Source: Thermoleophilia bacterium SCSIO 60948 (GTDB lineage Bacteria > Actinomycetota > Thermoleophilia > Solirubrobacterales > 70-9). Taken from it: 64,000 nt of DNA. The stretch lies in NCBI GenBank assembly GCA_021496505.1, contig CP053031.1:1364001-1428000 (forward strand). Direction: 5' to 3'. The translations under genes and the position numbers were made by a program. The notes beneath the pieces were generated by a model. That model was not told the DNA's origin, did no database searches, and saw only the letters and a program-made list of their open reading frames with translations. This document shows, piece after piece, positions 1 through 64,000 of the stretch; positions within the stretch are counted from its first letter, which is position 1; each line of letters starts with the position of its first letter.

Positions 1-645
1 ACGAGTTACATGGAGCGGCTCGGGATGGAGGTCTCGTTCGTCGACGGGATGCGGGTATCGGACGCCGAGACCGTCGAGGTCGCGATGATGGTCCTGCTCG
101 GCAAGGTCAACGCCGACATCGTCAAGCGGATCAACCGTCACGGCCAGCCCGCTGTCGGGCTGTCCGGGGAGGACGGGTCGCTGTTCGAGGTCCGCCCGCA
201 CGCCGACGCCGAGCGGATCGGCTGGGTCGGCGAGATCGAGCGCGTCGACGTCGACGTGATCCGCCACATCGCCGCCGACTACATCCCGGTCATCGCGACC
301 TCGGCCGCCGATCGCGACGGCAACTCCTACAACGTCAACGCCGACACCGCGGCCGGGAAGGTCGCCGCCGCCCTCGGCGCCCACAAGGCGATCTTCCTGA
401 CCGACGTCGAGGGCTGGCGCGCCGATGCCTCGGACCCCGAGACGCTCGTCTCCAAGGCGTCGGCATCGGAGATACGGCGGGCGCTCGAAGCCACCGAGGG
501 CGGGATGCGGCCGAAGCTCGCCGCCTGTCTCGAGGCGATAGACGGCGGCGCCGGCTCGGCCCACATCATCGACGGACGCCAGCCGCACTCGCTGCTGCTC
601 GAGCTGTTCACCGACGCCGGGATCGGCACGATGGTGACGCCGTGA
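1..645 (+). CDS. argB: Acetylglutamate kinase, C-terminal part (5' end outside window)
   Basis: Phosphorylates N-acetyl-L-glutamate in the second step of arginine synthesis. The reading frame is open from base 1, so the start codon and the ATP-binding N-terminus lie to the left; about 215 residues are present. Visible family features are the GMRVSDAETVEV segment, the GKVNADIV stretch that follows it, NVNADTAAGKVAAALGA, the FLTDVEG strand, the GGMRPKL motif and the C-terminal HIIDGR segment. The stop overlaps the GTG start of argD (GTGA), so the two genes are translationally coupled. Identification is firm; only the N-terminal part cannot be judged. Confidence 0.96.
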   Translation, partial: TSYMERLGMEVSFVDGMRVSDAETVEVAMMVLLGKVNADIVKRINRHGQPAVGLSGEDGSLFEVRPHADAERIGWVGEIERVDVDVIRHIAADYIPVIATSAADRDGNSYNVNADTAAGKVAAALGAHKAIFLTDVEGWRADASDPETLVSKASASEIRRALEATEGGMRPKLAACLEAIDGGAGSAHIIDGRQPHSLLLELFTDAGIGTMVTP

Positions 646-1835
646 GCGCCGGCACGCGCATCGAAGAGCTGAAGCGGCTCGAGGGCGACTACGCGATGAG
701 CACCTACCTGCGCTCGCCGATCGAGTTCGTGCGTGGCGACGGGGTGCGGGTCTGGGACTCCGACGGCAACGAGTACCTCGACTTCTTCGCCGGGCTGTCG
801 GTGTCGAACCTCGGCCACTGCCACCCCGAGATCGTCGCCGCGATCCGCGAACAGGCCGGGCTGCTGGCGGGAAGCTCCAACCTCTTCTATTCGGAGCCGG
901 CGCTGCGGCTCAGCGAGCGGCTCTCCGAGACGAGCATCGGCGGTCGCGTCTTCCTCTGCAACACCGGGACCGAGGCGAGTGAGTGCGCGATCAAGATCGC
1001 CCGCAAGCACGCACATCGCCGCGGGGTCGACAGACCCGAGGTGGTGAGCCTCGACGGCGGCTTCCACGGCCGCACGATCGGTGCCCTGTCGGCGACGCCG
1101 CGGCTCGCCAACGAGGAGCTGTTCGGACCGCTGCCGGCCGGCTTCCGCGGCGTCCCGCGCGACGACGCCGAGGCGCTGCGGGGTGCGATCGGGCCGAACA
1201 CCGCCGCGGTGATGATCGAGCCGGTCCAGGGCGAGGCCGGGATCTTCCCGATCGCCGATGCGGTGCTGCGCGCGGCTCGAGAGGCCTGTGACGAGCACGG
1301 AGCGCTGCTGATCTTCGACGAGGTCCAGGCCGGGATGGGGCGGACCGGGACCCTTTGGGCCTACGAGCAGACGGGGGTCACCCCGGACGTGATGACCGCG
1401 GCGAAGGCGCTCGGCGGCGGTCTGCCGGTCGGCGCGGTCGTCGCCCGCGGCGAGGCCGACGTGCTCGAGCCTGGTGACCACGGGTCGACCTTCGCGGGTG
1501 GCCCGATCGCGGCACGAGCGGCGCTGAAGGCGCTCGAGCTCGCCGGCGATCCGGAGCTGCTCGCGTCGGTGCGCGAGCAGGGCGAGCGGCTCGCGACGGG
1601 CCTCGCCGCGCTCGACGGGGTCGATTCCGTCCGCTCGCGAGGCCTGATGGCGGCGCTCGTGCTCGCCGACGGGATCGAGGCCGCGGCGGTGCGCGACGCC
1701 GCGCTCTCGAACGGGCTCGTCACCAACGTGCCCGGGCCCTCGACGATCCGCCTGCTGCCGCCGCTGACGATCACGGCCGCCGACGTCGATGAGGCGCTCG
1801 ACAAGCTCGGCCGGGCGATCGCCGCCGGCCGCTGA
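642..1835 (+). CDS. argD: Acetylornithine aminotransferase
   Basis: PLP-dependent class III aminotransferase, 397 residues, the normal length. It transfers the amino group from glutamate to N-acetylglutamate semialdehyde in arginine synthesis. Visible motifs are the phosphate-binding NTGTEASECAIKIARK segment, the FHGRTIGALSAT loop, the cofactor aspartate in IFDEVQAGMGRTG, the Schiff-base lysine in TAAKALGGGLPVGA and the STFAGGP segment. It starts at GTG inside the argB stop (GTGA). A dual role as succinyldiaminopimelate aminotransferase is known in this family and cannot be excluded. No argF, argH or argR is visible downstream; the strand changes right after the stop. Confidence 0.96.
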   Translation: MSAGTRIEELKRLEGDYAMSTYLRSPIEFVRGDGVRVWDSDGNEYLDFFAGLSVSNLGHCHPEIVAAIREQAGLLAGSSNLFYSEPALRLSERLSETSIGGRVFLCNTGTEASECAIKIARKHAHRRGVDRPEVVSLDGGFHGRTIGALSATPRLANEELFGPLPAGFRGVPRDDAEALRGAIGPNTAAVMIEPVQGEAGIFPIADAVLRAAREACDEHGALLIFDEVQAGMGRTGTLWAYEQTGVTPDVMTAAKALGGGLPVGAVVARGEADVLEPGDHGSTFAGGPIAARAALKALELAGDPELLASVREQGERLATGLAALDGVDSVRSRGLMAALVLADGIEAAAVRDAALSNGLVTNVPGPSTIRLLPPLTITAADVDEALDKLGRAIAAGR

Positions 1836-1838
1836 GGC

Positions 1839-2948
1839 TCAGCTCTCGCCGCCGCCGGCGTCGGAGCCCGGGTCGCCGCCCTCGTTCGATCGCTCGCGCA
1901 GCCGTTCGCGGACGGCGGCCGCGGCCGGCCGGCCTCGCTCCCAGGCGAGCCTGTCGAGCGCTCCGCCGAGCGGCCGGAACGCCTGGATCCGGTCGCGTTC
2001 GTGGCACGTGTCGGTCCAGTCGAGCTTGTGGCGGGCCTCGCTGCCGAGAAATTCGAAGCCCTCGAGGCCGGAGTCGAAGGCGTGGCGGATCCGCGCCTGC
2101 ATCAACAAGGTGGCGGGTGCATAGCGCGAGAACGCCGTGTCGTAGCCGACCTTGAGGTCATACAGGGCGACACCGTCGTCGAGGCAGAAGGCGAACGCGA
2201 TCGCGCGGCCGTCGAGGCGCAGGAACCAGAGGCGAAGCGTCCCCTCCTCGCTCGCCCACTCGGCGATCCGCCTGTAGAAGGCGAGCGTGCTCTCCGAGTC
2301 GGCGATCGCGGTTCCGCGCTCGGATTTCCACCCAGAGCCCTCGATCGCGAACCCCTCCTCCAGCAACTCGCCGAGCCGCCCGTCCGGATCCTCGACACCC
2401 ATCCGGACCTCGCCCTGCTCGCCGAGGCGACGGGCGAAGCGGCGGTACTTGCTGAGCCTGCGGCTCGGCAGACCGGCCTCGAACTCGGCGGAGTCGCGTC
2501 CCTCGGTCGCGATGTACGGCGAGCGCATCACGGTCCGGCGAAGGACCCGCATCGAGGCGAGCTCGGCGGCGGCCGCGACGGTCTCGGCGATCGCGTCGTC
2601 GGTCGGGACCCAGCCGAGGTCGATGTAGCGCCGCGCGCTCTTCGCCAAGCGGCCGCTCAGCGTCCCGAGGTCGTCGAGGGACGCGAACACGGGCGAGTAG
2701 AGCGGCGAGTGCCAGTTCGCCGCCGAGCGGATGGCGCCCCGTGCGCTCAACACGGGGGCGACCGCGCGAAGCTCGCCGTCACGGCGCAGCCACGCCAGTT
2801 GCAGTGGCTGCGAGGGCGCGAAGCTCTCGGCCCAGGCCTCGATCCAGCCCGGTCGCACGAACGGCGTGCCGCCGGTTGCACGCGCAAGCTCGAGCCACTC
2901 CGAGCGCTCGCCACCTCGTAGCGGTCGCAGGTCGAATTCGTAGGGCAT
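1839..2948 (-). CDS. GNAT/FemAB-like acyltransferase (BioF2-type acetyltransferase domain)
   Basis: A 369-residue protein of the GNAT-fold family found in exopolysaccharide loci (Acetyltransf_6, also called BioF2-like or CelD-like). The N-terminus carries GTPFVRPGWIEAWAESF, typical of these enzymes. The central part holds the SKYRRFARRLGEQG basic segment, and the C-terminal half has LRLWFLRLDGRAIAF and DLKVGYDTAFSRYAP, the conserved tract in which the donor site is formed. I chose the ATG at 2948 (MPYEFDL) because upstream codons in frame encode a low-complexity stretch antisense to the neighbouring gene. It is paralogous to the gene at 28857-29999. The substrate is unknown; transfer of an acyl or aminoacyl group to a sugar or lipid carrier is inferred from context. 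It converges on argD with a 3-bp gap. Confidence 0.8.
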   Translation of the reverse strand: MPYEFDLRPLRGGERSEWLELARATGGTPFVRPGWIEAWAESFAPSQPLQLAWLRRDGELRAVAPVLSARGAIRSAANWHSPLYSPVFASLDDLGTLSGRLAKSARRYIDLGWVPTDDAIAETVAAAAELASMRVLRRTVMRSPYIATEGRDSAEFEAGLPSRRLSKYRRFARRLGEQGEVRMGVEDPDGRLGELLEEGFAIEGSGWKSERGTAIADSESTLAFYRRIAEWASEEGTLRLWFLRLDGRAIAFAFCLDDGVALYDLKVGYDTAFSRYAPATLLMQARIRHAFDSGLEGFEFLGSEARHKLDWTDTCHERDRIQAFRPLGGALDRLAWERGRPAAAAVRERLRERSNEGGDPGSDAGGGES

Positions 2949-3030
2949 CGGGGAATTGTGACGCCACCCGGCCGAAGCGTGTCCGATGCCCGCGAGAGCC
3001 GCTGCGCGACGCTCTAGGGTTCGCAGGCCC

Positions 3031-3459
3031 ATGCCCCTCGAGCCACACGAGCGCGTCGGCCTCGGCCGCGCCGGCAGGCCCCCGGCCGAGCCGCCCCCGC
3101 CCGTCGATGAGGGATTCGGCGGACCCGGCGACGACGGCGAGGAGCCCCCCGGCGGGATGAGCCGTGGTCTCAAGGCCGCGCTCGTCGGCCTCGTGGCCCT
3201 CGTTCTCGGGTTGGGCGTCGGGCTCGGGGTGATCGTCGGCAGCGGTCCGCGTGAGATCGAGCGAACGACGACCTCGAGCGTCACGAAGACGGAGACGGAG
3301 ACCGACACCCAGACGGAGACCGCGGTGGAGACCGTCGTCGAGACCGTCACGTCCGATCCGACGACGATCACCGAGACGGAGACCGAGGAGGCCGACACCG
3401 TCACGGAGACGGTGACCGAGCAGGCGCCGGCGCCTCCGGGCCAGGGCAACGGGAACTAG
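3031..3459 (+). CDS. Single-pass membrane protein with Thr/Glu/Val-rich extracellular tail
   Basis: A 142-residue protein I do not recognise. It has a proline-rich, acidic cytoplasmic N-terminus (about residues 1-45), one hydrophobic helix (LKAALVGLVALVLGLGVGLG, about 48-68) and then about 65 residues built from repeated TET, VET and TVTET units, ending in a Pro/Gly-rich tail. The tail should be extended and highly charged, a plausible wall-spanning or O-glycosylated stalk. I prefer the ATG at 3031 over an in-frame ATG at 2986 because a TAGGGT box (3015-3020) lies 10 nt before it, which fits a nearly leaderless transcript. It is transcribed divergently from the acyltransferase. Confidence 0.6.
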   Translation: MPLEPHERVGLGRAGRPPAEPPPPVDEGFGGPGDDGEEPPGGMSRGLKAALVGLVALVLGLGVGLGVIVGSGPREIERTTTSSVTKTETETDTQTETAVETVVETVTSDPTTITETETEEADTVTETVTEQAPAPPGQGNGN

Positions 3460-3491
3460 CGCACACCCGGTCGTCAAGCTCCGCCGCGCAG

Positions 3492-4718
3492 ATGACGATG
3501 CTTCGGGGGATGCGCGTCCTGCTCGTTGCCCAGCACTTCGCTCCCGAGGTCACCGCCGGTCGGTTCCGAGTCGAGCCCTTCGCGCGTGAGCTCGCGGCGC
3601 GCGGACACGAGGTGACGGTCGTGTGCCCGGTGCCGAACCACCCCTCGGGAGTGGTCGAGCCGGGGTATCGCGGTCGCCCGATCGTCCGCAGTCGCGGCGA
3701 CGGCGTCCGGATCCGTCACGTCTGGGTGAGGGCGAGCGCGGAGAAGTCGCTCAAGGGACGCCTCGGTCTCTACGCGTCGTTCGGCGCCGCCGCGCTGCTC
3801 GCCGGATCGATCCGGCGCCGCCAGGACGTCGTCCTCGCGAGCTCGCCGCCGCTTTCGGTCGGCCTCGCCGGGATGCTGCTCGCCGAGCGCCACCGCGCGC
3901 CCTTCGTCTTCGACGTCCGCGACCCGTGGCCGGGCGCGGCGGTCCGGCTCGGCGAGCTCGGGCCGGGCCGGCTGCTCGACACGCTGAGCGCGCTCGAGCG
4001 GACGCTCTACGCCCGCGCGCGAACCACGGTCACCGTCAACGACGCCTTCGCCCGCCACATATCGGAGGTCGACTCCGCGGCGCACGTCGAGGTGATCCCG
4101 AACGGGACGACGCGCGACTGGGTCGACGCGGGAAGGACGGTCTCCCGCGAGCCCGGCCAGGGATTCGTGCTCGGATACGCCGGCAACCTCGGGCTCGCCC
4201 AAAACATCGAGGTCGCGATCGACGCGATCGCCGAGCTCGCCGGAACCGGAGCGCTCGAAGCGCGGATGCTGGTCGTCGGCGACGGCCCGCGCCGGGCCGA
4301 GGTCGAGGCATACGCCGAGGATCGCGCCCCGGGGCTGGTCGAGTTCCACGGCCTGATGAGTCCGCGGGAAGCAGCGGCGGTGCTCGCTCGCCGCACCGAC
4401 GCGTTGCTCGTCTCCGAGCGACAGGACTGGACCGTCTCGTCGAAGCTCTACGACTACGCCGCTCTGGCGCGACCGATGGTCGCCGCGGTGAGGGGGGAGA
4501 TGGCGACGCTCGTCGAGCGTGAGGGGATCGGGCTCGTCACGCCGGCCGACGACCCGGCCGGCATCCGCGAGGCGATCGAGCGCCTCGCCTCGAACCCCGA
4601 GCTCGGTTCCGAGCTCGGGACCCGAGGCCTCGCCTTCGCCGAGCGCAACCTGCGCGAGGCCGGAGCGCGGCGGATGGCCGACGTCGTCGAGCGCGCCGGG
4701 CGCGGGGCGGGCGGATGA
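3492..4718 (+). CDS. Glycosyltransferase family 4 (WbuB-like)
   Basis: A 408-residue GT-B fold retaining glycosyltransferase. The N-terminal Rossmann half begins MRVLLVAQHFAPEVTAGRF and contains the P.HPSG segment typical of WbuB-like fucosamine/aminosugar transferases and a DVRDPWPGAAVRLGEL segment. The C-terminal donor half shows LGYAGNLGLAQNIE, VVGDGPRRAEVE, VEFHGLMS and SKLYDYAALARPMVA, where the conserved glutamate of the EX7E motif is replaced by the S-KLYDY variant seen in this subfamily. Starts at 3492, 3498 and 3510 are all possible; 3510 (MRVLLVA) matches homologues best but lacks a clear ribosome site. Its stop overlaps the next ATG (ATGA), beginning a three-gene operon. Confidence 0.88.
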   Translation: MTMLRGMRVLLVAQHFAPEVTAGRFRVEPFARELAARGHEVTVVCPVPNHPSGVVEPGYRGRPIVRSRGDGVRIRHVWVRASAEKSLKGRLGLYASFGAAALLAGSIRRRQDVVLASSPPLSVGLAGMLLAERHRAPFVFDVRDPWPGAAVRLGELGPGRLLDTLSALERTLYARARTTVTVNDAFARHISEVDSAAHVEVIPNGTTRDWVDAGRTVSREPGQGFVLGYAGNLGLAQNIEVAIDAIAELAGTGALEARMLVVGDGPRRAEVEAYAEDRAPGLVEFHGLMSPREAAAVLARRTDALLVSERQDWTVSSKLYDYAALARPMVAAVRGEMATLVEREGIGLVTPADDPAGIREAIERLASNPELGSELGTRGLAFAERNLREAGARRMADVVERAGRGAGG

Positions 4719-6001
4719 GCTCCGCCGGGCGCTTCGAGGGCCTGTGCGCGACGCCGGACACTCCGGCGGCGCACGTCGCCGAGCTCCTGAGCTGGCTCTG
4801 GGGATTTCCGGATCCCGTCGCCGAGAACGCCCCCGGCCTGGTCCGGTTGGCGCCGTCGGATGCGGGCGCGGAGGTGCGTCGCGCCGTCTCGGGCGGGCGG
4901 CTCGGCGCCGCGATCGTGATCCGCGGCGATCGTCCCGACGCCGCCGACCCCGGCGCGTCGCCGAGCCGGCGCGTCGAGGGCTCCCCGTCTTTCGACGGGT
5001 CGCGCGTCGCCGGCGAATTCAGACTGATCGACGCGACGCCGGGTGAGTTCGGCGTCGCATCCTCGCTCGGAACCCACGCCACCTGGAGTTCCGGGGTCCT
5101 CGACCTCGCGGCGCCCGACGATCTCGGCTGGGGCACCCTGCGGAGCTTCTGGGCCCTCGAGGCGGTCTCGCACGTGCTCGGGACGCCACGCCGGCTACCG
5201 GCCGTCGGCTGCCTGCGCCTCGATGATTTCCCCGGCACGGCGCAGCACCAGGCCCAGGGCAACGCGAAGGAGGACGCCAAGCAACTTCGGAGGCTGTCGA
5301 GCCTGCGCCGCGCCTGTGAGCGCTCCGGGTCCGTTCTGAACTTCGCGGTGGCGGCGGAGGCGCTCGACGGCGGCGCCCGCGTACCGCTAGACCGAGTCTG
5401 GCCGCGTTGCATCGAGCAGCTCGGCGACGGCGTCCGCGCGGGTCGCTTCGAGCCCGTGTGCCACGGCCTGCTCCATCTCGACCCGGACCTCTATGAGAGC
5501 TCCGGCGAGATCGAGTTCCGCGAGTTCGCCGCGCTCAGCCACGAGGAGGCGGGGCGCCGGATCGACCTGGCGCTCGCCTGGCACGAAGCGAAGCTGGCGC
5601 GTCCACGCGTGTTCGTCGCTCCCGCCTGGGGCTACAGCGAGGGCAGCATCGAGGCCCTGGCGGAGCGCGGCCTCCCCGCGTGGCTGCCGCCCCGGCCGGG
5701 GCCGTTGGCCGACGGACCGAACCTGCGCGAGACCCTGACGAGCGACCTGATCGGCCTGCACCGCCTCGACTATTCGCCGCTCGCCCGGCTCGCGGCGGTC
5801 GGGGTGCCGCCAACGGTCACCTTCCACGGAGGGCTCATCGACTCGCGCACGACGCGCCCTCGCGATGTCGCCGGCGCGGTCGACCTCGCACGGCTGCTGC
5901 TCGCGCGCGACATCGTCCGCGTCCCACGGATCGCCGGCGTCGACTGGATCGGAGCCGGCGACTTCGCCGAACTGATCGCCGGCCACCGGGCGAGCGGCTG
6001 A
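4715..6001 (+). CDS. Distant polysaccharide deacetylase-like (NodB-fold) protein
   Basis: A 428-residue protein with signs of a divergent carbohydrate esterase 4 barrel. From about residue 164 it reads CLRLDDFPGT, which resembles the metal-binding Asp-Asp motif 1. Further on it has PVCHGLLHLD (about 248), in the position of the H-x(3)-H metal motif, and RVFVAPAWGYS (about 300), like the R-x-P-x-G/W motif 3. The N-terminal 150 residues match nothing I know. There is no signal peptide or membrane helix, so it may act in the cytoplasm or on a lipid-linked intermediate. It is coupled on both sides (ATGA with the glycosyltransferase upstream, TGATG with the one downstream), which ties it to polysaccharide assembly. 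Activity is unproven. Confidence 0.6.
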   Translation: MSSAGRFEGLCATPDTPAAHVAELLSWLWGFPDPVAENAPGLVRLAPSDAGAEVRRAVSGGRLGAAIVIRGDRPDAADPGASPSRRVEGSPSFDGSRVAGEFRLIDATPGEFGVASSLGTHATWSSGVLDLAAPDDLGWGTLRSFWALEAVSHVLGTPRRLPAVGCLRLDDFPGTAQHQAQGNAKEDAKQLRRLSSLRRACERSGSVLNFAVAAEALDGGARVPLDRVWPRCIEQLGDGVRAGRFEPVCHGLLHLDPDLYESSGEIEFREFAALSHEEAGRRIDLALAWHEAKLARPRVFVAPAWGYSEGSIEALAERGLPAWLPPRPGPLADGPNLRETLTSDLIGLHRLDYSPLARLAAVGVPPTVTFHGGLIDSRTTRPRDVAGAVDLARLLLARDIVRVPRIAGVDWIGAGDFAELIAGHRASG

Positions 6002-7122
6002 TGGCCCCGCGGATCGTCCAGGTCATGGGCTGGCGCTCCCAGCAGTACGGGAGCTTCGAGCGCTTCCTCGTCGCGCTCTCGCGATCCGGCCGCGAGATGG
6101 GTGTCGAGACGCACCTCGTCTTTCAGAACCGGCCTCCGGAGCGGTTCGCCGATGACGTCGAGGCGGCGATCCACACCGTCGAGGCGGCTCGCGGGCCACT
6201 CGACGCGCGCTACGTCCTCGAGCTCGGCCGGCTCCTGCGCAGGGTCGGAGCCACGCACCTGAACGCACACTTCGGAACCGACGCGTACCTCGCGCTCGCC
6301 GTCGCCCAGGCTCTCGGGGTCCAGCGCCGCTTCATGACCAAGCACAGCGCTCCGGGGCGCTCGCGGCTCACCTTCGCCGACGCGCGCCACCGCTGGCTCG
6401 GTCGCCATTCCGAGCGCTTCTTCGCCGTCTCTCACGACGTCGCCGAGCGGCTCGCGACCGCCGGCGTGCCGCGGTCGAAGATCGAGGTGGTCTACCTGGG
6501 GGTCTCGACGCGGGTCTACCGTCCCGACGCCGGCGACCGCGAACGCGTTCGCTCCGAGCTCAGGCTGCGAGCGGATCAGCGGCTGATCCTCACCGCGTCG
6601 CACCTGCGTCCGAACAAGGGCGTCGAGCTGATGCCGGAGGTGTTCGAGCGGGTCCGGAACGAGTGCCCTGAGGCGGTCCTGATGCTGGCCGGCGATGGGC
6701 CCGCGCGCGCCGACATCGAGCGGGCGTTCGCGCGTTCGGCGAGCCCGCCGGAGAGCTACCGGTTCCTCGGCCGCCGCGATGACGTCCCCGAGCTGCTGCG
6801 GGCCGCCGACCTCTTCGTCCTGCCGACGGCGATCACCGAGGGGATGCCGCTGGGCACGGTCGAGGCGCTGGCGAGCGGCTGCCCCGTCGTAGCAACCGAT
6901 GTCTCGGATCTGACCCGGCTCGTCTCGGAGGTCGCGGAGATCGTCCCGCGCGGAGACGTGGCCGCGCTGGCCGGCGGGATCGTCGAGTCGTTGCGGCGCG
7001 ACGGGCCGGAGCGCGAGCAGCGCTCGCTGGCCGGCCGGGCGCTGGTCGAGGAGCGCCTCTCGGTCGACGCCGCTGCCCAGGCCTATCTCGAGAGCTACCT
7101 CGCGCCGCCGCCGGCCGGCTGA
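6001..7122 (+). CDS. Glycosyltransferase family 4
   Basis: A 373-residue GT-B enzyme. The acceptor half starts PRIVQVMGWRSQQYGSFERF. The donor half has SKIEVVYLGVSTRVYRPD, then LTASHLRPNKGVELMPEVF, MLAGDGPARADIE, YRFLGRRDDVPELLRAADLFVLPTA and EGMPLGTVEALASGCPVVATD, which contains the EX7E nucleotide-sugar motif. The ATG at 6001 overlaps the stop of the upstream gene by one base (TGATG), which fixes the start. The 3' end overlaps the convergent glycosyltransferase by 28 bp. It is the last gene of the 3492-7122 operon. Sugar specificity cannot be read from the sequence. Confidence 0.9.
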   Translation: MAPRIVQVMGWRSQQYGSFERFLVALSRSGREMGVETHLVFQNRPPERFADDVEAAIHTVEAARGPLDARYVLELGRLLRRVGATHLNAHFGTDAYLALAVAQALGVQRRFMTKHSAPGRSRLTFADARHRWLGRHSERFFAVSHDVAERLATAGVPRSKIEVVYLGVSTRVYRPDAGDRERVRSELRLRADQRLILTASHLRPNKGVELMPEVFERVRNECPEAVLMLAGDGPARADIERAFARSASPPESYRFLGRRDDVPELLRAADLFVLPTAITEGMPLGTVEALASGCPVVATDVSDLTRLVSEVAEIVPRGDVAALAGGIVESLRRDGPEREQRSLAGRALVEERLSVDAAAQAYLESYLAPPPAG

Positions 7123-8300
7123 GCCTCGAGCGTCGCCCGCAGCTCACCCTCGACGATCTCCGCCGCCCGCTCCCAGCTCGCGTCCGCGAGCGCCAACTCG
7201 CGTCCCGCCGCTCCCATTCGCTCGGCGAGATCTCGGTCCGAGAGCACTCGCTCCAGGGCATCGGCCAGCGCGGCGGGGTCGCCGGGCGCCACGAGCAGGC
7301 CTGTCTCGCCATCGATCACGACGTCGCCGATGTCGCCGACGTCACTGGAGACGACCGGACGGCCCATCGTCATCGCGACATGGACGACACCGCTCTGGAA
7401 GCCCGCCGTGTACGGCGTCACCGCGACCATCGAGCGCGCGTAGACGGGCTCGACCTCGGCGATCTCGAGGTAGCGGTCGATGATCTCGACCCTCGGCCCG
7501 TGGCGCTCGGCCCAGGCCTCGATCGCATCGACGTCGACCTCCTGGCGGTGCGGGTAGCCGGCGAGGGTGATGCTCGCGTCGGGCATCCGCTCGCTGAGGA
7601 TGTCGAACGCGTCGAGCAGGATCGGGATTCCCTTCACGCGTCGCCAGGCGCCGAAGAAGAGGATCCGGCGCTCGTCGGGCAGGGGCGGCGCGTCCTCGCC
7701 GAAGACCCGCTCGTCACCGTGCGGAACGATCCCGATCCTGGCGTGCGGCCAGTTCTCGGCGAACATCTTCTTCGTGCGCTCGCCGTGAACCAGGATCGCG
7801 TCGTAGCGCGAGTACATATCGGCCAGCAGGCGCTCGCTGAAGGCCGCGTCGTGGTAGCTGCTGTCGGCGTCGAAGCGACTGAAGGGTCGAGCGTTGTGGC
7901 AGAGGTTGACGTAGCGCGCGTGGCGGGGGAGGCCCAGGGCGATCCGCATCGCGGTCGCGGCGACGATGTTCTGGACGTCGCAGGTCACGAGGACGACGTC
8001 GTAGCGGCCGCGGCGCGCCTCGAAGACCGCCCGGACCCAGGCGCGGACCAGGCCGACGGCGACCCCCGCGCGGCGGCGCAGGAAGTTGAGCCGGCCCGGC
8101 TTCGGCTGCTCGGAGCCCTTGACCGACGGGTGCAGGACGGCCCGCATCCGCGCCGCGCCGCTGTGGCCGCCGGCGAGCTCGTTGCCCGCCGGTGTGATCA
8201 GGTCGACCTCGTTGCCGCGCGCGGCGAGCGCGTCGCCGAGCTGGACGGCGTAGTGCAGCAGGCCCCCGAAGGGGGTCACCTCGACGATCCCGACCTTCAA
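7095..8300 (-). CDS. Glycosyltransferase family 4
   Basis: A 401-residue GT-B enzyme. The N-terminus reads KVGIVEVTPFGGLLHYAVQLGDALAARGNEVDLIT, the usual first Rossmann unit. The donor half shows RILFFGAWRRVKGIPILLDAF, SITLAGYP, EPVYARSMVAVTPYT and a QSGVVHVAMTMGRPVVSSDVGD segment in place of EX7E (Q instead of the first Glu). I chose a TTG start at 8300 because it overlaps the upstream stop as TTGA, the same coupling used elsewhere here, and gives the canonical N-terminus; an upstream ATG (8357) would add 19 residues that lie inside the neighbour. Convergent 3' overlap with the gene at 6001-7122. Confidence 0.87.
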   Translation of the reverse strand: MKVGIVEVTPFGGLLHYAVQLGDALAARGNEVDLITPAGNELAGGHSGAARMRAVLHPSVKGSEQPKPGRLNFLRRRAGVAVGLVRAWVRAVFEARRGRYDVVLVTCDVQNIVAATAMRIALGLPRHARYVNLCHNARPFSRFDADSSYHDAAFSERLLADMYSRYDAILVHGERTKKMFAENWPHARIGIVPHGDERVFGEDAPPLPDERRILFFGAWRRVKGIPILLDAFDILSERMPDASITLAGYPHRQEVDVDAIEAWAERHGPRVEIIDRYLEIAEVEPVYARSMVAVTPYTAGFQSGVVHVAMTMGRPVVSSDVGDIGDVVIDGETGLLVAPGDPAALADALERVLSDRDLAERMGAAGRELALADASWERAAEIVEGELRATLEAQPAGGGAR

Positions 8301-9415
8301 GCGCTTCCTCTCGTTGCGATGACGTCCTCGTACACAGCTCGTAGCCGGTTCATCCAAGGGCCGAGCGCGAACTCGTTCTCGTAGCGCTCGCGCCCCGCCG
8401 CGGCGATCGCCCGGCGGCGATCCGGATCGGCGAGCAGGCCCTCGACCAGACCTGCGAGCCCATCGGCCGAGCTCGGATCGGCGAGCAGCAGCCCGTCGAC
8501 GTGGTCCGTGACGATCTCAGGGATCCCGCCGACCGCGCTCGCGACGATGGGCACCCGAGCCGCCATCGCCTCGAGGAGGGTGGTCGGGAAGGCGTCGAAC
8601 TCACTCGGATGGACGAGCACGTCGCTCGCGTCGAGCACCGCCATCGGATCGTCGACGTGCCCAGCGAGGACGATCGCGTCCCGGTGCGGGGTCGCGAGTG
8701 ACTCGATCCGCTCGCGCTCGGGGCCGTCGCCCGCGATCAGCAGACGCAGCCGCGGTCGCGTCGCTCGCAGGCGGCCGATAGCCTCGATCGCCGTCGCGTG
8801 CCCCTTGCCCGGCCGCAGCACCGCGATCATCGACACCACCTCGTCATCGGCGCCGATCCCGAGCCGGGCGCGAAGCGCCGCCCCGGAACCGGCGACGACG
8901 TCGCCGCGGACGCCGTTGTGGACGACCTCGACCCGCTCGGGGCTGTCCCAGCCCGCGGCGAGGTAGGCCTGCCGGGCGGCCTCCGAGACAGCCAGGATGC
9001 GGGCCGCGGTGCGGCGGCGTACGAAGGCCATCAACCGCGTCCGGGCGCGGGCACGCAGCGCCGCGTAGTCCCACCGGACCTCGTGAAGTGTGGAGATCGA
9101 GGGCAGGCCGAGCGAGCGGGCGGCGAGGCCGCCGAAGTGGTCGGCCGTCCCGAGGTGGGTGTGGACGATGTCCGGGCGCTGAGCCGCGATCCGAGCGCTC
9201 AGCCGCCGTACGTCGCCGCGCGAGAACAGGCTGCTCACCGCGACGAGCTCCGGCTCGACGCCTGCCGCCTCGATCCGCGGCCGCATTTCGTCCTCCGCCT
9301 CGAGGTAGGAGACCGAGAGCTCGACCCCGGCGCTCGGCGCGGCGTGAGCGAAGTCCGCGAGCAGGCTCTCCGCGCCGCCGAGCGTGAGCGATGAGATGAC
9401 GGCGTGGACATGCAA
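8297..9415 (-). CDS. Glycosyltransferase family 4 (GT4_CapM-like)
   Basis: A 372-residue GT-B enzyme starting at TTG (HVHAVISSLTLGGAESLLADFA, with the GGAE loop typical of capsular GT4 enzymes). Further signatures are DIVHTHLGTADHFGGLAAR, LAVSEAARQAYLAAGW, VVHNGVRGD, VSMIAVLRPGKGHATAIEA, LLIAGDGPERERIE and EFDAFPTTLLEAMAARVPIVASAVGGIPE, which carries the EX7E motif. It forms a two-gene operon with the downstream glycosyltransferase (TTGA overlap). The family adds hexoses to lipid-linked oligosaccharides; the exact donor is unknown. Confidence 0.9.
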   Translation of the reverse strand: MHVHAVISSLTLGGAESLLADFAHAAPSAGVELSVSYLEAEDEMRPRIEAAGVEPELVAVSSLFSRGDVRRLSARIAAQRPDIVHTHLGTADHFGGLAARSLGLPSISTLHEVRWDYAALRARARTRLMAFVRRRTAARILAVSEAARQAYLAAGWDSPERVEVVHNGVRGDVVAGSGAALRARLGIGADDEVVSMIAVLRPGKGHATAIEAIGRLRATRPRLRLLIAGDGPERERIESLATPHRDAIVLAGHVDDPMAVLDASDVLVHPSEFDAFPTTLLEAMAARVPIVASAVGGIPEIVTDHVDGLLLADPSSADGLAGLVEGLLADPDRRRAIAAAGRERYENEFALGPWMNRLRAVYEDVIATRGSA

Positions 9416-9502
9416 GGCGGCGGGGGAGGGCTTCGTTCGGGGACGGCGGGTCGGGCCGTCGCCGGCCGGGTCGAGCTCCAGACTAGTCGGCGCTCCCGGC
9501 GG

Positions 9503-10876
9503 CTACTGCGCCGGAGCGACGACCTCGAGCTGGCTCTTCCAGTCGACGGCCGTGCGCATGTCGAAGACGTGATGGACGCGGGTGCCGTCGTCCCAGGTCG
9601 GGATGTTGAGCCTCTGGCCGACCGTCGTCCACGGGTCGCGCTTGCCGAAGCTCGTCTGGCTCGAACCGGACTCCACGGTGATGCCCCAGCCGTTGCCGCC
9701 GGTGTCGCCGACGTACATTCCGTACTCGGCCATCGCGTGGAGGATCGTCTTCTTCCACTCGGGCTCGCGCAGGGCGTCGATCTCGGCCGCGGTCATGTCG
9801 AGGACGAAGTGCTGGCCCATCGCCGGCGCGTTGCGGTTCGAGAGCCCGAGATCTGAGCAGGGCCGGCCGGCTGCGCCACCGGTCGCCGGCCAGACGCGCT
9901 CGTCGTTCGTGCACTTGACGACGATGAACAGCGCGTGGTTGATCTCGCCCTCGAGCATCTCCTGCGGGCGGATCACACCGGCGCTGAGGGCGAAGTAGCT
10001 CGCCGTCGCCTGGGCGCCGAGGCCCTTCCCGTCGATCTGGGTGCGGCCGCCGTAGCTGACCGTCAGCGTGCCGCCGCCCGCGGGCTTGTTGCGGACCTGC
10101 CAGAAGTCGTACTCCCAGCCCGTCGCCTGGTCGATGACCGCCATGTGACCGTCGCCGCCTGCCGCCGGCTGGGCCTCGGCGGGGATCCGGACCTGCATTC
10201 CCTCGACGCCGCACGGTCCCCAGGAGGCCGAGTAGGTGCAGCGGACCGTGTAGACCGGGTCGGTCGGCTCGCTGAAGTAGATCGGGTGGTTCCAGTCGTC
10301 GCTCGTGCCGGCGTTGTTCGGGGCGAACTTGTCGGGCCCGGTGCCGGAGAAGCCGATCATGCGGTCGACGATCGAATTCGAGTTCGAGTCGATCGTGTCG
10401 CCGGAACCGACCTCGCTGTTGAACGGGCTGTTGGCGGCGAACGGAGTCCAGCAGGCGGGCGGGGCGCCGCCCTCGCTGAAGCTCGTGAGCGTCGAGACGC
10501 AGCCCGGATCGACCGGCTCCTGGGGCTCGGCCGGCTGCTCGGGATCGACCGGCGGGGTGGGGCGGGGCTCGTACTCGACGGTCAGCTTGCCCGACTGGAT
10601 GCGCTGTCCCTTGCGGACGCGCAGGTTGCGCGTCTCGTCGATCGCGCGGGTGACGCGTTCGACGCGGATGTCGCGCGTCCGCTCGCGCCCGCCGGCGGAG
10701 CGCATGCGGACCGTCGAGCCGCTGACGTCGACCTGCTCGAGCTCGTGGGGAGCGAAGACCATCGCCCGCTTCGTCGTCTGGACCGGGTCGAAGCTGCGGA
10801 TGTCGGCGAGCGACGGCTGCGCGGCCGACATACCGAAGGCGAAGAAGAGTGAGACGAGGTAGGCGATGCGCTTCAC
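9503..10876 (-). CDS. Secreted protein of unknown function
   Basis: A 457-residue exported protein starting at GTG. Residues 1-24 form a signal peptide (KRIAYLVSLFFAFGMSAAQPSLA). Residues about 30-105 are rich in charged beta strands; a Pro-rich linker (EPRPTPPVDPEQPAEPQEP) follows, and a C-terminal domain of about 330 residues begins near CWTPFAANSPFN. That domain is rich in Trp, Gly, Asn and Asp, with paired histidines (DWNHPIYF, GDGHMAVID, EINHALFIVVKC), and looks like a secreted beta-rich carbohydrate-active or carbohydrate-binding fold. I cannot name the family. Its place between glycosyltransferases and a flippase suggests a role on the exported polysaccharide. Confidence 0.65.
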   Translation of the reverse strand: MKRIAYLVSLFFAFGMSAAQPSLADIRSFDPVQTTKRAMVFAPHELEQVDVSGSTVRMRSAGGRERTRDIRVERVTRAIDETRNLRVRKGQRIQSGKLTVEYEPRPTPPVDPEQPAEPQEPVDPGCVSTLTSFSEGGAPPACWTPFAANSPFNSEVGSGDTIDSNSNSIVDRMIGFSGTGPDKFAPNNAGTSDDWNHPIYFSEPTDPVYTVRCTYSASWGPCGVEGMQVRIPAEAQPAAGGDGHMAVIDQATGWEYDFWQVRNKPAGGGTLTVSYGGRTQIDGKGLGAQATASYFALSAGVIRPQEMLEGEINHALFIVVKCTNDERVWPATGGAAGRPCSDLGLSNRNAPAMGQHFVLDMTAAEIDALREPEWKKTILHAMAEYGMYVGDTGGNGWGITVESGSSQTSFGKRDPWTTVGQRLNIPTWDDGTRVHHVFDMRTAVDWKSQLEVVAPAQ

Positions 10877-10988
10877 GCCCCCGCTATCGGGCTCTGGGGG
10901 CCGGGCTTGTCGCTCGGCGCCCCGGAATGGACGCTTGTCCTACGCCAGCGGGGGTCCTGTCGGGTTGCTCGGGGTCCGGATGCGTCGC

Positions 10989-12494
10989 CTATGCGATCAC
11001 ATCGGTCTCACGGGATCCTAAGGCGCCCGGAGGCGCGGGGTCCGCGGGTCCCGAGGCCGGCCGCCGGATGCGCTCGCGCACATAGGTGATGAGCTGCGGG
11101 GCCATGACCCGCACGGCGAGCACGAAGGCGGCGGCGCCCGCGACGCCTCCGGCCAGGAGCGCCAGCCACGGCGAGTCGATCAGCAGCGCCGCGGCGCCGA
11201 CCGGGATCGCCATCACGACGCTCGCGGTGACCGGGACGACGAGCGCACCGAGCCATTCGCGGGCCCGGACGTCCAGCATCCGCGTGGCGATGAGAAGCGA
11301 GACGAGCTCGGCAGCCCCGGCGACCGCCGCCTGGCAGGCTGCGACGACCTCGATCCCGAGGTCGGCGAACGCGATCAGCAGGCCGACGATCACCGCGAGC
11401 CTGACGAGGGCCAGCCCGAACAGGATCGACGCGCGCCCGGTCGCCTTCAGCATCTGGCCCCCCGGTGTCCCGAGCGCGATCGTCAGCGCGTAGATCGACA
11501 GGATCTGCATCACCACGACCGAGTCGGCCCACTGGCTGCCGAACAGCGCGATCACGAACGGCTCGGCCAGCAGGACGAGCCCGACGGCGACCGGGATCGT
11601 GATCAGGGCCGTGTAGCGGAACGTGGTCATGAAGACCGGGCCGCGGTCGGCGGGCGCGACGGCCGACATCGCCGGGAACAGGACCTGGCCGGCGACGTTC
11701 GAGATGTTGAGGACGATCAGCTCGGGCAGCCGGAAGGCGAGCGTGTAGAGGCCGAGGGCCGCGCTGCCCAGCAGCTTGCCGATGAACATGTAGTCGACGT
11801 TCGAGATCACCGCCGCCGTCAGGTTCAGCCCGGTGATCGCCCCGCCGAAGCCGATCATCCCGCGCAGCATGTCCCCGCTGAAGCGTGGCCTCGGCCGCCA
11901 CTCGACCACTACCCAGATCGCGATCACGAGCGCCAGGGTGCCGAGCAGGTAGCCGATGACGAGGCTCCAGGCCCCGAAGCCGAGCAGCGCGAGGACGATG
12001 CCGGCCGTGGCCCGCACGATGACGTCCGCGAACTCGGCGATCGTCCGTCCCTTGAAGTCGAGGCGCCGCTGCGCGAGCGCGTAGTGGGTGGTTCCGAGTG
12101 AGCGCAGCAGGAAGTTGCCGCCGAGCGCCGCCGCGATCCCGACGAGCTCGGGCTCGCTGAAGAAATCGGCCAGGAACGGGCCCATCGCAGCGATGACGAC
12201 GGTGAGGACGGCCCCGATCGTGACCGTGCTGATGAACACCGTGTCGGCGCGCCGGTCGAGGTCCTCGTCCGGCGCGATCACGAGCGCGGGCCCGAGCCCG
12301 AAGTCGACCGCGAGGTCGAGCAGGCCGATGAAGGTCAGCGCCAGGGCGACGAGGCCGAACTCCTCCGGCGCCAGGAGTCGGGCCAGGACCGCGGTCGAGA
12401 CGAGCACGAGCAACCGCCCGCCGGCATACGAGCCGTAGGCCCACGCCATACCGCGCAGCGTGCGTCCGCCGATCCCCGCTGCGCTCTCTGACAC
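10989..12494 (-). CDS. wzx: Wzx-type polysaccharide flippase (MOP superfamily)
   Basis: A 501-residue integral membrane protein with about 12-14 hydrophobic helices. It begins GRTLRGMAWAYGSYAGGRLLVLVSTAVLARLLAPEEFGLVAL, the hallmark opening of the Polysacc_synt/MOP flippases, and repeats the pattern later (GFGAWSLVIGYLLGTLALV, GGQMLKATGRASILFG). These proteins move undecaprenyl-linked repeat units across the membrane. It starts at GTG (12494) with a TATAGA box ending 7 nt before it, so the mRNA is probably leaderless. The gene is divergent from the polymerase at 12575. A second flippase lies at 21948. Confidence 0.9.
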   Translation of the reverse strand: MSESAAGIGGRTLRGMAWAYGSYAGGRLLVLVSTAVLARLLAPEEFGLVALALTFIGLLDLAVDFGLGPALVIAPDEDLDRRADTVFISTVTIGAVLTVVIAAMGPFLADFFSEPELVGIAAALGGNFLLRSLGTTHYALAQRRLDFKGRTIAEFADVIVRATAGIVLALLGFGAWSLVIGYLLGTLALVIAIWVVVEWRPRPRFSGDMLRGMIGFGGAITGLNLTAAVISNVDYMFIGKLLGSAALGLYTLAFRLPELIVLNISNVAGQVLFPAMSAVAPADRGPVFMTTFRYTALITIPVAVGLVLLAEPFVIALFGSQWADSVVVMQILSIYALTIALGTPGGQMLKATGRASILFGLALVRLAVIVGLLIAFADLGIEVVAACQAAVAGAAELVSLLIATRMLDVRAREWLGALVVPVTASVVMAIPVGAAALLIDSPWLALLAGGVAGAAAFVLAVRVMAPQLITYVRERIRRPASGPADPAPPGALGSRETDVIA

Positions 12495-12554
12495 CCAGGC
12501 ATCTATAGCGCCGCTCGCCTGCGCCGGGGCCCGCCGTAAGATCGCCGGGCGCCG

Positions 12555-12575
12555 ATGACCGCTACGAGCACCTGA
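12555..12575 (+). CDS. Six-codon upstream ORF coupled to the polymerase gene
   Basis: The reading ATG ACC GCT ACG AGC ACC TGA (peptide MTATST) ends in TGATG, whose ATG is the start of the O-antigen polymerase gene. A TAAGAT box at 12537-12542 could be the -10 element, placing the transcription start near this upstream ATG, whereas the polymerase ATG has no Shine-Dalgarno sequence. Translation of the polymerase may therefore depend on termination-reinitiation at the mini-ORF. Chance occurrence is possible; no conservation data are available. Confidence 0.35.
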   Translation: MTATST

Positions 12576-13957
12576 TGGCGGTCGTCGCCGCCGAGCCGCC
12601 GCGCCGCGCTAGCGCCTGGTCGACGACCGCGTTCGCGGCCGCGATCGGGCTGGCCGCTGCCGTCGTGGTCGCGGCGGCGCTCACGCGTGGGGTCGAGCTC
12701 GGCGTCGCGATCCTCCTCGGCAGCCTGTTCGTGCCCGTCGCGCTGTTCAACCTGCCGCTGGCGGCCGCGCTGTGGCTGCCGTTGATGTTCGTGGAGCGTG
12801 TTCCCGCCGTCGGCCTCGGGGTCACGGGGCTCGGGCTGATCGTCGTCGGTGCGTGGACGCTGGCGGTGAGCCGCCGTCGTGGCGCGCTCGCCGCCCAGTT
12901 CGCGCGCTTCCCCGCGGTTTGGCTCGCCGTCGCCGCATTGCTGTCGTGGCTGACGCTGTCCGTCGCGTGGGCGGCGGATCCGGCGCTCGTGCTCGTCGAC
13001 GTCTGGAACTGGTGGGTCGCCGCACTGCTGATGGTGATCGTCGTCGGCGTCGTCAACTCCGAGCGCCACGCCCGCTGGGTGGCGGTCGCGTTCGTCGTCG
13101 GCGCGGCGCTGTCGGTCATCGCGGGCCTGGTCCCGGGTGCCGTCGCGCCGGTCGAGGGCCTCGAGGCGGGCAGGTTCTCGGGCTCGTTCGGAGACCCGAA
13201 CTATCTCGCCGCCGGGCTCGTGCCCGCGCTGGCCATCGCGGCTGCGCTCTACGCGTCCGAGCGCTCCCCGGCGCTGAGGGCGATGCTCGTGGCGACGTCG
13301 ATGGTGCTGCTCGTCGCGACGATCGCGACCGGCTCGAGGGGAGGCCTGCTCGCGATCGCCGCGGCGCTGATCGTCGCGCTGGTCCTGTTGCCTCGGGCCC
13401 GCGCCCGGATCGCCGTCGCCGCGATCGCCGCGATCGCGCTAGCCGGTGCCTGGATCACGATCAGCTCCCCCGAGACGATCGATCGCGTGCGCTCGTTCGA
13501 CACGAACACGGGCCGCGAGGACCTCTGGGTGGTCGCCTGGCGGGTCGCCGAGGACAACCCGGGCGTCGGCGTCGGCGTCAACAACTTCCGTGAGGTCTCG
13601 CCCGACTACGTCCGCCAGCCAGGCAGTCTCGAGCGCTCCGACCTGATCATCCGCGAGCCGACGCTGGTCCACAACGTGTATCTGCAGCAGTTCGCCGAGA
13701 CCGGGATCGTCGGATTGGTCCTGCTCCTCGCTCTCGTCGTAGCCGTGCTCGCGGCGACCTTCTCGGCGGCGCGCTCGTTCGCCCGCCGCGGGCGCGAGAC
13801 GATGTCGAATCTCTCGCTGGCGGTCCTGCTCGGGCAGGTCTCGATCCTCACCGCCTCGTTCTTCCTCTCGAACGGCTACGACAAGCGGATCTGGTTCCTG
13901 TTCGCGATCGGCGTCGGGCTCGCAGGGCTCGCGCGCCGGGAAGAGGGAGCGAGATGA
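12575..13957 (+). CDS. wzy: O-antigen ligase/polymerase family protein (Wzy-like)
   Basis: A 460-residue membrane protein with about 11-12 helices. The Wzy_C/O-antigen ligase signature is present: TIATGSRGGLLAIAAALIVA (the GSRGG loop) followed by a large extracytoplasmic loop with NTGREDLW and NPGVGVGVNNF, then LVHNVYLQQFAETGIVGLVL, the conserved H-N-x-Y-L-x-x-x-x-E-x-G segment. It would polymerise flipped repeat units or ligate a finished chain on the outer face of the membrane. The 3' end overlaps the Wzz-like gene (ATGA), pairing polymerase with chain-length regulator. Two relatives are in the window (26498-27967, 40602-42611). Confidence 0.87.
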   Translation: MAVVAAEPPRRASAWSTTAFAAAIGLAAAVVVAAALTRGVELGVAILLGSLFVPVALFNLPLAAALWLPLMFVERVPAVGLGVTGLGLIVVGAWTLAVSRRRGALAAQFARFPAVWLAVAALLSWLTLSVAWAADPALVLVDVWNWWVAALLMVIVVGVVNSERHARWVAVAFVVGAALSVIAGLVPGAVAPVEGLEAGRFSGSFGDPNYLAAGLVPALAIAAALYASERSPALRAMLVATSMVLLVATIATGSRGGLLAIAAALIVALVLLPRARARIAVAAIAAIALAGAWITISSPETIDRVRSFDTNTGREDLWVVAWRVAEDNPGVGVGVNNFREVSPDYVRQPGSLERSDLIIREPTLVHNVYLQQFAETGIVGLVLLLALVVAVLAATFSAARSFARRGRETMSNLSLAVLLGQVSILTASFFLSNGYDKRIWFLFAIGVGLAGLARREEGAR

Positions 13958-15384
13958 GCGCACGCCCCCAGGGCCCCACGGGTCTCGAGGCCGACCGTCC
14001 CGACGCGCCGGCCGAGGCGATCCGCGAGCTCCTGTCCGTGTTGCGGCGCAGGATCTGGCTGGCGCTTGCGGTGGCGCTGGCGTGCGTCGGAGCGAGCTTC
14101 GCCTTCCTCAGCGTGCGGACCGTCAGCTACGAGTCCGGTGCGCAACTGCTCGTGACACCGCTGCCTCCCGTCGACGAGACGTTCGTCGGGATCCCGGTGC
14201 TCCGAGCCGTCGGCCCCGACGCCGCGCGCCCGACACTGACGATGGCGAATCTGATCGACACGGCGGCGATCGACCGAGCCGCCGCCCGGGCGAGCGGTGT
14301 CACGGAGGCCGAGGTAGAGGCCGCGATCGACATCGAGGTCGTCGAGGGCAGCGACGTGATCGCGGTCACCGCGACGGCCTCCTCGCCCGAGGTGGCGGCC
14401 GACATCGCCAACGCCTATGTCGAGGCCGTGATCGACGTCCGCGGCGAGCTGGTCGACGATGCCCTCGAGGCCAGGGTCGAGGCCCTGAGCTCGCGACTCG
14501 AGGACGAGGCGTTCGCCGACCCGACCGAGCAGGCTGAGCTCGAGTCCAGGGTCGCCACGCTTCGCAGCGCGATCGACGGCGGGGACCCGACGCTCTCGAT
14601 CGCCCGCGAGGCGACCGTGCCGACCGCGCCGATCGAGGACCCGCCATGGATGGTCCTCGCCGCCGCCGTGATCCTCGGGTGCGTCCTCGGCGCGGCGACC
14701 GCACTGCTTCGCGAGCGAATCGGGTCTGACCGCACGCTCGGTCAGGCTGCCGCGCTCGAAGGGCTCTCGGTCGAGGTGATGGGGAGGGTCAGGCCGCGCG
14801 ACGACCGCTCCGGGGTCCGGTCGGCAGGAATCCAGGCGCTTCGCCGGCGGGTCGAGATCGCCCGCCAGCACCGCGCCGGACCCCGCACGATCGTGGTCGC
14901 CGCCTCGGGGGTCGGCACGGTCCTCGGCTCCGCCGGCTCCGAGCTGGCGATCGCCCTGGCGCGGGCGGGGTCGGAGGTCGTCGTGATCCCGACCGTCGCC
15001 GGCGGCCACGGCTCGGGGACGGACGCCCCGGATCTGCTCGACGTTGTGATGGGCGAGCCGATCGAGAGCGCGCTGCGCGCCGACGCCTCGCAGCCCGGTC
15101 TCCTGCGCCTCGCTCCTCCGAGCGAGGCCGACGCGAGTCACCTCGACGGCCTCGGCGAGCAGCTCGGAGAGGTCATCGCGGCGGCCGAGCGGGTCGCCGA
15201 CTGGGTCGTGATCGAGACCGAGTCGCTGCTCGACGGGATCGGCGCGCTGCTCTTCGCGCCGTTCGCCGATCAGCTGTTGCTCGCGCTCGACCCGGCCGAG
15301 CTGACCGAGGAGGCGAGCGCGGTGCTCGGCGATCGTGTCTCCGTCGCCCGAGGGTCGACGGAGGTCGGGCTCATCCTGCCGTGA
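13954..15384 (+). CDS. wzz: Wzz-type chain-length determinant with degenerate kinase-like domain
   Basis: A 476-residue protein. The N-terminal half is a Wzz domain: a cytoplasmic stub, a helix at about residues 32-52 (IWLALAVALACVGASFAFLS), an extracytoplasmic alpha/beta region (YESGAQLLVTPLPPVDET) and a second helix near 230 (WMVLAAAVILGCVLGAATAL). The C-terminal half is laid out like a BY-kinase, but at the Walker A position it reads VVAASGVGTVLGSAGSELA, without the GK[ST] of a P-loop, and it lacks a tyrosine tail. It is thus probably a non-catalytic partner controlling chain length with the polymerase it overlaps (ATGA). Compare the complete copies at 16271 and 30017. Confidence 0.82.
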   Translation: MSARPQGPTGLEADRPDAPAEAIRELLSVLRRRIWLALAVALACVGASFAFLSVRTVSYESGAQLLVTPLPPVDETFVGIPVLRAVGPDAARPTLTMANLIDTAAIDRAAARASGVTEAEVEAAIDIEVVEGSDVIAVTATASSPEVAADIANAYVEAVIDVRGELVDDALEARVEALSSRLEDEAFADPTEQAELESRVATLRSAIDGGDPTLSIAREATVPTAPIEDPPWMVLAAAVILGCVLGAATALLRERIGSDRTLGQAAALEGLSVEVMGRVRPRDDRSGVRSAGIQALRRRVEIARQHRAGPRTIVVAASGVGTVLGSAGSELAIALARAGSEVVVIPTVAGGHGSGTDAPDLLDVVMGEPIESALRADASQPGLLRLAPPSEADASHLDGLGEQLGEVIAAAERVADWVVIETESLLDGIGALLFAPFADQLLLALDPAELTEEASAVLGDRVSVARGSTEVGLILP

Positions 15385-16204
15385 CGTTCTGCCCGCGGGC
15401 GGTCGCGCCCGCGCCGCGCCGGGTTCGCACCCTCTGGAGGGCGTTCCAGCTCCCGGCACCACGGGCATAGAGCCAGCCCTTGACCATCATCCGGCTGGGG
15501 CTGTCGGACCGGTAGACGCCGAGCCGTGGCCAGCGCAGTGGGTTTGTCGCCATCGCCATCGAGGTCTCGTCGGAGAGCGCGGCCGCGGCGCGGTAACCGG
15601 CTCGCGCCACGGCAGCTTCGGCCTCGTCGTCGACGAGGCCGAACGGATAGGCGAAGGAGGTGCACTCGGCGTCGATCTGCTCCTCGACGTCCGCCTTGCT
15701 GCCCGCGATCTCATCGTCGAGACGACCGCGGTCGCCGACGAGGGTGAGCTTCGGATGCGTCCGCGTGTGGGCGCCGAGCTCCCAGCCGAAACGGTGCAGC
15801 GATCGCAGCTCGTCCCACGACGCCGAGGAGAGCTCGTTCGCGAAGCGTTCTTTCCAGTGGTCGATCTCGGGCCACGACCTGGCCTCCTGGAAGGCGGCCG
15901 ACTTCGAGGTCGGTACGAACACCGTCGCGGTCATCTCGAGCTCGTCGAGGATCGGCTTCGCGAGCTCGACGACCGAGCGGTAGGCGTCATCGAAGGTGAT
16001 CGCCATGAAGCGTCCGGGCGCGGTGCCGGTCACGGCCTCGGTGAAGGTCGTGGAGGCGAAGCCCTGGCGCCGGAAGCGCTTGAGCTGGGCGCGCAGGGAC
16101 TCGGGACGGACGGCCATGGCGGCCGGCCAGTCTTCGCTCACCGCGTGGTAGCAGAGGACGAGAACCTGACGCTCGCGCCGGTGATTGTGAGACGCGCCGG
16201 ACAT
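15371..16204 (-). CDS. Polysaccharide deacetylase (carbohydrate esterase 4)
   Basis: A 277-residue NodB-fold protein. VLVLCYHAVSEDWPAAM opens the fold, MAITFDDAYRSVVELA carries the metal-binding/catalytic Asp pair, WELGAHTRTHPKLT gives the H-x(3)-H metal site, and CTSFAYPFG matches motif 3 (R/FAYPFG). Such enzymes remove N-acetyl groups from cell-surface or exported polysaccharides. There is no obvious signal peptide, so it may act on lipid-linked intermediates or leave by another route. It is paralogous to the gene at 28010-28810, with the same CYHA(V/I)S(E/D)(D/G)WP opening. Its 3' end overlaps the Wzz-like gene convergently by 14 bp. Confidence 0.9.
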   Translation of the reverse strand: MSGASHNHRRERQVLVLCYHAVSEDWPAAMAVRPESLRAQLKRFRRQGFASTTFTEAVTGTAPGRFMAITFDDAYRSVVELAKPILDELEMTATVFVPTSKSAAFQEARSWPEIDHWKERFANELSSASWDELRSLHRFGWELGAHTRTHPKLTLVGDRGRLDDEIAGSKADVEEQIDAECTSFAYPFGLVDDEAEAAVARAGYRAAAALSDETSMAMATNPLRWPRLGVYRSDSPSRMMVKGWLYARGAGSWNALQRVRTRRGAGATARGQNVTAG

Positions 16205-16217
16205 CGTTCCGATCTAT

Positions 16218-16234
16218 CGATCGGAAACCGATCG
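16218..16234. promoter_or_regulatory. Perfect inverted repeat upstream of the deacetylase
   Basis: CGATCGG-AAA-CCGATCG, a perfect 7-bp inverted repeat with a 3-bp centre, lies 13 bp before the ATG of the deacetylase (minus strand) and overlaps its likely -10 element (ATAGAT on the minus strand, 7 nt before the ATG). A repressor site is a reasonable guess. The cognate regulator is unknown. Confidence 0.4.
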
Positions 16235-16270
16235 TACTTTAGGTCCGCAAACGCACCGGGTGGGCGGTGC

Positions 16271-17854
16271 TCACCGTCGCGCCGCGGATTCGCGGCGGCG
16301 GGGGGTGGGAGTGTCCTTGTAGTAGTACTGGCTCGACGTCGAGGCGGTGCCCACGAGGGCGATGCCGGCGGGGCGGATGCCGTTCTCCGACAGCAGCTCG
16401 CCGAGCTGCTTGAGTCGCGCGAGCCGACTCTTTCCGAGTCGCGCGACTACGAGCACCTGGTCGACCTCGAAGGCCAGCGGCAGCGAGTCGATCACCTCAG
16501 TGAACGGCGGTGAGTCGATCAGCACGAAGTCGGCGAGGCGCTTGGCCTCGTCGACGAGCTCGCGCCCCGCGGGCAGCGAGAGCAGCTCCGCGGTCGCGGC
16601 CCCGGCGTGCTCGGCGATCTTCGGCTCGGCGACGAGCAGCCGCAGGTTCGGCCCGTATACCGGTGTCGTGACGAGCGCCTCCTCGAGGCTCGCTTCGCGA
16701 AGCAACGCGCCGGCGATCCCGTAGCGAGGCTCGATGCCCATGGCGGCGGCGATCGAGGGGCGGCGCATGTCGCTCTCGATCAGGATGACCCGGCTTCCAC
16801 CCAGCGCGAGCGAGGTGGCGAGGTTGATCGCGGTCGTCGTCTTGCCCTCCGACGGCGACGATCCCGTGATCAGGGCCGAGCGAGGCTCACCGGAGCCCCG
16901 CGGCCAGGCGGCGCTGAGCGTCGCCCGCAGGGTCCTGTAGGCCTCGCGGGCACCGGGCGTCAGACGGTCGGGCGAGAGCGGGCGCTCGGTTCTCGCCTCG
17001 CTCTGGCGCGGGATCCGGGCGAGGATCGGGACGTCGAAGAGGTCGCGGACCTGCTCCTCCCGGCGCAGCCGGGGGTCGAGGGCGCGGCTCGCGAGCGCGA
17101 GCGCGACTCCGATCAGCGCCCCCGCGACGACGGCGGCGAGAAGGTCGAAGAGCGGCCGGGGGCTGATCTGGACCGCCGCGTCGGCGGGGCCGACCGCCTG
17201 CAGCGTCGGGTCCGGTCCGGATCGCAGGACCTCGATCTGCGCGATCTGCGTCGCGAGCGAGTCACCCGCGAACTCGCCCGCCGATGCGTCCTCGAGCTGG
17301 TCGCGCAGCTGCGGCAGGACCTCGTCGATGCGAGCGTGGAGGTTCTCGGTCCGGTCGTCGAGCGCGGCCCCCGCGTAGGCCTCGGCGAGCGCTTCGGCCC
17401 GCTCCGGGTCGTCGGCCTGCGCCACGACGGTGACGATGTTGCTCTCGGGGATCGGCTCGATCAACACGTCCGCCGTGACGCTCTCGGGATCGACGTCGAG
17501 TCCCTCGGCGGCGTCGGCGGCGATGTCCGGAGTGTTGATGAGCTGCGCCGCGGTCTCGACGTCGAGCGAGGGGTCCGACGACTCGCGGATCAGACCCAGC
17601 GTGGCGAGGGTGGCTTCGGTCGCGGGCACGGGGTTCACCACGAGGTCGGCGCGGGACTCGTAGACCGTGGGTGCGGTGAGCAGGTAGGCGATCGCCAGGA
17701 GCAGCGCGATCAGCGGGCACGCGATGACGATCCGCGCGCGCTCGCGCAGGATCGCTACGAAGCTGACGAGGCCGCTTCGCTCCTGGCCGGAGCGCAACCA
17801 GCTGCGGCCCCGGTCCTCGCCGGTCGAGGCGCGTCTCTCCGTGCGTGCGCTCAC
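16271..17854 (-). CDS. Wzz/BY-kinase fusion (polysaccharide co-polymerase and tyrosine kinase)
   Basis: A 527-residue protein combining a Wzz domain (helices near residues 30-50 and 285-305) with a CpsD/CapB-type bacterial tyrosine kinase. The kinase has Walker A in ITGSSPSEGKTTTAINLA, Walker A' in LIESDMRRPS and Walker B in DFVLIDSPPF, and ends in a tyrosine cluster (SQYYYKD), the autophosphorylation tail. I selected the GTG at 17854 because it gives a protein only one residue longer than the paralogue at 30017; an upstream ATG at 18073 would add 73 residues of Arg-rich, unlikely sequence. The kinase normally controls polymer length through cycles of phosphorylation. Confidence 0.88.
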   Translation of the reverse strand: MSARTERRASTGEDRGRSWLRSGQERSGLVSFVAILRERARIVIACPLIALLLAIAYLLTAPTVYESRADLVVNPVPATEATLATLGLIRESSDPSLDVETAAQLINTPDIAADAAEGLDVDPESVTADVLIEPIPESNIVTVVAQADDPERAEALAEAYAGAALDDRTENLHARIDEVLPQLRDQLEDASAGEFAGDSLATQIAQIEVLRSGPDPTLQAVGPADAAVQISPRPLFDLLAAVVAGALIGVALALASRALDPRLRREEQVRDLFDVPILARIPRQSEARTERPLSPDRLTPGAREAYRTLRATLSAAWPRGSGEPRSALITGSSPSEGKTTTAINLATSLALGGSRVILIESDMRRPSIAAAMGIEPRYGIAGALLREASLEEALVTTPVYGPNLRLLVAEPKIAEHAGAATAELLSLPAGRELVDEAKRLADFVLIDSPPFTEVIDSLPLAFEVDQVLVVARLGKSRLARLKQLGELLSENGIRPAGIALVGTASTSSQYYYKDTPTPRRRESAARR

Positions 17855-18145
17855 CGGGGTCGCTCGCCTGCCCGCCGGGGTCGGCACGGACTCGAGCTGC
17901 CTCTCGTCGCGACCGGCACGCCGAGCAGCGTACTCGGGGCCGCGGCGGGCGGGGCGCGGGTCGAGGCGTCTAGTACACCCGTCGAGAACGGCCCGCCCCG
18001 GCTCGACTTTCCGCCTGACGGCCGATATCGGGGCTGAGGCCGCACCAGGGGCCTCCATGACAAAGGCGACCACGTCGCGAGGCGTGCACGCAAAGCCCGA
18101 GGTCTCGCATCGAGCGAGATGGCTCAGCTACCGGGGGGACCCACG
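17855..18145. other. Divergent intergenic region, no further gene seen
   Basis: These 291 bp separate the BY-kinase (minus) from the lyase-like gene (plus). I see no convincing small gene, repeat or terminator. A GGGGGG ribosome site (18135-18140) sits just before the ATG at 18146. The rest is ordinary high-GC sequence that must hold two promoters I cannot pinpoint. Confidence 0.5.
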
Positions 18146-19783
18146 ATGTTGGCTTCTGGCCGCGACAATCGACGCTGCGTCGCATCGGCGCTCGCGCTCA
18201 TCACGACGCTGATCCTGATGCTCGCCGGCGGCGCGCAGGCCGACGCCGCCAAGGTCAGGGTCAAGGCCGACGGGCACTCGAAGCGGGCACTCTTCTTCAA
18301 GGTCCAGGGCAGCCCCCGCGAGGTCCGTGGCGCCCACGCCCAGATCCACCGCTCGCGCCGTTCGAAGCGCGGCGGCCGGACGGTCGGGCGCCGGGTTCAG
18401 GTCAACGCCGTCCGCAACGCGATGCGTCGCGGTCGCATGGTCCGCGTGCGTGTTCCGAAGAACACGCGTCGCGGCAGCCTCATGATCATGACCCGTCCCG
18501 AGACCGCCATCACGGCCGGCCCGAGGACGGCGACCTCCGAGGTCTCGCCCGTGTTCGAGTTCGGTTCGGCCAGCGGCGTCGGCTTCGAGTGCCAGGTCGA
18601 TGCGCAGGCCGAGTGGAGCGCCTGCACGAGCCCGCTCAGCCTCACCGATCTGGCCGAGGGCCGGCACTCGCTGCGCGTTCGGGCGATCGATCGCGGAGGA
18701 GTCGCCGACGACACGCCGGCGGAGCGAGTCTTTGACGTCGACCTGACCGCTCCCGACACGGCGATCGACGAGCTCACGGTCGACGGCGGCGCCGTCGGCT
18801 ACAGCGCCTCCTCGACCGAGGAAGGATCCTCCTTCGAGTGCCGGATCGACGATGGGGTCTGGAAGACCTGCGAGGCCGCGGCGACGGTCGCCGATCTGGC
18901 TCCGGGCTCGCACCGCCTCCAGATCCGCGCGATCGACCGCGCGGGCAACGTCGATGCGGTCCCCGCCGGCGACAACTTCGCGATCGACCAGCCGGCCGAG
19001 CCGCAGAACACGGGTGCGATCCCCGGCACGGGCGCGATCATCGCCGAGGACCTCGCGTCGCAGAATCCGCTGCTCGCCCTCTGGTACAAGATCAACCCCG
19101 GCATCACCGACCGCGTCCAGACCTTCAGCTCGGGCGGCGACACGCACGAGCTCGTCGGCGGCGGCACGAACACGAGCTACCGCGAGGTCTCGATCGAGGA
19201 CGGCGACCGCGCCACCGGCGACAGCACCTCGCGCGAGCGCGTCCACGTCGGGGCCCGCGGAACCGCGCTCCAGCGCACCTTCCACAAGTTCCGCGAGGGC
19301 GAGGAGGTCATCCTCTACAACTCGTTCCGGCTCCAGGACGAGGCGCCCGACTTCCCCGACCCGAACGGCCGCGGCGCCTACTCGAAGACGCAGATGTGGC
19401 AGATCATCCACGACCAGTCCTGCGGCGAGTCACCCCGGATCCACATGTACGAGTACGCGAACAAGGTCGCGCTCGTGACGAGCGAGATGGGCGTCGGCGA
19501 GACGACGCTGTGGTCGGCGCCCGTCGAGCGCGGCGAGTGGTACCGGATGGCGGTCAAGCTGAAGATGTCGACCGATCCGGGCCAGGGTCTCGTCGAGGTC
19601 TGGGGCGACATGGACCAGGACGGTGAGCTCGAGCAGCTCAGTGACACGATCACCACGAACACGCTGCACGGCGGCGCCTGTGGCGACAGTGCGGACCTCT
19701 TCTTCGGCCGCTACCAGAACTCGTCGATCGGCCCGAGCCACATCGACTTCGCGAACTGGCAGCTCACCCGGTGGGTGCGCTAG
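18146..19783 (+). CDS. Secreted heparin-lyase-like protein with two Ig-like repeats
   Basis: A 545-residue exported protein. A signal peptide covers about residues 1-35 (ALALITTLILMLAGGAQADA). Two repeats of about 85 residues follow, each with an F-E-C-x-(V/I)-D core and a C-x-x-(P/A) partner cysteine, ending SLRVRAIDRGG or RLQIRAIDRAGNVD; these are Ig-like adhesion repeats. The C-terminal 250 residues resemble the polysaccharide lyase family including heparin lyase I (PF14099-type jelly roll): GTALQRTFHKFREGEEVILYNSF, KTQMWQIIHDQ, GEWYRMAVKLKMSTDPGQG and FGRYQNSSIGPSHIDFANW. The start at 18146 has a strong ribosome site. In this locus it may trim or release the exported polysaccharide. Catalytic activity is inferred. 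Confidence 0.75.
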   Translation: MLASGRDNRRCVASALALITTLILMLAGGAQADAAKVRVKADGHSKRALFFKVQGSPREVRGAHAQIHRSRRSKRGGRTVGRRVQVNAVRNAMRRGRMVRVRVPKNTRRGSLMIMTRPETAITAGPRTATSEVSPVFEFGSASGVGFECQVDAQAEWSACTSPLSLTDLAEGRHSLRVRAIDRGGVADDTPAERVFDVDLTAPDTAIDELTVDGGAVGYSASSTEEGSSFECRIDDGVWKTCEAAATVADLAPGSHRLQIRAIDRAGNVDAVPAGDNFAIDQPAEPQNTGAIPGTGAIIAEDLASQNPLLALWYKINPGITDRVQTFSSGGDTHELVGGGTNTSYREVSIEDGDRATGDSTSRERVHVGARGTALQRTFHKFREGEEVILYNSFRLQDEAPDFPDPNGRGAYSKTQMWQIIHDQSCGESPRIHMYEYANKVALVTSEMGVGETTLWSAPVERGEWYRMAVKLKMSTDPGQGLVEVWGDMDQDGELEQLSDTITTNTLHGGACGDSADLFFGRYQNSSIGPSHIDFANWQLTRWVR

Positions 19784-19801
19784 CCCCGCGCTCCGCCTCG
19801 C

Positions 19802-19818
19802 GGCAGGACTAGCCTGCC
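19802..19818. promoter_or_regulatory. Inverted repeat spanning the -10 box of a leaderless gene
   Basis: GGCAGG-ACTAG-CCTGCC forms a 6-bp inverted repeat. The TAGCCT at 19810-19815 inside it ends exactly 7 nt before the GTG start of the glycosyltransferase at 19823 and is its probable -10 element. The repeat could be an operator, or a weak hairpin ending the upstream lyase transcript. Confidence 0.4.
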
Positions 19819-19822
19819 GCGC

Positions 19823-20962
19823 GTGCGCCTGGCGGTCTTCAGCGGCAACGAGTACCAGTCGGTCGGTGGAAGGCTGTTCGCCGACCGTGCCTTCGTCCTC
19901 TTCCTCGCGGCGCTGGCGGGGGAGCTCGGCGGGGTCCGGCTGCTCGGGCGGATCAGCGAGGGCAGCGACCGCGCCCGCTACGAGCTCTCGCCCCAGATCA
20001 CGTTCGTCCCGTTGAAGAGCTACAGCAGCCTCGGCCGCCCGCTCGTCGCGATGGCGGCGACGATCCGCTCCTTCCGCACCGCGTGGAGGAGCCTCGACGA
20101 GGTCGACACCGTGTGGGCGCTCGGCCCGCATCCCGTCGGCCTGATGCTGGTCCTGATCGGACTGATGCGTCGCCGCAGGGTCGTCCTCGGCGTTCGCCAG
20201 GAGACGATCTCCTACGTACGCAGCCGCCACCCCGGGCGGCGGGCGCTGATCGCGCTCGGCGTCGCCCTCGAGCTCACGTGGCGAGCGCTCGCGCGGGTGC
20301 TCCCGACCGTCGTCGTCGGGCCTGAGCTCGCGGAGATCTATCGCCGGTCCCCGCGGATGCACGAGCTGATCGTGAGCCTGGTCTCCGAGCGCGAGCTCGA
20401 GGCGCCCGCGGCGGGGGAGCCCGACTCCGGCGAGGTCACGCGGCTGATCAGCGTCGGCCGGATCGAGACGGAGAAGAATCCGCTGCTGCTCGCCGACGTC
20501 CTCGAGATCCTCGAGCGCGACGAGCCCGGCCGCTGGACGCTGTCGGTCTGCGGCGAGGGGCCGCTGACCGCGGCCCTCGGAGAGCGGCTCGAGCACAACG
20601 GAGTGCTCTCGCGGGCGACCCTGGAGGGGTACGTCCCGTTCGCCGAGCTCGCCGAGCGATACCGCGCCGCCGACGTGTTCGTGGCGACCTCGTGGACCGA
20701 GGGTTTCCCGCAGACCTTCGTCGAGGCCTTCGCCGCGGGTCTCCCGGTCGTATCGACCGACGTCGGCGGGATCCGGCGCGCCGCCGAGGATGCGGTGGTG
20801 CTGGTCCCGGCCGGCGACGCGCAGGCGCTGGCCGACGGATTACGACGAGTGCGTGACGATGGGTCCGAGCGCGAGCGTCTGCGGCGCGCCGGCGCCGGAT
20901 GGATCCGGGCCCACACCCTCGAGCGCGAGGTCGACGGGCTGCTCGGTTTCCTCGCGCGCTAG
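19823..20962 (+). CDS. Glycosyltransferase family 4
   Basis: A 379-residue GT-B enzyme starting at GTG (RLAVFSGNEYQSVGGRLFAD). Donor-half motifs are RLISVGRIETEKNPLLLADVLEIL, LSVCGEGPLTAALGERL, LEGYVPFAELAERYRAADVFVATS and TEGFPQTFVEAFAAGLPVVSTDVGG, with the EX7E motif. The likely -10 box 7 nt upstream suggests a leaderless transcript separate from the lyase gene before it. Its stop overlaps the stop of the convergent sulfotransferase by 4 bp. Sugar specificity is unknown. Confidence 0.88.
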   Translation: MRLAVFSGNEYQSVGGRLFADRAFVLFLAALAGELGGVRLLGRISEGSDRARYELSPQITFVPLKSYSSLGRPLVAMAATIRSFRTAWRSLDEVDTVWALGPHPVGLMLVLIGLMRRRRVVLGVRQETISYVRSRHPGRRALIALGVALELTWRALARVLPTVVVGPELAEIYRRSPRMHELIVSLVSERELEAPAAGEPDSGEVTRLISVGRIETEKNPLLLADVLEILERDEPGRWTLSVCGEGPLTAALGERLEHNGVLSRATLEGYVPFAELAERYRAADVFVATSWTEGFPQTFVEAFAAGLPVVSTDVGGIRRAAEDAVVLVPAGDAQALADGLRRVRDDGSERERLRRAGAGWIRAHTLEREVDGLLGFLAR

Positions 20963-21924
20963 GCCGGCGCCTCGCCCGCCGGGACCTCGATCTCGGCGTC
21001 GTCGACCGTCGGCAGCTCCATGCTCGGCGTGCTCCTGACCGAGTTCGCGCGATTCATGAACTCGACGACGCGGTCGCCGTCCTCGTCGCTCAGGTGCTCC
21101 CGCCACCGCTCACGTGAGTCGTAGAACGAGCGCCTGGCGATCCGCCGCTCGAACGCGGGCGTCCAGTCGAGGCCGGTCTCCCGCACGATCCCGCGCAGCG
21201 TTTCGACCGGCGCGCCGACGAGATCCTCGTAGCTCGTCTCGAGCGTCGGGTTGGGAAGCAGGGCGTCGTTGGCCTCGATGTCATCGAGGTCGAGCCGGAT
21301 CTTCAGCGCAGCCGACATGATCGCGTCGCCGCCGAGCTCGGACCACGCGGCCATGTAGGCCCCGGGGACGGCACCCCATTCCCAGCCGGGCGTGTCGGGT
21401 GCCCTGGTCACGTTGAGCCAACCGGCCTGCATCCACGAACTGACCACCGAGCGCGGGTCGCGCTTGAGATGGATGAACGTCGCACCCGGGAAGACGCGGT
21501 CGAAGTAGGCCATCCGCGACCAGCCCGTCACCTTGACCAGCAGGCGCCGTCCGCCCTGTGCGCGGACGAGCCGATCCGCCGCGACCCGCACACGGCGGGC
21601 GCCTTCCTCGGGCACGTCGGAGGCCTCGAGGGGGCTCTCCCGGCGCGAGAAGCCCGGCATGTAGTGCTCCCAGAAGCGGTAGGCCTCGTACGGCTTCGGG
21701 AAAACCTTTGCGTGACGAACCCTGGTCGACAGCGGCAGCCGGTAGAGGTTCGAGAGCACGCCGAGCGAAGTGCGCTCTGGCATGACCTCGTTGTACGGCG
21801 AAATCCACGCGAGCTGCTCGTGCTCGGCGAGCAGGCGATGCAGCAGGGTCGAGCCACATCGGCCGGTGCCGACGATGATGAGCGGGGCCTCCCGGCCCGC
21901 GTCTGTCGCCTCCTCAAAGCGCAT
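20959..21924 (-). CDS. PAPS-dependent sulfotransferase family protein
   Basis: A 321-residue protein with the 5'-phosphosulfate loop LIIVGTGRCGSTLLHRLLAEH near the N-terminus and the 3'-phosphate-binding segment FPGATFIHLKRDPRSVVSSWM (the R-D-P-R-S motif) around residue 155. These define sulfotransferases that move sulfate from PAPS to a carbohydrate or small-molecule hydroxyl or amine. I use the ATG at 21924; a TTG two codons upstream is possible. It is divergent from the flippase at 21948 and is one of three sulfotransferases in the locus, with weak mutual similarity, so each probably has a distinct acceptor position. Confidence 0.85.
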   Translation of the reverse strand: MRFEEATDAGREAPLIIVGTGRCGSTLLHRLLAEHEQLAWISPYNEVMPERTSLGVLSNLYRLPLSTRVRHAKVFPKPYEAYRFWEHYMPGFSRRESPLEASDVPEEGARRVRVAADRLVRAQGGRRLLVKVTGWSRMAYFDRVFPGATFIHLKRDPRSVVSSWMQAGWLNVTRAPDTPGWEWGAVPGAYMAAWSELGGDAIMSAALKIRLDLDDIEANDALLPNPTLETSYEDLVGAPVETLRGIVRETGLDWTPAFERRIARRSFYDSRERWREHLSDEDGDRVVEFMNRANSVRSTPSMELPTVDDAEIEVPAGEAPA

Positions 21925-21947
21925 CAGCAAGGGAAGATAGCCACGCG

Positions 21948-23459
21948 ATGGGCGCGAGCCACCAGGTCCAGCAACAAGCAGGTTCCACCGACTCGATGAG
22001 TCGAAACTCCCTGTTTGCTCTGCTGACGCGAATCAGTACCGCGGTGGCGACCGCGATCATCACCCTCTACCTGGTCCGCGCCCTGGGTCCGGAGGGGTTC
22101 GGTGTCTTCGCGCTGGCGGTGAGCACCGGCGGCCTGCTGCGGCGGCCCTCCGAGGTCGGGATCACCCAGTCGGCGGCTCGGTTCGTCGCCGAGCGCCACG
22201 ACGACCTCCGCGGCGTGGCCGGGGTGCTCGGCGTCGCGCTGCGTCTGCGCACCACGACCGCGAGCCTGATCGGCGTCGCCCTGTTCGTGCTCGCCGGACC
22301 GATCGCGGAGCTCTACTCGACGCCGGAGCTGCTCTGGCCGTTGCGAGCGATCGCGATCTCGTTCATCGGCCAGAGCATCCTCGCCTTCGCGCTCGCCATG
22401 TTCACGGCGCTTCGTCGGACGCGCACCGGCTTCTGGCTCGTCACGGTCGAGTCGACGCTCGAGCTCACGGCGACGGTCGCCCTGGTCGTCCTGTTCGGCG
22501 GAGCCACCGCCGCGACGGCCGGCCGAGCGATCGCATACGTCGCCGGCGCGATCCTCGCGATCTGGCTCCTCGGGCGGATGCTCGGGCGACCGGCGATGGT
22601 CCGGACGGGGCCGAGCCCGGTCTCGCGGCGTGAGTTCATGACCTACTCCGGGGCGATGTTCATCGTCGCCGGCGCGTTCACGGCTTTCAGCGTCATCGAT
22701 GTGCTGTTGCTCGGCGCGTTGCTCGATCCGACCGCCGTCGCAATCTTCAGCGCGCCGCTGCAGCTGATCACCTTCCTCGGGTTCGTCGGACTGGCCGTCT
22801 CCCAGGGCGTCGCGCCCCATCACGTGCGCCGGGCCGATCGCTCGCCCCCCGTAGCGGCACTCGAGCGGGCGATCAGGCTCGTTCTGATCGTGCAGGCGTT
22901 GTTCGTCCCGTTCGCCGTCCTGTGGGCGGGGCCGATCGTCGAGCTGGCGCTCGGCCCGGATTTCGAGGCGTCGGCCGATGTGCTCCGGGGGATGTCGCTG
23001 TACCTGTTCCTGACCGGTGTCGGGCCGCTCCTGTTCGCGCCGTTGAACTACATGGGCGAGGCGCGGCGTCGGATACCGATCGCGATCTCGGCGCTGCTCA
23101 TCAACGCGGTCATCGACCTGATCCTCATTCCGCGGATCGGGGTGATGGGGGCGGTGATCGGATGCACGGTCGGCTACACGCTCTTCATCGGCGCGCACCT
23201 CTGGCTCTGCCGCGTCGTGATCGGGATCTCGGTCGCGCGTATCGCTCGGACGGCGGTCGCCGTCCTGGTTGCCGCGGCGCTGTCCGGCGCCGTCCTGCTC
23301 GCGGTCGGGACGTCGGATCTCGGCATCGTGCAGTGGATCGGCGGCGCGGTCGGAGCCGGGCTGGTCTACCTCGGCGCGGTCCTGGCGAGTCGCGACCTCA
23401 GCCGCGAGGAGCTCGGGATGCTCACCCAGCTCCCGAAGCGGGCGCTCGGCCGCCGATGA
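21948..23459 (+). CDS. Second Wzx-type polysaccharide flippase (MOP superfamily)
   Basis: A 503-residue multi-helix membrane protein. SRNSLFALLTRISTAVATAII leads into LYLVRALGPEGFGVFALAVS, the standard flippase opening, and there are about 12-14 hydrophobic helices. It is only loosely similar to the flippase at 10989. The ATG at 21948 gives the listed length; the ATG at 21996 (MSRNSLF) is equally plausible and would remove a polar 16-residue extension. The stop overlaps the sulfotransferase ATG (ATGA), so flipping and sulfation genes are coupled. Two flippases suggest either two repeat-unit types or two polymers. Confidence 0.88.
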   Translation: MGASHQVQQQAGSTDSMSRNSLFALLTRISTAVATAIITLYLVRALGPEGFGVFALAVSTGGLLRRPSEVGITQSAARFVAERHDDLRGVAGVLGVALRLRTTTASLIGVALFVLAGPIAELYSTPELLWPLRAIAISFIGQSILAFALAMFTALRRTRTGFWLVTVESTLELTATVALVVLFGGATAATAGRAIAYVAGAILAIWLLGRMLGRPAMVRTGPSPVSRREFMTYSGAMFIVAGAFTAFSVIDVLLLGALLDPTAVAIFSAPLQLITFLGFVGLAVSQGVAPHHVRRADRSPPVAALERAIRLVLIVQALFVPFAVLWAGPIVELALGPDFEASADVLRGMSLYLFLTGVGPLLFAPLNYMGEARRRIPIAISALLINAVIDLILIPRIGVMGAVIGCTVGYTLFIGAHLWLCRVVIGISVARIARTAVAVLVAAALSGAVLLAVGTSDLGIVQWIGGAVGAGLVYLGAVLASRDLSREELGMLTQLPKRALGRR

Positions 23460-24424
23460 GCGCGGAGCGTGCGCCGTCTCGAGGCTATGTTGCGCCGGTG
23501 CCGGCGCCGCCATCACGAGCCACGACCCGACGCCCCGACTTCTTCCTCGTCGGCGCCCCGAAGTGCGGGACCACGGCCATGGACGACTACCTGCGCTCGC
23601 ATCCCGAGATCGGCATGTGCGACCGCAAGGAGACCCAGTTCCTAGCCGGCGAGCAGATGTGGCGGCGCTTCGGAACCGCGGGCGAGCCCGAGATCACCGA
23701 GGCGCGATACCTCGAGATGTTCGCCGACGCGCAGGGCTTCGGGCGGATCGGCGAGTCGTCGGTCTGGTACCTGTACTCGCGCGAGGCTCCGAGCCGGATC
23801 CACCGCTTCTCACCGGACGCCCAGATCGTGGTGATGCTCCGCAATCCGCTCGAGATGCTGCCCTCGCTGCACTCCCAGTTCGTCTACGTCGGACTCGAGC
23901 CGGAGCCGGATTTCGATCGCGCGCTGGCACTCGATCCCGCGCGCGAAGCGGGGGAGAGGCCGCCCGGGTTCCCGCCGGACTCCTACCTCTCGGCTGCGCG
24001 CTACGACGAGCAGATCGCGCGGTATCTCGATGAGTTCGGTGCCGAGCGCGTGCTTCTCGTCACGTACGACGAGTTCCGAGCCGACACCGCGGCCGCCTAC
24101 CGGCGGGTGCTCGAGTTCCTCCGGGTGGACCCGTCGTTCACGCCCTCATTCGAGGTGGTCAACGCCAACAAGCGGGTCCGCAGCTCGGCGCTGCGGACCG
24201 CGGTTCGAAATCCGCCACCGGCGCTTCGACGGGCTCTGCACGCGGTCTCGACGCAGCGAATGCGCCGCCGCACCGCGCTCGTGCTCCATCGCGTCAACAG
24301 CCAGCAGGTCGATCGCGCCGCGCTCAGCGACGGCGCGCGGGAGATGATCCGACCGCTGGTCGCCGAGCAGGTCGAGCGCCTGCGTGCGCTGTGCGGGCTC
24401 GAGCTCGACGCCTGGCTGGCCTGA
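23456..24424 (+). CDS. Sulfotransferase domain protein (heparan N-sulfotransferase-like class)
   Basis: A 322-residue protein. The 5'-phosphosulfate loop is FFLVGAPKCGTTAMDDYLRS, the Lys-Cys-Gly-Thr-Thr form found in heparan sulfate and other carbohydrate sulfotransferases, followed by KETQFL. The 3'-phosphate region is QIVVMLRNPLEMLPSLHSQF, the R-N-P-x-x-x-x-x-S motif. Late motifs include ERVLLVTYDEFRAD. Coupled to the flippase by ATGA. It probably sulfates the polysaccharide or its lipid-linked precursor; substrate is inferred from context only. Confidence 0.87.
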   Translation: MSAERAPSRGYVAPVPAPPSRATTRRPDFFLVGAPKCGTTAMDDYLRSHPEIGMCDRKETQFLAGEQMWRRFGTAGEPEITEARYLEMFADAQGFGRIGESSVWYLYSREAPSRIHRFSPDAQIVVMLRNPLEMLPSLHSQFVYVGLEPEPDFDRALALDPAREAGERPPGFPPDSYLSAARYDEQIARYLDEFGAERVLLVTYDEFRADTAAAYRRVLEFLRVDPSFTPSFEVVNANKRVRSSALRTAVRNPPPALRRALHAVSTQRMRRRTALVLHRVNSQQVDRAALSDGAREMIRPLVAEQVERLRALCGLELDAWLA

Positions 24425-25719
24425 GCCGCCGTCCCTTCGCACGCCGCCGCCGCGGCTACCCTGCGCAGGCAGCCCCGTCAGCGCCACGGTTCTCACCCTC
24501 GCCCTCCATCGAAGTCATCGCCGACCAGACCCCCTTCCGAACCGGCTCGCCGGCCGGTCTCGGGCGTCCGCTGCGCGTCCTCACGCTGCTCGACGGCCTC
24601 GGGCTGGGCGGCGGCGCCGAGCGGATCGCTCGCGACGTCATGGTCGGCCTGGACCCGGCGCGCTTCGAGCGCACGATCTGCGCGAGTCGCTGGCCCGACG
24701 AGCGCGCCAGTCCGGAGGCATCGGCGGCGGCGCTCGAGCGCTTCGAGCGCGCCGGCGTCAGGTTCATCGGTCTCAAGCGCTCCTCGGCCAAGGACCTCAC
24801 GGCCTGGAAGCCGCTGATATCGATGATGCGACGTGAGCGGATCGACGTTCTGCACTCCCACGGCTTCGGGTCCAACGTCTGGGGTGCTCTGACGGGGAGC
24901 CTCGCGAGCGTCCCGGTGATCGTCGCCCACGAGCACACGTGGTCCTTCGAGGGGCGCCCGTTGCGCAAGTTCCTCGACCGTCAGCTGATCGCTCGGCGCG
25001 CCGACGCCTTCCTCGCCGTCTCGAGCGAGGACCGGCGGCGGATGATCGAGATAGAGGGGATCCCCGAGGACAAGGTCACCTTCGTGCCGAACGGGATCCC
25101 GACGCCGGGCGAGCGCGGCGAGGCCGCGGGGCTGCGAACCGAGTTCGGGATCCCTCCCGGCGCGCCCGTGGTCGGGACGGTCTGCACGCTGCGAAGGCAG
25201 AAGGCCCTCGATGTCCTGGTCGGGGCCGCGGTCAAGCTCCGGGTCGAGTTCCCCGACCTGCGCGTGCTGATCATCGGCAACGGCAAGGAACGGGCCTACG
25301 TCGAGGAGGCGATCGCGCGCTTCGACGCCGAGCCGACCGTGATCCTCGCGGGCTTCAGGCCCGACGCGACCGATCTCGTCCACATGTTCGATGTCGCGGC
25401 ATGCTCGTCGGACTTCGAGGGCACCCCGCTCTCGATCCTCGAGTACATGGAGGCACGAGTCCCGGTGGTCGCGACGAGGGTCGGCGGCATCCCCGACATG
25501 ATTCGCCCGGGCGTCGAGGGCGAGCTGGTCGAGCCGCGGGACCCGAGCGGGCTCGCCGAGGCGATCGCGCGCCTGCTCCGTGACCCCGCGATGGCGCGGG
25601 CGATGGGCGAGCGGGGAAGGTTGCGACGCCGCGAGGAGTTCGAGATCGGCGTGACGGTCGAGCGGATCGCCGCGATCTACGAGCGGCTTCGCTCCGCACC
25701 CGGCAAGCCCGCCATCTGA
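24391..25719 (+). CDS. Glycosyltransferase family 4
   Basis: A 442-residue GT-B enzyme. The catalytic fold begins at LRVLTLLDGLGLGGGAERIARDV (about residue 61), and the 60 residues before it are Arg/Pro-rich. Donor motifs are VGTVCTLRRQKALDVLVGAA, VLIIGNGKERAYVEEAI, VILAGFRPDATDLVHMFDVAA and FEGTPLSILEYMEARVPVVATRVGG with EX7E. The only in-frame start before the fold is GTG at 24391, overlapping the sulfotransferase end by 34 bp; a non-canonical start further in is possible, so the N-terminus is uncertain. Its 3' end overlaps the convergent sulfotransferase by 43 bp. Confidence 0.85.
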   Translation: MRARARRLAGLSRRPFARRRRGYPAQAAPSAPRFSPSPSIEVIADQTPFRTGSPAGLGRPLRVLTLLDGLGLGGGAERIARDVMVGLDPARFERTICASRWPDERASPEASAAALERFERAGVRFIGLKRSSAKDLTAWKPLISMMRRERIDVLHSHGFGSNVWGALTGSLASVPVIVAHEHTWSFEGRPLRKFLDRQLIARRADAFLAVSSEDRRRMIEIEGIPEDKVTFVPNGIPTPGERGEAAGLRTEFGIPPGAPVVGTVCTLRRQKALDVLVGAAVKLRVEFPDLRVLIIGNGKERAYVEEAIARFDAEPTVILAGFRPDATDLVHMFDVAACSSDFEGTPLSILEYMEARVPVVATRVGGIPDMIRPGVEGELVEPRDPSGLAEAIARLLRDPAMARAMGERGRLRRREEFEIGVTVERIAAIYERLRSAPGKPAI

Positions 25720-26501
25720 GCCGCCACCCGCGTGTCGCGCGGCCTTCGCGGTCGCGGGTCGCGCAGGTCATAGCCCCACGCGCCGGCCGCCTCGTCGAAG
25801 CGGCGGCTGAGCAGCGCCGCGCGGGCACGCTTGACGGGGTTGGGTCCTGACGCTCCCCAGCGCTCGAAATACTTCTCGTTCAGCCGTGGTCTGACCTCGA
25901 TCTCGTGCTCGTGGGCTTCGAGTCCGATGAACGCGTAGAGGCGATCGAGCTCCGCGGCCGGATCGGCGATCAGGTCCTCGTAGCGGACGAAGCGGAGTCG
26001 CTCGACGTGCGCGGCGTCAGCCAGGCAGTCGCCCTGCGCCGCGCACCAGTTGCGAAGCAGCGCCGCCACCGACCTCGTCCGCGCCCACTTCTTCGTCGCG
26101 TAGGTCACCGCGATCGGGTGGCGGACGACGACGATGAACAGCGACCCGGGAAACATCGCCTGGAGGAAGCGCATCCGGATCATGTTCGGAGGGGACTTCT
26201 CGAGCAGCACCGGTCTTTCGAGGTCCCAGTGCTCGGCCCACGAACCCCACATCCGGCGCCCGTTCTCTTCGGTCAGGAGCGGTGAGGACTCGGTCAGGCG
26301 ACTCGCGTGATCGAGCGCGAACAACCCCGGCCCGCCGTAGGCACGCGCCGGCGGGACGACGTCCTGGAGGTGCTGGCCCTCGTCCTCCCAGACCCCGGTG
26401 TCGGAGAAGCCGCTGATCTGCGGGTGCTCGCTCATCCACCGCGCGAGCGGGGTGGTACCGCTGCGGTGAAGGCCCCCGATGAAGACCAGGCGGTGGTTCA
26501 T
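25677..26501 (-). CDS. Sulfotransferase family protein (Sulfotransfer_3 type)
   Basis: A 274-residue protein. The PAPS loop is LVFIGGLHRSGTTPLARWMS (H-R-S-G-T-T), and the 3'-phosphate site is PGSLFIVVVRHPIAVTYATKK (R-H-P). RLRFVRYEDLIADPAAELDRLYAFIGL matches the late conserved segment of these enzymes. The ATG at 26501 overlaps the stop of the upstream O-antigen ligase gene (ATGA), which fixes the start and the operon order. Third sulfotransferase in the polysaccharide region; acceptor unknown. Confidence 0.86.
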   Translation of the reverse strand: MNHRLVFIGGLHRSGTTPLARWMSEHPQISGFSDTGVWEDEGQHLQDVVPPARAYGGPGLFALDHASRLTESSPLLTEENGRRMWGSWAEHWDLERPVLLEKSPPNMIRMRFLQAMFPGSLFIVVVRHPIAVTYATKKWARTRSVAALLRNWCAAQGDCLADAAHVERLRFVRYEDLIADPAAELDRLYAFIGLEAHEHEIEVRPRLNEKYFERWGASGPNPVKRARAALLSRRFDEAAGAWGYDLRDPRPRRPRDTRVAAQMAGLPGAERSRS

Positions 26502-27967
26502 CGCGCCGCGACCGGGCGGCCGGGCGGTCGCGCCGGCGGCTCGGCGGGGCTCGGCTCGCCGTCGCCGTCGCCGTCGCCGTCGCCCTCGGCCTCGCGCCGC
26601 TGCTCGGCGAGCATCGCCTGGGCGACGTTGAGGAGGGCGGGAGCGAGCGCGAGCAGGAGCCAGAGGTCCTTGGAGTACTGGCGCGAGGCGAAGAACGCGG
26701 CCGCGAGCAGCGCCGCAAGGGCTACGAACAGGGCACGGGCGGTGATCGACATCGCGCGGTCGCCGGCGAGGTCGAAACGGCCCGCGGCGCGCAGCGAGCA
26801 AACGAGACAGAAGACGACTATGCCGACGAACAACAGCAGGCCGACCAGTCCCGTCTCCGCCCAGAACTCGAGGAAGGTGTTGTGGGCGACCTTGTCGGCC
26901 TCGGCCCCGATGAAGTAGTCGGCGCGCTGAATCACGCCCGGCTGGAGCAGATAGTCGGGCGCGACGTTGGCGAAGTTCCCCGCGCCGACACCCGTGATCG
27001 GCTCGTCCTCGACCATTCTCCAGCCGACGTTCCAGAGGTCCACGCGCCCGCTTCCGTCGTCGACGGTCACGACGCGCTCGCGCAGCTCCGGTGTCGCGGC
27101 GTAGTTGAAGAAGGCGAAGGCCGCGAGAACCGAGACGCCCGCGAACAGGACCATCCGGATCCGCTGCTTCGAGGAGACCGCGACGAACGCGGCGAGGGCG
27201 ACGGCGAGCGATACGAGGCCGCCCCGCGACCCGGTGAGAAACACGGCGGCGATGCAGACGACGCCGACGAGCCCGGCGCTCAGTCGCGCGAGCGGGTCGC
27301 GCCACGCATAGATGAGGCTGACCGCGAAGGCGAGACCGGCGACGCAGATCGCGGCGAGCTCCCCGGGCTCCTGCGTGTTCGACGCGAGCCTGCTCGTGTC
27401 GCCCTCGTTCGGGGCGGCGAACAGCAAGCCGTAGACGGCGTCGAAGCTCGCGCCGAACGCGACCGCGGCCACTACGCCGAGCACCTGGCGGCGGGTGCGG
27501 ACGGCGGTGAACACGATCAGGAACAGCACAGCGTTGAGGGCGATCCGGTACGCCGCGTCGAGCGCCAGCGCGCCGTCGTCGGCCCAGACCCGGCTCAGGG
27601 TCAGCCAGACGAGGAAGAGGACGACGATGCCGGTGAACAACGGGTGGGCGGCCGGCAGCTCGGAGCGCCGGTCGGCGCGCGTGACCGTGGTCGCGAACCA
27701 CGAGATGGCGAGCAGAAGCCCGGTGATCTTCGCGAAGCTCAGGCCCGCCCCGGCGAGCATCGGGACCTGAGAGACGAACGAGATGACGATGAACATCACC
27801 AGTCCGGCGTAGAGGTTCGCCATCACGACGAGCGTGAAGGCGAGCCCGATCGCGGCGACCACGGCGAGGGCCGGGTCGTAGCCGGCGAGGATCCCGAGCG
27901 CGACCGCGGCGAGCCCGAGCGCGGCGGCGGGAAGCCAGCCGCGAGGTGCCACGAGGGTCGCGCTCAT
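26498..27967 (-). CDS. O-antigen ligase/polymerase family protein
   Basis: A 489-residue membrane protein with about 12 helices. The family signature reads VFLTGSRGGLVSLAVALAAF, then a loop with VDLWNVGWRMVEDEPITGVGAGNF, and KVAHNTFLEFWAETGLVGLLL (H-N-x-x-L-x-x-x-x-E-x-G). The C-terminal tail is polar, with an EGDGDGDGDGE run encoded by four GTCGCC units (plus strand 26561-26584) and a Pro-rich end. Coupled to the sulfotransferase downstream. It is similar in plan to the polymerase at 12575 but clearly divergent, consistent with a different linkage or acceptor. Confidence 0.85.
   Translation of the reverse strand: MSATLVAPRGWLPAAALGLAAVALGILAGYDPALAVVAAIGLAFTLVVMANLYAGLVMFIVISFVSQVPMLAGAGLSFAKITGLLLAISWFATTVTRADRRSELPAAHPLFTGIVVLFLVWLTLSRVWADDGALALDAAYRIALNAVLFLIVFTAVRTRRQVLGVVAAVAFGASFDAVYGLLFAAPNEGDTSRLASNTQEPGELAAICVAGLAFAVSLIYAWRDPLARLSAGLVGVVCIAAVFLTGSRGGLVSLAVALAAFVAVSSKQRIRMVLFAGVSVLAAFAFFNYAATPELRERVVTVDDGSGRVDLWNVGWRMVEDEPITGVGAGNFANVAPDYLLQPGVIQRADYFIGAEADKVAHNTFLEFWAETGLVGLLLFVGIVVFCLVCSLRAAGRFDLAGDRAMSITARALFVALAALLAAAFFASRQYSKDLWLLLALAPALLNVAQAMLAEQRREAEGDGDGDGDGEPSPAEPPARPPGRPVAAR
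26561..26584. repeat. Hexanucleotide tandem repeat (GTCGCC)4 in a coding tail
   Basis: Four perfect GTCGCC units near the 3' end of the O-antigen ligase gene (minus strand), encoding a Gly-Asp run in its polar C-terminal tail. Unit changes would keep the frame, so copy-number variation would only alter tail length. Confidence 0.6.
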
Positions 27968-28009
27968 CCGATCATGATCGCAGGCAACCGGGCGCCGGAG
28001 CGCCCACGC

Positions 28010-28810
28010 TCACGTCGGCTGTCGCACCGCTCGGCTGCCCAACGAACGGCGAGCTCGGTTCATGCCTCGCCACGCCCGCGTGCCTGAGACGCGGCGCATC
28101 GTCGCCGAGGTCTTCACCGCGAACCGGCGCTCGCTGTCGACGCGGTTGATGACGGTCCTCGGGATCGAGTAGGGGTCGGCGGGTCCCGCCGGCCTGCAGC
28201 GAGCGGTTCCGACCGCGTTCGCGTATCCGGTGCGCTCCGCCGCGGCTCGCGCGCGGTCGTCGAGGAGGCCGTAGGGGTAGGCGAGCGAGGTGCATTCGAA
28301 GCCGAGTCGGTCCTCGAGCTCGCGCTTCGATCCCGCGAGCTGGCGCTCGATCTCGGCGACGTCGAGCTCCGGTAGCCGTGGATGCGAGAGCGTGTGGGAG
28401 CCGACTTGCCAACCGTCCGATGCGAGCCCGCCGAGCTCATCCCACGACATCGCGACCAGTTCGTCGCGGTGCGGACCGTCGAGCCACCCATCGACCCTGG
28501 ACCAGGCCGCTGGCCGTTCGGCGCCGATCAGGTCGGTCGGCGCGTAGACGGTCGCGACCGCGCCGGCGGCGTCGAGCACCGGACGCGCCCGCTCGGCGAC
28601 CGAGCGCAGGGCGTCGTCGAAGCTGATCGCGGCGACGCGGTCTGCGGGACCGGACGCGATCGCGTCGTCGATCGTCGCGAACCGATAGCCGCGGCGCTTC
28701 AGCAGCGCGACGTGAGACGCGAACTGCTCTCGCCCTACGGCGAGGTCTCCAGGCCAGCCGTCACTGATCGCGTGATAACACAGAAGAAGCGGCCCCACCC
28801 CGACGGTCAA
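28010..28810 (-). CDS. Polysaccharide deacetylase (carbohydrate esterase 4)
   Basis: A 266-residue NodB-fold protein and paralogue of the gene at 15371. It shows LLLCYHAISDGWPGDLAV, AAISFDDALRSVAERA with the Asp pair, WQVGSHTLSHPRLP with the H-x(3)-H metal motif, and CTSLAYPYGLLDDRA. A TTG start at 28810 has GGAG 4 nt upstream. Like its paralogue it lacks a signal peptide. It is the third gene in a minus-strand run (30017, 28857, 28010, 26498, 25677) that reads as one polysaccharide operon. Confidence 0.88.
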   Translation of the reverse strand: MTVGVGPLLLCYHAISDGWPGDLAVGREQFASHVALLKRRGYRFATIDDAIASGPADRVAAISFDDALRSVAERARPVLDAAGAVATVYAPTDLIGAERPAAWSRVDGWLDGPHRDELVAMSWDELGGLASDGWQVGSHTLSHPRLPELDVAEIERQLAGSKRELEDRLGFECTSLAYPYGLLDDRARAAAERTGYANAVGTARCRPAGPADPYSIPRTVINRVDSERRFAVKTSATMRRVSGTRAWRGMNRARRSLGSRAVRQPT

Positions 28811-28856
28811 GCTACTCCAAGCGGTCGCCCGCGTCGAGGGCTTCCGGGGCCGATCT

Positions 28857-29999
28857 CTAGGAGCGTCTCGTGAGTCGCTTCTTCGCGGCGCCGATGCGCC
28901 GTCGCTGGTCTTCGGGGAGGCGGCGAAGGCCGCGCCTGGCGAGACCCCCGAGGCCGGCCGCGAGGCGGTCCGCTCCGAGCCGCGGGGCGAGCAACAGGCT
29001 CGTCACCTGGCGCTCGGAGTCGGCGAAGCGGCTCTTGAACGCCTCGTCACCGAGCAGAAGATCGAACTCGTCGGCGCCCTCGTCGAAGGCGCGGCGAACC
29101 GCCTCGGCGAGGATCAGCAGACCGACGCTGTGCGACGCTCTCGCGGGGTCGAAACCCGCCTGGTAGTAGGCGAAGCGGCCACCGATGTTCCAGCCGAGCC
29201 ACGACGCGGCCGGCGCCTCGTCGACCGTGAGCGTGCAGAGACGAAGCCATCCGTTGCGCTCCGCCGCGACCGCGAACTGCTCCAGGAAGCGCCGGATGAT
29301 CGGGCTGTCGAGCGACGTTTCGCCGGTCCGCTCGTCCCAGCGCAGGTCGTGCAGCCGAAACAGGGTCGCCATGTCCTCGCGGACCTCCGACTCGCCCGCG
29401 GACCAGCGAAACTCGGGTCGGTGGTCGCGCTCGAGCGCGCGCCGCTTGCGTCCGAGCTGGCTGCGGAAGTTCCGGCTGCGCCCGGCGAGGAACTCCTCCC
29501 AGGTTCGCCCACCGATCCGCAGCGTCGGCAGTCCCGCGGCGCGATAGGGGATCGGGGTTCCGAACCCCGCCGACCTGGCGAGCTCGGCGGCCCAGGGTGC
29601 CCCGTCGTCGATCTTCTCGAGGCGGACCGAGCGCCCGCGCTCGCGCAGCCGTGGCCCGAGCGCGCGAAGGAACGGCGCCGGGTCGCCATCGGCGACCGGT
29701 GCGAAGTGGTCGCCGAACCGCGCGCCCGCGAACCCAAGCGCCCGGCGGCGCCCGGTGCCCGTCTCGATCAGCGGCAGCACGCCGGCGAGCCCGCCGGCGC
29801 CGTCGCGAGCGACGCCGACCGCGGGTCTCTCGCCGCCGCCTTCGCGCCCGCGCCAGGCAGCGAACCAATCCGGCGTCACGAATGCGTTGCCCTGGTCGAC
29901 CGCGAGCCGGCGCCATTCGGGCTCGAGCGCCGTGACCCGGGCGGGCTCGGAGACGATCTCGACGGTCGCGGGGGGCGAACCGTCGCCCCGGTTCGGCAC
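28857..29999 (-). CDS. GNAT/FemAB-like acyltransferase (BioF2-type)
   Basis: A 380-residue protein of the same family as 1839-2948. It has NAFVTPDWFAAWRGREG near the N-terminus, a basic central SRNFRSQLGRKRRALERD segment, and WLRLCTLTVDEAPAASWLGWNIGGRFAYYQAGFDPARASHSVG-type C-terminal features (residues about 245-290). The C-terminus has a basic helix. The gene sits between the BY-kinase and the deacetylase on the same strand. It probably acylates a sugar or lipid-linked intermediate; the donor and acceptor are not known. Confidence 0.8.
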   Translation of the reverse strand: MPNRGDGSPPATVEIVSEPARVTALEPEWRRLAVDQGNAFVTPDWFAAWRGREGGGERPAVGVARDGAGGLAGVLPLIETGTGRRRALGFAGARFGDHFAPVADGDPAPFLRALGPRLRERGRSVRLEKIDDGAPWAAELARSAGFGTPIPYRAAGLPTLRIGGRTWEEFLAGRSRNFRSQLGRKRRALERDHRPEFRWSAGESEVREDMATLFRLHDLRWDERTGETSLDSPIIRRFLEQFAVAAERNGWLRLCTLTVDEAPAASWLGWNIGGRFAYYQAGFDPARASHSVGLLILAEAVRRAFDEGADEFDLLLGDEAFKSRFADSERQVTSLLLAPRLGADRLAAGLGGLARRGLRRLPEDQRRRIGAAKKRLTRRS

Positions 30000-30016
30000 G
30001 GATCCGGTGGTGCGGT

Positions 30017-31597
30017 TCAGCGCGGGGTTCCGCTCGCCGCCGAGGGCTCGCGCCCGCGGCGCGCAGAGGTCTCGCGGCCGCCGGCTTCGTTGCCCCGGTA
30101 GTAGTAGGACGACGAGCCCTCGGAGCGCGTGACCTCGATCAGCGCGAAGCCGGTCGGCGCCACGCCGTTGCTCGCGAGGAGCTCGGACAGCTCGCTCAGG
30201 CGGTCGAGCCGGGTCAGGCCGAGGCGGCAGACGATCAGGACGTCGTCGACCTGGCGCGCGAGCGGGAGGGTGTCGACCACAGCCGTGAGCGGCGGGGAGT
30301 CGATGATCACGATGTCGGCGAGCTCTTGAGCCTCGCGCAGGAGCCGCTCAGCCGCGCGCAGCGAGAAGAGCTCGCTCATCGCCGCGCCGCGGTAGTCGGC
30401 GAGCAGCAGCTTGAGGCCCTCGCCGAACGGCGCGCTCGTCACGAGGGCGTCCTCGAGCTCGACGTTGCCGAGCAGCGTGCCCGCGGTGCCGCCTCGCTTC
30501 GGTGGTTCGAGGCCGAGCGTCTCGCCGACCGAAGGCCGTCGAAGGTCGGCCTCGATGACGATCACGCGGGCGCCGGTGAGGACGAACGAGGCGGCGAGGT
30601 TGATCGCGGTCGTCGTCTTACCCTCGGAGGGCGCGGAGCCGGTGACCATGATCGTCTGCGCGAGGCCGTCATCACGCGAGCGGTTACTGAGCAGGTTGGC
30701 CCGGAGCGTTCGATAGGCCTCGCTCGCGGCCTGGGACATCGTCCCGGGGGCCATCGGCGCGTTGCGGCGCGACTGCTCCTTCGGGACCCGGGCCAGGATC
30801 GGGAGCTTGAAGCGCGAGCGCAGCTGTTCCTCGCGGCGAAGGCGCGGGTCGAGCGCCTGGCTGCCGAACGCGGCGATGCCGCCGATCACCAATCCGGCGA
30901 GGAGCGCGGCTCCCAGCGTGAGGCGGACGTTGGGCGAGGCTGCCTCGTCGGGTACCACCGCCTCCGTCTCGACGCGGATCGTCGGGTCCTCGCTGCGCGA
31001 GAGGATCTCGAGCTGGCTGACCTCGGCCTGAGCGCTACCGCCCGTGGTCGCACCGTCCTCGGTCAGCGCCGACAGCTGGGTCTCGACCTGCTCGTGGAGC
31101 GCCTCGGTCCGGTCGTCGACGACGGCCTGCGCCATCGCGTTGGCGACGTCGGCGGCCGCCTGCGGCGACTCCGCGCTCGCTGTGATCGCGATGATGTTGC
31201 TCGTCGCCACCGGCTCGGCGGTCACGTCGTCGAGCAACGTCTGCGGGCCTGGGGCGCCGCCGAGCTCCTCCGATGCCCGCGCCGCGACGTCGATGCTCTG
31301 CGCGAGCGTCGCCGCCGTCTCCACGTCGCGCGTGGGGTCGCTCGACTGGCGGATCAGGCCGAGGCTCGCTAGCAGCGGGTCGTCGGCCGGAACGGGGCTC
31401 ACGAGGAGCTCCGCGCGTGCTTCGTAGACGCGGTCGGCGACGAGCAGGTAGCCGACCGCGGCGACGAGGCAGATCAGGACGGCGCCGACGATCAGCCAGA
31501 TGCGCTCGCGAATCGTCGCGACGTACTCGCGAAGTCCTGATTCCTCGCGTGCCGGCTGCTGCCAGTCGGAGGCCTGTGATCGAGTCTGCTCCACCAT
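30017..31597 (-). CDS. Wzz/BY-kinase fusion, second copy
   Basis: A 526-residue protein with an N-terminal Wzz domain (helix IWLIVGAVLICLVAAVGYLL near residue 33, second helix LTLGAALLAGLVIGGIAAF near 230) and a tyrosine kinase domain. Walker A is MVTGSAPSEGKTTTAINLA, Walker A' VIEADLRRPS and Walker B DIVIIDSPPL. The tail has a SSSYYYRG cluster, the autophosphorylation site. It shares domain order, length and the phrase LLASLGLIRQSSDPTRDVETAA (compare LATLGLIRESSDPSLDVETAA) with the copy at 16271, so they arose by duplication. It heads the minus-strand operon of 25.7-31.6 kb and probably sets the length of its polymer. Confidence 0.9.
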   Translation of the reverse strand: MVEQTRSQASDWQQPAREESGLREYVATIRERIWLIVGAVLICLVAAVGYLLVADRVYEARAELLVSPVPADDPLLASLGLIRQSSDPTRDVETAATLAQSIDVAARASEELGGAPGPQTLLDDVTAEPVATSNIIAITASAESPQAAADVANAMAQAVVDDRTEALHEQVETQLSALTEDGATTGGSAQAEVSQLEILSRSEDPTIRVETEAVVPDEAASPNVRLTLGAALLAGLVIGGIAAFGSQALDPRLRREEQLRSRFKLPILARVPKEQSRRNAPMAPGTMSQAASEAYRTLRANLLSNRSRDDGLAQTIMVTGSAPSEGKTTTAINLAASFVLTGARVIVIEADLRRPSVGETLGLEPPKRGGTAGTLLGNVELEDALVTSAPFGEGLKLLLADYRGAAMSELFSLRAAERLLREAQELADIVIIDSPPLTAVVDTLPLARQVDDVLIVCRLGLTRLDRLSELSELLASNGVAPTGFALIEVTRSEGSSSYYYRGNEAGGRETSARRGREPSAASGTPR

Positions 31598-31707
31598 TCG
31601 CTCAGATCGGGTTGACCCGATGCGGGCGTGAGACTACCCGGCGCAGCGCGGGAACGGCTACCTCAGCGGAGGCGAACGTTTGCCTGCAAGAGCGGGTGTG
31701 ATCGGGT

Positions 31708-32400
31708 TCAGCCGCGCGGCGTCGCCGAAGTCAGGCGCCCGAAGGCCACGTAGCGCTGCGCCGCGCTGTAGAGCGGGTGGCACGCTGTCAGCACGATCCG
31801 CTCGTAGCCGACGTTGTCGACGACCTCGACGTCGTAAGGGTCGACGATCTCCGTCTTCTCCACTTCGTAGGTGAAGTTGCCGTAGGGCATCTCGACCCGG
31901 ATCTCGTCGCCCTTCTCGAGCTCGTTGATACGGCGGAACGGCGCCAGGTAGGTCGTTCGGTGGCCCGCGACGCCGATCGTCTTGCCCTCGCCCGGTAGCG
32001 CCGTGTCCGGGTAGTGGCCCGGGCCCTCGCGGAGCGTCGCGTCGTCGGTCCCCTGCAGCATCACGTCGTCCTGGTCCATCGCCGGGATCTCGATCCGGCC
32101 GATCGCCTCACCCGTCTCGATCTTCTTCGCGAACAGCCCTGCGAGGCGCTTGGAGTCGGCGGGGGAGAGCTCCGCTCCCTGCGCGCCGGAGCGGATCTGG
32201 TCGAGCAGCTCGACGACGTCGGCGTCGGCCGCGAACGCCTCGTTCAGCTCAGAAAGCTCTCCGTCGGCGCGTGACTGCTGGATCGATCCGTAGACGGTCG
32301 AGACGGGCTCCTTCCACAGCAGCGTCGCCGCGACGTCGGCCATCACCACGATGCCCGCCGTGATCAGTGCGATCGAGAGGATTCGAAGCGCGCGGCGCAT
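31708..32400 (-). CDS. srtE: Class E sortase
   Basis: A 230-residue membrane-anchored transpeptidase. A hydrophobic helix covers about residues 5-25 (LRILSIALITAGIVVMADVAATLL). The catalytic domain has IGRIEIPAMD, the active-site His in IGVAGHRTTYLAPF, the active-site Cys in VLTACHPLYSA (the T-A-C-H-P form of actinobacterial class E/D sortases) and the Arg in QRYVAFGRL. A region of about 65 residues between helix and domain is helical and acidic. I use the ATG at 32400; a GTG at 32442 would add 14 residues. Class E sortases attach LAxTG or LPxTG proteins to the wall; an LPFTG protein is encoded at 50344. Divergent from argG. Confidence 0.93.
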   Translation of the reverse strand: MRRALRILSIALITAGIVVMADVAATLLWKEPVSTVYGSIQQSRADGELSELNEAFAADADVVELLDQIRSGAQGAELSPADSKRLAGLFAKKIETGEAIGRIEIPAMDQDDVMLQGTDDATLREGPGHYPDTALPGEGKTIGVAGHRTTYLAPFRRINELEKGDEIRVEMPYGNFTYEVEKTEIVDPYDVEVVDNVGYERIVLTACHPLYSAAQRYVAFGRLTSATPRG

Positions 32401-32452
32401 CGGCACATGATGACGGCCCGGCGGCGCGCCTGCGAGACTCACGCGCCATCAG

Positions 32453-33736
32453 ATGAGCTTCCAAGACCCAGCATTCCCGTCCGCAGGCGCGCCCCGGATC
32501 GCGACCTACCAAGCCGATCCCGAGCGGATCGGCCGCGTCCTCCTGCTCTACTCGGGCGGTCTCGACACCTCGGTGATGCTGCACTGGATCCAGGAGCGCT
32601 ACGGCGCCGAGGTCGTGACGCTGACCGTCGAGCTCGGACAACCCGACGAGGACTGGGATGCGGTGGTCGGCAAGGCTCGCGACATGGGTGCGGTCGAGAC
32701 GATCGTCGCCGACGCCCGCGAGGAGTTCGCCGAGGACTACGTGCTGCCGGCGATCCACGCCAACGCCCTGTATGGCGGCGGCTATCCGCTCTTCACCTCG
32801 CTGGCACGCCCGTTGATCGCGAAGCTCGCCGTCGAGCACGCGCAGCGCACCGGGTGCGACACGATCGCCCACGGCTGCACGGGCAAGGGCAACGATCAGG
32901 TTCGCCTCGAGGCGACCATCGCCACGCTCGACCCTTCCCTGGGAATCCTCGCGCCCGTTCGCGAGTGGAAGATGGGACGCGAGGAGGAGATCGCCTACGC
33001 GCGCGATCACAAGATCCCGATCAAGGGCGGGACCGAGAAGCCTCCGTATTCGATCGACGACAACCTCTGGGGCCGCTCCTCGGAGGGCGGCGCGATCGAG
33101 GATCTCGCCGAGCCGCCGCGAGGCGACGTCTTCCAGCTCGTGACCCGTCCCGAGGAGACGCCGGACGAACCGGAGCTGGTGCGGATCGAGTTCAAGTCCG
33201 GTCGGCCGATTGCCGTGGACGGCGAGCGCCTTCCGCTCGTCGAGCTGATCGACCGGGTCTCAGACCTCGGCCGGCGCCACGGCTGCGGCATCGTCGACCA
33301 CCTCGAGGACCGGATCGTCGGGCTCAAGGTCCGCGACCTCTACGAGGTCCCGGGCGCGACGATCCTGCTCGCCGCGCACCAGGACCTCGAAAAGCTCGTC
33401 TCGACGATCCACCAGAACGAGTTCAAGCACATCCTCGACCGCAAGTGGGCCTACCTCGCCTACGCGGGGCTGTGGCTCGACCCGCTGCGGACCGACATCG
33501 ACGGCTACATGCGGGCCGCCAACGAGCACGTCACGGGTGAGATCACGGTGCGGCTGTTCAAGGGAGTCGCGATGCCGGTCGCGCGGTCATCGCCGTACGC
33601 GCTCTATGACGAGTCACTCGCCGGCTTCGGCGAGTCGGGCGGCGAGTTCTCTCAGGACGCGAGCCCCGGGTTCATCGAGCTGTTCACTCTTCAGAGCCGG
33701 CTCGCCCACCGGATTCGTCACCGAGACGAGGGGTAG
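32453..33736 (+). CDS. argG: Argininosuccinate synthase
   Basis: A 427-residue ATP-dependent ligase that joins citrulline and aspartate in arginine synthesis. The pyrophosphatase-type P-loop is LLLYSGGLDTSVMLHWIQ; YPLFTSLARPLIAKLAVE, IAHGCTGKGNDQVRLE and TEKPPYSIDDNLWGRSSEGG are the substrate-binding segments. An N-terminal extension of about 25 residues precedes the P-loop. It lies 30 kb from argB-argD, so the arginine genes are split by the polysaccharide locus. A small membrane protein gene follows after 10 bp. Confidence 0.96.
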   Translation: MSFQDPAFPSAGAPRIATYQADPERIGRVLLLYSGGLDTSVMLHWIQERYGAEVVTLTVELGQPDEDWDAVVGKARDMGAVETIVADAREEFAEDYVLPAIHANALYGGGYPLFTSLARPLIAKLAVEHAQRTGCDTIAHGCTGKGNDQVRLEATIATLDPSLGILAPVREWKMGREEEIAYARDHKIPIKGGTEKPPYSIDDNLWGRSSEGGAIEDLAEPPRGDVFQLVTRPEETPDEPELVRIEFKSGRPIAVDGERLPLVELIDRVSDLGRRHGCGIVDHLEDRIVGLKVRDLYEVPGATILLAAHQDLEKLVSTIHQNEFKHILDRKWAYLAYAGLWLDPLRTDIDGYMRAANEHVTGEITVRLFKGVAMPVARSSPYALYDESLAGFGESGGEFSQDASPGFIELFTLQSRLAHRIRHRDEG

Positions 33737-33746
33737 GGCGCCTGCC

Positions 33747-33896
33747 ATGGACACGATCTACGCAGCAATCGGCCGCCTCGTCGTCAGACTCGCCTGGGCG
33801 CGCTTCGGGACCCAGATCAGGGTCGGGCTCGGAACCATCCTCGCGGCGATCCTCCTCGGCGGCTGGCTCGCCAGCCGCAGCGGCTCGGACGAGTAG
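33747..33896 (+). CDS. Small single-pass membrane protein
   Basis: A 49-residue protein with an N-terminal amphipathic segment (MDTIYAAIGRLVVRLAWARFG) and one hydrophobic helix (LGTILAAILLGGWLA, about residues 28-42), ending in SRSGSDE. It starts 10 bp after the argG stop and is probably co-transcribed. No known family recognised; codon usage is like its neighbours. Confidence 0.5.
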   Translation: MDTIYAAIGRLVVRLAWARFGTQIRVGLGTILAAILLGGWLASRSGSDE

Positions 33897-33911
33897 ACGC
33901 GCGTCGGGTAG

Positions 33912-35006
33912 CTAGCCCGCGCACTCCCAGGCGGCCGAGCCGGAGTCCTGCCAGATCTGTGCGGCGATCGCGGACTGCTCGGCGGGGGAGGCATCCTCGG
34001 GGTTGCCCGATCCGCCGTAGCCCTGCCAGGTCTCGGGCATGATCTGGTAGGCGCCGCCGGCGCCCGAGTCCGGGTTGACGGCGCCGAAGTTCCCACCCGA
34101 CTCGCACATCACGATCGACTCGGGGATCGCCCAGTCGCCCATCCAATCGGCGACCTCCTGCTCGGCGGCCTCCGGCGTCGCCGCGGCCTCGGCGGCGGCC
34201 TGCTCGGCGGCGGCCTGCTCCGCGGCGGCCGCGCGGGCGGCGGCTGCCTCGCGAGCGGCCTGGACGTCGGACTCCCAGCCGGCTACCTGGTCGCGGAGCG
34301 ACGTGAGCGAGGCCTGCTGAGAGGCCTGGGCGCTGGCGACCGCGGCGGCCTTCTCCTCGGCCGCGGCACGGACCGACGCGATCTGGTCGCGGGCGACCGC
34401 GAGCCGATCGGTGTAGTCGGAGACCTGCTGCTCGGCGTCCTCGACCGCGATCAGTTTCGCGTCGACCTCCTGCTTGAGCGACTCGACCCGCGCGGCGAGA
34501 TCCTCGTCGGCCTGCTGGATTCGCTGCAGTAGGTCGACGCGGGTCGCCAGGTCGTCGAAGCCATCGGCCGACAGGAGCAGTCCGAGCGCGTCTGGGTCCG
34601 AGCCCTTGTAAATCTCGACGAGACGGTCGGCGAGCTCGCGGCGCGCCGCCGAGAGCCGCTGCTTGGCGCGGTCGAGGGCGTCCTGGGTCTCCACGACCTC
34701 GGCCTCGAGCTCGCGCTCGCGGGCCTCGCCCTCGGCGAGCATCGAGCTGAGCTCGGCCTCGCGCTGGGCCGCCGCGGCGGCCTCCGAGCGGGCCTGAGCG
34801 AGCGCGGCGGCGTTCTCCTCGATCTGGGCGCCGAGCTGGGATGCCTGCGACTGCGCGTCGGCGATCCGCGCGTTCAGCTCGTCGATCGTGGCGGCGGGGG
34901 CCGAAGCTGGGAAGAGCGCGATCGCTGCCCCGGTCGCGAGGACCCCGAGAGAGGCGCGAAGAAGGCGTGTCTGACTGCGTACGACTTGGGTCCGATCTCT
35001 CGGCAC
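33912..35006 (-). CDS. Secreted coiled-coil protein with C-terminal lysozyme-like (Rpf/SLT-type) domain
   Basis: A 364-residue exported protein. The signal peptide covers residues 1-30 (LLRASLGVLATGAAIALFPASAPAA). Then comes about 230 residues of coiled coil (IDELNARIADAQSQASQLGAQIEENAA and more) resembling PcsB/CwlO-type peptidoglycan enzymes, an Ala/Glu-rich linker, and a C-terminal domain of about 75 residues: IPESIVMCESGGNF with the catalytic Glu, SGAGGAYQIMPETW, and AIAAQIWQDSGSAAWECAG. That domain is the resuscitation-promoting-factor/transglycosylase fold. It starts at GTG with GGAG 5 nt upstream and follows a c-di-AMP riboswitch, the typical control of such wall enzymes in actinobacteria. 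Confidence 0.88.
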   Translation of the reverse strand: MPRDRTQVVRSQTRLLRASLGVLATGAAIALFPASAPAATIDELNARIADAQSQASQLGAQIEENAAALAQARSEAAAAAQREAELSSMLAEGEARERELEAEVVETQDALDRAKQRLSAARRELADRLVEIYKGSDPDALGLLLSADGFDDLATRVDLLQRIQQADEDLAARVESLKQEVDAKLIAVEDAEQQVSDYTDRLAVARDQIASVRAAAEEKAAAVASAQASQQASLTSLRDQVAGWESDVQAAREAAAARAAAAEQAAAEQAAAEAAATPEAAEQEVADWMGDWAIPESIVMCESGGNFGAVNPDSGAGGAYQIMPETWQGYGGSGNPEDASPAEQSAIAAQIWQDSGSAAWECAG

Positions 35007-35034
35007 GGGTGCTCCAGGCTCGATTCTCGTAATT

Positions 35035-35190
35035 GGGCCTGCGGGGTTAGCTGTCGGGCTCGCCACTCGGTCGGTACGTATCGAGCGGCTACGCGATGCA
35101 CGGACCGCGATTCGCCCCCGGGCGACCACTCGGCCGCCCATCGGTTCCCCCGCTCCGGACTTCGTTCAGTACGGATTCGGCGTGGCCCGA
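35035..35190 (-). ncRNA. c-di-AMP riboswitch (ydaO/yuaA type)
   Basis: The leader of the lysozyme-like gene contains, in transcript order, ACGCCGAATCCG, GCGGGGGAACC, GGGGGCGAATCGCGG and finally CCCGACAGCTAACCCCGCAG. These match the conserved blocks of the ydaO motif: the CGAAYCCG start, the GGGGRACC and GGGYGAAUC internal blocks, and the CGACAGCUAACCYCGYAGGC end block, in the right order and spacing (about 155 nt). The motif ends about 30 nt before the GTG start. In actinobacteria this riboswitch precedes rpf and NlpC/P60 genes and turns them off when c-di-AMP is high. A covariance model search would settle it. Confidence 0.85.
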
Positions 35191-35195
35191 TCCTA
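35190..35195 (-). promoter_or_regulatory. Probable -10 box for the riboswitch transcript
   Basis: TAGGAT on the minus strand fits the actinobacterial TANNNT element. It lies just before the first conserved riboswitch block, so transcription would begin about 7 nt downstream, at the 5' edge of the aptamer. No clear -35 is visible. Confidence 0.4.
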
Positions 35196-35208
35196 GCCCC
35201 GGCCCCCT

Positions 35209-36492
35209 CTACGGAAGCGGCTCGATTCCTTCGGTTTGCACGGGAACTTGCAGTTCCTGGCCGGCTTCGACCGAGCTTCGCGCGTGCTGGGTCATCCGAT
35301 CCCAGTCGGCACCGCGAAGGCGGAGGGCCGCGATCGCGAGCACGACGATCACCCCCGCGCCGGCGACCAGGTAGCTGGCCCGTGGGTCGAGCAGGGCGGC
35401 GATCGCTCCGCCCGCCAGGAAGCCGATCCCCGGCGCCGCGCTGGCGAGCGCCTCGAGGAAAGCGATGACCCGTCCCTGGAACCGGCGCTCGGTCATCTCC
35501 TGGACCGCGGTCACGAGCGCCACCCACTGGACTCCGTTGCCGGTCCCGCCGAGCAGGGCGGCCGCGCAGGCGATGGCGAGCGTGGGGGAGATGCCGGTGG
35601 CGACGTAGGAGACGCCGATCGCGGCCGTGCTCAGGACGAGCAGGGTCGACAGGCGCACGAAGGCGAGTCCGGCGAACAGGAAGCTCCCGAGCACCATCCC
35701 CACGCCCCAGGCCGCGAGCAGCGCTCCGTAGCCGGCGTCACCGACCTCCAGGGTCTCCTTCGCGAACACGACCTCGATCGGGATGACGAGTGCGAAGAAG
35801 ACGAAGGCGCCGGCCTGGGCGAAGAGCAGGCTGCGCAGCATGGGCTTCTCGCGCACGTAGTCGATCCCCCGGCGCAGTCGCGGAATCCAGTCGCCTTCGT
35901 CGGTCTCGGGCTGTGGGAGGCCGCGGGCGCTCAGCAGGATCAGCGCCACGAGCAGGAACGAAACGGCGTCGGCCGCGAGCGCCTCGGAGGTTCCGAACCC
36001 CGCCACCACGAGGCCGGCGAGGGCCGGGCCCGCCGCGGCGCCGACGGTGAACCCGAGATTCAGGATCGCGTTGCCCTCGCGCAGCATCTCCTTCGGCTGG
36101 AGCACCGCCGTCGAGGTGGCGCGGGTGAGCGTGCGGGCGGCGGAGGCGATGGCGCCGTCGATCAGCGCCACGAGGATGACCGCCCAAAGGGCGAAGTCCG
36201 TCGCCAGCAGCGCGAGCACGCCGAACCCGATCGCTTCGGCCAGGTAGAGCCCGACGAGGGTGCGGCGCGCGTTCAGCGGCTCGAGCCGGGCGACGAGCGG
36301 CGGCCCGAGGATCGCGGGGACGAACTGCATCGCGCAGAACAGGGCCGCGGATGCCAGCGGGCTCCCCGTGCGGTCGTAGACGAGGACGGCCAGCGCGATC
36401 TCGCCGAGCCAGTTCCCGAGCTCGTTGACGAAGTAGGCCGTCGCCAGATTCGGGAACCCGGGCAGGCGAAGTGGCTTGAGGGCGGCGCGCAT
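35209..36492 (-). CDS. Major facilitator superfamily transporter
   Basis: A 427-residue membrane protein with about 12 helices of the MFS_3 / enterobactin-exporter-like class. It opens PGFPNLATAYFVNELGNWLGEIALAVLVYDRTGS, has the motif A-like loop ARLEPLNARRTLVGLYLAEA after helix 2 and GDAGYGALLAAWGVGMVLGSF in the second half. The substrate is unknown; family members export siderophores, drugs or macrolides. A TAGCCT box (minus strand) lies 11 nt before the ATG. No biosynthetic partner is next to it. Confidence 0.88.
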   Translation of the reverse strand: MRAALKPLRLPGFPNLATAYFVNELGNWLGEIALAVLVYDRTGSPLASAALFCAMQFVPAILGPPLVARLEPLNARRTLVGLYLAEAIGFGVLALLATDFALWAVILVALIDGAIASAARTLTRATSTAVLQPKEMLREGNAILNLGFTVGAAAGPALAGLVVAGFGTSEALAADAVSFLLVALILLSARGLPQPETDEGDWIPRLRRGIDYVREKPMLRSLLFAQAGAFVFFALVIPIEVVFAKETLEVGDAGYGALLAAWGVGMVLGSFLFAGLAFVRLSTLLVLSTAAIGVSYVATGISPTLAIACAAALLGGTGNGVQWVALVTAVQEMTERRFQGRVIAFLEALASAAPGIGFLAGGAIAALLDPRASYLVAGAGVIVVLAIAALRLRGADWDRMTQHARSSVEAGQELQVPVQTEGIEPLP

Positions 36493-36641
36493 GAAGCCCG
36501 CCGAGGCTAGTGGTCAAGCCAAATCCGGTTGGGGATTACAAGTTTGTGCGAAAAATTTTGCGCTTTGATGCAATTTCGTTTAACTTCTGCGAGGTCTTGG
36601 GTAGACAACACCCGTCACGTGAACATCTTGGGGAGGCTTCC

Positions 36642-36662
36642 ATGGGTTACCGCAAGGGCTAG
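36642..36662 (+). CDS. Hexapeptide ORF (MGYRKG)
   Basis: ATG GGT TAC CGC AAG GGC TAG, preceded by GGGGAGG (36630-36636) at 5-nt spacing, one of the best Shine-Dalgarno sequences in the window where many genes have none. The product would be a six-residue basic peptide. It may be a leader peptide, a small signalling or toxin-like peptide, or only a ribosome landing site protecting the RNA. No family known to me. Confidence 0.4.
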   Translation: MGYRKG

Positions 36663-36692
36663 TTCTCAGGGAAACTGAGTTTCAACGGCAAA

Positions 36693-36716
36693 GGGCCACC
36701 GAATCGGTGGCCCTTT
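36693..36716 (+). terminator. Rho-independent terminator
   Basis: GGGCCACCG-AATC-GGTGGCCC is a near-perfect GC-rich hairpin followed by TTTTCG, with AAA before the stem. It ends the short plus-strand unit and, read in reverse (AAAAGGGCCACC... with TTT after), could also stop transcripts leaving the HD-GYP gene on the minus strand. Confidence 0.85.
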
Positions 36717-36740
36717 TCGTGCCCGAGGTCCGAAGGGCAG

Positions 36741-38141
36741 CTAGACGGCGGGTTCGCCGACCGCCGGAGCGGGGCTCTCGGACTGCATGTAGTCGTGGAT
36801 GCGTTTGTCGAGGCCGAGCTCGGCCTCGAAGTCGGCATCGGCGCCGTGGCGGTAGGAGAGGTCCTTGTCGGCGAGCACCTCGATGAAGGCCTCGACCAGG
36901 CGGCCGTCGAGCTGGGTCCCGGACACCCGGCGGAGTTCCTCGATCGCCTCGTAGGAGCTGACGGGCTCGCGGTAGGAGTCGCGCGCCGTCATCACGTCGT
37001 AGACATCGGCGATCGAGATGATCCGGGAGATCTCCGGGATCGCGTCGCCACGCAGTCCGCGTGGGTAGCCGAGCCCGTCGACGCGCTCGTGGTGGGCGAG
37101 GATGATGTCGCCGATCGGCGCGTAGCCGTCGATGTGGGAGACGATCCGCGCGCCCTCGTAGGGGTGCTTGCGGATCTCCTGCCAGTCGGCCTCGCTCAGC
37201 CTGCGGTCGGTCCCCTTGAGGATCCGGTCGGGGAGCACGAACTTGCCGATGTCGTGGAGCAGCCCGGCGGTGTGCGCGAGCTCCTGCTGGGCCTCCGACA
37301 ACCCCGCCTGTTTGGCGATCTCGCGCGCGTAACGTGCCACGGCCGCGGAGTGGCGCGCGGTCATCTTGTCGCGCAGGTCGAGCGTCCGCAGCAGCGCGGA
37401 CAGGAGCGCGACCTGGAAGCCGGCGAGCTGGCGGGCTCGCAGCTCGAGCTCATCCCCGCGGTCCTGGGATTCGAGCAGGGCGCCGACCAGGTACTGGAAG
37501 ACGACGATCAGAACCGCGAACAAGGCGACCGCGGCAAGGCCGATCTGCGCGTAGGCGAACGCGACGCCGACCGCGAGAAGCGCCGAGGCGAGCTCCGATG
37601 GGAGGAGCGGAACGAGACCGCGGGTGACCTTGGTCTTGAAGCTACTCCGCTCCTCGTAGCAGCTGTACCCGGCGATGAGCGCGAAGTCGATCGCGAGTGA
37701 CACGCAGAAGAGCCCGAAGACGAGCAGGAGGAAGGCTGGCTCGTCCGGCGCGATGTTGCTGCCTTCGACGAGTGCATGGAAGCCGAACCCGGTGATCAGC
37801 GGGAACCAGGCGTAGGTGACGAGGTTGATCAGGGCGTGACCGGCCGCGTAGCGGTCCTTGAGCCAACCGGCGCCGATCGCGAGGACCCCGATCAGGGCAC
37901 CGGGCGCCGGACCGAGGAACACGACGCCGGTGACGATGGCGAGGAAGCTCGCCGAGATGACGATCTTGTGGACCTTGACGCGGACCGCGACGAGGTCGCT
38001 GATGACCGCGAGCGCCAGCAGGACGCCGAACAGGCCGGGATCCCAATCCGACCAGCCGTCGAGCAGCACGGCGGCGGGCACCGCGAGCGCGAGGGCGAGC
38101 CCCTCGAGCGCAAGCACTCGTCGTGTCGGCCGGTCGGTCAT
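36741..38141 (-). CDS. HD-GYP domain cyclic-di-GMP phosphodiesterase with N-terminal membrane sensor
   Basis: A 466-residue protein. The first 230 residues hold about 7-8 hydrophobic helices (a MASE-like membrane input region), followed by a short linker helix (ESQDRGDELELRARQ) and an HD-GYP domain. The domain has HSAAVARYAREIAKQAGL, the HD pair in LLHDIGKFVLPD (about residue 295), HHERVDGLGYPRGLRGDAIP with the G-Y-P motif (about 350), and SRIISIADVYDVMTA. All metal ligands I can identify are intact, so it should hydrolyse c-di-GMP. The C-terminus has a further acidic 50 residues. The diguanylate cyclase at 39581 is the obvious counterpart. Confidence 0.92.
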   Translation of the reverse strand: MTDRPTRRVLALEGLALALAVPAAVLLDGWSDWDPGLFGVLLALAVISDLVAVRVKVHKIVISASFLAIVTGVVFLGPAPGALIGVLAIGAGWLKDRYAAGHALINLVTYAWFPLITGFGFHALVEGSNIAPDEPAFLLLVFGLFCVSLAIDFALIAGYSCYEERSSFKTKVTRGLVPLLPSELASALLAVGVAFAYAQIGLAAVALFAVLIVVFQYLVGALLESQDRGDELELRARQLAGFQVALLSALLRTLDLRDKMTARHSAAVARYAREIAKQAGLSEAQQELAHTAGLLHDIGKFVLPDRILKGTDRRLSEADWQEIRKHPYEGARIVSHIDGYAPIGDIILAHHERVDGLGYPRGLRGDAIPEISRIISIADVYDVMTARDSYREPVSSYEAIEELRRVSGTQLDGRLVEAFIEVLADKDLSYRHGADADFEAELGLDKRIHDYMQSESPAPAVGEPAV

Positions 38142-38180
38142 CGAGTGGTGGGTCCCGTCGCGGAGAACGTCCGGGCTGCC

Positions 38181-38411
38181 TCAGCCTCCGACGGCTGCGC
38201 GGCCATACCGCGGCACCGCGAGCGGCGCCGGCTGGCGCATCGAGTCGATGAACGAATCGAGATCCCCGGAGGCGTAGCGGCGCTGGCCGCCCGGTGTCCG
38301 GTAGACGGGCACCAGGCCTTGGTCCGACCACTTGCGCAGCGAAGCGCTGCTGACGCCAAGGTAGGTCGCCGCCTCGCTGACATTCAGGAGTTTCGGCGCC
38401 AGATCATCCAT
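38181..38411 (-). CDS. bldC: BldC-like MerR-family helix-turn-helix regulator
   Basis: A 76-residue DNA-binding protein that is essentially one winged helix of the MerR/excisionase type: LLNVSEAATYLGVSSASLRKWSDQGLVPVYRTPGGQRRYASGDLDSFIDSM. The R-T-P-G-G-Q-R-R-Y turn is the hallmark of BldC, the developmental regulator of actinomycetes, which binds arrays of direct repeats. It is the usual size for BldC. A palindromic site sits 27 bp upstream of its start and may be autoregulatory. It is transcribed towards the HD-GYP gene with a 39-bp gap, probably as one operon. The symbol is given by similarity; orthology is not proven. Confidence 0.8.
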   Translation of the reverse strand: MDDLAPKLLNVSEAATYLGVSSASLRKWSDQGLVPVYRTPGGQRRYASGDLDSFIDSMRQPAPLAVPRYGRAAVGG

Positions 38412-38437
38412 GAGCTCGTAAGACCTCCCGAGAACGA

Positions 38438-38458
38438 TTTCGCGCTGGTAGCGCGAAA
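38438..38458. promoter_or_regulatory. Perfect 9-bp inverted repeat upstream of the bldC-like gene
   Basis: TTTCGCGCT-GGT-AGCGCGAAA, perfect over nine bases, lies 27-47 bp before the start codon on the minus strand and is followed by AATTCG. A related GCGAAAAATTTTGCGC occurs at 36549-36564 in the promoter region of the short RNA unit. Likely an operator, possibly for the BldC-like protein. Confidence 0.5.
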
Positions 38459-38535
38459 ATTCGACTTTCCAGAAGGTTCTTACGGCCGGGCGGCGTAACT
38501 ACACAAGCCCGCTGGACGGCTGTCTGGCAGATGTA

Positions 38536-38557
38536 CAAGTTCCAGGCCCGGAACCTG
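38536..38557. promoter_or_regulatory. CAAGTTCC inverted repeat
   Basis: CAAGTTCC-AGGCCC-GGAACCTG is a 7-of-8 inverted repeat in the 221-bp gap between the MerR-type gene and the bldC-like gene. Its CAAGTT half-site matches those at 39528-39572. Probably an operator for the bldC-like transcript. Apart from this and the site at 38438-38458 I see nothing else in the gap. Confidence 0.4.
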
Positions 38558-38632
38558 CAGATAGCTCGCAGGTTTACGCACCCTCGTGGATGCCGTGGGC
38601 GCTATCTGGCGGTTCTGCCGCCGCTCGGTCTG

Positions 38633-39466
38633 TCAGCGCCGCGCCATCGCGGCGACCAGCGCTTCGAGCGCCTCCGCCGGAGAGTCCGAGAGCGACTCGA
38701 TGCCCTCGCTGCCCGCGACGAGCTGGGCGCCGCCGAAGCCGACGAGGCGCGGTGAGTCGGGGGAGCGCAGGACGTTTCGCAGATGACGGCCGATCACGTC
38801 GAGGCGCGCGTCCTCGCCGCACAGGACCACCACGCGCGGGTGAAGCGCCCGCAGCGCCGATGCGAAGCGCTGCTCGGCGAGCTTCGCCGACAGCAGCAGG
38901 ACGCGGTAGCCGCCGCGACGCAGGAAGAGCTCGAGCGCCTGCGCGCGCAGCGCGCTGATCGTCAGCGGCTCGGACGCATCGAGCAGGACGACCGCCTCGT
39001 CGCGAACCGCCGGCGGGGCGAGGCGTCGCGCGGAGTGGATCCAGCCCGTGGCCCAGCGGCATCCGAACTCGAACTCGGCTTCTCGACGGGGCTGCTCCTC
39101 GGTGTTCTCGAGCGCCGGCAGGAGGAGCTCCTCGACACTGCGCTCGATCGAGCGGACCGCGAGGCTCTCCTCCATGGCCCGGTCGGCGGCCGCCTCGTCG
39201 AAGCGCTCGAAGGCTGCGCCGAGCTTGTTGGCGGTCGCCGGTGCCTGGCCGCGAACCCGCGCGACCTCGACCGCGGAGGCGATGCTGCCGGTCTCGGCGA
39301 GCGCGTCGCGGAGCGCCTCGATCTCGTCGACCGCGTACAGCCGGTGCTGCCCGGGCGTGCGGGAGGGCTGCGGGTATCCGAGTCGCCGCTCCCAGCTGCG
39401 AAGCGTGCTCGTGCTGACCCCGAGGAGCTCTGCCGCTGTATTGATTCGTACGTTGCTCAAGCTCAC
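38633..39466 (-). CDS. MerR-family regulator with B12-binding-like C-terminal domain
   Basis: A 277-residue protein. An N-terminal MerR helix-turn-helix reads RINTAAELLGVSTSTLRSWERRLGYPQPSRTPGQHRLYAVDEIEALRD (residues about 8-57). A helical bundle follows (RAMEESLAVRSIERSVEELLLPAL, like the B12-2 helical domain), then a Rossmann-like region (AVVLLDASEPLTISALRAQALELFLRRGGYRVLLLS). The layout is that of CarH/LitR light or B12 sensors, but the cobalamin motif D-x-H-x-x-G is not present (DASEPL at that place), so it may sense something else or nothing. A pair of perfect 9-bp inverted repeats lies in its promoter. Confidence 0.82.
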   Translation of the reverse strand: MSLSNVRINTAAELLGVSTSTLRSWERRLGYPQPSRTPGQHRLYAVDEIEALRDALAETGSIASAVEVARVRGQAPATANKLGAAFERFDEAAADRAMEESLAVRSIERSVEELLLPALENTEEQPRREAEFEFGCRWATGWIHSARRLAPPAVRDEAVVLLDASEPLTISALRAQALELFLRRGGYRVLLLSAKLAEQRFASALRALHPRVVVLCGEDARLDVIGRHLRNVLRSPDSPRLVGFGGAQLVAGSEGIESLSDSPAEALEALVAAMARR

Positions 39467-39527
39467 TCCCGCTCTCGTTGCCCGGATGGGCGTCGCTGCC
39501 GCGACATCGGCGCGGGGAAGGATTTAC

Positions 39528-39572
39528 TCAAGTTCGGGCCCTGGATTGCAAGTTGGCCCGCAGAACTTGCAA
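39528..39572. promoter_or_regulatory. CAAGTT operator cluster upstream of the MerR-type gene
   Basis: TTGCAAGTT (39546-39554) and AACTTGCAA (39564-39572) form a perfect 9-bp inverted repeat with a 9-bp spacer; a further TCAAGTT (39528-39534) lies 12 bp to one side. MerR-family dimers bind such inverted repeats in promoters, so autoregulation by the downstream gene product is likely. The site begins 62 bp before the start codon. Confidence 0.6.
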
Positions 39573-39580
39573 CCGGGCGG

Positions 39581-40534
39581 TCAGTCCTCGGTGGTCTGCG
39601 TCATCTGGGAGCGCACCATGACCTCGAGCCCCGCGGCCTTGGCGGCGTAGGTGGCCTCCTGGGCGGCGTCGATCAGCTCCTGAGGCGCGTCGCCGTCCTC
39701 GGGACAGGTCGCGATCCCGACCGAGACGCCGAGGCGCGGACCATCGCCGCCCTGCGAGCTGTCGATCAGCGTCGCGAGTCGCTGGCCGACCGTGCGCATC
39801 CCGGTCGGGGTCTGGTGCGGTGCGACGACGCAGAACTCGTCGCCGGAGATCCGGTAGGCCTGGTCGGCGGCCCGTACCTGGCGCACGAGCAGGCCGGCGA
39901 TCGCGGTCAGCATCCGGTCGCCGGATTCGCGCCCGTAGGCCTCGTTGATGTGGCTTAGACCATCGATCTCGACCGTCGCGATCGCGAAGACGTGGTCGTA
40001 GCGGCGGTGCTCGGCGAGCAGGATCCGCAGGTGCTCATCGAGGTGGGCGGCGGTGCGCAGGCCGGTCAGCGGGTCGTTGCTCGCGCCGCTTCGCTCGTCG
40101 ACGAGCGCCTTCGCGACGCTCGACTGGAGCTCGCCGAAGATCTCGGCGAGCCGGCTGACCGAGCGCGCGAACTCGCCGGGCTCGCGCTCCGGGATCTCGC
40201 GCCGCAGGTTCTCGATCAGAAGGATCTGGAGCGCCGCGAGATCGCGCGGGATCAGCTCGGCGGCCTCGGCTCCCTCGCGCAGGCGCGCGAGTTCGGCCTC
40301 GCGGCGCTGGCGGTCGCTTCGCTCCTCGGCGGTCGGCGTCGCGAGCGGGTTCATCGCCTCGGCGATGTCGGCGATGAGTGGCGATGCGTGCCGCGAGATC
40401 CACGACAGGGCGAGCCCTTCGACCTCGGGCAGGGGCGTGTTGCCGATCAGCTCGACGAGCCACGACTTGGCGAGTGCCTCACGGTCGCGCTCGGACCTCG
40501 CGAAATCAGGCTTCGAGGAGCGCACCGAAGTCAA
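39581..40534 (-). CDS. GGDEF-domain diguanylate cyclase (SGDEF variant)
   Basis: A 317-residue soluble protein. The first 145 residues are helical and unassigned, ending in a coiled segment (FARSVSRLAEIFGELQSSVAKALVDERS). The cyclase domain starts at NDPLTGLRTAAHLDEHL, has AIATVEIDGLSHINEAYGRESGDRML, and the signature at residues 230-234 reads S-G-D-E-F, a variant known to be active. The inhibitory I-site R-x-x-D (RAAD, 221-224) sits five residues before it, so product inhibition is expected. TTG start at 40534; a GTG three codons in is an alternative. It lies two genes upstream of the c-di-GMP phosphodiesterase on the same strand. Confidence 0.92.
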   Translation of the reverse strand: MTSVRSSKPDFARSERDREALAKSWLVELIGNTPLPEVEGLALSWISRHASPLIADIAEAMNPLATPTAEERSDRQRREAELARLREGAEAAELIPRDLAALQILLIENLRREIPEREPGEFARSVSRLAEIFGELQSSVAKALVDERSGASNDPLTGLRTAAHLDEHLRILLAEHRRYDHVFAIATVEIDGLSHINEAYGRESGDRMLTAIAGLLVRQVRAADQAYRISGDEFCVVAPHQTPTGMRTVGQRLATLIDSSQGGDGPRLGVSVGIATCPEDGDAPQELIDAAQEATYAAKAAGLEVMVRSQMTQTTED

Positions 40535-40601
40535 GCTAACCGATGTTCAGGCAGAAGACAGCGCTTGACAGAGCGGAGTTCGAGTCGACCGGGCTCAGAA
40601 C

Positions 40602-42611
40602 TTACGCAGACTTGCCAGAACTACACCGAACCGCGGCGGCCAGGTTCTCGAGGCACGGTTCAAGGGGGTTGAGCGCTCGGGCGCGCTCGAGCTCGGCCTC
40701 GGCCCGATCCCGGTCGGTCCGGGCGTCGAGAACCGCGAGATAGAAGAACCCGGCCCACTCGTCCGGCCGCAGCTCGACCGCGTCCTCGAAGCGCTCGCGG
40801 GCCAGCTCGGGCTCGCCGCCGCGACGGGCCAGCTCACCACCGAGGAGCAGCGGCACCTCGTCGAGCGGGTTGAGCTCGTTCGCGCGGTCGAGCGCGGCGA
40901 GTGCCGCCGCCGGGTCCTCCTCGCGAAGCGCCGCGGCGCGATCGACCTGGCGCTCGCTGAGAAACGGAGGCAGAGCGGCGAGCGCGACCGCGGCCAGGGC
41001 GACGAGGACGGCCGCTCGCGTGGCCTTCGAGGGCAGGCCGAGGCCGCCTGCTCTGACACGGGTCCCGGCCGCCGCCCCGAGCGTGGCGAGCACGGGCGCG
41101 GTGAGTCCGGGATAGCTCCAGAACCAGTCGACCGATGCATGGACGACCCAGTAGAAGCCGATCGCCAGGGCGATCGCGCTGACGTGGGCGGCGTCCCAGC
41201 CCTCGACGCGGGTCCTCCAGACGCTCCAGGCGGCGGCGATCAGCGCGAGCGCGATCAGCGCCAGGCCGACGAGTCCGAGCTCGCTGCCGATCTCGAGCTC
41301 GAAGCTGTGCGCGTCGCGCGCGTCGGTCAGGCGCCGGCGGTCGAGGGTGTAGGCGTACTGGAAGCCCCCGCCGCCCGCCCCGGCGAACGGGCTGGATTCC
41401 ATCTCGTCGATCGCGACGCGCCAGAAGTCGAGCCGTCCGGTTCCGACCTCGAAACCGAACCGCGTCGAGCGGTTCTCGAACGAGGTCGTCTCGAGGCTGC
41501 GCAGCTCGTCGAGGCGCTCGTCGACCCAGCGGCCCGGGTCGCCGATCGAGACGAGGAAGCCGACCGCGCCGAGGACGATCGTCGCCGCGACCGTCGCGAG
41601 GACCGCGCGGTTGCCGCGCGGCGTCTCCGCTCCGATCCCCGGCAGGCGCGGCCCGACGGCGATCGCCGCCGCGCTCAACGCGAGCGACACCACCCCGGCG
41701 AGCAGGGCCGCTCGCGCTGCGGCCGCCATCTCGGGCCCGGCCTCGGTGACCGGGGCCGAGCCCGAGGCCTCGAACAGCGCCTCCATCGAGGGGACGACGA
41801 GGAACGCCGGGACGATCAGGATCACGAACCAGCCGACCAGCCGCAGCTTGAGTGGCGCGATGATGATCAGGAAGACCAGCATCAGCACGAAGGCCGGCGC
41901 ACTCGCTCGGCTCTGGCAGAGGATCGCGAGCGCCGCGCACAGCGTTGCGACCACCGCCGCGGGCAGCCGCAGGGCGAAGCCGCCCCGGCGCCCGGCGGCG
42001 AGACCGGCCGCGGCGATGAAGCAGACGATGTAGAGGGCTGCGGTCGCGTTGCGGTAGCCGAGCGGTGCCTGCAACGTGTTGTCGCTGTTGTTCAGCATCA
42101 CCGCCGGGTCATCGCCGAGCAACATCCGCGCGATCGTCACCGCCGCGACGATCAGGCCGGTGAGCGCGAGCGGGACGAGCGCGAGCTCGCGTCGCCCGCC
42201 CGACCCGCTCGCCACGATCGCGCCGAACGCGAACGCCAGTCCGTAGGCCGCGATCTTGAGCCCGTCGGCCAGCGCGGTGTCGGGCGACGGGCTCCAGACG
42301 GCCGACAGCGCCGACCACGCGGCGAGCCCGAAGAGCGCGGCGGCCGCGAGCGAGCCCGGTCCGTCGATCCGCCGCCTGACGCCCGCGGGCAGCAGCTCGG
42401 CGATGACGAGGACAGCGAGGACCGCCGCGAGGATGATCAGGCCGGGCAGCGAGACCGTGGCGAAGTAGGCCCCGCTCGCCAGCGCCCACCAGGCGAAGAA
42501 GGCCGATAGGACCGCCGTCGCGGCGAGTCCTACGACGCGCGAGCGTCGCGCCTCGAGACGTTCACGCGCCGCATCGGAAGCGAGGGCGGGCGCAGTCTCG
42601 GAGGACGTCAT
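40602..42611 (-). CDS. O-antigen ligase family protein with C-terminal TPR repeats
   Basis: A 669-residue protein. About 500 residues form a membrane domain with about 11-12 helices and the Wzy_C signature: AILCQSRASAPAFVLMLVFL (the polymerase glycine/arginine loop equivalent), GRLDFWRVAIDEMESSPFAGAGGGGFQYAY, and AHSFELEIGSELGLVGLALIALALI. The last 120 residues contain at least two TPR units (PAAALAALDRANELNPLDEVPLLLGG; ELARERFEDAVELRPDEWAGFFYLA). This TPR-bearing form is common in actinobacteria. It lies apart from the main polysaccharide locus, between the diguanylate cyclase and dnaE. Substrate unknown. Confidence 0.83.
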   Translation of the reverse strand: MTSSETAPALASDAARERLEARRSRVVGLAATAVLSAFFAWWALASGAYFATVSLPGLIILAAVLAVLVIAELLPAGVRRRIDGPGSLAAAALFGLAAWSALSAVWSPSPDTALADGLKIAAYGLAFAFGAIVASGSGGRRELALVPLALTGLIVAAVTIARMLLGDDPAVMLNNSDNTLQAPLGYRNATAALYIVCFIAAAGLAAGRRGGFALRLPAAVVATLCAALAILCQSRASAPAFVLMLVFLIIIAPLKLRLVGWFVILIVPAFLVVPSMEALFEASGSAPVTEAGPEMAAAARAALLAGVVSLALSAAAIAVGPRLPGIGAETPRGNRAVLATVAATIVLGAVGFLVSIGDPGRWVDERLDELRSLETTSFENRSTRFGFEVGTGRLDFWRVAIDEMESSPFAGAGGGGFQYAYTLDRRRLTDARDAHSFELEIGSELGLVGLALIALALIAAAWSVWRTRVEGWDAAHVSAIALAIGFYWVVHASVDWFWSYPGLTAPVLATLGAAAGTRVRAGGLGLPSKATRAAVLVALAAVALAALPPFLSERQVDRAAALREEDPAAALAALDRANELNPLDEVPLLLGGELARRGGEPELARERFEDAVELRPDEWAGFFYLAVLDARTDRDRAEAELERARALNPLEPCLENLAAAVRCSSGKSA

Positions 42612-42721
42612 GGCGGCTGCACCGTAGCTGCGACGGGGGCGGTCGGGAGCGCCGGACGCTCTTTCCGCAGATCGCGGCTTCTTGGCCGTTTGACATCTGA
42701 CTCGCTTGCCAAGATGGCCGC

Positions 42722-45700
42722 GTGGCCGTCCACCTCCACGTGCACAGCGAGTACTCGCTTCTCGACGGTGCCTGCAAGATCGGCCCGATGGCCCAGCGGG
42801 CCGCCGAACTCGGGATGCCGGCGCTCGGCCTGACCGACCACGGGGTGATGAACGGAGCCGTCGAGCACTACAAGGCCTGCAAGTCCGCGGGCATCAAGCC
42901 GGTCCTCGGGCTCGAGGCCTACCTCGTCGACGATCGCCACGCGATCAAGGTTCCGGGCGCGCCGCGCTTCGAGCGCAACCACCTGACGCTGCTCGCCGAG
43001 AACGATGCGGGCTACCGCAACCTCGTGAAGCTGACCTCGACCGGCTTCCTCGAGGGGTTCGCCCGCGGCAAGCCGAGCGTCGACATGGAGCTGCTCTCCG
43101 AGCACTCGGAGGGCGTGATCGCGCTCACCGGCTGCCTGCAGTCGCGCTTCTGTCAGCGGCTGATCGACGATCGCCCCGACGACGCCCGCGCCCACCTGGA
43201 CGAGATGGCGCAGGTGTTCGGCGCCGACAACCTCTATTTCGAGGTCCAGGAGAACGGGATCGACGTCCAGGACAAGGCCAACCAGGGCATCGCGCGGTTC
43301 GCGCGCGAGCTCGGCCGCCCGCTGGTCGCCACCGCCGACGTCCACTACCTGCGTCGCGAGGACTACCGCCATCACGCGGCGCTGCTCTGCGTCCAGACCA
43401 AGTCGACGCTCGCCGAGCCGAAGCTCAGCTTCGACACGAACGAGTTCTATTTGAAGTCCAGCGACGAGATGAAGGAGTCGTTCGCGGCCTGGGACGGGGC
43501 GGTCGAGACCACCTACGAGATCGCCGAGCGCTGCAACGTCGAGATCGAGCTCGGCAAGCTCCTGTTGCCGCGCTTCCCGACCCCCGACGGCGAGGAGCCC
43601 GGCGCGATGCTGCGCCGCCTCGCCGAGGAGGGGCTGCGTCGCCGCTACGGCGACCCGGTGCCGGCCGAAGCCACCGAGCGGCTCGAGTTCGAGCTCTCGG
43701 TCATCGCCGACATGGGCTTCGAGTCCTACTTCCTGATCGTCTGGGACTTCGTCAACTTCGCGAAGGAGAACGGGGTCGCCGTCGGGCCCGGCCGTGGATC
43801 GGCCGCCGGGTCGATCGTCGCCTACGCGCTGTCGATCACCGATCTCGATCCGATCGCCAACGATCTGCTCTTCGAGCGCTTCCTCAACCCGGCGCGCAAG
43901 TCGATGCCCGACATCGACATCGACTTCTCGGTTCGCGGCCGCGAGCGCGTGATCCGCTACGTCCAGGAAAAGTACGGCCGCGAGTCGGTCGCCCAGATCA
44001 TCACCTTCGGCCGGATGGCGCCGCGCGCGGCGACCCGGGACGCCGCGCGCGTACTCGGCTTCACGGTCGCCAAGGGCGACGAGCTCGCGAAGAAGATTCC
44101 CGAGCCGATCATGGGCCGCAACCCGAGCTTCGACGACTGCATGAAGAAGGGTCAGGAGCTGCGAACGGCCTACGACGCGGACTCAGACGCCCGCGAGATC
44201 GTCGACGTCGCGCGCGGGCTCGAGGGCATCGTTCGCAACAACTCGATCCACGCCGCCGCGGTCGTCATCGCCGACCGGCCGCTGCAGGAGATCGCTCCGT
44301 TGCAGCTCGCCGAGGACCGCAGCGCCCCCGCCGAGGCGCCGAACGGAAACGGCAAGCGCGAGCGCGCGTACAAGATCGTGACCCAGTTCTCGATGGGGCC
44401 CGTCGAGGAGATGGGCCTGCTGAAGATGGACTTCCTCGGGCTGCGAAACCTCGACGTGATCGAGGACGCCAAGGAGATCATCAAGCGCTCACACGGGATC
44501 GAGATCGACATCGAGCAGATCCCGCTCGACGACGCGAAGACGTTCGAGATGCTCGCCCGCGGTGACTCGGTCGGCGTCTTCCAGCTCGAGTCCGAGGGCA
44601 TGCGCGAGGCGATGAAGAAGGTCCGCCCGACGGAGTTCGACGACATCGTCGCGCTCGTCGCGCTCTACCGGCCCGGGGCGATGGCCTATATCGACGATTA
44701 CGCCAAGGGCAAGGCGCGCCCGCACGAAGTCAAGTACGACGACGAGCGCTTGAAGCCGATCACCGAGCCGACCTACGGCTGCTGTCTCTACCAGGAGCAG
44801 CTGATGGAGATCTCGAAGCGACTGGCCGGCTTCTCGCCCGCCGAAGCGGACGACCTCCGCAAGGCGATCGGCAAGAAGAAGCGCGACATGATGGCCAGGC
44901 TCGAGCCGCAGTTCTACGCGGGCCTCGATGCTTCCGGGACGAGCAAGCCCGTCGCGACCAAGCTCTGGAAGCTGATGACGGCGGCGGCCGACTATTCGTT
45001 CAACAAGTCGCACGCCGCCTGCTACGCGCTGATCTCCTATCGCACCGCCTACCTCAAGGCCAACTACCCGGCCGAGTACATGGCCGCGGTGATCTCTTCG
45101 GTGATGAACACGAAGGACAAGGTCCCGTTCTTCGTCTCGCGCTGCGAGGAGATGGGGATCGACGTCCTGCCGCCCGACGTCAACGCCTCGAGCCACGGCT
45201 TCATCGCTTCCGGCTCCTCGATCCGCTTCGGGCTCGACGCGGTCAAGAACGTCGGCCACTCGGCCGTCGAGGCGATCCTCCGCGCTCGCGAGGAGGACGG
45301 TGAGTTCCGCTCGCTCTACGACTTCTGCGAGCGCGTCGACTGCCGCGCCGTCAACAGGCGCGCGATCGAGTGCCTGGTCCGCTGCGGGGCCCTCGACTCG
45401 ACCGGTGACAGTCGCCGCGGGATGCTCGAGATCCTGCCGCAGGCCCAGTCGGCGGGCGTCAAGTCCCAAGAGGACGCGCAGCGCGGTCAGGGTTCGATCT
45501 TCGACCTGGGCGGTGGCTCGGACGATTCGGGCCCGGTCTCCACGGGTCGCCCGCAGCACCCACCGGTCCCGGGTCTCGAGTTCGAACCGCGAGAGTTGCT
45601 CGCGATGGAGAAGGAGACGCTCGGCACCTACGTCTCGGCGCATCCGCTCGACGACTACAAGGACCTGCTTCGCGAGCGCGTCGACTGCACGCTCGCCGCG

Positions 45701-46252
45701 CTCGACGGGATGCCGGATCGCTCGTTCCTCACCGTCGGGGGGCTCATGGGCGAGGTCAAGAAGATCCGTACCCGCAGCGGCACCGACATGATGTTCGCGA
45801 CGCTCGACGACACCGGTGGCAGCGTCGAGATGCTCGTCTTCAACCAGGTGCTCGAAAAGCACGCCGACGCGCTCCAGCCCGACCGCGTCGTCCTGGTCCG
45901 CGGCAGGCTCGACCATCGCGAGGGCGGTCGCACCTCGTTCGTCGTCCAGGAGGCCGAGATATTCGACCCGCCCGAGGACGAGCTCGAGAGTGCGCGCAAG
46001 CGCGCCAACGGCCGCAAGACGCCGGAGTCGATCACGCTGCGGATCGACGCCTCGCGCTTCGGGGTCGAGGTCCTCGACGAGCTCAAGGTCGCCTTCGAGA
46101 CGTTCCCGGGCAAGACCCAGGTGATGCTCGAGATGGAGACGGGGGAGGGGCTGCGGCGCCTGCGCTTCGGCAAGGACCACGGCGTCGACGCCTCGCCGGC
46201 GCTCCGCGACGAGATCGACCACATCCTCGGCCCGACCGCGCTGGCCGCCTAG
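42722..46252 (+). CDS. dnaE: DNA polymerase III alpha subunit
   Basis: A 1176-residue replicative polymerase starting at GTG. Order: PHP domain from residue 3 (HLHVHSEYSLLDGACKIGPM); palm with the catalytic aspartates in MPDIDIDFSVRGRERVIRYV (about 396-415); thumb and fingers with QEQLMEISKRLAGFSPAEAD and YSFNKSHAACYALISYRTA (about 757-780); helix-hairpin-helix region; OB fold near residue 1000 (LTVGGLMGEVKKIRTRSGTDMMFATLDD). The C-terminal 90 residues are shorter than in E. coli. A TTGACA (42690-42695) suggests the -35 element, and the start codon lacks a ribosome site, so the mRNA may be leaderless. No intein is present here. Confidence 0.97.
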   Translation: MAVHLHVHSEYSLLDGACKIGPMAQRAAELGMPALGLTDHGVMNGAVEHYKACKSAGIKPVLGLEAYLVDDRHAIKVPGAPRFERNHLTLLAENDAGYRNLVKLTSTGFLEGFARGKPSVDMELLSEHSEGVIALTGCLQSRFCQRLIDDRPDDARAHLDEMAQVFGADNLYFEVQENGIDVQDKANQGIARFARELGRPLVATADVHYLRREDYRHHAALLCVQTKSTLAEPKLSFDTNEFYLKSSDEMKESFAAWDGAVETTYEIAERCNVEIELGKLLLPRFPTPDGEEPGAMLRRLAEEGLRRRYGDPVPAEATERLEFELSVIADMGFESYFLIVWDFVNFAKENGVAVGPGRGSAAGSIVAYALSITDLDPIANDLLFERFLNPARKSMPDIDIDFSVRGRERVIRYVQEKYGRESVAQIITFGRMAPRAATRDAARVLGFTVAKGDELAKKIPEPIMGRNPSFDDCMKKGQELRTAYDADSDAREIVDVARGLEGIVRNNSIHAAAVVIADRPLQEIAPLQLAEDRSAPAEAPNGNGKRERAYKIVTQFSMGPVEEMGLLKMDFLGLRNLDVIEDAKEIIKRSHGIEIDIEQIPLDDAKTFEMLARGDSVGVFQLESEGMREAMKKVRPTEFDDIVALVALYRPGAMAYIDDYAKGKARPHEVKYDDERLKPITEPTYGCCLYQEQLMEISKRLAGFSPAEADDLRKAIGKKKRDMMARLEPQFYAGLDASGTSKPVATKLWKLMTAAADYSFNKSHAACYALISYRTAYLKANYPAEYMAAVISSVMNTKDKVPFFVSRCEEMGIDVLPPDVNASSHGFIASGSSIRFGLDAVKNVGHSAVEAILRAREEDGEFRSLYDFCERVDCRAVNRRAIECLVRCGALDSTGDSRRGMLEILPQAQSAGVKSQEDAQRGQGSIFDLGGGSDDSGPVSTGRPQHPPVPGLEFEPRELLAMEKETLGTYVSAHPLDDYKDLLRERVDCTLAALDGMPDRSFLTVGGLMGEVKKIRTRSGTDMMFATLDDTGGSVEMLVFNQVLEKHADALQPDRVVLVRGRLDHREGGRTSFVVQEAEIFDPPEDELESARKRANGRKTPESITLRIDASRFGVEVLDELKVAFETFPGKTQVMLEMETGEGLRRLRFGKDHGVDASPALRDEIDHILGPTALAA

Positions 46253-46294
46253 GCCGTAGCTCGCGAGGGCTCCAACACCTAGAATTCGCAGCCG

Positions 46295-46699
46295 ATGGCG
46301 CCTCTGAAGGCCAATCGCGAGCTACGTCACGGCGAGTGCCGGCGCTGCCGCACCTTCTGCGACAAGCTGATCGAGCCGCGCGGTTGCGTCGAGATGGGCT
46401 GCCGCTATCTCTACTCCTACGACGACCCGCTCTCGGGTCGCCAGGTCATGGGGTGCATGCGCAAGGTCTTCCGTGCCGAGATCGACGTCGCGGCCTTCGA
46501 CCTCGCCGAGGCGACCGGTGGCTACGGCGGGATCAAGCTGACGGGCGAGCCGATGCCGCACTGTCAGTTCGCGGTCGAGCCGGCCTTCGAGGGCGACGGG
46601 CCGGCGTTCGACTGCGTCAACCCGCGCTTCTTCGACTGCACCGACGCCGGTCCCGAGGGCATCCGCGCCTTCGACATCCGCCAGCTGATCTCGGACTAG
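46295..46699 (+). CDS. Cysteine-rich protein of unknown function
   Basis: A 134-residue soluble protein. Its first half has cysteines in the pattern C-x2-C-x3-C-x8-C-x4-C (ECRRCRTFCDKLIEPRGCVEMGC) and another in VMGCMRKVF, which suggests a zinc- or iron-sulfur-binding knuckle; two more cysteines are in the C-terminal part (AFDCVNPRFFDCTDAG). I do not recognise the family. It follows dnaE after 42 bp but has its own TAGAAT -10 box (46280-46285), ending 9 nt before the ATG. Convergent with the membrane protein gene downstream (4-bp overlap of stops). Confidence 0.65.
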   Translation: MAPLKANRELRHGECRRCRTFCDKLIEPRGCVEMGCRYLYSYDDPLSGRQVMGCMRKVFRAEIDVAAFDLAEATGGYGGIKLTGEPMPHCQFAVEPAFEGDGPAFDCVNPRFFDCTDAGPEGIRAFDIRQLISD

Positions 46700-47229
46700 C
46701 GAGCCGATCGGGCCCGCACGACGGCCAGCATCGCGTAGCCGATCGCGAGCAGGCCGACGAGGAAGCCGGCGATCAGTCCGGCGAAGCCCGGGTCCTGCGG
46801 ATCGAGGAACGGGTAGAGGTCCAGGCCCTGGGTCAGGTAGTACGCGAGGTAGGCGAGTGGCGCGACGAGCCAGGAGATCGGCCACCACCACGACGTCTGC
46901 GTCGCGTGGGCCAGCAGCAGGAAGTCGGCGATGACCAGGATCGGCGTCACGACGTGCTCGAGTAGCGAGTAGAGCGGGCCGTAGTCGGGGCTCAAGAGAA
47001 AGGCGTAGGTGACCGCGACGAGCGCCAGGATGCTGGCCATTGCCCCGCGGGCCCACGGCAGGTCGGTGACCGGTCGCACCACCGCGAGGGCTGCCAGCAG
47101 CGCGTAGAGCAGCCCTGCCGCCAGGCTCGCCTGCTGGCTCAGTGCGCCGAGGCCCCCGTCGAACTCGAGCACGGCGAGGGTCACCCCGAGGAGGCCGGAG
47201 GCGGCGACGAGCAGCCGCCAGACGATCAA
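46696..47229 (-). CDS. Pr6Pr-like integral membrane protein
   Basis: A 177-residue protein with six hydrophobic helices: IVWRLLVAASGLLGVTLAV, LAAGLLYALLAALAVV, ASILALVAVTYAFLL, HVVTPILVIADFLLLA, ISWLVAPLAYLAYYL and AGLIAGFLVGLLAIGYAML. The length and the WWWPISWLVAPLAYLAYY segment fit the Pr6Pr family, of unknown function. I place the start at TTG 47229, just after the response regulator stop; longer frames starting inside that gene (to 47352) have a polar, unlikely N-terminus. It may be the third gene of the two-component operon. Confidence 0.65.
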   Translation of the reverse strand: MIVWRLLVAASGLLGVTLAVLEFDGGLGALSQQASLAAGLLYALLAALAVVRPVTDLPWARGAMASILALVAVTYAFLLSPDYGPLYSLLEHVVTPILVIADFLLLAHATQTSWWWPISWLVAPLAYLAYYLTQGLDLYPFLDPQDPGFAGLIAGFLVGLLAIGYAMLAVVRARSAR

Positions 47230-47263
47230 CGAGCCGGCGCCGAGGCGCCCCTCGTGCCCGCGC

Positions 47264-47929
47264 TCAGGCGGTGCGGAACCGATAACCGATCCCGCGCACG
47301 GTCTCGAGTCGCTTCGAGCCCAGCTTTCGGCGCAGGTAGCCCACGTAGACATCGACCACGTTCGAGCCCGGGTCGTAGTCGTAACCCCAGACGTGGGACA
47401 GCAACTGCTCGCGGCTCAGGACCTGGTTGGGGTGCTCGAGGAACGTGCGAAGCAGTTCGAACTCGCGAACGCTCAGCTCGATCGTGTCGCCCGCGACGTC
47501 GGCCCAACGCGTGCGCAGGTCCAGGGCGACGTCGCCGACGCTGATCCGATCCCCGTTCGAGCCACCGGACTCGTTTCGGAGCCTCGCCTTGACCCGCGCG
47601 AGGAGCTCCTCGAGGTGGAACGGCTTCGCGAGGTAGTCGTCCGCGCCCTGCTCGAGCCCCGCGACGCGGTCCGACGGGTCACCCCGCGCGGTCAGGATGA
47701 TCACCGGGATCTGCTCGCCCCGGGCTCGCAGGCCCCGGAGCACCTCCATCCCGTCCCGTCCGGGGAGCCCGAGGTCGAGGATCAGGAGGTCGAAGTCCTC
47801 GCCGTTGGCCATCGACTCGGCGAGGTGACCGTTGCCGACGATCGCGGTGGTGTAGCCGCTGGCGCGAAGCCCCTTGTCGACGAAGCTGGCGAGCCTGGTC
47901 TCATCCTCGGCGATCAGGATCCGGCTCAA
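47264..47929 (-). CDS. OmpR/PhoB-family response regulator
   Basis: A 221-residue transcription factor. The receiver domain has the acidic pair in ILIAEDETRL, the phospho-acceptor Asp in LLILDLGLPGRDGMEVL (about residue 52), the Thr in VIILTARG and the Lys in YLAKPFHLEELLARV. A winged helix-turn-helix follows: IELSVREFELLRTFLEHPNQVLSREQLLSHVWG, ending NVVDVYVGYLRRKLG and GIGYRFRTA. It is coupled to the histidine kinase (ATGA). Matching CTCAT direct repeats with an 11-bp period sit in the nearby promoters at 50028-50045 and 50257-50272, suitable targets for this family. Confidence 0.95.
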   Translation of the reverse strand: MSRILIAEDETRLASFVDKGLRASGYTTAIVGNGHLAESMANGEDFDLLILDLGLPGRDGMEVLRGLRARGEQIPVIILTARGDPSDRVAGLEQGADDYLAKPFHLEELLARVKARLRNESGGSNGDRISVGDVALDLRTRWADVAGDTIELSVREFELLRTFLEHPNQVLSREQLLSHVWGYDYDPGSNVVDVYVGYLRRKLGSKRLETVRGIGYRFRTA

Positions 47930-49407
47930 GCGCGGGCCTCCTGGCCGACGGGCGTCGGGCGCTCGGCGCCGACGGCCGGAATCTCGATCGTGAACGTCGA
48001 GCCGCTTCCGGGTGTCGACTCGAGCCTGATCGCGCCGCCGTGGCCCTCGGCGACAGCCTTGACGATCGCGAGCCCGACCCCGGCGCCGTCGGATGTCGCG
48101 TCGGTCCAGTTGCCGTCGGCGCGAACGTGGCGGTCGAAGATCCGGTCGTGGATGTCGAGCGAGATCCCCGGGCCCTGGTCTCGGACCCAGATCCTCGCGT
48201 GACCCGCGATCAGCGAGCTCCCGATCGCGATCTCCTGCTCGGGGTTGGTGTGCCGGACGGCGTTCTCGGCGAGGTTCATCACCGCTTGCGTCAATCGCTG
48301 GGCGTCCATCCGAACGATGCCGATTCCGGTCCCGTCGAGACGCCAGTTCCGCGGTCCGAGACTGCGCACCTTCGCGTAGAGATCGTGGGTGAACAGGTCG
48401 AGATCGACCGGCTCGGGGAGGAGGAAGTCGGGCCGCGAGGCCTTGGCAAGCAGCAGCAGGTCGTCGACCAGCCGGTTCATGCGGTCGAGCTCGTCCTGGA
48501 CGACCGCGATGGCCTCCTCACGCTCGGCGGGGTCGTCGCCGAGCGTCTCGAGGTAGCCGCGGATCACGGTGATCGGCGTTCGCAGCTCGTGGCTGACGTC
48601 GGTCAGGAACTCCTTCTGGTTGGCGAAGCCGGTCTCGAGCCGGTCGAGCATGCTGTTGAAGGTCCTCCCGAGCACCGCGATCTCGTCATGGCCACGTACC
48701 GGTATCCGTCGCGAGAGGTCCGTCTCGGTGACCGTCCGCGCCGCGCGCGCCAGAGCCTTGAGCGGAGCGACGGTCCTGCCGGCGGCGAGCCAGATGAACA
48801 GCGAGGCCAAAAGCATCACGACTAGCGACACGCCCGCGGCTATCCGCACCGCCTCGCCCACCTGGGCACGCTGGGCGTCGAGCTCGCCGATCGCAATCAC
48901 CGTTCCGCGGTCATCACCGATCGCGGCGGGGACGGCGACGTAGCGGACGGTCTCACCCGCGAGGCGCAGCTCACCGCTCGACGTCGCGGAAACGGGTCCG
49001 ATCACGCTCTCCGCGGCCGCCGCGATCCCGGGCGTCGCCAGCGGGCCGGCGCTCACGTAGTCCTCGCGCTCGCCCTCGATCATCCCGACGATGGTCCCGT
49101 CGGCGAGCGGGGGGACCTCGGTGAAGAAGCGATCGAACAGGGCCTCGAGGGTCTGCGGTGGATTGGCGCTGGCGCCCGAGATGTCTCCGAGGGTGTCGAC
49201 CTGGACGGTGAGCTGCTCGTCGACCTGGTCGCCGATCCGCGAGAGCAGCACGGCGCGCAGTACGAACAGCGACGCGGCCGTCGAGACGACGAGCAGCAGC
49301 ATGAACGAAACGAGCGCGCGGGTCCGGACCCCGCTGACGAACATCCGGCGCGAGGGCGGCGGGTCGTCGGCGCCGTGATCGGGAGCCTCTTCGTCGCGGC
49401 CGCTCAT
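47926..49407 (-). CDS. Sensor histidine kinase with HAMP domain
   Basis: A 493-residue membrane kinase. Helix 1 is at about residues 30-50 (LVSFMLLLVVSTAASLFVL), then an extracytoplasmic domain of about 125 residues, helix 2 (VSLVVMLLASLFIWLAAG), and a HAMP domain (LKALARAARTVTETDLSRRIPVRGHDE). The dimerisation domain carries the phospho-accepting His in FLTDVSHELRTPITVIRGYL, and the ATPase has the N box NLAENAVRHT, G1 VRDQGPGIS and G2 GAGVGLAIVKAV. I use the ATG at 49407; a TTG three codons upstream also exists. The signal is unknown. Layout resembles MprB/CutS-type envelope-stress sensors. Confidence 0.94.
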   Translation of the reverse strand: MSGRDEEAPDHGADDPPPSRRMFVSGVRTRALVSFMLLLVVSTAASLFVLRAVLLSRIGDQVDEQLTVQVDTLGDISGASANPPQTLEALFDRFFTEVPPLADGTIVGMIEGEREDYVSAGPLATPGIAAAAESVIGPVSATSSGELRLAGETVRYVAVPAAIGDDRGTVIAIGELDAQRAQVGEAVRIAAGVSLVVMLLASLFIWLAAGRTVAPLKALARAARTVTETDLSRRIPVRGHDEIAVLGRTFNSMLDRLETGFANQKEFLTDVSHELRTPITVIRGYLETLGDDPAEREEAIAVVQDELDRMNRLVDDLLLLAKASRPDFLLPEPVDLDLFTHDLYAKVRSLGPRNWRLDGTGIGIVRMDAQRLTQAVMNLAENAVRHTNPEQEIAIGSSLIAGHARIWVRDQGPGISLDIHDRIFDRHVRADGNWTDATSDGAGVGLAIVKAVAEGHGGAIRLESTPGSGSTFTIEIPAVGAERPTPVGQEARA

Positions 49408-49461
49408 CCGTCCCAACCTACCCCGCCGCGGGACGCGCGGGCCCGGTCCACCAGTCGCCTG

Positions 49462-50004
49462 CTATGGCGCCGACGGAGCCGAATCGAGCCCGATCCGCTC
49501 CTCGAGGCGGGTGATGCTGTTGCCGTACTGATCGTCGCCCGGGCCGTATCCGCCGTCTCCGCCCACGCCGGGAGGCGACTGCCCACCGGGCCCCGGCGGG
49601 CCCCCTGGGTCCGTGGGCCCGTCCGGCGCGCCGGGACCACCGGGCTCGCCGGGACCGCCGGGGAACCCGGGCACGCCCGGCGCGTTCTGACCGGAGCCGC
49701 CGGCACCGGCGCCGAGGGATGAGGGGCCTCCCGGGGGCGTACCGAGCGCCCCGCCGCCGCCGCCGCCGCCGGTGCTCTGGCGGTTGTTGCGTGCGGCGCC
49801 GTCACGCCCATCCTCTCGCGGTCGGTCGGGCAGCTGCGCCTGGGTCTCTCCCGGCGCGTCGACGACCCTCGGCGGGCCGCCCTCGTCGGGCCTGAGCAAC
49901 GTGAAGTAGATGAGCGCGACCAGGCCGATCACGACCACGGCTTGCGCGGCGATCAGCTTCCGGGGCACGGAACCGACCCCGCCGCTGGAGGGCATCGACG
50001 ACAT
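49462..50004 (-). CDS. Membrane-anchored collagen-like protein
   Basis: A 180-residue protein with one N-terminal helix (KLIAAQAVVVIGLVALIYFTLL, about 15-37), a charged linker, an eight-glycine run, then about 15 Gly-x-y triplets rich in Pro (PGVPGFPGGPGEPGGPGAP and similar). The C-terminus is DDQYGNSITRLEERIG plus a short tail. The triplets could form a collagen-like triple helix outside the cell. The D-D-Q-Y-G-N motif matches E-D-Q-Y-D-N in the LPFTG protein transcribed divergently at 50344. ATG at 50004; a TTG seven codons upstream is less likely. Located just downstream of the kinase operon promoter region. Confidence 0.7.
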   Translation of the reverse strand: MSSMPSSGGVGSVPRKLIAAQAVVVIGLVALIYFTLLRPDEGGPPRVVDAPGETQAQLPDRPREDGRDGAARNNRQSTGGGGGGGALGTPPGGPSSLGAGAGGSGQNAPGVPGFPGGPGEPGGPGAPDGPTDPGGPPGPGGQSPPGVGGDGGYGPGDDQYGNSITRLEERIGLDSAPSAP

Positions 50005-50027
50005 CGTGAAAAAGCTTTGCCGCAAAT

Positions 50028-50045
50028 GATGAGATCGGGATGAGA
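50028..50045 (-). promoter_or_regulatory. Direct repeat, probable response regulator box (collagen-like gene)
   Basis: GATGAGA occurs at 50028-50034 and again at 50039-50045, an exact 11-bp period; on the minus strand this reads TCTCATC-N4-TCTCATC, 24-41 bp before the ATG of the collagen-like gene. One-turn-spaced direct repeats are the usual binding sites of OmpR-family dimers. Confidence 0.5.
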
Positions 50046-50255
50046 AATCGCCGCCGCGAGGCTCCGAGACATTCCGCCGTAACGTCTGTCAACATGCCCG
50101 TCCGGTCGGGTGCGAAAGCATTCGGTCGGACGAGCCGGTCTCATTCGGGTGGCCAAGGGCCGGAGACTTGCAGGTCCGGGTGATCCGGTGACGAAGCCAA
50201 GCCGAAGAACGGAAGAAGAGGTGCTCCTGCGGCCGAAATACCGCTTAAGAGCATT

Positions 50256-50272
50256 TCTCATCTTCGGCTCAC
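50256..50272 (+). promoter_or_regulatory. Direct repeat, probable response regulator box (LPFTG gene)
   Basis: TCTCATC at 50256-50262 is followed 11 bp later by GCTCACG, giving CTCAT-N6-CTCAC. It is the same motif as at 50028-50045, in plus orientation, and ends 21 bp before the TAGGGT -10 candidate, a position from which an activator could replace the -35 element. Confidence 0.5.
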
Positions 50273-50343
50273 GGTCGTCTTAGCCGGCGCACCTAGGGTG
50301 AACGCCATACAACGGAGCCAGCAGCTCAGGAAAGAGATAGAGA

Positions 50344-50715
50344 ATGACCAGGAATTTCAAGAACCGCATCGCAGTCGGCGCCATCCTCACGGCCCTGCTC
50401 GCGCTGTTCGCAGTCCCGGCCGTCGCCTCCGCTCAGGCGATCAACCCGACTGAGGACCAGTACGACAACATCATCAACCTGCAGGGTGGTGGCAGCACCG
50501 ACCCGAACGACACTCCGCCGCCGAGCGGTCAGACCGGGGTCGGCAGCGAAACCGGCAGTGGTAGTGGCAGTGGCCTGAGCGCGGACGTCGGCCCGCTTCC
50601 GTTCACCGGCTTCGACGTCATCGCGATGATCGCGGTCGCGCTCGCCGTCACCGGACTCGGACTCGGACTCCGCTACGCCATCTCGCGCCAGCCGAGCAGC
50701 GGCCTGGGCTCCTAG
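50344..50715 (+). CDS. LPFTG cell-wall anchored surface protein
   Basis: A 123-residue exported protein. The signal peptide is residues 1-30 (NRIAVGAILTALLALFAVPAVASA). The mature part starts INPTEDQYDNIINLQ, has a short Pro/Ser/Gly linker, and ends with a sortase signal: L-P-F-T-G (85-89), a hydrophobic helix (FDVIAMIAVALAVTGLGLGL) and RYAISRQ. So it should be covalently attached to peptidoglycan. The only sortase seen is the class E enzyme at 31708. The exposed part is only about 50 residues. It has a good ribosome site and a predicted response-regulator box upstream. Confidence 0.85.
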   Translation: MTRNFKNRIAVGAILTALLALFAVPAVASAQAINPTEDQYDNIINLQGGGSTDPNDTPPPSGQTGVGSETGSGSGSGLSADVGPLPFTGFDVIAMIAVALAVTGLGLGLRYAISRQPSSGLGS

Positions 50716-50783
50716 CGGACCCGACAACTGACCGGGTGCCAGGAAGGCATCCGGAAGACGGTCCTGCTGGCTCCGTCGACTGT

Positions 50784-50811
50784 GAAGCGCCGCCCTACCG
50801 GGCGGCGCTTC
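50784..50811. terminator. Bidirectional hairpin between convergent genes
   Basis: GAAGCGCCGCCC-TACC-GGGCGGCGCTTC is a perfect 12-bp inverted repeat. It lies 69 bp after the LPFTG gene and covers the last codons and stop of nfo (ends at 50795). It lacks a clear U-tract on either side, so it may act as a Rho-aided or hairpin-only terminator, as is common in actinobacteria. Confidence 0.65.
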
Positions 50812-51652
50812 CGCGTTCGCGTAGGCGCCTCGCCTCGGCGACCTGGGCGGCTCCGCCCGCTCCAGCGTCGAGGCCCGGCGTCTCGAGCAGGGCGGGCAGG
50901 TCCTCGAAGCGCGGCTCGGACAGGAACGCCGCGATCCCGTCGGGACCGATCTCGCCCTCGGCCACGTCCGCGTGCTTGTCGCGCTGGCCGCCGAGCGGTA
51001 TCGCCGAATCGTTGACGTGGAGGCAGCCGAGCCGGTCGAGCCCGACCTCGGAGTCGAGCTCGGCGACGACGGCGTCCATCGCCTCGAAGCTGCGAATCTC
51101 GTAACCGGACGCGAACAGGTGGCAGCAGTCGACGCAGATCCCCAGGCGCTCGCCGCCGCCGGCGAGCTCGATCAGCTCGGCGAGCTCGGCGAAGTTGCGG
51201 CCCAGAGGGCCGTTCGTCCCCGCCGTGTTCTCGAGCAGTAGGCGGCAGCTCTCCGTCTCGGCGAGCGCCTCCGAGATCGCTTCGGCTGCGCGCTTCATCG
51301 ACGCATCGTGCGGCTCGCCCTTGCGCGATCCGGCGTGGAGCACCACTCCGTCGGCGCCGATTCCGTCGCCGACCCGAAGCGCGTTCGTCAGCGCCGCGAT
51401 CGATTTGCCGCGAACCTCCGGCTCCTTCGACGCGCAGTTGATGAGATAGACGGCATGGATCACCGTCGCCTCGAGCCGGGATGCCTCGAAAGCCTCGCGG
51501 TAGGCCGCGAAGTCGTCGTCGGAGTAGTTCGTCGGTCGCCAGGCCCGGGGCGACTGGTTGAAGATCTGGATCGCGTCGGAGTTCGTATCGACGCCGCGCG
51601 CGACGGCCTTTTCGAGCCCCCCGGCCGTGGATACATGAGCGCCGATGAGCAC
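50795..51652 (-). CDS. nfo: Endonuclease IV (AP endonuclease)
   Basis: A 285-residue TIM-barrel, zinc-dependent repair enzyme that cuts at abasic sites. It opens LIGAHVSTAGGLEKAVARG (GTG start fixed by homology), and shows the metal ligands in VIHAVYLINCAS, VVLHAGSRKGEPHD, LLLENTAGTNGPLG, CVDCCHLFASGYEI, CLHVNDSAIPLGGQRDKHAD and LLETPG. All the trinuclear zinc residues I can map are present. The start codon overlaps the opposite-strand start of gltX. Confidence 0.96.
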   Translation of the reverse strand: MLIGAHVSTAGGLEKAVARGVDTNSDAIQIFNQSPRAWRPTNYSDDDFAAYREAFEASRLEATVIHAVYLINCASKEPEVRGKSIAALTNALRVGDGIGADGVVLHAGSRKGEPHDASMKRAAEAISEALAETESCRLLLENTAGTNGPLGRNFAELAELIELAGGGERLGICVDCCHLFASGYEIRSFEAMDAVVAELDSEVGLDRLGCLHVNDSAIPLGGQRDKHADVAEGEIGPDGIAAFLSEPRFEDLPALLETPGLDAGAGGAAQVAEARRLRERGSAAR

Positions 51653-53027
51653 TGAGGTCGAGTCTCCCGTGGTCCGTTTCGCGCCGTCTCCGACCGGCGC
51701 CCTTCACATCGGGGGAGCCAGAACGGCACTTTATAACTGGCTTGTCGCCCGCAGTCGGGGCGGGCGGATGATCCTGCGGATCGAGGACACGGACCTCGAG
51801 CGCTCGACCACGGCCAACGTCGACCAGATCATCGACGCGCTCAGGTGGCTCGAGCTCGACTGGGACGAGGGGCCGGTCAGCCAGGCGTCGCGCCGCGAGC
51901 GCCATGACGAGCGAATCGCCGAACTGCTGGACTCGGGCCGCGCCTACCACGACCGGGCGATGGGCGACGACGTCAAGGCGTGGCGGGAGCGAAACCCCGG
52001 CCGCGGTTACCGCGGTGAGCCGGACCCCGATGGCGTCGGGGCCGTTCGCCTGCGGGTACCCGACGAGGGCGAGACGGTCGTCGAGGATCTACTGCGGGGC
52101 CCGGTTCGGTTCGAGAACCGGCTCGCCGACGATCTGGTCATCGCTCGCGGCGACGGAACGCCGCTCTACAACTTCGCGGTCGCGGTCGACGATGTCGAGA
52201 TGGGGGTCACCGAGGTGATCCGCGGCGACGACCACCTGTCGAACACGCCGAAACAGCAGCAGGTGATTGAAGCGCTCGGCGCGACCGCACCGACATACGC
52301 CCACCTGCCGCTGCTCCACGGACCCGACGGCAAGAAGCTCTCGAAGCGCCACGGAGCCGCGTCCGTTCAGGAGCTGAGGGCCGCCGGCTACCTGCCGGCG
52401 GCGATCCGCAACTACCTCGCGCTTCTCGGCTGGGGAACCGACGACGACACGACTCTGATGTCGACCGAGGAGCTCCTGTCGCGCTTCCGGATCGAGGACG
52501 TCGGGCGCTCCTCGGCGGTCTTCGATGAGCGCAAGCTGCGGTGGATGAACGGTCGCTTCCTGCGCGAAATGCCACTCGAGGACTACACCGACGCGGTTGC
52601 CGAATACCTCGAACGCGAGGCCGGCGGTGCGCCCGCCGATCGTGCCCGCCTCGCCGAGGCCTTGGAGCCGGCCCAGGAGAAGGCGCAGACGCTCGCCGAG
52701 GTGTGGCCGCTCGTCAGGTTCGTCTTCGAGCCGCCGGTGTCCGACGAGCGCGCCTGGGCGAAGGTGATGGGCAAGGACGGAGCTCCCGAGCGCCTAGCCG
52801 CGGCCGACGCCGCCCTCCGGGCTCTCCCGTCGTGGGACCTGACCGCGATCGAGGCCGGGCTCGAGTCGCTCCTCGCCGAGCACGACTGGAAGCCGGGAAG
52901 CGTCTACCAGCCGATCAGGGTCGCGATCACCGGATCGACCGTCTCGCCCGGAATATTCGAGTCGCTCGCCGTGCTCGGTCGCGAGCCCTCGCTCGAGCGG
53001 ATCGCCGCGGCACTGTCGCGTTTCTGA
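51645..53027 (+). CDS. gltX: Glutamyl-tRNA synthetase
   Basis: A 460-residue class I aminoacyl-tRNA synthetase. The ATP site is VVRFAPSPTGALHIGGARTALYNWL (HIGH as HIGG) and the second signature is DGKKLSKRHGAASVQEL (KMSKS as KLSKR). With gatC-gatA in the same window and no glutaminyl-tRNA synthetase seen, it may be the non-discriminating type that also charges tRNA-Gln. The ATG at 51645 overlaps the nfo GTG on the other strand; a GTG at 51669 (MVRFAPSP) would avoid this and also fits homologues. No ribosome site is visible for either. Confidence 0.95.
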   Translation: MSTEVESPVVRFAPSPTGALHIGGARTALYNWLVARSRGGRMILRIEDTDLERSTTANVDQIIDALRWLELDWDEGPVSQASRRERHDERIAELLDSGRAYHDRAMGDDVKAWRERNPGRGYRGEPDPDGVGAVRLRVPDEGETVVEDLLRGPVRFENRLADDLVIARGDGTPLYNFAVAVDDVEMGVTEVIRGDDHLSNTPKQQQVIEALGATAPTYAHLPLLHGPDGKKLSKRHGAASVQELRAAGYLPAAIRNYLALLGWGTDDDTTLMSTEELLSRFRIEDVGRSSAVFDERKLRWMNGRFLREMPLEDYTDAVAEYLEREAGGAPADRARLAEALEPAQEKAQTLAEVWPLVRFVFEPPVSDERAWAKVMGKDGAPERLAAADAALRALPSWDLTAIEAGLESLLAEHDWKPGSVYQPIRVAITGSTVSPGIFESLAVLGREPSLERIAAALSRF

Positions 53028-53147
53028 CCTCTGCGCCCGGCGGTCCGGACCGCTCGAAGGAACCCCGCGCTAAGGCCCAAGCCGTCGCTGCCGATGTAAG
53101 GGCCGGGGGGCAGGCGCACACCGACGCGCCCGCCGCTCGATACCGAG

Positions 53148-54197
53148 ATGGCAGTTCAGACAAAGCCGAAGAGCGATCCGGGGCCCCAGCGCGGGGGTGC
53201 GGCGGGCCACAGGCTCGCGAGCGCCTTCGTCGCGGTGTCGGCGATGCCGGCGCTGCGCGAGGCGCGGCGTCGCCTGCTGCGCGCGATCGAGCGCGGGGAG
53301 GACGGGGCCGACGAGCTCACCGCCGCGATCGAATCGGACGCGGCGATCGCAGTGGCGGTCATGCGGGCTGCCAACAACGGCCCGGGTCCGTCGGGACGCT
53401 GCGGAGGCGTGCGCGAGGCCGTCGAGAGCCTGCCGCCGGACAAGCTCGTCCAGGTCGCCGGCCGAATCACCACCTTCGATCCGCTCGAGCGCTCGGGCTC
53501 AGAGCGCCTCGAGCGCTTCCGCCGCCACGCCGTCGCCACCAAGCAGGCGGCCGAGAAGATCGGCGAGATCCTGCGGCTGCCCGACGCCGATGAGCTCGCC
53601 GTAGCGGCGCTGCTCCACGACGTCGGGCGCCTCGTCCTCGTCGAGATGTACAGCGAGGAGCGGATCGCCGGGTTCGACCGCCTCACGCCCGAGGAGCGGG
53701 TCCGTGCCGAGCGCCGCGAGCTCGGGATCGACCACGGCCTCGTCGGCGGAGTGCTGCTGCGCCGGTGGGGGCTTCGCCAGTCGGTCGCCTCGACCGTCGA
53801 GCGCCATCATGCTCCCGACGCGACCGGCCACGCCGCCGCCGTCCGGCTCGCCGACCTGATCGCCCACCAGGCCGCCGGCGATCCCGTCGGCTCCGAGGAG
53901 CTCGCGCGTGCGGGCGCGTCGCTAGGGATCGATCAGGGACGACTTCGCGAGCTGCTGTTCGACTTTCCCTACGCCACCCAGGCCAAGCGCCGCTCCGCGG
54001 CTCCCTGTCCGCTCTCGGCCCGCGAGCTCGACGCCCTCCGGGGCCTCGCCGAGGGCAAGGTCTACAAGCAGATCGCCAGCGAGCTCGACCTGTCGGTCTC
54101 GACCGTCCGCACCCACCTGCACAACGTCTACCGCAAGATCGGGGCGGTCGATCGGGCTCAGGCGGTCCTGATCGCACGCGACAAGGACTGGATCTAG
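53148..54197 (+). CDS. HDOD-domain protein fused to a LuxR-type DNA-binding domain
   Basis: A 349-residue protein. Residues about 20-265 are an HDOD domain: FVAVSAMPALREARRRLLRAI, AAIESDAAIAVAVMRAANN, and LAVAALLHDVGRLVLVEMYSE, where an H-D pair is kept, then HGLVGGVLLRRWGLRQSVASTVERHH. Residues about 280-349 are a LuxR/FixJ helix-turn-helix: PLSARELDALRGLAEGKVYKQIASELDLSVSTVRTHLHNVYRKIGAVDRAQAVLIA. HDOD domains usually regulate signalling without catalysis; the retained HD pair leaves phosphodiesterase activity open. The fusion makes it a direct transcription factor. Not linked by overlap to any neighbour. Confidence 0.85.
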   Translation: MAVQTKPKSDPGPQRGGAAGHRLASAFVAVSAMPALREARRRLLRAIERGEDGADELTAAIESDAAIAVAVMRAANNGPGPSGRCGGVREAVESLPPDKLVQVAGRITTFDPLERSGSERLERFRRHAVATKQAAEKIGEILRLPDADELAVAALLHDVGRLVLVEMYSEERIAGFDRLTPEERVRAERRELGIDHGLVGGVLLRRWGLRQSVASTVERHHAPDATGHAAAVRLADLIAHQAAGDPVGSEELARAGASLGIDQGRLRELLFDFPYATQAKRRSAAPCPLSARELDALRGLAEGKVYKQIASELDLSVSTVRTHLHNVYRKIGAVDRAQAVLIARDKDWI

Positions 54198-54383
54198 GCG
54201 CGCGTTCGTCCGCGAGGGCGGGGCCTGCAAAGCGGCGCCTGAGCGGGTCATCGGTCGGTCGTGTGCGGAGCACACTTCCCTCCCTGCTTCCCCGCCCATG
54301 CTTGCTTTTCGGCCCCGTTCGGTTGAAGGGGTGTCAGGGGCGATTGTGGACCGGATCGGTTGGGTTGCGATAGAACCGGGCTT

Positions 54384-54782
54384 GTGATCTCGGTTACCTC
54401 GAAGTCGCGGTATGCGGTGGTCGCGCTGGCCGAGCTGGCGCGGTCGGGGGCGGGGCCGGTGCCCCTGGCGCAGATCGCCGAGCGACGCGAGATCCCCGTG
54501 CAGTTCCTCGAGCAGTTGTTCTCGATCCTGCGCCGCGGCGGTCTGCTGACGAGCCAGCGTGGGGTGAAGGGCGGTTACTCGTTGGCCCGCCCGGCCGATG
54601 AGATCACGGTCCTCGACGTCGTCCAGGCGCTCGACGGCAGGGTCGGCGAGGAGGCGCGCGAGGCCGGGGGGATCTGGGCCGAGGGTGTCGGCGCGCTGCG
54701 CGAGGTCTTCGCGAAGACGACGATCGCCGACGTCGCCCAGCGCGAGGCCGCCGAGGCCGGCGCAGGCATGTACTTCATCTGA
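54384..54782 (+). CDS. Rrf2-family regulator, CymR-like
   Basis: A 132-residue winged-helix regulator. ISVTSKSRYAVVALAELARSG opens the domain; PLAQIAERREIPVQFLEQLFSILRRGGLLTSQRGVKGGYSLARP is the Rrf2 DNA-binding signature; ITVLDVVQALDG follows. The C-terminal part has no cysteine, so it cannot hold an Fe-S cluster like IscR or RsrR. Together with cysK-cysE 0.7 kb downstream this favours a CymR-type cysteine-metabolism repressor, which in Bacillus works in complex with CysK. GTG start at 54384; a TTG at 54360 is possible. A GTGTGC-GGA-GCACAC hairpin lies upstream at 54259-54273. Confidence 0.82.
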   Translation: MISVTSKSRYAVVALAELARSGAGPVPLAQIAERREIPVQFLEQLFSILRRGGLLTSQRGVKGGYSLARPADEITVLDVVQALDGRVGEEAREAGGIWAEGVGALREVFAKTTIADVAQREAAEAGAGMYFI

Positions 54783-55371
54783 CCGGCGTCGAACCGCCCG
54801 CCGGCCCCAGCCGCGTCAGGACGAGCTCGACCGACGGCCGCAGGGAGCTGCCGCTCGGAACCGTCGAGGTGAGGCCCTCCGGGTTCGCCACGCTCACGGT
54901 GTCGCCCCGGGCGAGCTCGAGCAGGGTGTGGATCTGTGCGCGCTGTCCAGCGCCCGTGCTTCGCGTCTGCACGTTCTGACCATTCACCCGGATGGCCAGC
55001 TCGCCGCCGGTGATCGACAGGTCGAGGTGGGTCTCGTAGGTCCCTGCGACCTCCACCGTGAGCTCGCCGTCGTCACCGATGTCGAACCCCTTGACCGGAC
55101 CGAGGTCGTCCCAGACGACCTTCTCATCCGGCGAGAGCTCCTGCGAGCCGAACCGGCGAACATCGATCATCGGCTGAGCACCGAGCTTCGCCGGGGTGAC
55201 GGCACGCGGTCCGAGGTCACCCGCCTTCACCTGGCCCGGGGCGATATTCCGCGACTTGACGCTGTTTCGCCCCAGCTCCACCGCGGCGTAGGCGCCGCCG
55301 GCGAGCGCGAGGAAGAGCGCGCTCCAGGCGACAGCCCTGGTCACCACCGATCCACGATCCGACCCACCCAT
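54775..55371 (-). CDS. Exported C1q/TNF-like jelly-roll protein
   Basis: A 198-residue protein with an N-terminal membrane anchor or signal ([25 protein letters not shown]). After it comes a short repeat region, [27 protein letters not shown], of the N-S-(V/I)-x-S-x-x-(I/V)-x-x-G type seen in many actinobacterial surface proteins, then about 120 residues of beta-rich sequence ([39 protein letters not shown]) resembling the C1q/TNF jelly roll. Function unknown. It lies between the Rrf2 gene and cysK on the opposite strand, its stop overlapping the Rrf2 end by 8 bp. Confidence 0.65.
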
Positions 55372-55456
55372 GCGGAACCTCCCAGCTCGTCGGATCGACC
55401 CTAGGTCCGAGCCGACCGGCGGTCAACCGCCGCGCGGGACGCCGTCGCGGCGGCGC

Positions 55457-55462
55457 TAGGTT
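55457..55462 (+). promoter_or_regulatory. -10 box of leaderless cysK transcript
   Basis: TAGGTT (TANNNT form) with exactly 7 nt to the ATG of cysK. The spacing puts the transcription start at the start codon; no ribosome site exists. Same arrangement at 57181-57186, 63260-63265 and 19810-19815. Confidence 0.55.
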
Positions 55463-55469
55463 GGGATCG

Positions 55470-56408
55470 ATGGCGTCCCCTGGTCGACCGATCCTGCACG
55501 AGGCGGCGGGCGCGATCGGCGACACGCCCCTGCTCGAGCTCCCGCGGCTGACGGCTGAGCTCGGCGGTCAGGTCCTCGCCAAGCTCGAGTACCTGAATCC
55601 GGGTGGCTCGGTCAAGGACCGGATCGGCCTGGCGATGATCGAGGCCGCCGAGCGCGAGGGCCGAATCCGTCCCGGCTCGTCGACCGTGGTCGAGCCGACC
55701 TCCGGCAACACCGGGATCGCGCTGGCGCTCGTCTGTGCCGCCCGCGGTTACCGCCTCGTACTCACGCTGCCCGAGGGCATGAGTCGTGAGCGCACGAAGC
55801 TGCTCCGTGCCTACGGCGCCGAGGTCCACGAGACACCGTCGCTCGGTGGGATGGGCGAGGCGATCGACCTCGCGCGCGAGATCGTCGCTGCCGAGGACGC
55901 GTTCATGCCGCAGCAGTTCTCGAACCCCGCGAACCCAGAGGTCCACCGCCGGACGACTGCCGCCGAGATTCTCCGCGACACCGGAGGCGAGGTCGATGCC
56001 CTGGTGTGCGGCGTCGGCACCGGCGGGACGATCACGGGTGTCGGGCAGGTGCTGAAGGAGCGCAGGCCGCAGACCCACGTCGTCGCGGTCGAGCCCGCCA
56101 CCTCGCCGGTGCTCTCGGGCGGCAAGCCGGGCCCACACCGCATCCAGGGAATCGGGGCGGGTTTCGTGCCCGAGGTCCTCGACCGCTCGGTCATCGATGA
56201 GGTCATCGGCGTGAATGACGAGGAGGCGCTCGATTGCGCCCGTCGCGCCGGTCACGAGGAGGGACTGCTGATCGGGATCTCGGCCGGAGCCGCCCTGCAT
56301 GCGTCACTGGAGCTGGCCGCACGGCCCGAGATGGCCGGCAAGCGGATCGTCACGATCGCCTGCGACGGCGGCGAGCGCTACATGTCGCTGCCGTTCTTCG
56401 CCGCCTGA
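55470..56408 (+). CDS. cysK: Cysteine synthase (O-acetylserine sulfhydrylase)
   Basis: A 312-residue PLP enzyme making cysteine from O-acetylserine and sulfide. The Schiff-base lysine is in [19 protein letters not shown]; the substrate loop is [14 protein letters not shown]; the phosphate cradle is [27 protein letters not shown] and [13 protein letters not shown] are late motifs. A TAGGTT box ends 7 nt before the ATG at 55470, so the mRNA is probably leaderless. cysE follows 5 bp after the stop. A cystathionine beta-synthase role is less likely from length and motifs. Confidence 0.95.
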
Positions 56409-56413
56409 GACCG

Positions 56414-57151
56414 ATGGCCGCCCAGGGGACGATCCGAGGGGCGCTGGCGGAGATCCGTTGCGACGTCCGCGTCGCTCGCGAGCGCGATCCGGCCGCGCAC
56501 GGAGTCGGCGCGATCGAGATCCTCGCCGCCTGGGCGGGGGTGCAGGCGATCCTGGCGCATCGCCTGGCTCATGCGCTCTACCTGAAGCGAGTGCCGCTCC
56601 TGCCGCGTCTTCTCGCCTTCTGGAGCCGCTCGGTGACCGGGATCGAGATCCATCCGGCTGCCGAGATCGGTAGCGAGCCGTTCATCGACCACGGGTCCGG
56701 CGTCGTCATCGGCGAGACGGCGAAGATCGGCGACCGCGTGACGCTCTATCAGGGGGTGACGCTCGGCGGAACCGGGTTCGAGCCGGGCAAGCGCCATCCG
56801 AGCGTCGGCGACGACGTGATCATCGGCTCCGGCGCGAAGCTGCTCGGTCCGATCGAGGTCGGCGACCGCGCCAAGATCGGCGCCAACTCGGTCGTCATCG
56901 CCGACGTCCCGACCGACTCGACCGTCGTCGGCAACCCCGGGCATCCGGTCAGGGTCGAGGGTCGCCGGCCAGAGGGCCCGGACGCCGACTGGATCCATCT
57001 GCCCGACCCCGTCGCCGATGCGATCCGCGAGCTCTCCGATCGCATCGCAGAGCTCGAGGGAAGGCTCGGGGAGGCGGAGGGAAACGGCTCCGCGGCGCCC
57101 CGCGAGACCCGGATTCGCGGAAAGACCGGCCGCTCCTCGGCGGGCGGCTGA
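56414..57151 (+). CDS. cysE: Serine O-acetyltransferase
   Basis: A 245-residue hexapeptide-repeat acyltransferase that makes O-acetylserine for CysK. The N-terminal helical part is short (the plant/E. coli dimerisation extension is absent). The left-handed helix shows TGIEIHPAAEIGSEPFIDHGSGVVIGETAKIGD with the catalytic His-Asp region, LYQGVTLGGTGFEPGKRHP and VGNPGHPVRVEG. About 60 extra C-terminal residues are charged and end in a Gly-rich tail; the usual CysK-binding C-terminal Ile is not present (ends SSAGG), so the classic cysteine synthase complex may not form. Confidence 0.94.
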   Translation: MAAQGTIRGALAEIRCDVRVARERDPAAHGVGAIEILAAWAGVQAILAHRLAHALYLKRVPLLPRLLAFWSRSVTGIEIHPAAEIGSEPFIDHGSGVVIGETAKIGDRVTLYQGVTLGGTGFEPGKRHPSVGDDVIIGSGAKLLGPIEVGDRAKIGANSVVIADVPTDSTVVGNPGHPVRVEGRRPEGPDADWIHLPDPVADAIRELSDRIAELEGRLGEAEGNGSAAPRETRIRGKTGRSSAGG

Positions 57152-57180
57152 AGCGAGCCGAAACCGGCCGATCCCACATC

Positions 57181-57186
57181 TATCCT
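57181..57186 (+). promoter_or_regulatory. -10 box of leaderless pcrA transcript
   Basis: TATCCT with 7 nt to the GTG start of the helicase gene and no ribosome site in between. It separates pcrA-folD from the cysK-cysE operon ending 42 bp upstream. Confidence 0.55.
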
Positions 57187-57193
57187 CGATGGG

Positions 57194-60100
57194 GTGAGTG
57201 GGCAGATCGAGCTCGGGGCGCCGACGGCGCCGGGTGCGGACCAGGCCGAGCGCCTGCTCGAGGGCCTCAACCCGCCGCAGCGCGAGGCCGTGGTCCATGG
57301 CGAGGGGCCGCTCCTGGTCCTCGCCGGCGCCGGTTCGGGGAAGACGCGCGTGCTCACGCACCGCATCGCCTACCTCGTCGCGACCGGTCTTGCTCGCCCG
57401 AGCGAGATCCTCGCGATCACGTTCACGAACAAGGCCGCGCAGGAGATGCGCGAACGGGTCGAGGGGCTGGTCGGACGCGCGTCGCGACTGATGTGGGTCA
57501 TGACCTTCCACTCGGCCTGCGCGCGACTGCTGCGCTCCGACGCCGAGCGGCTCGGCTACAAGCGCTCCTTCACGATCTATGACGAGGCCGACTCGCGGCG
57601 CATGGTCAAGCGCTGCATGGACGAGCTCGAGATCGACCCGAAGCGCTTCAACCCGCGCGCCGTCCGGGCTCAGATCTCCGCCGCGAAGAACCGGCTCGTC
57701 GACGCCGCCGATTTTCGCGCCGAGCAGGGATCGTTCTTCGAGGAGACCGTCGCCGACGTCTACGAGCTCTACGAGAAGCGGATGCATGCGGCCAACGCGA
57801 TGGACTTCGACGACCTGCTCGTCCGCACGGTCAACCTGCTCGAGCTGTTCCCCGACGTCCGCGAGCGCTACCGCAAGCACTTCCGCTGGGTCCTCGTCGA
57901 CGAGTACCAGGACACCAACCGCGCCCAGTACCGGATGCTCCAGCTGCTGAGCGAGGAGCACCGGAATTTGACCGTGGTCGGCGACGACGCCCAGTGCCTG
58001 CCTGAAGGGACCGATGTTCTGATGGGCGACGGAACGCATCGCCCGATTGAGAAGATCCGGTGCGGCGACCGGGTCATGTCCTCCTACGGAAGCGGAGACT
58101 TCCGGCCCGCGGAGGTGACCGGCGCGTTCCGGAGCCACGAGAGCGAGGGCGTCGGCATCACGACGAGCGCCGGTCGCCGCTTGGAGAGCACGCTGGATCA
58201 CATGCACTTCGCGGGCTACCGCCTCGGCTCCACGCCGCAGATGCACATGACCTATCTGATGTGGCGCCGCGACATGGGCTACCGCGTCGGCACAACGCGC
58301 GTCTACACCGATGGGCAGCGCAAGCCGATCGCCGGCTTCCGCCAGCGCTGCTTCCACGAGGCGGCTGACGCGGTCTGGGTCCTGTCCACTCACGAGACCG
58401 AAGCCGAGGCGAGGGCCGCGGAGACGATCGCTTCGCTTCGCTACTCGATTCCGACGCTGCCGTTCGTCGCCCGCTCAAAGCGGGCCGAGACGAGCCTCGT
58501 CGGCAACCAGAAGCTCCTCGATGACGTCTTCAGCGCGATCGACTCGGACGTCGGCGGGCTGCGCCTACTCCGAGACCAGGGCCACTCCTTCCAGCACCCG
58601 CATCATCACGCCGGCACATTCGCCGAGCGTCGAAGAGTCTTGACGCTGACCCTTTGCGGCGAGAAGCGCGGTGCGACCCAGATGCATCGGGTTTCGATGC
58701 ACGGGAGCTCGCCACGCGACCGCGGCGCCCTGGAAGCCGCCGGGTTCTCGGTGCGCGCGGCGCGCGAAGGCTCTGAATCCTGGCGGCTCGAGACTTGCGT
58801 CAAGGACTTCGGCGAGGCTCTTCGGATGGCCGGCCGCATCGAGGACGAGGTCGACGTCGCGGTCCGCATCCAGGGTCGGTTCGGGCCGTCGCAGCCCGGA
58901 CGGCTCGTTGGAAACTCGCTCCAGTGCCTGCCCGCCTCCTCCGTCAGACCGGGGATGGCGATGTTCGCCGGGGACGGCTCCTACGACATCGTCGAGTCGG
59001 TGGAGCGGATCGAGTTCGACCGCCCCGTCTACGACATCAACGTCGAGGGGACGCACAACTTCGTCGCCAACGGGCTCGTAACTCACAACTCGGTCTACGG
59101 CTTCCGTCACGCCGACATCCGCAACATCCTCGACTTCGAGAAGGACTTCACCGACGCCGAGGTCGTGCGGCTCGAACAGAACTACCGCTCGACCGGGACG
59201 GTGCTCGACGCGGCGAACGCGCTGATCGCCAACAACCGCGAGCAGAAGCCGAAGCACCTCTGGACGGACGCCGGTCGGGGGGTGCCGATCACGCTCGCCG
59301 AGCTGGACGACGAGCACGCGGAGGCGCGCTACGTCGCCGGCGAGATCGAGCGCCTGCTCTCCGACGAGGGCATGGAGCGCTCACAGATCGCGGTCTTCTA
59401 CAGGGTGAACGCCCAGAGCCGTGTCCTCGAGGACACCCTGGTGCGATTCGACGTCGCCTACCAGGTGATCGGCGGCACGAAGTTCTACGACCGCGCCGAG
59501 ATCAAGGACGCGATCGCGTACCTGACGGTGCTCTCGAACCCCGCCGACACGGTTTCGTTCTCGCGTGTCATCAACTCGCCACGGCGCGGGATCGGCGATA
59601 CGACCCAGGGCCGCATCCTCTCGCAGGCCAACACCACGGGCCAGACCGTCTGGGAGGTGATGGCCGAGCCGGAGCGGATACCGACGCTCGGGTCGGCGGC
59701 GGTCAAGGCCGTGAGTCGCTTCGCCCAGACGATGGAGTCGCTTCGCGAGCGGATCGAGGACGACTCGGTAGGCGACGTTCTCGAGGCGGTGCTGACCGAG
59801 GCGGGCGTCTTCGAGGCGCTCGAGGCCGAGCGGACGATCGAGTCCGAGGGACGGATCGAGAACCTCCAAGAGCTGATCGGCGTCGCGCGCGAGTTCGACT
59901 CGAACCGCGAGGTCGAAGGTGACTCCCCGGAGACGCCCGTCGAGGAGTTCCTAGCCCAGATCAGCCTGCTGACCGCGCAGGACTCGCTCGACGATCCCGA
60001 CGAGGGTCTCGTCACGCTGATGACGCTCCACAACGCCAAGGGCCTCGAGTACGACGCGGTCTTCATCCTCGGCTGCGAGGAGGGCGTCTTCCCGCACTCG

Positions 60101-60574
60101 CGCTCGGTCGACGAGGGCAACCTCGAGGAGGAGCGGCGACTCTGTTACGTCGGCATCACCCGCGCCCGCGAGCGGCTCTACATGACCTACGCCCAGCGCC
60201 GCAGCCTGTTCGGCGGGCAGGACCGCAACCTACCGTCGCGCTTCCTCTCCGAGCTTCCCGAGGAGCTGATCGAGCGCAAGGCGCTGGCGACCCGGATGGG
60301 CTGGTCGAGCGGCGGGGGAGGGGGACTGCGGCTCGGCGGTGGCTCCTATTCGACCTCGGGACGGCTCGGCGAGGGCGGCGGCGGTCCCGAGCGTAGGCAA
60401 CCGCAGGCGCCCCTGGCCGCATTCAAGACCGGCGACGACGTCGTCCACGCGACGTTCGGGGGCGGCGTCGTCACCGGCGTCGAGCCGGGGTCGGTCGTCG
60501 TCGTGCGGTTCGCCGACGACGGCGCCGAGCGCCGGCTGATGGCCGACTACGCGCCGCTTCGCAAGGCGAGCTGA
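57194..60574 (+). CDS. pcrA: UvrD/PcrA-family DNA helicase interrupted by an intein
   Basis: A 1126-residue precursor; after removal of residues 268-632 the helicase would be 761 residues, the normal PcrA size. Motifs: Q motif LNPPQREAV, Walker [12 protein letters not shown] (41-51), [27 protein letters not shown], Walker [16 protein letters not shown] (about 232), then motif III VVGDDAQ split from [10 protein letters not shown] by the intein. After it: LEQNYRST (IV), [40 protein letters not shown] (V) and [17 protein letters not shown] (VI). The C-terminus has the PcrA Tudor-like end ([18 protein letters not shown]). GTG start with TATCCT 7 nt upstream, probably leaderless. It unwinds DNA in repair and removes stalled polymerase. 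Confidence 0.96.
57995..59089 (+). other. Intein in helicase motif III (365 residues, non-LAGLIDADG insert)
   Basis: In-frame insert between GDDAQ and SVYGF. Splicing signals are complete: N-terminal Cys in [21 protein letters not shown] (block A), T-x-x-H in ESTLDHMHF (block B, intein residues 66-69), [21 protein letters not shown] (blocks F and G, ending His-Asn) and Ser as the +1 residue. Between blocks B and F are about 270 residues without LAGLIDADG or HNH motifs. Residues 87-155 ([15 protein letters not shown], a downstream FRQR, then [20 protein letters not shown]) resemble the order of Tyr, Tyr-x-x-Gly, Arg and Glu in GIY-YIG nucleases. The nuclease assignment is tentative. GC content is nearly that of the flanks, so insertion is not very recent. 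Confidence 0.95.
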
Positions 60575-60578
60575 CGCC

Positions 60579-61433
60579 GTGGGCGCACGCGTGATCGACG
60601 GCAAGGCCCTCGCCGCCAAGGTCCGCGGACGCGTCGCCGAAGGCGTCGCCGATTTCCGGGAGCGCCACGGGACGACCCCCGGCCTCGCCACGGTGCTCGT
60701 CGGCGAGGATCCCGCCTCGCACGTCTACGTCTCGAACAAACGCCGGCTCTCCGAGGAGGCCGGGATGCGCTCGATCCACCACGAGCTGGCGGCCGGGACG
60801 TCCCAGTTCGAGCTCGAGGCACTCGTCGAGGAGCTGGGCGCCGACGACGGGGTCGATGGAATCCTCGTGCAGCTGCCGCTCCCCGAAGGGCTCGACCAGG
60901 CGCCGGTCCTGGCCGCGATACCGGCCGCCAAGGACGTCGACGGGCTGACGGTCGGAAGCGCCGGGTTGCTGGCCCAGGGCGACCCGGCCCTCGTTCCCTG
61001 CACGCCGGCCGGGGTGCTCGAGATCCTGGCCGAGGCGGGCGTCGACCCTGCCGGGCGCGAGGCCGTCGTCGTCGGGCGCTCGATCCTCGTCGGCCGGCCG
61101 CTCGCGAGCCTGCTGCTGAACGCGAACGCGACGGTCACCGTCTGCCACTCGCGCACGCGGGACCTCGCCGCGGTCTGCCGCCGGGCCGACATCCTCGTCG
61201 CCGCGGTCGGATCCCCACGGATGATCGGTGCCGACCACGTCAAGCCCGGAGCGATCGTGGTCGACGTCGGCACGAACCGGACCGACGATGGATTGGTCGG
61301 CGACGTCGAATTCGAAGCGGTGTCCGAGGTCGCGGGAGCCGTCACGCCGGTCCCCGGAGGCGTGGGCCCGATGACGATCGCGATGCTGCTCGCGAACACA
61401 CTGCGCGCGGCCGAGCTCCGCCGAGCCGCCTGA
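60579..61433 (+). CDS. folD: Methylenetetrahydrofolate dehydrogenase/cyclohydrolase
   Basis: A 284-residue bifunctional enzyme interconverting methylene-, methenyl- and formyl-tetrahydrofolate with [30 protein letters not shown] holds the catalytic Lys; [20 protein letters not shown] and KDVDGLT are substrate motifs; [40 protein letters not shown] is the cofactor domain, and [19 protein letters not shown] is the C-terminal signature. It starts at GTG 5 bp after the helicase stop, probably in one transcript with it. Confidence 0.96.
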
Positions 61434-61494
61434 ACGGCCGCGCCCGGCGATCGCGTAGCGTCCCGCGCGGTCATCCGAGGTCAGGAGCTCCCCC

Positions 61495-62076
61495 GTGCCT
61501 TCATCCCAGCAGCGAACCGGCGTCACGATCGCGGTCGTCTCGGCGATCGTCCTCCTGTTCGCGACCGTGGCGCTGCCGTGGTTCGACGCCCAGGGCCTGA
61601 CCGTCGACGTCCCCGGGGTGGGTGAGCAGGACCTGGGTCTCGGGCCGCTCGTCTTCAGTGGCGTCGAGGTGCCGGCCGGGTCGCTGTGGGAGACGACGAG
61701 CTTCCTCGACATCCTCGTCGCGATCTGTGCGCTCGGGACGATCGTGCTCGGGGCGCTCGCCCTTCGCGGGCCCGAGTTGACCGAGCGCCGGGCGACCATC
61801 GTCGCGGTCCTCGGCATCGTCGCGCTCGTGCTCGTCGTCTACGTGGCGATCCTGCCGCCGAATAACGTCGAGCTGTCCGCGAGTGATCTCGGGCTGCCGG
61901 GGGACGGCACGGCGGCCGAGGCGGAGGTCACGGCCGACGTCGAGCTCGGACGTGAGCTCGGGCTGTTCATCGGCGTGCTCGCGGCGCTCGGGATGACGAT
62001 CGGAGGCGGCATGGCGGCGCGCCGTGAGCCGGCGAGCGACGCGGGGGTCGCGCCGAGCCGCCGACCGGGGGAGTAG
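61495..62076 (+). CDS. Four-helix membrane protein, first of three tandem paralogues
   Basis: A 193-residue protein with four predicted helices: TIAVVSAIVLLFATVALPWF, FLDILVAICALGTIVLGALAL, TIVAVLGIVALVLVVYVAIL and LGLFIGVLAALGMTIGGGMA. After helix 1 comes a short extracytoplasmic loop ending PAGSLWETTSF. GTG start with AGGAG 8 nt upstream. It shares the layout (helix ending LPWF/LSWY, loop ending W(E/D)(T/S/V), last helix with G-G-x-M) with the next two genes. Function unknown; the pattern is common in actinobacterial genomes next to each other. Confidence 0.7.
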   Translation: MPSSQQRTGVTIAVVSAIVLLFATVALPWFDAQGLTVDVPGVGEQDLGLGPLVFSGVEVPAGSLWETTSFLDILVAICALGTIVLGALALRGPELTERRATIVAVLGIVALVLVVYVAILPPNNVELSASDLGLPGDGTAAEAEVTADVELGRELGLFIGVLAALGMTIGGGMAARREPASDAGVAPSRRPGE

Positions 62077-62142
62077 CCTGCGGGCGCAATCTGGAGCCGG
62101 CGCGGGTCGGCGACGATCAATCTGGGAGTACGTGGAAGAACT

Positions 62143-62652
62143 ATGGATGTATCTCGCCTGAGCCAGGGCCTCAAGATCGCCGGGGTCGCGGCGATCGTCC
62201 TTCTGATCTCGACCTTCCTCAGCTGGTACACCGTCAGCTTCGACGGTGGTGGCTTCGGCCCCTCGATCTCCGAGGGCGGCAGTCTCTGGGACTCCTCCGG
62301 CTTCTTCGCCGTGCTGATCCTGCTCTGCGTCGTCGCTGTGATCGGTGTCGTCGCGATGCTGGCGAACAACTCGTCCACGAACCTGCCCGTCGCGCCGACC
62401 GCGATCGTCGCCGGGGCATCGATCCTGGCCCTGATCCTGGTGATCATCCGCGTGATCTTCATCCCGGGAGCCGGCGACGTGCCGGACGGCATCGGGGTCG
62501 ACCTCGGCCGCGGCATCGGTCTCTGGATCGGGCTTCTCGCCTCGATCGCGATGACCGCCGGTGGCGTCATGGCGATGAACCAGAGCGGCACCTCGTTCGG
62601 TGGCGAAGCCGACCGCCTGCGCGGTTCGGGCTCCGGCGGCACGGCCGCCTAG
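62143..62652 (+). CDS. Four-helix membrane protein, second paralogue
   Basis: A 169-residue protein with helices GLKIAGVAAIVLLISTFLSWY, FFAVLILLCVVAVIGVVAML, AIVAGASILALILVIIRVIF and LGRGIGLWIGLLASIAMTAGGVMAM. A Gly/Ser-rich loop (DGGGFGPSISEGGSLWDSSG) follows helix 1. ATG start with GGAAG 4 nt upstream. Tail is polar and ends in a Gly/Ser run. Function unknown. Confidence 0.7.
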   Translation: MDVSRLSQGLKIAGVAAIVLLISTFLSWYTVSFDGGGFGPSISEGGSLWDSSGFFAVLILLCVVAVIGVVAMLANNSSTNLPVAPTAIVAGASILALILVIIRVIFIPGAGDVPDGIGVDLGRGIGLWIGLLASIAMTAGGVMAMNQSGTSFGGEADRLRGSGSGGTAA

Positions 62653-62682
62653 CCCGGACCCGGCGACGAGCGAGCGCGACCC

Positions 62683-63222
62683 TTGGACGCCTCGAGGCTG
62701 CGCCGCGGCGAGCTGATCGCCGCGGTCTCGGGGGTCGCGCTCCTCGTCGTCATGTTCCTGCCGTGGTTCTCGATCACGGTGGAGGGGGTGCTGGACCTCG
62801 GCGCCGGAGCAGCGCGGCAGGCCGCCGAGATCCTCGAGGCGCAGGACCCCGACTACGCGTCCTCCGGCGTGACGAGCGTCGGCTTCAACGCCTGGGAGGT
62901 CCTGTCGCTGATGGACCTCTTCTTCCTGGTGACCGCGCTGGTGGCGGTGGCCCTGGCGGTGGTCACGGTCGCATCCGAGACGGTCAGCGTCCCCGTGGCG
63001 GCGGGCACGCTGACGGCGGCGCTCGGCGGCATCTCGGCGCTGCTCATCCTGATCCGGATCATCGTCCCGCCGGTGCCATACGGGATCGCGCCGTGGATCT
63101 TCCTCGGCCTGATCGCGGCGGCCGGCGTCGCGGTCGGCGGCTGGATGTCGATGCAGGACGAGAGCCCCGGGGGCCGCGTCACGCGGCGGCGCGACGCGGA
63201 CGGCTTCGACGACGCGTTCTAG
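62683..63222 (+). CDS. Four-helix membrane protein, third paralogue
   Basis: A 179-residue protein starting at TTG, chosen because DASRLRRGELIAAVSGVAL aligns with DVSRLSQGLKIAGVAAIVL of the preceding gene. Helices: ELIAAVSGVALLVVMFLPWF, LFFLVTALVAVALAVVTV, AGTLTAALGGISALLILIRI and PWIFLGLIAAAGVAVGGWMSM. The loop after helix 1 contains FNAWEVLSL. The C-terminus is acidic (RRRDADGFDDAF). Function unknown. gatC follows after 50 bp with its own promoter. Confidence 0.68.
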   Translation: MDASRLRRGELIAAVSGVALLVVMFLPWFSITVEGVLDLGAGAARQAAEILEAQDPDYASSGVTSVGFNAWEVLSLMDLFFLVTALVAVALAVVTVASETVSVPVAAGTLTAALGGISALLILIRIIVPPVPYGIAPWIFLGLIAAAGVAVGGWMSMQDESPGGRVTRRRDADGFDDAF

Positions 63223-63259
63223 ACGCTTCCCCGCGATCGCTCGCGGGGCGCCGTCGCCG

Positions 63260-63265
63260 TAGACT
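63260..63265 (+). promoter_or_regulatory. -10 box of leaderless gatC-gatA transcript
   Basis: TAGACT with 7 nt to the GTG start of gatC. It gives the amidotransferase genes a promoter separate from the membrane protein genes upstream. Confidence 0.55.
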
Positions 63266-63272
63266 GGCCGCC

Positions 63273-63557
63273 GTGATCGACCGCGCCCAGGTGACCCACG
63301 TAGCCCGCCTCGCGCGGCTCGAGCTCTCCGAGACGGAGATCGAGAGCCTGACCGGTGAGCTGTCGGGGATCCTCGATCACGTCGAGCGGATTGCCGCGCT
63401 CGATCTCGAGGGGACGCCGCCGACGACACACGTCGTCGAGCTCGAGAACGTCCTGCGACCCGACGAGCCGCGGCCGAGCCTGCCGCGCGACGTCGCGCTT
63501 GCCAGCGCACCCGAACCGCGCGACGGGGCCTTCGCGGTCCCCTCCCCGCAGGCGTGA
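63273..63557 (+). CDS. gatC: Glu-tRNA(Gln)/Asp-tRNA(Asn) amidotransferase subunit C
   Basis: A 94-residue subunit that stabilises GatA in the GatCAB complex, which turns Glu-tRNA(Gln) into Gln-tRNA(Gln). Family features: [38 protein letters not shown] and the C-terminal [21 protein letters not shown] segment. GTG start with TAGACT 7 nt upstream, so probably leaderless. The stop overlaps the gatA GTG (GTGA). Confidence 0.93.
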
Positions 63558-64000
63558 GCGCCGGCGGCGACGAGCACGTCCTCGAGCTGAGCGCGGCCGA
63601 GGCTCTCGAGGCGATTCGCGGCGGCGAGCTCGACGCGCGCGAGATCTTCGAGCTCTACGCGGGCCGGGCGGCGTCCGACGCGACGAACTCATACCTCTGG
63701 ACGGCCTCGCCGGACGCGGAGCTCGGCCCGACGGACGCGGCTCTCGGCGGACTGCCGCTCGCCGTCAAGGACCTCTTCTGCACGGAGGGCATCGAGACGA
63801 CCAGCGGGTCGCGGATCCTCGAGGGCTACGTACCGCCCTACACCGCCACCTCCGTCGCCCGGGTCGAGGCCGCCGGCGCGTCGATCCTCGGCAAGACGAA
63901 CATGGACGAGTTCGCGATGGGCTCGTCGAACGAGAACTCGGCCTACGGGCCGGTCCTCAACCCCTGGGACCACTCCCGGGTCCCAGGTGGCTCGTCGGGC
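63554..64000 (+). CDS. gatA: Glu-tRNA(Gln) amidotransferase subunit A, N-terminal part (runs off the window)
   Basis: About 149 residues of the amidase subunit are present; the frame is open to the last base. [20 protein letters not shown] carries the catalytic Lys of the Ser-cisSer-Lys triad; [29 protein letters not shown] and PGGSSG (the cis-Ser loop, at the very edge) are the amidase signature. The nucleophilic Ser lies just beyond the window. It starts at GTG overlapping the gatC stop. It generates ammonia from glutamine or asparagine for GatB. Confidence 0.96.

Follow-up and report, generated by a model that had tools for sequence, protein, structure and literature searches.

The question raised by this locus is what a protein with the fold of a polysaccharide lyase may do when it is encoded among genes for the synthesis of an exopolysaccharide. 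AlgL, a lyase encoded in the alginate operon, and thus in the synthesis locus of its own polymer, offers a parallel in gene position but is an alpha-barrel PL5 enzyme of the Gram-negative periplasm. The window analysed here is a stretch of 64,000 nucleotides from Thermoleophilia bacterium SCSIO 60948, in which one gene encodes Ig-like repeats followed by a lyase-fold domain. We find that its product is a diverged member of an established fold family, with a link to synthesis loci. Our tentative answer is that it would trim or release the polymer of its own locus, with the possibility that it holds this polymer uncut close behind.

An exopolysaccharide locus with sulfotransferases

The original prediction, made from the sequence of the window, placed the gene inside a polysaccharide synthesis locus, and this is confirmed by the Pfam matches of the surrounding genes, which include Wzx, Wzy, Wzz, GT4, deacetylase and sulfotransferase genes (Table 1). 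In total, the locus encodes two GNAT proteins, six GT4 glycosyltransferases, two Wzx, two Wzy_C, two polysaccharide deacetylases, two sulfotransferases and three Wzz-type proteins (two of them with a kinase-like domain), together with a DUF2334-like protein (under the cut-off) and a sortase. The exopolysaccharide genes form an island between argD and argG (642-33736) that ends in the sortase, and upstream of argD lie thrS (Pfam) and, assigned by size and order only, pheS, pheT, argC and argJ (L029). A similar frame exists in genome G065, where pheT, argC, argJ, argB and argD (Pfam) are followed by lyase-domain genes and, further on, by genes that we named by eye from their sequence starts as Wzx, Wzy, Wzz, sortase and argG (L055). 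In genome G272, three tandem lyase genes are found near GT4, Wzx, PAP2 and nucleotide-sugar dehydrogenase genes. The island of the window also holds, at 9503-10876 on the minus strand, the gene of a 457-aa protein, apparently secreted as judged by eye, that gave no Pfam, NCBIfam or PDB sequence match.

Table 1. Features of the exopolysaccharide island and of the lyase-fold gene (positions in the window).
Feature	Coordinates	Strand	Evidence and remarks
argD	642-1835		Aminotran_3 (Pfam)
GT4 glycosyltransferase	3492-4718	+	Pfam
GT4 glycosyltransferase	within 5680-7122	+	Pfam
GT4 glycosyltransferase	7095-8357	-	Pfam
GT4 glycosyltransferase	8297-9415	-	Pfam
Wzx-type flippase	10989-12494	-	Pfam
Wzy_C O-antigen ligase/polymerase family protein	12575-13957	+	Pfam
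Wzz-type protein	13954-15384	+	At cut-off, 25.5 bits
Polysaccharide deacetylase	15371-16204	-	IcaB/PgaB-like under NCBIfam cut-off
Wzz plus tyrosine-autokinase-like protein	16271-18073	-	Divergent neighbour of the lyase-fold gene
Ig-like plus Polysacc_lyase protein	18146-19783	+	ORF, Pfam, GC3; alternative start 18119
Likely signal peptide	18146-18247	+	By eye; cleavage near AQADA
Ig-like repeat 1	18494-18742	+	aa ~126-208; Cys158 and Cys169
Ig-like repeat 2	18743-18991	+	aa ~209-291; Cys241 and Cys251
Predicted beta-jelly-roll lyase-fold domain (PF14099)	19031-19780	+	Pfam, alignments, AlphaFold2, Foldseek, VIA-align
Arg374-Val-His376	19238-19246	+	Alignments; His376 in PL20 Glu55 column
Gln428-Ile-Ile-His431, altered Q-x-H motif	19400-19411	+	Alignments; register uncertain
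Tyr532, putative equivalent of PL20 catalytic Tyr200	19712-19714	+	Alignments
GT4 glycosyltransferase	19823-20962	+	39 bases downstream of the lyase-fold gene, same strand
Sulfotransferase	20959-21930	-	PF13469
Second Wzx-type flippase	21948-23459	+	
Second sulfotransferase domain	23522-24424	+	PF13469/PF00685; within ORF 22922-24424
GT4 glycosyltransferase	24391-25719	+	
Second Wzy_C protein	26498-27967	-	
Second polysaccharide deacetylase	28010-28810	-	Best NCBIfam IcaB/PgaB, under cut-off
Second Wzz plus AAA (kinase-like) protein	30017-31597	-	
Sortase	31708-32442		
argG	32453-33736		

The presence of deacetylases and sulfotransferases in one locus suggests a deacetylated, sulfated amino-sugar polymer, and sulfation of the polymer is probable. 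Because the Wzx, Wzy_C and Wzz-kinase genes are each present twice (10989-31597), the locus may make two polymers. With respect to uronic acid, Pfam disclosed no nucleotide-sugar dehydrogenase among the 30 other window ORFs scanned, and the three matches in the genome all lie outside the window; the dehydrogenase of the related locus in G272 scored 434 bits with a dehydrogenase subfamily model (cut-off 189.8). Considering these three dehydrogenases and the APS kinase that the genome also encodes, uronate and activated sulfate could be available to the locus, which is permission and not proof. The strong first reading, in which a heparin-type lyase implied a polymer containing uronic acid, outruns this evidence.

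Start site and N-terminal part of the protein

The reading frame is open from ATG 18119 (554 aa, the form to which residue numbers refer) or from ATG 18146, closes with a stop codon at 19781-19783 and has a GC3 of 0.92, which is of the coding type. ATG 18146, the start given in the original prediction, looks the better one because a GGGGGGA sequence is located six bases upstream. Inspection by eye shows an RR n-region followed by a hydrophobic stretch and an AQADA-type site, in line with the signal peptide that had been described, and the protein is probably secreted. The two predicted F-E-C repeats with paired cysteines, FECQVDAQAEWSAC and FECRIDDGVWKTC, were also found, each with one cysteine pair in which FEC is followed by the second cysteine 10 or 11 residues further on. 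They scored under the cut-offs of Pfam Big_13 (24.4 bits, cut-off 27) and of the NCBIfam OmpL47-type (38.7 bits, cut-off 40) and Ca_tandemer (38.1 bits, cut-off 50) models. Since the confidence of this part of the AlphaFold2 model is mostly below 50, the Ig fold is proposed here from sequence only.

We considered whether these repeats were a special feature of the protein and rejected the idea. The pair has 10 matches in its own genome, itself included, and is therefore an ordinary module, and other members of the subfamily bear different or no recognised N-terminal modules. One member (L023) has an RTX repeat in that place, and another (L054) carries PKD and CBM_4_9 domains behind the lyase domain.

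Family and fold of the C-terminal domain

The C-terminal domain matched Pfam PF14099 (Polysacc_lyase) with 31.0 bits for a cut-off of 29.9, covering positions 56-171 of the 210 in the profile, and GH131_N at E 0.1 with 12.7 bits, which does not reach its cut-off of 23.1. The alternative of a closer LamG-type match gained no support, as no LamG-type family was present among the Pfam matches to E 1; legume-type lectins appeared in the Foldseek list from rank 25 downward. A single-protein sequence search of the PDB gave no match at E up to 1. The 11-row subfamily profile had the PL20 glucuronan lyase TrGL (2zzj) as its top PDB match (E 0.0049), and the profile of 16 canonical relatives, by which we mean PF14099 members outside the subfamily, matched 2zzj at E 3.3e-10 and one PL7 at E 0.0062. 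These were the only lyases matched by the sequence profiles at E up to 1, a range in which neither search returned a GH131 chain. When aligned in forced global mode with the profile of the canonical relatives plus TrGL, the subfamily profile reached a probability of 99.4 and that of the window protein and its paralog alone 97.2.

The structure was predicted with AlphaFold2 from a 29-row alignment. From model residue 261 onwards, 19 of 26 ten-residue blocks average 85-97 in confidence and the other 7 average 61-74, with the block of Arg374 and His376 at about 67 and those of Gln428 and Tyr532 at 89. With this model, the first Foldseek rank went to 2zzj (E 4.9e-10) and the second to a GH131 structure, followed by heparinase I at ranks 3 and 4. 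In VIA-align, where we regarded rows within 1 Z as tied, the model gave Z values of 21.0 (9k7o) to 19.2 for GH131, 19.5 for 2zzj (208 residues, rmsd 3.2, 16% identity), 18.5 (3ina) to 17.7 for heparinase I, about 15 for PL7 and 14.9 for Cip1 (3zyp). The predicted domain is thus the jelly roll common to PL20, PL13 and PL7 lyases and to GH131, in agreement with the lyase-type fold that had been proposed. However, with a best Z of 21.0 for GH131 as against 19.5 for PL20, the modelled fold alone does not separate a lyase from a GH131 hydrolase, nor elimination from hydrolysis.

The more specific proposal of a heparin lyase I fold held only in part. The model does match heparinase I (3ina, 3ikw), but at 11-12% identity, and we rejected heparinase I as the nearest relative because PL20 is closer by sequence profile and Foldseek rank and because both GH131 and PL20 score a higher Z. 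Among lyases, it is the PL20 glucuronan lyase that both the sequence profiles and Foldseek place nearest. In heparinase I the catalytic residues are His151 and Tyr357; the window protein has the tyrosine of the family.

A paralog and a small subfamily

A Pfam search of the genome disclosed one PF14099 copy, but the notion of a single copy was abandoned when the protein was searched against 399 genomes of the class: 13 of them gave matches, and the genome of the window itself contained a paralog (G000:C1:1337674-1338489) with 53% identity to the window protein. With PF14099 this paralog reaches 18.5 bits, under the cut-off of 29.9. It looks like a lipoprotein by its N-terminus (LLAATVTGC, by eye), and GT4, GT2 and sulfotransferase genes are located within about 5.5 kb of it.

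Searches based on alignment A1 (11 subfamily rows) found matches at E 0.001 or better in 7 of 50 genomes of the family, five of which (G000, G065, G133, G272 and G005) hold the subfamily proper, the other two giving weak matches to canonical members. Phylum-wide, 5 of 396 spread genomes matched, and no relatives were found in the genome_contigs set. Ten full-length relatives all matched PF14099 at E 0.01 or better. Eight scored above the cut-off, with 41.2 to 58.8 bits, whereas L030 (25.0 bits) and L054 (24.1 bits) stayed under it. In a midpoint-rooted tree, 12 subfamily rows were split from 16 canonical rows plus TrGL with a support of 97/95, and the window protein and its paralog formed a group (100/99) on a long branch of 0.97 changes per column; TrGL, L030 and L054 are long branches as well, and their placement is unsure.

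Two further observations concern the relatives. In G065 (L030:8305-14076), four lyase-domain genes stand in a row, with a sulfotransferase gene between the third and the fourth, which is very divergent. In G133 (L057:11014-11433, contig C52), a short remnant of a lyase-domain gene has apparently decayed.

Altered residues at the putative active site

According to PMC7601620, the catalytic residues of TrGL are Arg51, His53, Glu55, Gln91, Tyr200 and Asp206, and the 2zzj sequence carries these letters at those positions. We compared the columns in A1, in A2 (29 rows) and in A3 (16 canonical rows). Two positions of the window protein are strongly conserved: Arg374, in the His53 column, is invariant in A2 (29/29) and found in 10 of the 11 rows of A1, the exception being L030, and Tyr532, in the Tyr200 column, is invariant in A2 (29/29). 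In the Glu55 column, all 16 canonical rows and 8 of the 11 subfamily rows have Glu, whereas the window protein and its paralog have His and L030 has Tyr or Gln, depending on the alignment. Gln occupies the Gln91 column in 16/16 canonical rows and, in A1, in 11/11 subfamily rows, but in A2 the window protein is gapped at this column. Two residues after this Gln (A1), canonical rows have His (14/16) or Lys (2/16) and subfamily rows Lys (9/11), and Ile is present in the window protein, its paralog and TrGL. At the position four residues before the Tyr, all 16 canonical rows have Lys, 8 of the 11 subfamily rows share an Arg with TrGL, L030 has Ser, and both the window protein and its paralog have Phe. 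The region corresponding to Asp206 is an unaligned loop.

Compared with the PL7-like motifs R-x-E, Q-x-H and K-x-G-x-Y, the window protein reads RVH, QIIH and F-F-G-R-Y and so departs from a set in which every one of the 16 canonical relatives in A3 has the E, Q, K and Y. It likewise lacks the full PL20 set: the Tyr is kept, Arg and His stand in the His53 and Glu55 columns, and a Gln91 equivalent is present under one of the three registers seen. In the first of these (A1 and the 11-row profile), Gln428 falls on Gln91 and QII corresponds to the QFI of TrGL; in the second, a shift of one residue in the 2- and 3-row profiles brings His431 onto the histidine of Q-x-H, and in the 2-row profile the RxH region is displaced by one as well; in the third, A2 pairs WQ with the canonical WQ and leaves a gap at Gln91. 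We prefer the register with Gln428 on Gln91 because L030 (VWQIK) bridges to VLQMK. Three of the 19 canonical matches stand outside A3, two of which (L014 and L025) are also outside A2. Inspected by eye, L025 retains RAE, QWH and K-x-G-x-Y, L051 reads RCE, QWK and KWGVY, and L014, in which no motif is clearly kept, does not fit.

As aligned, the protein has lost the Glu and the Lys/Arg of the lyase site and has kept one Arg, one Tyr and, probably, either the Gln or the His of QIIH. The absence of catalytic residues, which had been named in advance as an argument against a lyase, is therefore half true: the Arg and Tyr columns are kept, whereas the Glu, Q-x-H and Lys/Arg positions are altered in the protein and in its paralog. 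Loss of the Q-x-H histidine need not be fatal, since PL20 has Ile at that position, and a working site composed of Arg374, His376, Gln428 or His431, and Tyr532 is possible.

Linkage to synthesis genes

We scanned the surroundings of the PF14099 genes, within 10 kb or to the contig end, with small profiles of five markers (GT4, Wzx, Wzz, Wzy and sulfotransferase). The training genes came from the window and the subfamily loci, and some of them (L055, L056) were named from sequence starts, not by Pfam. The 12 subfamily rows correspond to 7 loci (the remnant L057 was left uncounted) and the 19 canonical rows to 17. At least one marker was near 10 of 12 subfamily members (5/7 loci) and 9 of 19 canonical members (7/17 loci), many canonical contigs being short (3.7 to 20 kb scanned). 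The background, taken from spaced and not random 20-kb stretches of three genomes only, showed at least one marker in 4 of 40 (G000 1/20, G286 0/10, G065 3/10). Canonical loci exceeded this background with any marker (Fisher p 0.011) and with Wzx, Wzz and Wzy only (7/17 versus 1/40, p 0.0005), and neither these counts nor those of the background are circular. For the subfamily loci the corresponding value with any marker (p 0.0015) is partly circular because their own genes fed the marker profiles. Canonical loci (L034, L058, L072-L085) are often near GT4 and Wzz or Wzx genes, and two of the seven subfamily loci (G133 C11 and G005) had none of the five markers nearby. A sulfotransferase neighbour is weaker evidence than Wz genes, since sulfotransferase matches occur in 45 of 50 genomes of the family. 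These results show that PF14099 proteins of the related genomes are recurrently linked to exopolysaccharide synthesis loci, above background. Among the literature matches listed for this class and exopolysaccharide with lyase or sulfotransferase, and for the heparin lyase I family, none dealt with such loci.

Possible cutting or holding of the polymer

We infer, as a tentative first choice, a secreted enzyme that trims or releases the chain of its own locus by beta-elimination, with secretion, catalysis, substrate and direction of action all belonging to the inference. The protein would be exported and serve as an accessory to the Wzx/Wzy exopolysaccharide that its neighbours in the locus produce, the Ig-like pair forming a spacer or surface module. 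The groove of the PL20/PL13-clan jelly roll would hold an acidic, probably sulfated chain, whose carboxylate could be neutralised by Arg374 and/or His376 and by Gln428 or His431, with Tyr532 as base/acid, so that the polymer would be trimmed or released outside the membrane. The PF14099 match above the cut-off, the PL20 fold match, the invariant Arg and Tyr columns, the locus and the linkage argue for this reading. A precedent is the deep-sea bacterium Alteromonas infernus, whose own exopolysaccharide GY785, sulfated and containing uronate, is cut by a lyase present in an extract of the producer, an enzyme for which the portion of PMC6804119 available names no family or gene. The earlier suggestion of a lyase editing the chain of the locus is reasonable for the family but only putative for this particular protein, in which the Glu, Q-x-H and Lys/Arg positions are altered. 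In comparison with TrGL, it shares the fold and the Tyr200 equivalent, but differs in the His53 and Glu55 columns and in the Phe that replaces Arg four residues before the Tyr, adds Ig-like repeats and is encoded in a synthesis locus.

Only slightly less probable, in our opinion, is a lyase fold that has lost catalysis and serves as a binding module, in which the groove would hold the sulfated polymer and the Ig pair would link it to the cell surface, so that the capsule is anchored or organised uncut. The altered Glu, Q-x-H and Lys/Arg columns in both genome copies, the gap at Gln91 in A2, the confidence of about 67 at RxH and the long branch of the pair, whose paralog stays under the PF14099 cut-off, all weaken the case for cutting, and the lipoprotein-like paralog would suit surface anchoring. 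Cip1 of Hypocrea jecorina, with the same jelly roll and a Gln in its groove but a lower structural score, is co-regulated with cellulases and, in the part of PMC3764139 available, is described as lacking convincing lyase activity. On the other hand, the invariant Arg and Tyr columns (29/29 A2 rows) speak against a mere binder, as does the retention of identical RxH and QxxH residues in two copies that are only 53% identical overall, and the His present at one position in most canonical relatives is Ile in PL20 too. Other points against cutting are the lack of a dehydrogenase match in the window, the two subfamily loci of seven without markers and a GH131 fit that is at least equal. Should the trimming enzyme that we favour be active, it would show that bacteria of this lineage devote a lyase gene to a sulfated polymer of their own making, and it would add a new enzyme with altered catalytic residues to those that act on sulfated acidic chains. 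Should the protein be inactive, it would show lyase folds taken over for binding the capsule. In both cases the locus can be put to the test as a candidate source of a sulfated bacterial exopolysaccharide.

We consider it unlikely that the protein is a scavenging lyase for polysaccharides of other organisms, placed in a synthesis locus by accident. In its favour, the PL20 enzyme of fungi and the heparinase I of Bacteroides serve degradation, and 10 of the 17 canonical loci lack a synthesis marker in the stretch scanned, several of them on short contigs; however, Pfam found no sulfatase or SusCD-like match among the 30 other window ORFs, the one MFS transporter lies beyond argG, and the linkage to synthesis genes is above background. 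Equally doubtful is the trimming enzyme in its most extended form, in which heparinase-I-clan proteins would be a recurrent Wzx/Wzy partner in this class and the present locus a tool set for a heparan-sulfate-like chain (deacetylated, sulfated and uronate-bearing) with its own trimming enzyme and a rearranged RxH/QIIH/Tyr site. Least probable of all is a GH131-type glycoside hydrolase acting on a neutral or deacetylated polymer backbone, as the top Z of GH131 (9k7o, 4le3), its second Foldseek rank and the marginal GH131_N match stand against a Pfam family passed that is Polysacc_lyase, two profile searches without a GH131 chain and a His in the Glu55 column, whereas GH131 beta-glucanases use two catalytic glutamates (the title of PDB 9k7m names an E161A mutant).

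Finally, in three related genomes (G029:C4, G198:C193 and G180:C108), many sulfotransferase matches follow one another in arrays.
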